Origin: Saccoglossus kowalevskii
Taxonomy: Eukaryota > Hemichordata > Enteropneusta > Harrimaniidae
Length of the DNA: 27,276 bases
NCBI RefSeq assembly: GCF_000003605.2
Contig: NW_003145291.1
Span: forward strand, 97,372 to 124,647
Reading direction: 5' to 3'
The notes under the pieces are model-generated. The model saw nothing but the letters and a program-made list of their open reading frames with translations, was not told where the DNA came from and made no database searches. Of this stretch, positions 1 to 27,276 are shown piece by piece (position 1 is the first letter of the stretch; each line of letters opens with the position of its first letter). Made by a program: the position numbers and the translations under genes.

Positions 1-181
1 CCATGCTCCCATGCACTTAAAAGTTTTGAAATCTAGACCCTGTGAAACGCGATTTGGTGCATTTTGAGGGGCAAATTTTGCTGATACAAAGGGTTTCAGC
101 ATGATTTTAGAAGGGCGACGCCCCCTCCCCCAACATTTATTTCGAGAGCGCCCCTCTTCCCCACCTGTGCCGCCGCCACTG
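1..181. mobile_element. Possible end of a hAT-like DNA element, cut by the window edge
   Basis: The first 181 bases differ in composition from what follows. They contain C-rich runs (CCCCCTCCCCC, CGCCCCTCTTCCCC) and end in GCCGCCACTG, whose reverse complement is CAGTGGCGGC. hAT-superfamily terminal inverted repeats commonly start with CAG.G, so this could be the right end of a non-autonomous hAT copy, with CACATATT at 182-189 as the candidate 8-bp target duplication. The other end lies outside the window, so neither the inverted repeat nor the duplication can be tested. No transposase is visible. It could equally be another dispersed repeat. Confidence 0.3.
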
Positions 182-189
182 CACATATT

Positions 190-1077
190 TGTCTGGGGAT
201 TACCCACGTGGGGATTACCGGGACTCGAATGTCAACATGCGACCGATTCTGGTACTAATTCGATTACCGGTCTCTAAATAAACAGTGGTATGAATGAATA
301 AATGACGTTTTAATAACCCACAGTCCCTCATGTTTCTTACGTCATCAACCATGCCCCAGACTTGTTCCAAGGTTTTCTAAGGTCTATGTTTCCATGCAGA
401 CTCGTTACGATAAATGTACCCACATTTCAACCAAACGACTACACATTTATTACGATATCATGGTTGTTCAAATAATGTGAGTTTGTGTGCATATTAGAAA
501 ATGGCAGTGAATAATAAATAGTCTTGTCGGCGTTCAACACACTCTAAGCAGTATCGAATCGAAACATGTTTTTTTTTAACTTCTTGAGCGTGAAATTTTC
601 ACTTTTCACATTATAAATTACACTTAATTATTGTCACAATTTCCCAAGAATTGTGATCCCTAGTTGTAGTCAACAAATAGAGGAGATTAGGCTCACTCGG
701 TCCAAAATTATATATATAATAAGAAAAAATGTTGCGCCAAATATCTAACAAATGTTAAATAATTTGATGTGAACTGCTGTCATTCAGCCATAATATCAAA
801 CTTATGTATTGCCTTTTCTGCTGCCGGTAGTAGCATACTACTGTACTTATCAAAGTCCAAAACGATGTGCTACCTCACCTCGTTCGCAAACATAACCCGC
901 TAACCTCCTGTACTCGCGTGTATGTCCCCAAGGTGATACCAGGCACTTGTCTACATTTCATTTGTTTGTGACTGTTGCTAGGAAACACACTTCAACCTTT
1001 CGAATAGTCATATTAGCATAAACTTTATTGTACGCATACATACATTATTTAGAAAATTAAAATATATGAATACTATG
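190..1077. other. Gene-free AT-rich stretch
   Basis: No open frame longer than chance, splice-framed exon or RNA gene was recognised. Short A/T runs occur (for example TATATATAAT near 710-720), with nothing repeated at length. Confidence 0.5.
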
Positions 1078-1212
1078 AGGTTATTACGAGGATATCCAGT
1101 CGAAAGGTATGCACGAAGACAGTACAGTGGGAATATCGACCGACACACAGCGGAGGTCGATGCGACGGCGTACTGTCTGAGTACATACTTTTCGGTATCC
1201 TCGTAATAACCT
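1078..1212. repeat. 135-bp foldback (nested inverted repeat), MITE-like
   Basis: The left arm AGGTTATTACGAGGAT (1078-1093) is the exact reverse complement of ATCCTCGTAATAACCT (1197-1212). Pairing continues inward. The stretch ending AGACAGTAC (left) pairs with GTACTGTCT (right) inside a 26-base match with about five mismatches, and TCGACC pairs with GGTCGA near the centre around a short loop. Almost the whole element can fold into one hairpin. This is typical of a foldback or small MITE-type element. No target-site duplication is convincing and there is no coding capacity. Confidence 0.7.
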
Positions 1213-2629
1213 TATTATAATACATCTTTTCCTCCCAAGGATACATCATGGTAATGCCGAATATACAAAAAGTTTAGAACTTTTTTTTTGTATGGGGTCC
1301 GGTCAAACCTTGGGGGTTGTCATGTTTGTTGTTATCCTTAGAGGACTCTTACGCGTGTAATAGTTTCATATTTGAAGTTCGCATTTCCTAATATGGTAGG
1401 ATGAAAATACCGCAAAATTACGACACTATGTAACTTATGGCGTTACGGTGACAGATGTATAATAATATAACACGACATACTGAGATGTGTTACGCGTCAC
1501 ACATCGCATCGCATACACCAGCAATCGGTGTAAACAAACAATCACTTGTTTACATGAATAAATAAATAAGTAAATGACCTTGCAAAGATACTAGTATATA
1601 AAGTAGTGTATTTGTTTGTTATTATTATAAGTCAGTATTTTTAAGTTTACTTGCCACAGATGTTACTAGTACGTTGTTATATTTATCGAGTATTTCATGT
1701 CATTGTATTAATTGAAATAATGGTATTTTCAACAGATATACGTACCTATCATAAGTTTAAATGGCGTCGACTAGATGCAAAGAAATCCCCGCAAATAAGT
1801 TCTAATAAATTATCGACATGGACAGTTAATTACCAAATAAATAGATGATCAAACAATTTGACGTCACATATGCAAATAATTCATGTAAGTTATATATGAA
1901 TATAGATGCATGTACTGTAAAGTACTTTATTTTCACTGCAATTGATTTTTTTTTTAAATGATGATTCAGTCTAAATAAAATCCAGTGAAAATACCATTTT
2001 TTCTATATTTTACGTTCAATTAAAACTGATAAAAAACACTCAATACGTCTTTTCATCGAAAAATAATTCGAGCTAAAATAAAACATTTTACAGTATATGA
2101 AAATTGATTCGACACTTTCTCCAACTATACATTTATTATCATTATTATAACAGTTATTTTGAACTTCTAGTTGAATCAACTTAAAACACGCTAATCACAC
2201 GACGAGACATTGTTAGATGTGTTTCCCTATAGAGTTATTATTACCATTGTATAATCGTAAATCATTCACGTAACACCGGACACCTGCCGAATAATTAGCG
2301 CCACCGTGACGTAGTAATTAATATCACCATATCGCAACTAATCTGCCACCGTACCGAGAACATCAGCAACTCGAGGACAGATAGAACAAATGTGCTTGAG
2401 ACTGGTGACATTAGAAATTTAAATTTAAGACATATATTTATTCATAAGTACACAATCCAGCATTGGTATGTATATACCGTGTTATGGCGACTACAGTAGG
2501 TCAGTGGAAATAAATAAGACCACACCCTTATTTTGAAGGCTGGACAATAAACGAACTTGAACACCACACCTAGTATTTTATCGCCGACTATTTCTGCTAT
2601 GCACTGTCGCTATTCAACTATTCTGTGTT
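1213..2629. other. Gene-free AT-rich stretch
   Basis: I see no supported gene here. There is a short AAAT-type simple repeat at about 1556-1576 and an ATGCAAAT octamer at 1870-1877. The longest open frames are short and rich in rare-looking AT codons, as expected by chance. Confidence 0.5.
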
Positions 2630-2653
2630 TACAATATACAATTGTATATTGTA
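2630..2653. repeat. Perfect 24-bp palindrome
   Basis: TACAATATACAA (2630-2641) is followed directly by its reverse complement TTGTATATTGTA (2642-2653), with no spacer. It could be a cruciform-prone AT palindrome or a chance product of low complexity. No function can be assigned. Confidence 0.85.
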
Positions 2654-2690
2654 CTATTGGTTTACAACATGTCAAAATCAGCGACATTGC

Positions 2691-2714
2691 CTGACCCCCT
2701 GACCCCCTGACCTG
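2691..2714. repeat. Short 8-bp tandem repeat
   Basis: CTGACCCC occurs twice in tandem, followed by CTGACCTG. It is a small C-rich simple repeat in an otherwise unremarkable stretch. The flanking 2715-3394 region holds no supported gene. Confidence 0.8.
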
Positions 2715-3394
2715 AGAGATGTCGGAATTGGTGCACCCTATGAGACACCTCCCCATTGTTTAGTACGCAGGGTGTGCAAACAACAACATCCAATGAATAC
2801 CCCAACCCGATCATCTGCTTACCCGCAACTGTCACTGCCACGATATTAAACATTAAACTAAGTTATCTGTTTCCCAGGCAACAGTAATTGTAATGTTACT
2901 ATATTAATTTAATAACAATTCTACATCTAGTTAGTTGATTTTACTTTATAAATAGTGTTGTGATATTGATTTTGCATATGGTATATACAAACCCTTATGG
3001 CGGGGACCGCAGCGTCAGTGGAATACATGACTTTGTATAAATAATGCATCGTGTCACAACCCTGGTCAATATGAATAATTCTCGGTTTTAAGCTTAGATT
3101 ACATTCCATCAATTGAGAAATGGTAATTTAAATACACCTGTTACCATGACTACAACCGACTCGGGGTTTACACAAGTATTATGACAATATGACTAGTAAG
3201 AATGAGTAAGAAGTAAGAATTGTTTCGCGTGATAACATGCTAATTTGCATATTAAATATATGACTAATTCTATCAATAATTTGAAGGACTTCAAATGTGA
3301 ATGTTTGTACAGCAGAAATACTAAATAAACATACTATTACATACTAGTATTCCTTTTTACTAGTGTAGCACGGTTCAAGTGTAGATAATTTGTG

Positions 3395-3431
3395 ATTATT
3401 ATTATTATTATTAGTAGTAGTAGTAGTAGTA
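3395..3431. repeat. Compound microsatellite (ATT)n(AGT)n
   Basis: About six ATT units pass directly into about six AGT units. This is a compound trinucleotide microsatellite. The following 3432-3775 has no supported gene. Confidence 0.9.
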
Positions 3432-3775
3432 TTTGTGCAGCGGTGTGAACTCCTACCTACCGAGCTCCACTTACAAAACCACAGTTATTAATACATCTTG
3501 CTTGCCGAGTTCTAGGCACCTATTGCTACCAGTAGAAATATACTGCATACTATTTTATAAACAACTTACACACCAACGACATTATAAACAAGTATACACC
3601 TATTTAGTTGAGTCTATTTTTGTTTATAAAATGGAATTTAGTATAAGATAGTAAAGAAAACAAATGTAACAATATATCAGTCTAAAATACATAATAATTG
3701 CGTTTATATAAACATCTTATGTATACATTGGTACACACTACACTACTGAACATTAGCATATTCAACACTTACAAC

Positions 3776-4990
3776 CCTTGATATTATCCGACTGTTTTCA
3801 ACCATCACAACACGCCAAATAATTATCTTTCGCAACTTATTCCACGCGCAGTCCTCATCACTCTCAACCCAGGACATACACACAGTCACCATCAATTACA
3901 ACTCAGGCGACACTGTCGACCCAAAAGTGACCAATCATCATCATTCTCCACCCACAACACTACTACTACACTCAGTTATCGTCTTTCACAACTGACAACA
4001 TACCCAATCATCACTTTCATGACCACTCTCAGCCAACAACACACCCAGTCATCATCACTTTCAACCCACAGCATAGCCAATCATCACCTCTCTCAGCCAA
4101 TAACACACCCAGTCATCATCACTCTCAACTAACATATCGAGTCATCATCACTTTCAACCCACATATCGAGTCACCATCACTCTTAACCCACAAAATACCG
4201 AGTCATCATCACTTTCAACCCACAACATAGCAAATCATCACCTCTCTCAGTCAACAACACATCCAGTCATCATCACTTTCAACCCATAACATAGCCAATC
4301 ATCACTTTCAACTCATAACATAGGCAATCATCACTTTCAACTCATAACATAGCCAATCATCACTTTCAACTCATAACATCTCTTTCAGCCAACAACACAC
4401 CCAGTCATCATTACTTTCAACCCACAACATACCAAGTCATCATCACTTTCAACCCACAGGATAGTCAATCATCACCTCTCTCAACCCACAACACACCCAG
4501 TCATCATCACTTTCAACCCACAACATACCCAATCATGACCACTCTCAGCCAACAACACACCCAGTCATCGTCACTTTCAACCCACAGCATAGCCAATCAT
4601 CACCTCTCTCAACCCACAACATAACAAGTCATCATCACTTTCAACCCACAGCATAGCCAATCATCACCTCTCTCAACCCACAACACACCCAGACATCATC
4701 ACTTTCAACCCACAACATACCAAGTCACTATTACTCCCAACTCTCAATATAAGAAGTCACCATTACTCTCAACCCACAACACGCCCATTATCACTTTCAA
4801 CCCCATAGCACACCCAAATACTCGTCTCAACCCACAGTACCTACCAACCGCTCAACTAACTAACCAACCAACCACGTGCAATTTGACATGCTCAGCAAAT
4901 TGGCCATCCACCACACACAATCCTCAGTCATCACACGGTCAACCTTCTAATCCATTATCATTCAACCCACCCTACGTATCCCACTAAATT
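3776..4990. repeat. 1.2-kb degenerate C-rich satellite/minisatellite
   Basis: Variants of two short blocks recur throughout: CATCATCACTTTCAACCCAC and AACACACCCAGT or AACATAGCCAAT. The distance between successive CACTTTCAAC-like blocks varies from about 28 to 36 bases, so this is a degenerate array, not a clean monomer. The + strand is rich in A, C and T and strikingly poor in G. No open frame runs through it, so it does not look coding. The array fades into AAC-rich sequence on its right before the LINE remnant. Confidence 0.85.
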
Positions 4991-4999
4991 TATCCATCA

Positions 5000-5396
5000 A
5001 TACTAACTGAATCCGGTAGACATAAAGGCATTTTGAAGGAAAACAGGCTATGTAATCTCCATGAATGCAATGAAGTAGGGGATGAGAAACATTACATTTT
5101 ATATTGTAATAATTGTCAAATCAAAGAACAAAGATCTAGATTCCTTGCAGCTTTATACATCTATGCCCCAAATCTGGAAGATTTTAGCATGGATGAATTA
5201 TTTCCTATTATTGTTTCAAGTAATGATTTTTTTCATTCTTAGCATTTTTGCAAAATTTATTTTCTATATTCTTGATATGTTTTAATACTGTAAGTTTTTG
5301 TTGTTCTGAATGTTTTGTTTTGTTATTGTTATTTTTGGACTTTACTCAAGATTTCATTGGTACGTTCCAAATAAAAAATTCTATCTATCTATCTAA
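5000..5396 (+). mobile_element. 3' end of a 5'-truncated non-LTR retrotransposon (LINE)
   Basis: A frame open from about 4988 to the TAG at 5240-5242 has no start codon. It encodes the typical C-terminus of a LINE polyprotein: ESGRHKGI, then RLCNLHEC, then GDEKHYILYC, and then a basic stretch. This matches the Cys/His motif after the reverse transcriptase domain (usual form RLC..C....DE.H.L..C). Here the usual second Cys of a Cys-X2-Cys pair reads His, with a Cys two residues later. A short 3' UTR follows, with AATAAA at 5370-5375 and a terminal (CTAT)n tail at about 5381-5393. A short tandem tail is the way many CR1/L2-like LINEs end. The reverse transcriptase and endonuclease are missing, so this is a dead-on-arrival copy. 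The clade cannot be fixed. Confidence 0.75.
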
Positions 5397-5419
5397 CTAA
5401 TTGAACCGACCAACTCGCC

Positions 5420-5610
5420 CTATAGTTGTGTCCAGTGGTTTGGGTAGGCAAGCATGGGTAGACATGGTGGTGTCCTGTGACAGTTGAGATGGGCATAAAT
5501 GGGCATATGCTGGTGCAGTGGTTGACGTAGGCAAGAACGTGTTGGTATGGTAGTGTTCAGTGGTTAAGGTGGGCATAAATTGGCAGGTATGGCCGTGTCC
5601 AGTGGAGAGG
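5420..5610. repeat. 42-bp minisatellite, about 4.5 copies
   Basis: The anchor TCCAGTGG and its variants (TCCTGTGA, TGCAGTGG, TTCAGTGG) recur at 5431, 5473, 5514, 5556 and 5598. The spacing is 42, 41, 42 and 42 bases. Between anchors are copies of GGTGGGCATAAATGGGCA-type sequence. A minus-strand open frame across it is a by-product of the period being a multiple of three. Confidence 0.85.
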
Positions 5611-7004
5611 CGTTGATGAATTGAAAAGTTGTACCAATGAGTGGAGCAAGTGAGTTGCATTTAACGTTTCCGTGTGGCGATGTATGCGCCCTCGGGCCAT
5701 GCCCGGTAATCATGTCCATTAGTCACCTTTGACCTGCTAAGAATACAAAACGTGAATTAGACTGATGTATAATTACTCCTGAAGTTACGGTCACATGGAT
5801 TGTGGTATATGTGAATGTCAGATGAATTGCGTACTACAGTGCACAAAAAGCATTTTGGGGTACATTAACGATTTATTACTCAGTTCAATCATTGTTAATT
5901 CTCGTTCGAACAAATACTGAATTTATTCTGCACACCTCATCCGTCTATTGCAGTATTTAACTCCATACAGTGAACGGCAGACACCTTGGGATATTATCAA
6001 AATATTAAAATTACAATTAAATATTAGAATTTTTTTTAAAAAAAGCTTGAGATCCGTATTCACATTTTTTAAAATAAATATGTTTACCAACCAAGGTGCA
6101 GCTTTCTGTCGTTCACTGATTACACAACTAAAATACTCATTTTGTTTTTACAAGCCGACCAATCCGGTGGTTGATTGGTAGGCAGTTTGCTTCAAAAATA
6201 TCTATTCTCGAAAGTTAATGGCACACATCCGTCAACCAACTTTACTGATTGAAATATGCGAAAGCTAGGATATTACGAGGCGAAAGCGAATATTTTCACG
6301 CTGCTTGAATTGATTTGACGTTTAAATGCACAAGCCGTCTTTTATCTAAGATATACAGTGACTAATGTACTGTAAGTGAATGTTGGTATGCATACAAAAC
6401 GTTATAGAACACATGTCATTCGGACATACAGTTCTCGAGAAAAAATGGCCGATCGGCGGCCAATTTTTTCTTTCGAGTATGAATTCCAGTTATCCGTGGC
6501 GGAAACAATGAGGCAGGTTTCCATTCGTTAATCATACACGCGTTGTCCACGAAGCAGTGCTGTAATGACGTCATTATCAAGCGGAAACCCTGCACCCGCC
6601 CTGGTTATTATAGTATTACATACAACTTGGAGTACATAAATCACGTGACGTGTTCACCTGATTCAGTTTTTCAATCAATCCACCATGTGTGCTGTAATCA
6701 TGAACGTGTGTAACAACCAGTCTCATTGAACGTTTGATGGGAAATGTGTAAATGCGAGTATTTGTTCTTTTATTCCCATGTCTTGTGTTGCAATTTGACA
6801 CCCCACGTGTTTATCTGCACCGCTGTTATATAGGACACCGCTACGAACTCTGTACACGGTACGTAAAAGATATTTGCCCAACAAACACACTAATGTGTTA
6901 ACATACAACACCTTCTTGATAACAGAACAGTGCTATGACGGGAGGGGTCACGGCGTAATCTTGATGAAGGTACATGTACATCGCGCTCAAATAAAAAATA
7001 AAAC
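5611..7004. other. Gene-free stretch
   Basis: I recognise no gene. TCACCTTTGACCT at 5723-5735 reads AGGTCAAAGGTGA on the minus strand, a near-consensus DR1 nuclear-receptor site, which may be chance. Short frames such as that at 5948-6181 show no domain or codon signature. Confidence 0.45.
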
Positions 7005-7265
7005 TTTTATTTCATTGTACATATAATTCAAATTTATTTTAAAAATCGGTTCAGATTTTTATTATCGAGATTAATGAGAATCTAAATTCGATAATTTCGA
7101 AATATATTATGAAAACAGTCTGATTGCAATCTAATATATTGTACAGGCTGTATTTAATATATATATATATATTTTATTTTAATATTTTTTTATAATTTTT
7201 TTTATTATTATCATTACGAACGACAGGTAAATAAATAATAAATTAAAAATACACGAGAAATAAAT
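7005..7265. repeat. AT-rich low-complexity block
   Basis: This stretch is nearly all A and T. It includes an (AT)n run around 7160-7175 and long T-rich and TTATTATTA runs, ending in AAATAAATAAT-type sequence. It has no coding potential. Confidence 0.85.
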
Positions 7266-7369
7266 AATTAAATCAATATTTAAACAAAAATTAGAACAAG
7301 CAGCCTATCGGCTGGGATAGCTCCGGTGTTAGCAATTCAAATTTCACAAGCATTCTGAACAAAACCTAG

Positions 7370-7810
7370 ACGAGTCCACACGCCGGCGAGGTACCTACAC
7401 AAACAAAAATAAAGCAATTGGGGGAGCTGTTTTCAAGACGAAGTAGGAAATACATATATGTACCTATATGTTCAACATCAAAGCAGTCAGACTTGTGTTT
7501 TTCAACAAGAAATTGAAAATACGTAACTTTTTACTAAAAATTACTAAATTATTCATCATAATTTGAGATTTATAGAAATGAATATATCTAAGAGAGCCTA
7601 GTCCACCCGAGTTACCTATCAACAGCAAAACAATCGAACTTCAACAAAAAGTCCAAATTATAACGTTTTGCCATAAATCAGTGACAAAAGTATTCATCAA
7701 GTTAGACGGAGAATGAAAAATATAACCACGAAATGAACAAATCTGAGAGTGGTCCACCTGAGGTACCTATATGTATAATATCAAAGCAATCGAACTTGCA
7801 GTTTTCAAAT
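7370..7810. repeat. Diverged tandem repeat, about 152-bp unit, about 3 copies
   Basis: The anchor TACCTAT followed by a CAAAGCA.TC.GACTTG-like block recurs at 7461, 7613 and 7764, spaced 152 and 151 bases. Each later copy is preceded by GTCCACC.GAG.TACCT and by a GAAATGAA....ATCT.AGAG block, so the match is not limited to one motif. Copies are well diverged, which suggests an old array. No protein frame is shared between units. Confidence 0.75.
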
Positions 7811-8550
7811 TGGCTAGCCATTCAGCTGCACATTGTAACCTTTGAGCGCCAAAGTCATTGAACTTTCGTGACCTTTCACCAACTTGAAAATGTCATACAT
7901 GTCGTATAATCAAAACCAGAGAAAGTGTGCCCATTTCATTCAAAATAATACATAAAAATAAATAATACGTAAACATAAATATTGACAGAAAAAATGATGG
8001 CATACAGGAATGCTTGGCAACATTCGAAAAATAGTGGGGTGGTGCATAGTAGAGAATTTCAGTGTAATCGCGTGGTGGACCTCCCCCACCCCGACATGTC
8101 ACGTGATGACGTATCGAATCAGTGTCACGCAATTTTTGACAACCAAAGGATACGCAATGTGGTCCGTGCGTTTGTTATTAGAGGGGGGGGGCAATAAGCT
8201 TATATTTGACGAAAATTTATGTAAGCACTCCCGATTTGAAGATGATCCCCATTTCGAGGCAAAAGTCGCTTGCTGATCATACACATCGTTGACTGTGATT
8301 TCTTGCCGCCTTTGTCCGCCATCATCACGATGATGCTCTCCCGTCACGAATCAATGTGATTACACGAATGTTTTTTTTTTCTGTTTGTACGTTGCATGTT
8401 TTTACCCGCTGAAAGTGAATGCAACAGCTGAGGTATGTTCTATTAATACACGACGGAATAGCATATCCATACCGTCATCGTGTTATATCAAGGTCAGAGC
8501 AAAGCAGGCAGCAAACCGCATAACCCGGATACGTGTCCGTAATTAAGATC
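7811..8550. other. Gene-free stretch with overlapping short frames
   Basis: Several short open frames overlap on both strands between 7893 and 8347. None shows a recognisable domain. A G9 run lies near 8182-8191. I see no supported gene. Confidence 0.4.
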
Positions 8551-8710
8551 GGTGCCCACTGCAGGTGGCGGTGGCGGAAAAAAGGCGCGCGGGGGAGGGG
8601 TCTGATACACAATGCAGAGATCTAATGAACCACTGGCATAGATTAAAATCGTCCGAAAATAAAAAAAAATGAAACTTGTTTTTTTTTTTTGGGGGGGGGG
8701 GTAAATTTGA
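8551..8710. repeat. Low-complexity, possibly dispersed-repeat fragment
   Basis: The composition shifts abruptly to GGTGGCGGTGGCGG, GCGCGCGGGGGAGGGG, then a long A run, and a T run passing straight into a G run at about 8680-8701. Such islands are often pieces of old dispersed repeats. I cannot name a family. Confidence 0.4.
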
Positions 8711-10033
8711 TGGCGGTTTGTATTCAAAATATTGTGAGTTTTAATATGTATTGAATTATAAACATGGGAAATGCGGCCATTCATTGATCATTGGAGACTC
8801 ATATCCTTCGGGTTAATGTTATACGAATGATGTTACATAAATATTTTTTTTTTTAAATTATTAACACGGATTTATTGTTTTAAATATACGCGCGTTTAAA
8901 TTGTTTCCTATAAGGTGGTAGACAAATGAATGTTACTTAATAAACTGATCACGTGCAAAAAACGTGTATTATGTACAGTTCAAAAACAAATACTTTGTGT
9001 GTTCTTGTTTGCTTTAGTGGTTTCTATGACAATATACTTTAGGTTTACACTAGCATTACAACACGCAAGATAAAACACAAGACGCGGTTTCGGAAATGAG
9101 CGGTAAACACAAATATAACGCACTGACAGTCACGTACCCTGATTAGCGAATCAGAAGCGGTTTAACATCGCAGCAGACAGAAACACGTGTTGTACAGTAA
9201 TTCCAATACCGCCGCATCATATCAGCTGTTCACGTAGACTTTAAATATCATCATTAATTTACATAACAATAACTTGTTATAATGAGCCAGAACTGGCCTC
9301 AGTTAACGACCATGTTCTGTTGTTACCGCGGGACTTTGATAGGTAGAGTTTAAAAGCAAGGCGTGTAAAGTATACCAATCGTCGGTACCAATAAATGGAT
9401 TGACAACATCGCGCGAAAATTCCAAAATTCTTTTGCAAAAAAATAAATAAATAAACAGTGAAACGTTATTGCTTAAATAAATAATCACGCGTCTATGCTC
9501 AGTGTTTTTTTCGGTGCGAAATGATGTAGTGTATTGTTGATTTATATCAAATGAAGTCCATTTTAATGAACTACACATGATACAATGCTATGAACATGCC
9601 CACTCACGTCCAATTTCATGGATGGCCTCAATTTCTGCAAAGGATAACCAGCCTTCATATTATAGCTATTGACGAACGTCAAAAGGCTTTATTGTTACGT
9701 AACTGGAGATTGGGCGACAGATAATTCGCTAGTGTCTCTGAAAAATATATCTGAATAATAATAATAAAACGAATGTTGCAAAGCCTCACAAAATTTGTTC
9801 AGAATGCGGAGTCGTCATGGTGGGACTAATATTATCTTATGACGTAATATGGTTGTGCCATACATTAATACATGGTGTAAACATTCAAGTCGTTGAAATG
9901 TGATGTATTCAGTTAAAGTATTGATCGACGAGAGAGAACTTGCATAACTAAAAACGTTTAGCAATTTTGTGCACATGCGACTATGCTCGACATACTTGCA
10001 TTTGAAGCGCCTCGAAACTGCTAACCCTTCGTT
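8711..10033. other. Gene-free stretch upstream of the spectraplakin promoter
   Basis: No gene is recognised. An AAAT simple repeat lies at about 9437-9455. GC content rises towards the right end, approaching the promoter region. Confidence 0.45.
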
Positions 10034-10122
10034 GATTGGTCGAGACTTTGTAATGAGGTAATTCACACGGGTTACGATTGGCGTAGCTCAGCGATAGGGG
10101 CGTGCGTTTCCAAGTACCAATC
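10034..10122 (+). promoter_or_regulatory. Candidate promoter of exon 1a: three CCAAT boxes
   Basis: The NF-Y core CCAATC/GATTGG occurs three times: GATTGG at 10034-10039 and 10076-10081, and CCAATC at 10117-10122. The spacing is 42 and 41 bases, close to four helical turns. Repeated CCAAT boxes at such spacing are characteristic of TATA-less NF-Y promoters. They lie about 510-600 bases before the exon 1a start codon, in a region richer in GC and CpG than the rest of the window. The start site itself is not visible. Confidence 0.45.
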
Positions 10123-10634
10123 AAAATTACCGTTATAAACGTATCCGAGGTCCTTTCATTAGCTGTATTCGCTGTTCTATGGTTTATGCGGTTCCCAGCT
10201 GGGATATTGCAGGCTGTTTGGTTGTTCGACGATTTCTATTTCTGTCAGGACTGTTAATTGTTACATCGTTGTCTTCAATTGCAGATCGGTGGACCGGCCA
10301 GTGGCGACTGGCATATTTAGACAGCATTATACCAACACCGGGGGCTCTAGGACAAATAACTGCGACAAGTGGAGGCCATCGTCAACGGAGTATTGCCCGT
10401 AGAAGGCATAGCGCGTATAGGCTACATTGAAGGAGCGGCCATATTCAATATTGCCAGCATGTTTAGCGGCTGAAAATGACGTTTCTCGATTGTCTGGAAC
10501 TATGAATTTTGAATGAAACATCGAGTTAATATTGGACGACAATTCTGTTGATTGACTTGATAATCGGTGCTAAATTTCCACCCTAAACAGTCAATGGAAA
10601 ACCTAATCTCTCGTGTGCCATAGTGATCATCAGG
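10123..10634 (+). other. Probable 5' leader / promoter-proximal region of exon 1a
   Basis: Relatively GC-rich sequence lies between the CCAAT boxes and the exon 1a start codon. TTGTCTTCAATTGCAG ending at about 10283 looks like a 3' splice site, so a noncoding upstream exon could be spliced here. An 83-codon frame starts at ATG 10179 and contains a hydrophobic run (FLFLSGLLIVTSL). I recognise no homologue. If translation of the spectraplakin is efficient, that ATG is probably not in the mature leader. Confidence 0.4.
10594..10623 (+). CDS. Possible 9-codon upstream ORF before exon 1a
   Basis: ATG at 10594 opens a nine-codon frame (MENLISRVP) that stops with TAG at 10621-10623. This is 11 bases before the main start codon and in a different frame from it. 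The context AATGG is moderate. If the transcription start lies upstream, this uORF could dampen translation of the 1a isoform. It may equally be chance. Confidence 0.3.
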   Translation: MENLISRVP

Positions 10635-10791
10635 ATGGATTATTTCGGAGATCGGGAGGAGAGAGAGCATAACAAATCCATCGTCCGCCTGTTGGAGGAA
10701 CGACGATCACGCCCCGGCTCACCGGCACGGACACCAAATCCGCCACTAGAGCCCCTGGACCTAGCTGACCGCGCCGTTCTCCGTATAGCAG
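10635..10791 (+). CDS. MACF1/DST: Spectraplakin, alternative first coding exon 1a (MACF1-type N-terminus)
   Basis: ATG at 10635 has a strong Kozak context (A at -3, G at +4) and is the first ATG in its frame after an upstream stop. The exon encodes 52 residues plus one base and ends at a consensus donor, G|GTAAGT (10792). It starts MDYFGDREER, a charged and probably helical stretch. Residues about 25-41 are Arg/Pro/Ser-rich, and it ends DLADRAVLRIA. Joined to the exon at 11814, it continues Asp-ERDEIQKKTFTKW, in frame. From memory, vertebrate MACF1 has a very similar ...AERAVVRVA just before DERD, which supports both the family and the splice. Spectraplakins are giant cytoskeletal linkers. 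Their N-terminal paired CH domains bind F-actin and the C-terminal part binds microtubules. This exon contributes the isoform-specific N-terminal tail. The intron to the shared exon would be 1022 bases. Family sure; exact isoform name inferred. Confidence 0.85.
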
Positions 10792-11077
10792 GTAAGTTTG
10801 GTATTATGTGTACATGCTATCTTTTAATGTGTACATGTCTGTCAGGGAGGTGATACTGACAACACACTGGGTCTATTGAGTAGTCCCATTTCATTGTCCG
10901 ATTCAGGTCATATGATCACCTTTGATTCCCTATTTTAATGTAGATTCAGCCTATTGTGGGCGCTGTTTAGTGACAGCCAGACAACGGTGGACCGGAGGTG
11001 ATCGCGGATAGCCAGGCCCACATTGCTTTTTGGTGTCTTTCACGCCTCCAGTGGTTTGGCTGCCTAATAATAGGGGG

Positions 11078-11095
11078 CCAATCTGCATATAAAAG
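11078..11095 (+). promoter_or_regulatory. CCAAT plus TATA box, candidate promoter for exon 1b
   Basis: CCAAT at 11078-11082 lies only five bases before a canonical TATAAAAG at 11088-11095. Transcription would start near 11110-11125. TTCACTTT and an AP-1-type TGACTCA (11121-11127) lie in that zone. A transcript from here would reach the exon 1b ATG after about 360 bases and carry small uORFs (for example ATG at 11206, MAAVV then stop). The unusually tight CCAAT-TATA spacing lowers confidence. Confidence 0.4.
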
Positions 11096-11400
11096 AAGAA
11101 GGCCTTCACTTTAGATGTGGTGACTCATCGAGATCTAGGCAGGTACTCAATTCGACGACGACGCGCCACTCGTGCTGCCAGCCCTGAGTGTGGTATCGAT
11201 CGCCGAAATGGCCGCAGTTGTGTAGCAGTGTGGATCTTTTGAGCCCACCTGTCTGCAACCTGTGACGATCTCGCCCAGACTAGGGCCGATTAGGATTGAC
11301 AGTTCACTCGCGGACAGCATCAGCCGAAATCCAGTATTTTCTTATCGAACACGTTACCCCACGCGTTCCGCTACAGTTTATTACCGCACCATCTCTGTCG

Positions 11401-11409
11401 GTATATATA
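11401..11409 (+). promoter_or_regulatory. TATA-box candidate just upstream of exon 1b
   Basis: GTATATATA lies about 80 bases before the exon 1b start codon. A start site 25-40 bases downstream (TCAATTT at 11442 fits a loose initiator) would give a short leader with no upstream ATG. It competes with the TATAAAAG at 11088 as the 1b promoter. Both could be used. Confidence 0.4.
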
Positions 11410-11483
11410 GTCTAGTCACCTTCACAGCGATCGCACCGAACTCAATTTAGCAAACAACTAGTTACTCTTGTTTATAATACAAT

Positions 11484-11568
11484 ATGGCATCGGGCAAAAA
11501 TCCGGCTGATGTCGAACCTGACTTCAACCCTGCCGAATATTACGAGCAGAACCTAACCAGATACAAGG
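11484..11568 (+). CDS. MACF1/DST: Spectraplakin, alternative first coding exon 1b (dystonin-type N-terminus)
   Basis: ATG at 11484 has A at -3 and G at +4 and starts a 28-residue exon plus one base, ending AAG G|GTGTGT (donor at 11569). The peptide begins MASGKNPADVEPDFNP and ends EYYEQNLTRYK. Joined to the shared exon it reads ...RYK-Asp-ERDEIQKK. From memory, vertebrate dystonin has an isoform whose first exon ends in a similar acidic/aromatic ...VLERYK before DERDKVQKKTFTKW, so this appears to be the matching alternative start. No acceptor precedes it, consistent with a first exon. The donor GTGTGT is weaker than that of exon 1a. The intron to the shared exon is only 245 bases. N-terminal variants in this family alter actin binding and subcellular placement; the specific effect here is unknown. 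Confidence 0.82.
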
Positions 11569-11813
11569 GTGTGTATTTTGTTAAATGTCAATCACAATTT
11601 TAGTTCTTCCTACACGTTGTTCAAATTTCGGAACTCAGTCCCCACCTTCCAAGGTCAACACCAAGTCAGCAACATACCTTTGACTCTATTTATATTTGCA
11701 CAGTTTAATATTGTTGATTTTTTTTTTATATGCAACCAGTTTATAATACGCCATTTGATGTTTGCGTTGAAATTGATATTATTTATTTGCAACCACCTTT
11801 GTTATATTTCTAG
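11569..11813 (+). other. Intron 1b (245 bases)
   Basis: It begins GTGTGT and ends in a pyrimidine-rich ACCACCTTTGTTATATTTCTAG acceptor region, shared with the 1a splice. T-rich runs such as TTGATTTTTTTTTTATATG occur. It has no separate gene. Confidence 0.7.
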
Positions 11814-11875
11814 ATGAGCGTGATGAGATCCAGAAGAAGACGTTCACAAAATGGGTGAACAAACATATAATCAAG
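11814..11875 (+). CDS. MACF1/DST: Spectraplakin, shared second coding exon: start of CH1 actin-binding domain
   Basis: Acceptor TTTCTAG precedes 11814. The first two bases AT complete a GAT (Asp) codon with the single G from either first exon. Twenty further codons follow, then donor AAG|GTAGGG (11876, phase 0). The peptide contains QKKTFTKWVNKH, an almost invariant signature of the first helix of the CH1 domain in plectin, MACF1, dystonin, shot and vab-10. This helix carries the first actin-binding site. The variant here ends HIIK where vertebrates usually have HLMK or HLIK. In plectin, too, many alternative first exons join a common exon at this same point. The rest of CH1 (the ...DLYEDLRDGHNLI region in relatives) must be encoded in later exons, which I do not find in this window. 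Confidence 0.92.
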
Positions 11876-14371
11876 GTAGGGTTATGTTACTCTAATGTTA
11901 TTACAGTTCCACCAATACATAGATGTTGCAAGTTGCTTTATCCACAGTGCTAACCTGAAAACCTAAGTCATTGTAAAATGTAAAACCTTATCGTAGACAA
12001 CCGAGTGTTGTCATTCTGGAGTTCAATTGTTTATCTGCAAGTCTTGCGATCTACTCTTAGTCAGAGTGGGAAATCGCCCCCCCCCCCATTGCATACCGAT
12101 AGATAAAAGCCCAAGAATAGAACCGTCATTCGTGGTGTAAATACTAATGAGGTATCCATTCACTATGATTGTAAAGAGATTTTTAATTCTCTTGTCAAAT
12201 GAATGGGCATCCACTGTGGAGGTGTAGGCGACAGTCATCCAAATTAATACTTTTATATAAATTTGCTGAAAACTTGTGAAAGTTTTTATAATGTGTAAGT
12301 CCAAATGGCTCAGAAGCTTCACCTGTACGGCATGTATGTTTATATTTTTGAAGCCCTGATGCTAATGGTATGCAAATCATGAAAAGCTCGAGGTCATGCC
12401 CCTTTTCATGCAGCCTCTGCAGGGTATATATACAGATTTGAGCGTTCCATTTCACTGTATTTCACTCAAACTTAGTAATCGTTCATTTGATTTAAGAATA
12501 ATACAAAGGAATTGAAATGTACAAGTGATGTGTTTACAATTTTGGTCAGGCCTTTAAATTTTATTTACAATACTTGAGACAATGCACTTTTTTTTTTTTT
12601 TATGATGTGCAGTTTACACTGGCAATAAAATATACAGTGATACAGTATTGCTGGTTTAACAGGCAATGCAGTAAGAAACTTTGTTTTTCAGAATTGAGGA
12701 ACTAAACTTTTTATCATGTGAACAAAATATGACGTTTCACATGTAAATGAAAGTGTTTCATTCATGGAAATTACTTCTTTTCGGACGATTCTGTACCATG
12801 AGTAAATTTTAATGACTTTGTATATCCACTGCTTGCATTTCTGTTTGCAATACTTAAGTTTTGATCTTTTCAAACCCTGGTTTGGGAATGTAGTGAGCAC
12901 CCCAATGGTGCTATTGATAAAATGTACAACAAGAAAGAATAAAATTGCAACACTAATTGATATCTGACTAAACATGGGAATAGCATGATTGTATTTTTGA
13001 CACAATGAGTACCAGTATATGAAAGGTCAACTTACCCCAGATGTAAGGTTGTGATGAATAATGTATCCATTTTATTGAAATGAAATGTAAATAGCTTGAA
13101 TGAAATAGGTAACGTCATTGGTTAACTCGTGGCCTGGAACAGTTCACTGGCATTCATTAGAGAGCTAAAACTCTGAATGGCACCATTTTTCTCACTTTCT
13201 TAATGCCTTTTATATCATAATCACCCACTTCCCACAGGTTTTGATTAAAATTTTTGAAAAAATATGGAAAACTTTATGCAAGACTATTCTGCGAAAAGTT
13301 ACAAAAAATGACTTTTTAGTTGAAAATGGCCGACACCCAGGGATTGATTGTCATTCTTCATGTACCTACGAGGCAGTGCCAAAAAAAATGCCACTGTGCA
13401 TGATAATAAAAGATACAGACTAAGCGTTGTCGCGAAGAATACACACTCCGCTTTTAACTCTGGCTTATTAAACCCCATAAAAACCACCCAGAACATTAAT
13501 CTCATTCAGAAAAATATCACAGAATCTAACAGTTGGTTTGTAAATTTTCCACTGGCCCAATTAGAATTCATTTTTCAATATCTGGTTAAACATGCATTCA
13601 CATACCCTGTACTCAGTGAGTGTTTTCCGGCCGTCCATTCATCAAGATGATTCATTCATGTCTGTGTAATTGGATACGTCTGAACTCAGTGTGCAATGAG
13701 CAATATTGTAACTGCAATTATTTCAACTAAACTTCACCTTCAGATGAATCAGTTTGAGTCACAATTATTTCAACTTTGTATATTTTTATTCGTTTGACTT
13801 CTGGTTTAAAATAAAGGTATAGATCTTTCTATCACTGGAGCCGAACCCTCATAAACAGGTGTGATTATACCTTCAACTGTGTGGGGGTTTATAATCAAAG
13901 GTAAATGTAATGGATAATATAATTATTCGGCATCAACAGTTTAATCAAGTGTACTTTAAATATACTTTAATTGAGATTTGAAATAATCTGATTGATCCCA
14001 CCACTGTACAGTGAAAACATTTTTTTTTTTTTCGAATAAACCTGCGTACGTGTCTGTGTCATTCATATTAGAGGCCGGCTAATGACCTAATGGTTAACTA
14101 AATAACCTATCCGTGTGTGGGAGTGTATTTGTGATGTCGTTACACCCTGTATGCCTCCATATCAGAGTGTTTTCATTGTTTAATGTATGTAAAAAAATGT
14201 CTGTGTCCTGTTTTGAAATTGTTAGCAGGGATTTTGTTACAATGAGGTATATTATATACCAGTATAGTTCCAACGAAAAATGTTTATTCTAATTTTATAA
14301 TATTTACATTCCATGATGTATAATATGATAACTTGTCCTCCACGTGTTCTAGTCAAAATAGTGGCCATTTT

Positions 14372-14384
14372 AGGTCAAAGGTCG
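14372..14384 (+). promoter_or_regulatory. Near-consensus DR1 nuclear-receptor site
   Basis: AGGTCAAAGGTCG is two AGGTCA half-sites separated by one A, with one mismatch at the last base. DR1 sites bind RXR, HNF4 or COUP-TF type receptors. It lies inside the long intron. Presence of the motif is clear; function is unproven. Confidence 0.3.
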
Positions 14385-14827
14385 AAATAGAATATTTGGT
14401 TATTTATGTTCTATTGTTGATACCAGTAGCATATTAATTAGATTTTGCTCTTGATTAGTTATCTATATAATTGGGAGTGGCTTATTAGGGTGTGGGTCAT
14501 GGCCAATAAATGACTAGCATTTCAGCACTAGCCTATCAGGTGAATTTATTTGACGTGCAAAAATAAAGTTTCATTCTGAATAATAACTTTCACATTCATT
14601 TGTGATAATTTGTGATTGCCTATCAAAAAGTCATTCATGATTTCTGAAAATTCGTGATTAAAAAAATAATTACTAGCATCCTCACCAAAATTTTATCTAT
14701 TACCGGTACTATGTATTTTTGTATATTTTTTCATAGAATAAACATAATTTCTTATTGCCTACTGGTCAAAATATTGGGGACCCCCCCCCCTCCCCAAATA
14801 TGAGATTTCTATAATGTTTATGAGAGG

Positions 14828-15011
14828 TACCGTAAAATCTGTACTAGAAGCCGCATCCCTTATAGAAGTCGCACACATACTTTTTGAATAGTTGAGAACC
14901 AAAAATTCATCATTTCTCATATGTGTAGATGCTCCAATAGAAGATGCATCCCCTCTATTGCATTGTACAATTTTAATAGAAGCCGCGGTTTCTAATACAG
15001 ATTTTACAGTA
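14828..15011. mobile_element. MITE-like element with imperfect terminal inverted repeats (184 bp)
   Basis: The left end reads TACCGTAAAATCTGTACTAG and the reverse complement of the right end reads TACTGTAAAATCTGTATTAG. That is two differences in 20, and the match continues for several bases (AAGCCGC versus AAACCGC). Internally, variants of TAGAAGCCGCATCCC / TAGAAGATGCATCCCC recur (about 14845, 14860, 14940, 14978). There is no coding capacity. A target-site duplication is not clear; AGAGG occurs on both sides but not directly at both ends. TACCGTA-type ends are common among short DNA elements of marine invertebrates. It is a non-autonomous DNA transposon of unknown superfamily. Confidence 0.65.
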
Positions 15012-16642
15012 ATAGAGGAGACATGATTGTCGAACGTGGTATGGCAAGCAACATTTTCAAAGCTACTGCTTTTCGGTAGTTAATTGTACTCATGAATAAT
15101 TAATTAGTGATGTCATTTTAAACCAGTTAATGGCCAGCTAGTGTCTTATCTATGGGTAAACCTTAAACTTCGTGCCTCTATGTCGTAACATGGGTGCTGA
15201 ACAACGGCTAGAAATTAAATTTTTTTTTTCAACTGATCAACCAATCTAGCTCGACGTTATCAGTGATTGGTTCACTGGATTACTCATAGCAATCCTACCT
15301 AGACTACTTTCTGTTCCCACACACATTGACGTCAAATGCCCGCCTACCAATATCTTTTATGACTCGAATTGTTATTGTCACATTGTGCGTACCATTGTAG
15401 ATGAGGAGTTGCTTCCTTGCACACTAACAATAGAACCATATAATCAGCTCAAACCCTGGATTCAGTTTACAAATTCATGCCAATCAACAAAAAAAAGTTC
15501 AAAGGCACCAAACTTTTTGTAATTATGTTAAATTACTTTTGACTTTTTTTTTCAGCACTGAATAGAATTGTTCAATTTTGCTTCAGTTATTGTTAGTTGA
15601 AATGTACAGTGTAGGTTATTGGCCAGGAGATGATAGTGATATGATTGTATGTTACTTGTTAACTCCAGTGATAATGTTACAGTATGTAAATGAGCATGAA
15701 GGTCTTTCTAGATTAAATCTGAAACTTTTTAACTTTTCAGCTGAGTGTAACTCTCCTAGATGGTTGCAGTTTTAGGTAATCCTTTGCAGCAAAAAAACCT
15801 CATAATCTTAAGTTTAAAAAACTTAATTGATAACTAGTTGTTTCCATGCTCCAATTTTCCTTATCACAGAATCTTACCTCTACACCATCTTTAAGTCAGG
15901 GCTGTAATTATATTAGTTATCTCTTTGAGCACTATAATTTTCCCGCCAAAATTTTTGTGCAAAATTTTGCACACTTTTCTGAATTTTTCTACAATTTTTG
16001 GAGCAGGGTCAAAAAATTTGTCCCATCAAGAGTCTGAATTTTTGTAATTAAGGAATTAAATTACACATATAGAATGAGTAGCCTTACAGATTATTACAAT
16101 CCAAGCTGTAAACACTGAGCGGACCCCTGTTTATTGTGTGGCCTATCCTACATCATAAACTTTTATCATATTGAACCAAAGTTGAACTTTGGAGTTATTT
16201 GATGTGAAGATAACCCTCAATTAGTACTATGAGAGATCAGTTCCCTTAAATCACAATGTTCATTGCATGACTTCGTTTCTAAAGCAGGAATTCTGCTGGC
16301 TTCTTTTGAGAAGTGAGTTTTCGAATACAAGACGATTGAGACGTAATGACAATTCGTTGTATTGCTATCAAAATTGAGACCGGTTTTAGTTAGCTAGTTA
16401 TAGCTATGTTGAAGGATTATGGCTAGACTAGTCTGCAATTTGAGAGAAACCACAGGAAGTTAGTTTTCAGGATGTAGTTCCAACAAAACAAGCTAAGGCT
16501 CCAGTTTAAAAATGAAAAACAAAAATGTAGATTTTCATGACAATTAAAAAAATCTTAAATAAGAAAAAGTTTGCATTACAATATCTTAGGACCAAAAACA
16601 ATTTGTTTAAATTCAAATGACAATCAGCATGATTCTGCATAT

Positions 16643-16661
16643 ATTTGCATATGATTTGCAT
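16643..16661 (-). promoter_or_regulatory. Paired POU octamers, 11-bp spacing
   Basis: ATTTGCAT occurs at 16643-16650 and 16654-16661 (ATGCAAAT on the minus strand). The two starts are 11 bases apart, about one helical turn. ATGCAAAT is the canonical Oct/POU site. See the near-identical pair at 18978 in the opposite orientation. Confidence 0.4.
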
Positions 16662-17820
16662 ATCATTACTTGAGCAAAGTTTGCAACTATACATGTGCAA
16701 TACTGGAAATGCTGGAAATTTATAAGCATTTGTCAATAAAAGAAATTCAGGATTATTTGAACAATGCGTTGTTGTATTTCTGAGCATATGTGCAGGTCTT
16801 CCAGCACATGGAAGTATTTTCCCTGTCTGGCACTGGACTTGTGTAAACAAACACATCATAGCAAGTGAGAACCAAAGGAAGTGTAATAGCCCCCCCCCCC
16901 CCCACAATATCAACACCATACTGACAGCAGATTGTTGTACGAAATTCAAACTATACATATACCTTCAGACCTTCCTAGCTACACAGGCATTTTGGTTGTG
17001 CCAATGTTTTGACTGCACCAAAGTTTACTGTAGGTTGATATACATATGTGAATGTACTTGCTGGTACAAATACTATTTTTGAGGTGGGGTGCTTGACAGG
17101 ATATGTCTCAATAGGTTAATCTATAAATTACACTCTCTCCCAACCCAAATCCCAGCGCCTACATGATGAGACATCATTGGACCTTCCTTCCGTCTTATTT
17201 GCTTGTTTATTCAGTCATTTCCCTGCACCCACTGCCAACAACCTCTTCACTTTCACATAAGGCATATCTTCGTTAGTCATGGAAAATAACACAATTTTTT
17301 CATCCACATTGAAAACGCTAAAATTTATACAATTTAATGTTCAACATTAAAAATATGGTTACTGTAGATTGGTCCTAATACTTCTGAATCTAGGTCATTA
17401 AAGCCCAAGTCAATGTGTAATATTTGAATGATTTAAATTCCACCATTCTGTGATAATGGTTGTTGCTATTTGGGGATCAGTATGCAACATATTTCGTTTT
17501 CAAATGGATATGTGGATATTATGATTATTCGTCCATAAATGATTTTTCAGCATAATGATGTTCTGTGGTCAGTAATTGGCAATTGATGCCTTGACGATGA
17601 AATCCATACTAAGTCGTTTTTTTTTTCAAAATGAAAGAAAATTTCAATTTGAAGGTGAAATTTATAAGATACAACGTTGGATAAACATATTGTATTTAAA
17701 CAGCTAACATTTTTGAAGCTGAAATGGCCTTCACAACATTTCGTCTTCAAATTATGAAACATTATTCACAATCAAAGTTTAACTGTTTATGTAAATACCA
17801 TCAGTTGCTGCACCTGAGTG

Positions 17821-17880
17821 CGTGGATGCCTCCTTCTACGTGGATGCCTCCTTCTACGTGGATACCTCCTTCTACGTGAA
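17821..17880. repeat. 18-bp minisatellite, about 3.3 copies
   Basis: CGTGGATGCCTCCTTCTA repeats at 17821, 17839 and, with one change (GATACC), at 17857. A partial copy follows. Copies are nearly identical, so the array is young. Confidence 0.92.
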
Positions 17881-18402
17881 TGTTTCTGTCTTTCTCATCT
17901 TGTCTTGATAAATTGTAAAATGTTCTTTTATAGAAATTTATAAAATATCTATACTTTAGAAGATCCTCGCGCTACATTCAAATTTAAGAAAGTTATACAT
18001 TCATTGGCTATAGCTGCCACTTGGTGTTGTTCATTACCCATGAGTCTTTGCAGATTCCTTTCAGTCCTTGGTCAATATTACTGCAATACACAAGAAATAT
18101 ATTCTGTATGGATAGGTATACATCCACTAAAGCATTGTGATTTATTAAATAGTTTAAAATTTACAAAAAAATTTATAAATATTTTCCATGAATAACATTC
18201 ACGCCTTCGTGAAACAGAAGGTAACTATTTTAAGGGGCAATATTACTATATACAGTATACAGTGTTTTTGTTTTCTAATTTAAATTTGTAAAAATAAAAT
18301 TATTTGAAATATCCTGGTATATTGAATATGTTATGTATGTGTAAACGATATTGACCAGTTCATGATTGTTACAACAAACAACAAATTCCTCAAAAAAAAA
18401 AC

Positions 18403-18430
18403 AAATTTCAAGTTGTAAATTTCAAGTTGT
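18403..18430. repeat. 14-bp tandem duplication
   Basis: AAATTTCAAGTTGT occurs twice in immediate tandem. It is a simple local duplication in AT-rich intron. Confidence 0.85.
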
Positions 18431-18977
18431 AAAATTTATGTGGCATTCAACATTTCACTAGAGACTGCAAGTTTTGCATAATTTTATCCTCAAATTACAG
18501 TCAAATCATGGACATTTCTAATGGCGAAACATTACCGGTTTACAACGTATCATAGCACTCACTTAATGCAGTCTGATTTATATCCATTTGTCACTGAAAG
18601 CAAAATGATTAAAGCGGTAAATGGTGGATCAGTTACTTAATTGCCAGTTCTCATAGATCAGAATCATAGTCTGAAAGACTGATTTATCATGAGATGAGTA
18701 CACCTATAAAAAAAAAAAGTTGATGACATTTTTTCCCCCTAATGTGATTCTTCTTCATAGTGTGTACATGTATTTATCCTTGGTTGGCGGCCATTTTGAA
18801 TTCAAAATTTTACCTAATTACCAAATTTTAAAATTTAGAATGAGCGATCATCACTTTTCTCCAGATTTGAGAATAACATAGAATTCCTGTTGGACAACAC
18901 TATTTAAGATGGCAAGCATGGCTAGGGTCTTTATCTCTGAACTCACAATATTTTGAATTAGTGAATTAGAGAGGTCT

Positions 18978-19028
18978 ATGCAAATGATATGCAAATTTCA
19001 CCTGCATACAGGTATGTTTTATGCAAAT
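18978..19028 (+). promoter_or_regulatory. Cluster of three POU octamers
   Basis: ATGCAAAT lies at 18978-18985, 18989-18996 and 19021-19028, with a fourth at 19100-19107. The first two form ATGCAAATGATATGCAAAT, which differs at one base from the reverse complement of the pair at 16643-16661. It is a candidate intronic enhancer element, or a fragment of a repeat. Confidence 0.4.
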
Positions 19029-19175
19029 TAATGCTCTCTGGGTCAAAATCTAAACTGGGAGAATGATTGTTTTCAATTATACATATTAAACTACCTGTAA
19101 TGCAAATGTACAATGTATATTTCTGTTGAATTGCTTCTTATGTTCGAATATTTGTACAATGTTCCTCAAATTTGA

Positions 19176-19285
19176 ATGAACTCCCTAGGTTACGCAGTAA
19201 TTTCAGTGCCTTATATATTTGTACAAGTGTGATATTTACAAGGAAATAAAGTTCAGATGAAAATAAGAAAACTTAGGGAGTTCAT
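19176..19285. repeat. Inverted repeat, 16-bp arms around a 78-bp loop
   Basis: ATGAACTCCCTAGGTT (19176-19191) matches the reverse complement of AACTTAGGGAGTTCAT (19270-19285) at 15 of 16 bases. The match does not extend outward. It could be a small MITE-like element or a relic of an inverted duplication. No target duplication was seen. Confidence 0.65.
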
Positions 19286-20685
19286 CTGAAGGGATAGATC
19301 TCTTATCACCCCTTTGTAGATAATGAAGTGTTCCAAATCATCTTTAGCATGCAGCACATGTGTTTATTTGCCTTTAGCATCCTTTTTAGCTTATCCAAAT
19401 TCGTCACACATCTGACTTGCCTCCGGGATCAATGGAAAATTGTCTGCCTTACAAGTTATAATAACGTTGTCATTTTAGTTGAATTTTGTACAAATTTTCT
19501 CTGCTATATAATATGCATCATTGCACTATACATTAAAATGTGTCAAGTGAAATATAAAAAAAATGTCATACCTCTTATTAGTATATTTTGACATCAGAAA
19601 TATTAATCAAATCAGATCAAAATTGTACAATGTTGAATTCTTTTTATTTGGTCTAAATATTCAGTATTGGAATTCACGTAGAGGTCTAGAATGAAATTTG
19701 GTGTAAAATAAAATCTTAAATAATTTTAATTAGTTAAATTGTAGAAAGCAATCCCATGGGAAGTCCTTATGTTTCAGGAACTAACCAATAATCAAGAGAT
19801 GAATTGATATTTCATCTGTTTGTCGTGGTTAGTTGAGTTTGATGGCATCTCTTTTATTGTGTTAAATATATATATCTAGTTACATTTTTTTATCTTGTAT
19901 AACGCCAGATATTTATTTATCCTCTATTTCTAATCGTAAATATCATGCTCAAGTTGGTTTGATCTTCTTGACAGCGATTATCTCAGTTACAAAGGTATGA
20001 TGATTTTTTCTCTTAGAACACCATAATTTTTTCTCACCAAGTGTTACATTTTTATATATTTTCCATAGTTTCTTTCTTAGTTTTGACAAAATGGTCATAA
20101 TTTCTCATTCATTATTTCACCTGGAAAAAATTCAAAGTTCAAAAGATTATTCTGTTTTTGTGTAATGAAATCATAAACCTGTCAAGTATTTAAAGTGTGA
20201 CATCTCATACTGTGGTTCATTGTACATGTAGTTTGCTATGAACGTTGGGGTATCATAAAGGTTACTACATCCCTTTTTTATGGAAATTTGCAAACAAATG
20301 TCACAAATACATTGTGAGAAAGAATGTAAAAAAAATTAAATTTTCGGTAGCAACATTTGTCATGAAGGTTTATGAGATGTAAACTGTTTAAAGTTTTTGC
20401 GTGGAATTTACAAAATTTGATGACATTATGGCATTTGTGACGACAAAATTTCACAAAGTTGTTGACAGTCGCAGAAATTCATGCAAATTTATCTCTCAGA
20501 AATTAAAGTGAATTCATTTATGTTTCAGCGCTGAACTTAAAATGTCTATTTTATCTAACCCATTTTAATAAATACTTATTTTTTAACATGATTGATGAAC
20601 TATACATGATCACTTAATTGATTGACTTGTTCCTTTGACCTCAAATGATCTCAACATTATAAATTAAATATTCAAATTGGTAACT

Positions 20686-20745
20686 GTCAGCCATCTTGTT
20701 TTCCACCTGTCCACCATCTTGTTTACAACCTGTCCACCATCTTGA
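20686..20745. repeat. 23-bp tandem repeat, about 2.5-3 copies
   Basis: CCATCTTGTTT or CCATCTTGAAT recurs at 20691, 20714 and 20737, exactly 23 bases apart, with ACCTGTCCA between copies. It is a small minisatellite. Confidence 0.88.
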
Positions 20746-23700
20746 ATTACATTTCATTAAGAACAGCTGTTAAAATTTGACTGAATTATTTTCATACTTG
20801 ATAGTATTTTAAGGAAAGCACTATTATTTTTGGTATTACTTAAATAAAATGTTTTATTTTCTAGAACAATATGGCTGCTTTTACTGGATCATTTTACAGT
20901 TAAAAAAAATCCTGTGAACTGAAAAAATCAATGATTTTGACATAAAACCTTGTGAATCTACTTTTTTTATTAAAATAGTGAAATTAAATCCCAGTTAATG
21001 CTTTTACAATCAATTTCAGTAATGTGGATGCTTTGGCTGTGAGACATCTTTGATGTTGACCAAATCCAACTTACAATAAACAGATTTAAAAAGCGATGGT
21101 CATCGTTTTGTGCCATGTTCGATATGAGACTCATAAATACATTGTTTGTTAACATGAAATTTGAACACGTGCTGTGCGACGACAACCACCATCCATCCAT
21201 CTCATTCATGTGTATGGCTTTTAATTTCCAAAGTACACATGTTTGTTTGACATCAATGGTGATATGTACAGTATGTAGTCTAATCTAACAAGTTTAATAA
21301 TTTGTTATCATTAAAAAGCAAAACATTGCTAAATAATTTTTATTATGAAATTAATAGCTGACAGATTTGTTCTGTAAAGTACACTGTTCTATGGATTCCA
21401 AATTTTGGACTATTCCCACACAAAAGTGCCCGTACCCATTTAAGTAATGATGAGTTTAATAAACTTAAGTTTGACCTTTCCCGTTTGACTTATTATATTA
21501 TATCTCTGGGTGTATATTTATGTTGTAACCCACACAACTTATTTATGTTCACCAAGTGTACACACAAAGTCAGTTATTGTTAATATTAACTCTTTTTCCC
21601 TACAAAAAAGGGTGGGGGTTGTCGTGATCACAGGTGTGCATTTAATATGGATAGCGTACTATGCAGTGTGACCTTCCTGGTCCCAAGTAACACCACCTTC
21701 TTTAGGTGTTATTTTCTTTCAATTCAAGTAGTGTTGAGTGAACACACGTACATATATTATAATTATTATACCAGACTTTAAACAAACAACACTTTTTGGG
21801 GAAGTTTATTCAACATTCAAAAAACTATTATCATTTTTTGTCGCCCGCTAACTGAATGATTATAATGTCTTGAAGGAAAAATGTAAATATTTAATGTTTA
21901 TTGTTTTCTTATCAAGTAATTGGAATTTTTTCAGAGAGTAAATTGCAGAACCGAAAAGTATATGTCAATGAATACCTAGTCTGATCAGGTATTAGTTTAT
22001 GGAAGACAAAGTTTTGTAAATTTAATGAACCAGAGAATGTTGCAATTTTTGTAGTGTTGAAAAATTTTAGTAAAATTTAAAAAAAAATTGTTTATGTGGG
22101 AAAATGTATTATCCATTTTAGGCAGTTGAAAATAAAATTGCCTTGCATTCTGAAATAACTAAAGAATGATTGAATCTGAAATATTATTCTGTTGTGTAAC
22201 TAGCTACTGGTCTTGTGTAATTGGGAATTGACGATAACCTTGGGTGGTACAATGGACCCCCTTATAGTCACCTGATTGAAAGCAAGGCTAAATGCAAATT
22301 TATTCATAGGTTGTATTTAGTTACTGGTAGGTATGTGCAGTTACTTGGATTCCTTGTTGTACATGTACACATTTGTAAACCAAAAACTTCATAATACTTT
22401 TCCTTATTTTATCTGGCTTTATTGTCTCTTTTTCTACCTTTTAATATATGAACTACATGTATCATTTTTCATTATGATGTAATAATGATATCATTAATAT
22501 TGTTATATTTGGGCTGCATAATAAGCTGCATAATAAATCTTATAATAAATTTGTTTTTCACTTTAATAAATTTATTCATGTTTTTTTTCAACCAAAAAAT
22601 AAAATTTATTGCAAAATGCTTCATTTACTCTATAGAAATATAGAAGGGCACAGAAATTGCATTTATTAGATACTAGTAGTGGATCATTGAAATATAACTT
22701 ATTGTGACCATAACCATTTGCATGTGTTTTTTTCGAGAAAGGGATGCTAGAAATGCAAATGAAAATGAAAGAAAATATGTTTGGTGACACAACAAGTTTG
22801 ACTGGTGACTTGAAGTCACCTGCAGCATGGGAGTTTTCATTGTGTGAATTCATTGCAGTGTTCGTCTCATATTGTTGTATTGTTTTAAAGGTTGTATAAC
22901 TTTTGATTGCATGCAATAAATCAAATATGGTATTCAGTTGAAAAATAATGACCTATAAAATATGAAATAAAATGCTTTTAAGAGCTAGGGTTAGGGACAA
23001 TAACGATTGTCTATTTCCGAAGACTGTTAAAATATTACTTTCTCTTTCACAGTTAAATGATTTTGCGATTTGTTTCGTATTGGTAACCCTGCAATGGTAA
23101 CCATGGTAATTTTGTTCAACTTTTCCACTTTTGTAGTAGTAAAAATACTTGTAGATTTACCAGCGAATTGTATATCTCATAACAAACCCCTAAGAACAAT
23201 GTAAATCATTCAGTCTGCTAAAAAGTTTAGATCGTGGGAAGATATAGTACACAAGTTTTTCATGTGGTGTCTTTCGTTGGATGTTGCATTATAGCGCTTG
23301 TCATGAATATGTCAAATTGTAAAAAAATTACAGAACTGAAGACACAATTATATAAAAGTGCTCAGCAAGTAAATTAAATCAAAAGCCAATTTCAGCCCCA
23401 ACTAGATTACTTCGCTGTAGCTTTTCAGTGATGTGTTGTGAATTTATATTTATTATATGTATAAGATCTGGGCTGTTCTAGTTTGCTTTTTGTTTGTTTT
23501 TCCAAATTGACTTCTCTTCATGAATAATTCATCGCATTACGTAGTGCTTAGTGACATCCTTGATGAACTACACCATTGAATGATAATTTTACTCCATGCA
23601 TAAAGTTTCTGGGTTGGTGAGTTTGGTAAATGCAATGCGAGACATAGTGGAAGGCGACAATGCAATTCTTAAACTCCAGTCTGTGTTGGTCTGACTGCAT

Positions 23701-23954
23701 CTTACAAAGCAAGTTCTGCAACTGACAATAACCAGAGATCATGCATGGTAATCTCATGGGAGACTGTTGGTGTTGCTATGGAGAGAAAGTGCTTTAAAAC
23801 TGTTCATTGATGTGTATGTGATAGTGGCTACTGTTAATGCTTTGATGTAAAATCGAATGTAAACATAGCATGCAACTATTCATAGCATGCAGAGATTGTG
23901 TGTGAGCATCTATGTTGTCATGTCTGTAAGGGGGGGGGTTATTTGGGGTATGTG

Positions 23955-24556
23955 AGGGAGCATGTCATGTCTGGAGGAGGAGTTGCTTATGATGTTGGAG
24001 CACCCATGTCATGTCTGGAGGAGGAGTTGCTTGGGATATAGGGGAAACCCATGTCATGTCTGGAGGGGGAGCTGCTCGGGATTTTTCGGGAGTAGCCAAG
24101 TCATGTTTGGAGGGGGAGTTGCTCAAGATGTAGGGAGCACCCGTGTCATATCTGGAGGGGTAGTAGCTCGGGATTTCGGGAGTACCCATGTCATGTCTGA
24201 AGGGGAGTTGCTTGGGATATAGGGAGTACCCATTAATGTCTGTAGGTTGTGTTGCTCAGGATATAGAGTTTCCAATTCATATTTGAAAGGGGGAGAGCAC
24301 CCATGTTATGTCTGGAGAAGAAGTTGCTCGGGGTGTAGGGATTACCTGGGTCGCATCTGCAGGAGAAGTAGCTTGGGATGTAGGGAGTAGCCGAGTCATG
24401 CCTGGAGCGGGAGTTGCTCAGGATGTAGGGAGTGCCCATTTCTTGTCGAGGGGGGTGCTTGGGATATAGAGTACACCCATGTAATGTCTGCAGCGGGAGT
24501 TGCTCAGAATGTAGGGAGCACCCATGTAATGTCTGGAGGGGAGTTGCTTGTGGTAT
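23955..24556. repeat. 45-bp minisatellite, about 14 copies
   Basis: The anchor CATGTCATGTCTGGAGG and its variants recurs at 23961, 24005, 24050, 24097, 24142, 24187, 24231, 24273, 24302, 24346, 24392, 24437, 24478 and 24523. The spacing is mostly 44-46 bases, with one short interval of 29. Between anchors lies GGAGTTGCTCGGGATGTAGG-like sequence and AGGGAGCACC. Because 45 is a multiple of three, imperfect copies leave open frames on both strands (15-residue repeats such as ILSNSPSKHD on the minus strand). I see no sign they are translated. The + strand is G-rich, beginning with a G9 run near 23930. Confidence 0.92.
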
Positions 24557-24998
24557 ATTGTGCAATAAAAGTTACACAAACCCATAAGGTACATGTTTGT
24601 TTTCAATAAACACTTCAGTAAAAGTTCTATTTTTAGTCTAAGATTTAATACCGCTATTTAAAGGGGTGTTAGTTGTCATGGATGCATGCATTCGAAATAA
24701 ACAGCGCTTTTCACCCACCTACATATTTGGTATGCATAGTATGGGGCTTATATCAAACACACCCGACAGTTATGAACATCATATACCGTATCATTTAATT
24801 GATAAAAAAACTGGAGTTTTATTAGTTTTGTTAAAAAACTTTGTCCCATTAAATTTAAGTTCTTAAACATGCATTTAGTGTATTAGGAAAGAAAAGACCA
24901 ATGTGTGTCTAGATTGCTGCAATAACTATCAGTCTTTTGTATTATTCAGGCGTAGAATGTCAAAGGTTTGCAGGGCTCTATATTAAATCATGTTCCCT

Positions 24999-25155
24999 TC
25001 TTGTCTGTTTATGTACGATCCGTGTACCTATCTTGTCTGTTTATGTACGATCCGTGTACCTATCATGTCTGTTTCTGTACGATCTGTGTACCTATCTTGT
25101 CTGTTTCTATACCATCCGTGTTCCTATCTTGTCTGTTTCTATACCATCCGTGAAT
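24999..25155. repeat. 32-bp minisatellite, 5 copies
   Basis: TTGTCTGTTT or ATGTCTGTTT recurs at 25001, 25033, 25065, 25097 and 25129, exactly 32 bases apart. Each is followed by a GTACGATCCGTGTACCTATC-type block that drifts to ACCATCCGTG in the last copies. All three forward frames are open across it, because repetition without stops produces apparent frames. Confidence 0.93.
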
Positions 25156-25320
25156 GTTTGTACTTAAAATTATTTCTTTTGTTTAATCTTCCATAATTTC
25201 TCACATTGATGGGCATCTCCTAGATGCTTTCGTTGGAGTCTTGAACAATAAACTCAAGTTTCTATTGCCTAAAAGTCTTGATCAAATTTTGAGTCATATC
25301 CAAAATGGGTGAGAAATACA

Positions 25321-25690
25321 ACAATATTCGAACCCATGTTGTGCAACAATTGTGTTGTTTTAAAAGTTGACTAAGTTAGATGTGAAATTATCGTGGTACA
25401 AAGATAGAGTGTTTTGCCGGGTGCAGTCTTTGCTTTATAGCTCAAATTAAAGTACCCTGGTATATGGTGCACAATATTCGAACCTGCGCTGTGTGATGAT
25501 TGTGTTTATCGGTTGACAAAGTTGGATGTCTCATGGAGAATTTTCATGGTACAAAGATAGTGGGAGTGTTTTATCGGGTGCAGTCGTATGAAACACTTGC
25601 TTTAGGCTGGGGAGTGTAGGCTGTGAATCTTATGTCATGACTTATCATGCTTTACTACAACACTGTTACTTTATAGTCCAAATTAAGTAG
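25321..25690. repeat. Diverged tandem duplication of about 150 bp
   Basis: ACAATATTCGAACC starts copies at 25321 and 25471. Both then carry matching blocks in order: GTTGAC.AAGTT.GATGT, TGGTACAAAGATAG, GAGTGTTTT..CGGGTGCAGT, TTGCTTTA, and a CTTTATAG..CAAATTAA end (about 25433 and 25669). The second copy carries extra sequence before that end. It is an old local duplication; nothing coding was recognised. Confidence 0.75.
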
Positions 25691-27276
25691 AATACTATGA
25701 AGCAAAACATGAAATGTCGCACAAAATCCTCCAAATCTGAAAATGCACAGCATATACCCACAACTGTAGTATCAAAAACATAACATGTTATATGATTTGT
25801 TGAAAAAGAATTAAAAAAAAACACAACCTCAAAGTGGGAATTCACTTCCAAGGTATATTTATCATCCTTATTATATTAACCACCCCTCATTTTGCTTATT
25901 CAAACCTTACTCATCGATATTATTAATGTGCCTTGTCAAACTTTTGAATCAACTTTGATTGAAAGTACGCAACACTGAAGAAATCTGGGTGTGACCAGTG
26001 ACCCATATCCTATCCCAGTCTTTTTTATCACAAGCTCTTAAGATAGGAATGCATGTTTTGAGGCATGTATTATTTGTGGCACTAAGTGATTTAGGCCTCT
26101 ATTGTCTCAGCGTTTTGTTTTATAACTTATTATTATTACTGGTACTTTCACTATGTGCATATACAATCAGTCGTGCATTAGACGTTATACGAAGTCTTGA
26201 TAAGACAACACCCATGAAATACAAGTTTGTGCCAAAATGTCATCTGTATGTGTTCAGTTGAGTAGAGCTAACCCATATCGAAAGAACGATAAGTAGATGT
26301 TTTGTACAGGTGGTTATAGTCTACTGGATTCATACAGTAGTTCACAGTTACATTTGAAAAAAGAAGCATGCTACTTAAAGACAAATGGGCCTGTTTATGT
26401 TACATTTACAATTTATTTCTCAGTGTATCAGTCTAACAATATACCGTGTTACGGACTGTACGATACACATGAATTTGGCTTACTATTAAACATCATATTT
26501 CCAGTCAAAATTTTGGCACAAAATTTTTTCACTTTCATAAATTTCTCTATCACTCTGCTGTTAATTTATGAACGAATTTATGTAATTTTCTATTTTTTGA
26601 AGGTCTTGATCAAGTTTGGTAAAATAAACGATCATGAATTTCCTTTGAAACATTTTTGTGGTGTTTGTTTTGACTTTGTCAATTTCAATTGTAACAGCCA
26701 GCACCATGAACAAAACACAGCCATTGTCACCAGAGGTGCTCAGGGTGGTAAAAATCATAGTGTTTTTTTTTCGATTTGCATGTTACATGTATGCTGATGA
26801 TAAAAATTCAAATTATAGTTGTAATTATGAGTGAATATCATCAATTAAGTCGTGATATTTTCAATATGCAAATTATAGAAGACGAAGTCATAACAAATAC
26901 CACTAAGTATCTTCCAAGGCAGATTGATAGGGAGATAGCAGTTTTTAGTATCAGTTTATTTTGGTTCCCGCTGCGAGTTTATTTTATGCAATGGGGCAAA
27001 AGTAAACTTTGATACTGAGAAGTGTTAGTGAAAATGGACACCAGTAGATCAATACTATGAACAGAAAATCTGTTTGTTTCGAGGCAAGGGCTGTGTGAAC
27101 TTGAAGTTGAGCCATCATGAGTGCCATGTCTATCTATACAATAATGACAATACTTGTTTAATTTGTTTTTCTTTCTTTTCTGTGGTTATTGCTGCCCTAG
27201 AATCAATGCAGCGTTTAAAGTCTTAGGGCTGTCGCCATGGTGAATCACGTAGATGGCGTCTCGGTTGATATGTGCG

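What the first reader, a model, noticed from the sequence alone, without database searches (positions are those of the whole stretch)
10635..11875. Two alternative first exons of one spectraplakin gene match both vertebrate paralogue-type N-termini
Seen: two ATG-starting exons, each with a donor in phase 1, both fitting one shared acceptor at 11814 to give Asp-ERDEIQKKTFTKW. Known: vertebrates carry separate MACF1 and dystonin genes, and plectin joins many first exons to one common exon here. Inference: the ...DRAVLRIA end resembles MACF1 and the ...RYK end resembles dystonin. If so, both starts existed in one ancestral gene before the duplication and were kept as alternative promoters in about 1.2 kb.
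Basis: partly seen in the sequence, partly recalled or inferred. Interest (0 to 1): 0.7.

Follow-up and report, generated by a model that had tools for sequence, protein, structure and literature searches.

The report
Two alternative starts, one spectraplakin gene
This animal's spectraplakin gene, which encodes a giant cytoskeleton linker, appears to have two alternative first exons resembling two start types of the vertebrate dystonin gene, so the arrangement looks old and conserved rather than new.

Summary
Exon A (10635-10791) and exon B (11484-11568) each begin with ATG, end in phase 1 on G|GT, and fit one acceptor before exon 2 (11814-11875). The frame continues through three more CH1 exons after a 66.6 kb intron. 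CpG o/e drops from 1.06 to 0.46 at about 11.6 kb, fitting transcription that starts here.

The paralogue assignment does not hold. Exon A's end is 9 of 12 identical to plectin 1 (3F7P), 10 of 12 to recalled dystonin isoform 2 and 8 of 12 to recalled MACF1. Exon B's last nine residues are 6 of 9 identical to recalled dystonin isoform 1. Published mouse Dst primers match pieces of both recalled starts and pair with primers in CH1. The two starts thus correspond best to two promoters of one vertebrate gene, not to MACF1 versus dystonin. That both precede the vertebrate duplication remains likely.

No transcript was available, the organism is unidentified, and the vertebrate N-termini except plectin are recalled. 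Known kind of biology; modest interest.

The parts
10635..10791 (+). Alternative first exon A (dystonin-isoform-2 / plectin-1 type): MDYFGDREEREHNKSIVRLLEERRSRPGSPARTPNPPLEPLDLADRAVLRIA + G, phase 1, donor CAG|GTAAGT
11484..11568 (+). Alternative first exon B (dystonin-isoform-1 type): MASGKNPADVEPDFNPAEYYEQNLTRYK + G, phase 1, donor AGG|GTGTGT
11814..11875 (+). Shared exon 2, start of the first calponin-homology domain: (D)ERDEIQKKTFTKWVNKHIIK
10792..11813 (+). Intron A-2 (1022 nt); contains exon B, whose own intron to exon 2 is 245 nt (11569-11813)
11402..11410 (+). TATA-like box TATATATAG 82 nt before the exon B ATG; weak evidence, one of two TATA-like places between 9001 and 11814
11876..27276 (+). 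5' part of intron 2 (66,565 nt in all), CpG-depleted; exons 3-5 of CH1 lie beyond the window at contig 175812-178319

Best explanation
This is the 5' end of a spectraplakin gene, probably the only one, of a non-vertebrate animal. Two closely spaced promoters each make a transcript with its own short coding first exon. Both first exons end in phase 1 with G and splice to the same acceptor at 11814, giving two proteins that share the actin-binding domain and differ only in the first 52 or 28 residues. Exon A is homologous to the ...LDPAERAV(L/I/V)R(I/V)A start of plectin 1 and (recalled) dystonin isoform 2 and MACF1. Exon B is homologous to the ...YEDVLERYK start of (recalled) dystonin isoform 1. 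Shown: exons, splice borders, phases, continuing frame, CpG step. Inferred: use of both promoters, homology of B, non-vertebrate origin, and that the different starts send the protein to different places, as reported for dystonin a1/a2.
For: Exon structure and frame. The exon 2-5 protein matches plectin (E 1.5e-55) and MACF1 (4z6g, E 4.6e-54) over all 108 residues. Exon A end against 3F7P: 9 of 12 identical, 0 of 5000 shuffles as good. Exon B against recalled dystonin isoform 1: last nine residues 0 of 20000 shuffles, last thirteen 1, last twenty 36, global 9. Cross-control: A does not resemble the isoform 1 type (3320 of 20000 at nine residues). Site control over 276 + strand G|GT sites. Primers for Dst isoforms 1 and 2. 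CpG o/e 1.06 to 0.46, best split 11601, range within 2 log units 11401-12201, gain 47.1 against a maximum of 16.7 in 500 permutations. Among the 16 matches, five are this locus; I read the other eleven as actinin-, filamin-, spectrin- and nesprin- or dystrophin-like (names mine, some pieces short).
Against: No RNA evidence. Dystonin and MACF1 N-termini are recalled; only pieces of the two dystonin ones, not the junction residues, are checked through primers. In the PDB search with exon B the plectin matches that enter the exon do so by at most 8 residues; two beta-spectrin chains matched from query residue 9 or 10 onward (alignments not shown), so part of B's signal may be common to the superfamily; not followed up. 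No dystonin chain was among the matches. Exon B's local alignment alone is weak (99 of 5000 shuffles), and B also scores above chance against the isoform 2 type at nine residues (244 of 20000). The own-genome search with exon B did not complete. The genome search scores only its best candidates, so a second spectraplakin cannot be excluded.
Confidence: 0.8

Rival explanations
1. One reading: exon A is the MACF1-type start and exon B the dystonin-type start, so each vertebrate paralogue later kept one of the two.
For: Exon A does resemble recalled MACF1 (8 of 12, 14 of 5000 shuffles) and B resembles recalled dystonin isoform 1. A review says MACF1a1 and a2 have identical ABD with different 5' UTRs (PMC5979291, passage).
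Against: The A-type is in plectin 1, and recalled dystonin isoform 2 matches better than MACF1. Mouse Dst isoforms 1 and 2 have starts matching both recalled types.
Confidence: 0.08
2. Only exon A is a true start; exon B is a chance open stretch or a dead exon with a weaker donor.
For: Exon B is short, has a GTGTGT donor, and is supported only through a recalled sequence.
Against: 6 of 9 identity right at the splice junction against a background maximum of 3 in 276 + strand sites; right phase, right last base, ATG at nearly the same distance (28 against 30 residues).
Confidence: 0.1
3. Exon A is not a first exon but an internal exon of a longer upstream start, as the membrane-anchored dystonin isoform 2 has sequence before its A-type stretch (recalled). 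This would leave the rest of the best explanation standing.
For: An AG lies just before the ATG (10632-10633); everything upstream of the window reads N; dystonin-a2 has an N-terminal transmembrane domain (PMC3352338, passage).
Against: In-frame stop at 10584 and an ATG at the head of the exon; CpG step close by.
Confidence: 0.15

Closest known systems
Dystonin (DST/BPAG1) N-terminal isoforms 1 and 2
   Same: Two alternative starts, matching the recalled A and B types, joined to the same CH1 in one gene; three transcription initiation sites reported (PMC4171495, passage).
   Different: Here the two exons lie within 1.25 kb and A carries its own ATG; no transmembrane-coding stretch was seen. 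No third start was found with one recalled MACF1 alternative N-terminus on the readable contig.
Plectin (PLEC) alternative first exons
   Same: Twelve first exons spliced to one exon 2 (PMC8468861, passages and legend); the plectin 1 start ends in LDPAERAVIRIA (3F7P).
   Different: Two first exons seen here against twelve; neither A nor B resembled the recalled plectin 1a start.
MACF1 (ACF7)
   Same: Exon 2-5 protein aligned over all 108 residues (4z6g); A-type start (recalled).
   Different: A's end is less like recalled MACF1 than recalled dystonin isoform 2; 4z6g starts at the shared Asp and says nothing of the first exon; a B-type start in MACF1 was not tested.
Drosophila short stop (shot)
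   Same: Single invertebrate gene with start sites A-D, of which the C type lacks CH1 (PMC9320987, passages).
   Different: That the A and B types carry CH1 is my inference; homology of the fly's first exons with A or B was not tested.

Membership tests
spectraplakin / plakin gene with actin-binding domain | plakin-type CH1 beginning DERD.(V/I)QKKTFTKW(V/I)N, best matches plectin and MACF1 | tested here: met
spectraplakin / plakin gene with actin-binding domain | CH2 following CH1 | tested here: inconclusive
   a recalled CH2 piece found no convincing match on the readable contig, which ends at 182498
spectraplakin / plakin gene with actin-binding domain | plakin domain and spectrin-repeat rod | not tested
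   no search made
spectraplakin / plakin gene with actin-binding domain | GAS2-related (GAR) domain at the C-terminus | tested here: inconclusive
   GAS2 matches on C598 and C177; C177 also has a CH match and looks like a Gas2-like gene; C598 is not linked to this contig
alternative first exons onto a shared exon (plectin/dystonin arrangement) | two ATG exons, same phase, same acceptor, open frame | tested here: met
alternative first exons onto a shared exon (plectin/dystonin arrangement) | both forms transcribed | not testable with these tools
   no RNA data
dystonin isoform 2 / plectin 1 type first exon (A) | LD.A.RAV.R(I/V)A directly before the Asp | tested here: met
   3F7P; dystonin and MACF1 recalled
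dystonin isoform 1 type first exon (B) | YE..L.RYK directly before the Asp | tested here: met
   against a recalled sequence; only its piece QAYEDV is checked,

The most novel reading that the evidence does not exclude
The A/B pair is an ancestral two-promoter module, older than the plectin-dystonin-MACF1 duplications, kept in about 1.2 kb in this animal, kept as a pair in dystonin, and reduced or expanded in the other paralogues; if so, dystonin's isoform-specific targeting is older than vertebrates.
Probability: 0.58. Interest if true: 0.42.

Novelty: new member of a known kind. Interest (0 to 1): 0.32.

Why it matters
If both starts are used, the different N-termini of dystonin (actin filaments for a1, nuclear envelope and perinuclear membranes for a2, PMC3352338, passage) would rest on a promoter choice that predates vertebrates and could be tested in an invertebrate with, probably, one gene instead of three. 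It would also suggest that the paralogues inherited alternative promoters rather than inventing them.

Tried and rejected
Rejected: the MACF1-versus-dystonin split. A third, myristoylation-type start: a recalled MACF1 alternative N-terminus gave no convincing match on the readable contig (best E 5.1). Two CpG-rich patches in intron 2 were checked for ATG-to-phase-0-donor stretches of 20 or more codons: 0 in 1,501 bases and 1 in 3,000 bases, against 0 in 5,554 and 1 in 15,347 bases of control intron; too few to judge, nothing is claimed. RNA families, tRNAs and plasmid similarity gave nothing. Two paper searches for peptide strings returned no paper. The organism was not identified.

My own errors: searches were translated one base out of frame; one search gives the right frames.

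Full report
Anatomy. The window lies in G000:C3616:97372-124647 of a 572 Mb assembly in 4830 contigs. A ends CAG|GTAAGT and B ends AGG|GTGTGT; both leave a G that joins AT of exon 2 to make Asp. Each ATG has an in-frame stop upstream and no earlier in-frame ATG. The intron from A is 1022 nt and from B 245 nt; intron 2 is 66,565 nt. Exons 3-5 (90, 78 and 93 nt, contig 175812-178319) have GT/AG borders and keep the frame, giving A or B followed by 108 residues of CH1. Those 108 residues match plectin at E 1.5e-55 and MACF1 4z6g at E 4.6e-54, ahead of beta-spectrin at 5.8e-38. No CH2 exon was found on the readable part of the contig with a recalled probe, and much of the contig (128,125 of 182,498 bases, including everything upstream of the window) reads N.

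One gene, probably. Searching the own genome with exon A plus CH1 gave 16 matches. Five are the exons of this locus; the other eleven translate to CH pieces that I read as actinin-, filamin-, spectrin- and nesprin- or dystrophin-like (names from my own knowledge, some pieces short). GAS2 domains occur on C598 and C177; C177 also holds a CH match, so C598 is the free candidate for the spectraplakin C-terminus (inference). A single spectraplakin fits a lineage outside the vertebrate duplication; a published phylogeny places the dystonin/MACF1 duplication before the divergence of vertebrates (PMC9145010, outline and passages). The search tool scores only its best candidates, so the count is a lower bound, and the organism was not identified.

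More than chance. Upstream of the acceptor, 4 ATG-to-phase-1-donor stretches of 20 or more codons exist on the + strand with donor motifs chosen after seeing A and B; only A and B end in G. Over 276 + strand G|GT sites, the nine residues before the junction match a reference at 6 or more positions only at A and B; the next best is 3; among 348 - strand sites the best is 4.

Which start is which. A ends LDLADRAVLRIA. Identity over 12: plectin 1 (3F7P, letters) 9, dystonin isoform 2 (recalled) 10, MACF1 (recalled) 8. Local alignment shuffles as good: 0, 2 and 14 of 5000. B ends YEQNLTRYK; dystonin isoform 1 (recalled) ends YEDVLERYK, 6 of 9. Shuffles as good: local 99 of 5000; junction-anchored nine residues 0, thirteen 1, twenty 36, global 9, each of 20000. 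The anchored lengths were my choice. B and recalled isoform 1 also share MA at the start and PA at residues 7-8. Cross comparisons: A against the isoform 1 type 3320 of 20000, B against the isoform 2 type 244 of 20000 at nine residues; the second is above chance but far weaker than the match to isoform 1. Against the reading: in the PDB search with B, plectin matches reach at most 8 residues into the exon, while two beta-spectrin chains match from query residue 9 or 10 (alignments not shown), so part of B may be superfamily signal.

Check on recall. A mouse study lists primers for Dst isoforms 1 and 2 (PMC7325434, passages). In one of three frames each, the forward primers give QAYEDV and NLPKHE, both contained in the recalled human dystonin sequences, and the reverse primers give HNLISL and YEDLRD of CH1. 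This supports that one vertebrate gene joins both start types to the same CH1. It does not read the junction residues, so that isoform 2 ends LDPAERAVLRIA and isoform 1 ends LERYK still rests on recall. A research paper says three transcription initiation sites can give three BPAG1a/b N-termini (PMC4171495, passage), and a review gives different N-terminal targeting for a1, a2 and a3 (PMC3352338, passage).

Where transcription starts. CpG o/e, with three minisatellites left out, is 1.06 left and 0.46 right of a best split at 11601 (range within 2 log units 11401-12201; gain 47.1 against a maximum of 16.7 in 500 bin permutations); TpG+CpA rises from 1.21 to 1.36. Low CpG continues in the readable rest of the contig except for bins at 145372 and 151372. 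In invertebrates methylation lies predominantly in gene bodies (PMC3985014, start of abstract in the listing), so I read this as the germline methylation footprint of the gene body beginning at the first exons. It is independent of splice-site reasoning, but cannot separate A from B, and the permutation ignores correlation between neighbouring bins. A TATA-like box lies 82 nt before the B ATG; such boxes are common in AT-rich DNA.

Mechanism. Two promoters about 0.85 kb apart (ATG to ATG) each supply a short head to the same actin-binding domain. By analogy with dystonin and plectin, the head would steer where the protein sits. Steps shown: sequence, phase, acceptor, frame, CpG step. Steps inferred: promoter use, targeting, common descent of B.

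Verdict. Real, well formed and ordinary in kind: an apparent invertebrate example of the alternative-first-exon arrangement known from dystonin, plectin and short stop. In eight paper searches on the subject (listings, with passages of some papers) I saw no statement that the dystonin isoform 1 and 2 starts are shared with invertebrates, but the library lacks most subscription papers, and older spectraplakin papers may say so.

Noticed in passing
window 11401-12201: Sharp step in CpG o/e (1.06 to 0.46) at the first exons, with a rise of TpG+CpA, as expected for gene-body methylation that begins just after the transcription start.
   Followed up: partly
window 4017-4803: Minisatellite array with units of 32/64/96/128 bases, strongly C-rich on the + strand (GC skew -0.74 in 4001-5000).
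   Followed up: no
window 23961-24548 and 24999-25152: Further minisatellites in intron 2, of about 45-base and 32-base units.
   Followed up: no
L011 about 999-2498 and 6000-8999 (G000:C3616 about 145646-147145 and 150647-153646): Two CpG-rich patches inside the otherwise CpG-poor readable intron 2; possible internal promoters or young repeats; a search for start exons was too thin to judge.
   Followed up: partly
G000:C3616 109247-175811: Intron 2 is 66.6 kb, between the first CH1 exon and the rest of the domain.
   Followed up: no
border of exon 2 and exon 3 (window 11875 onward): The plectin chain 1mb8 has a five-residue insert exactly at this border (alignment); 1sh5 is longer by the same number (table only). 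Whether a matching microexon lies in intron 2 was not tested.
   Followed up: no
query residues 9-48 of exon B + exon 2: Two beta-spectrin chains (6anu_f, 8iah_M) matched the exon B query from residue 9 or 10 (alignments not shown), a hint that the stretch before the CH1 domain may share older ancestry with beta-spectrin.
   Followed up: no
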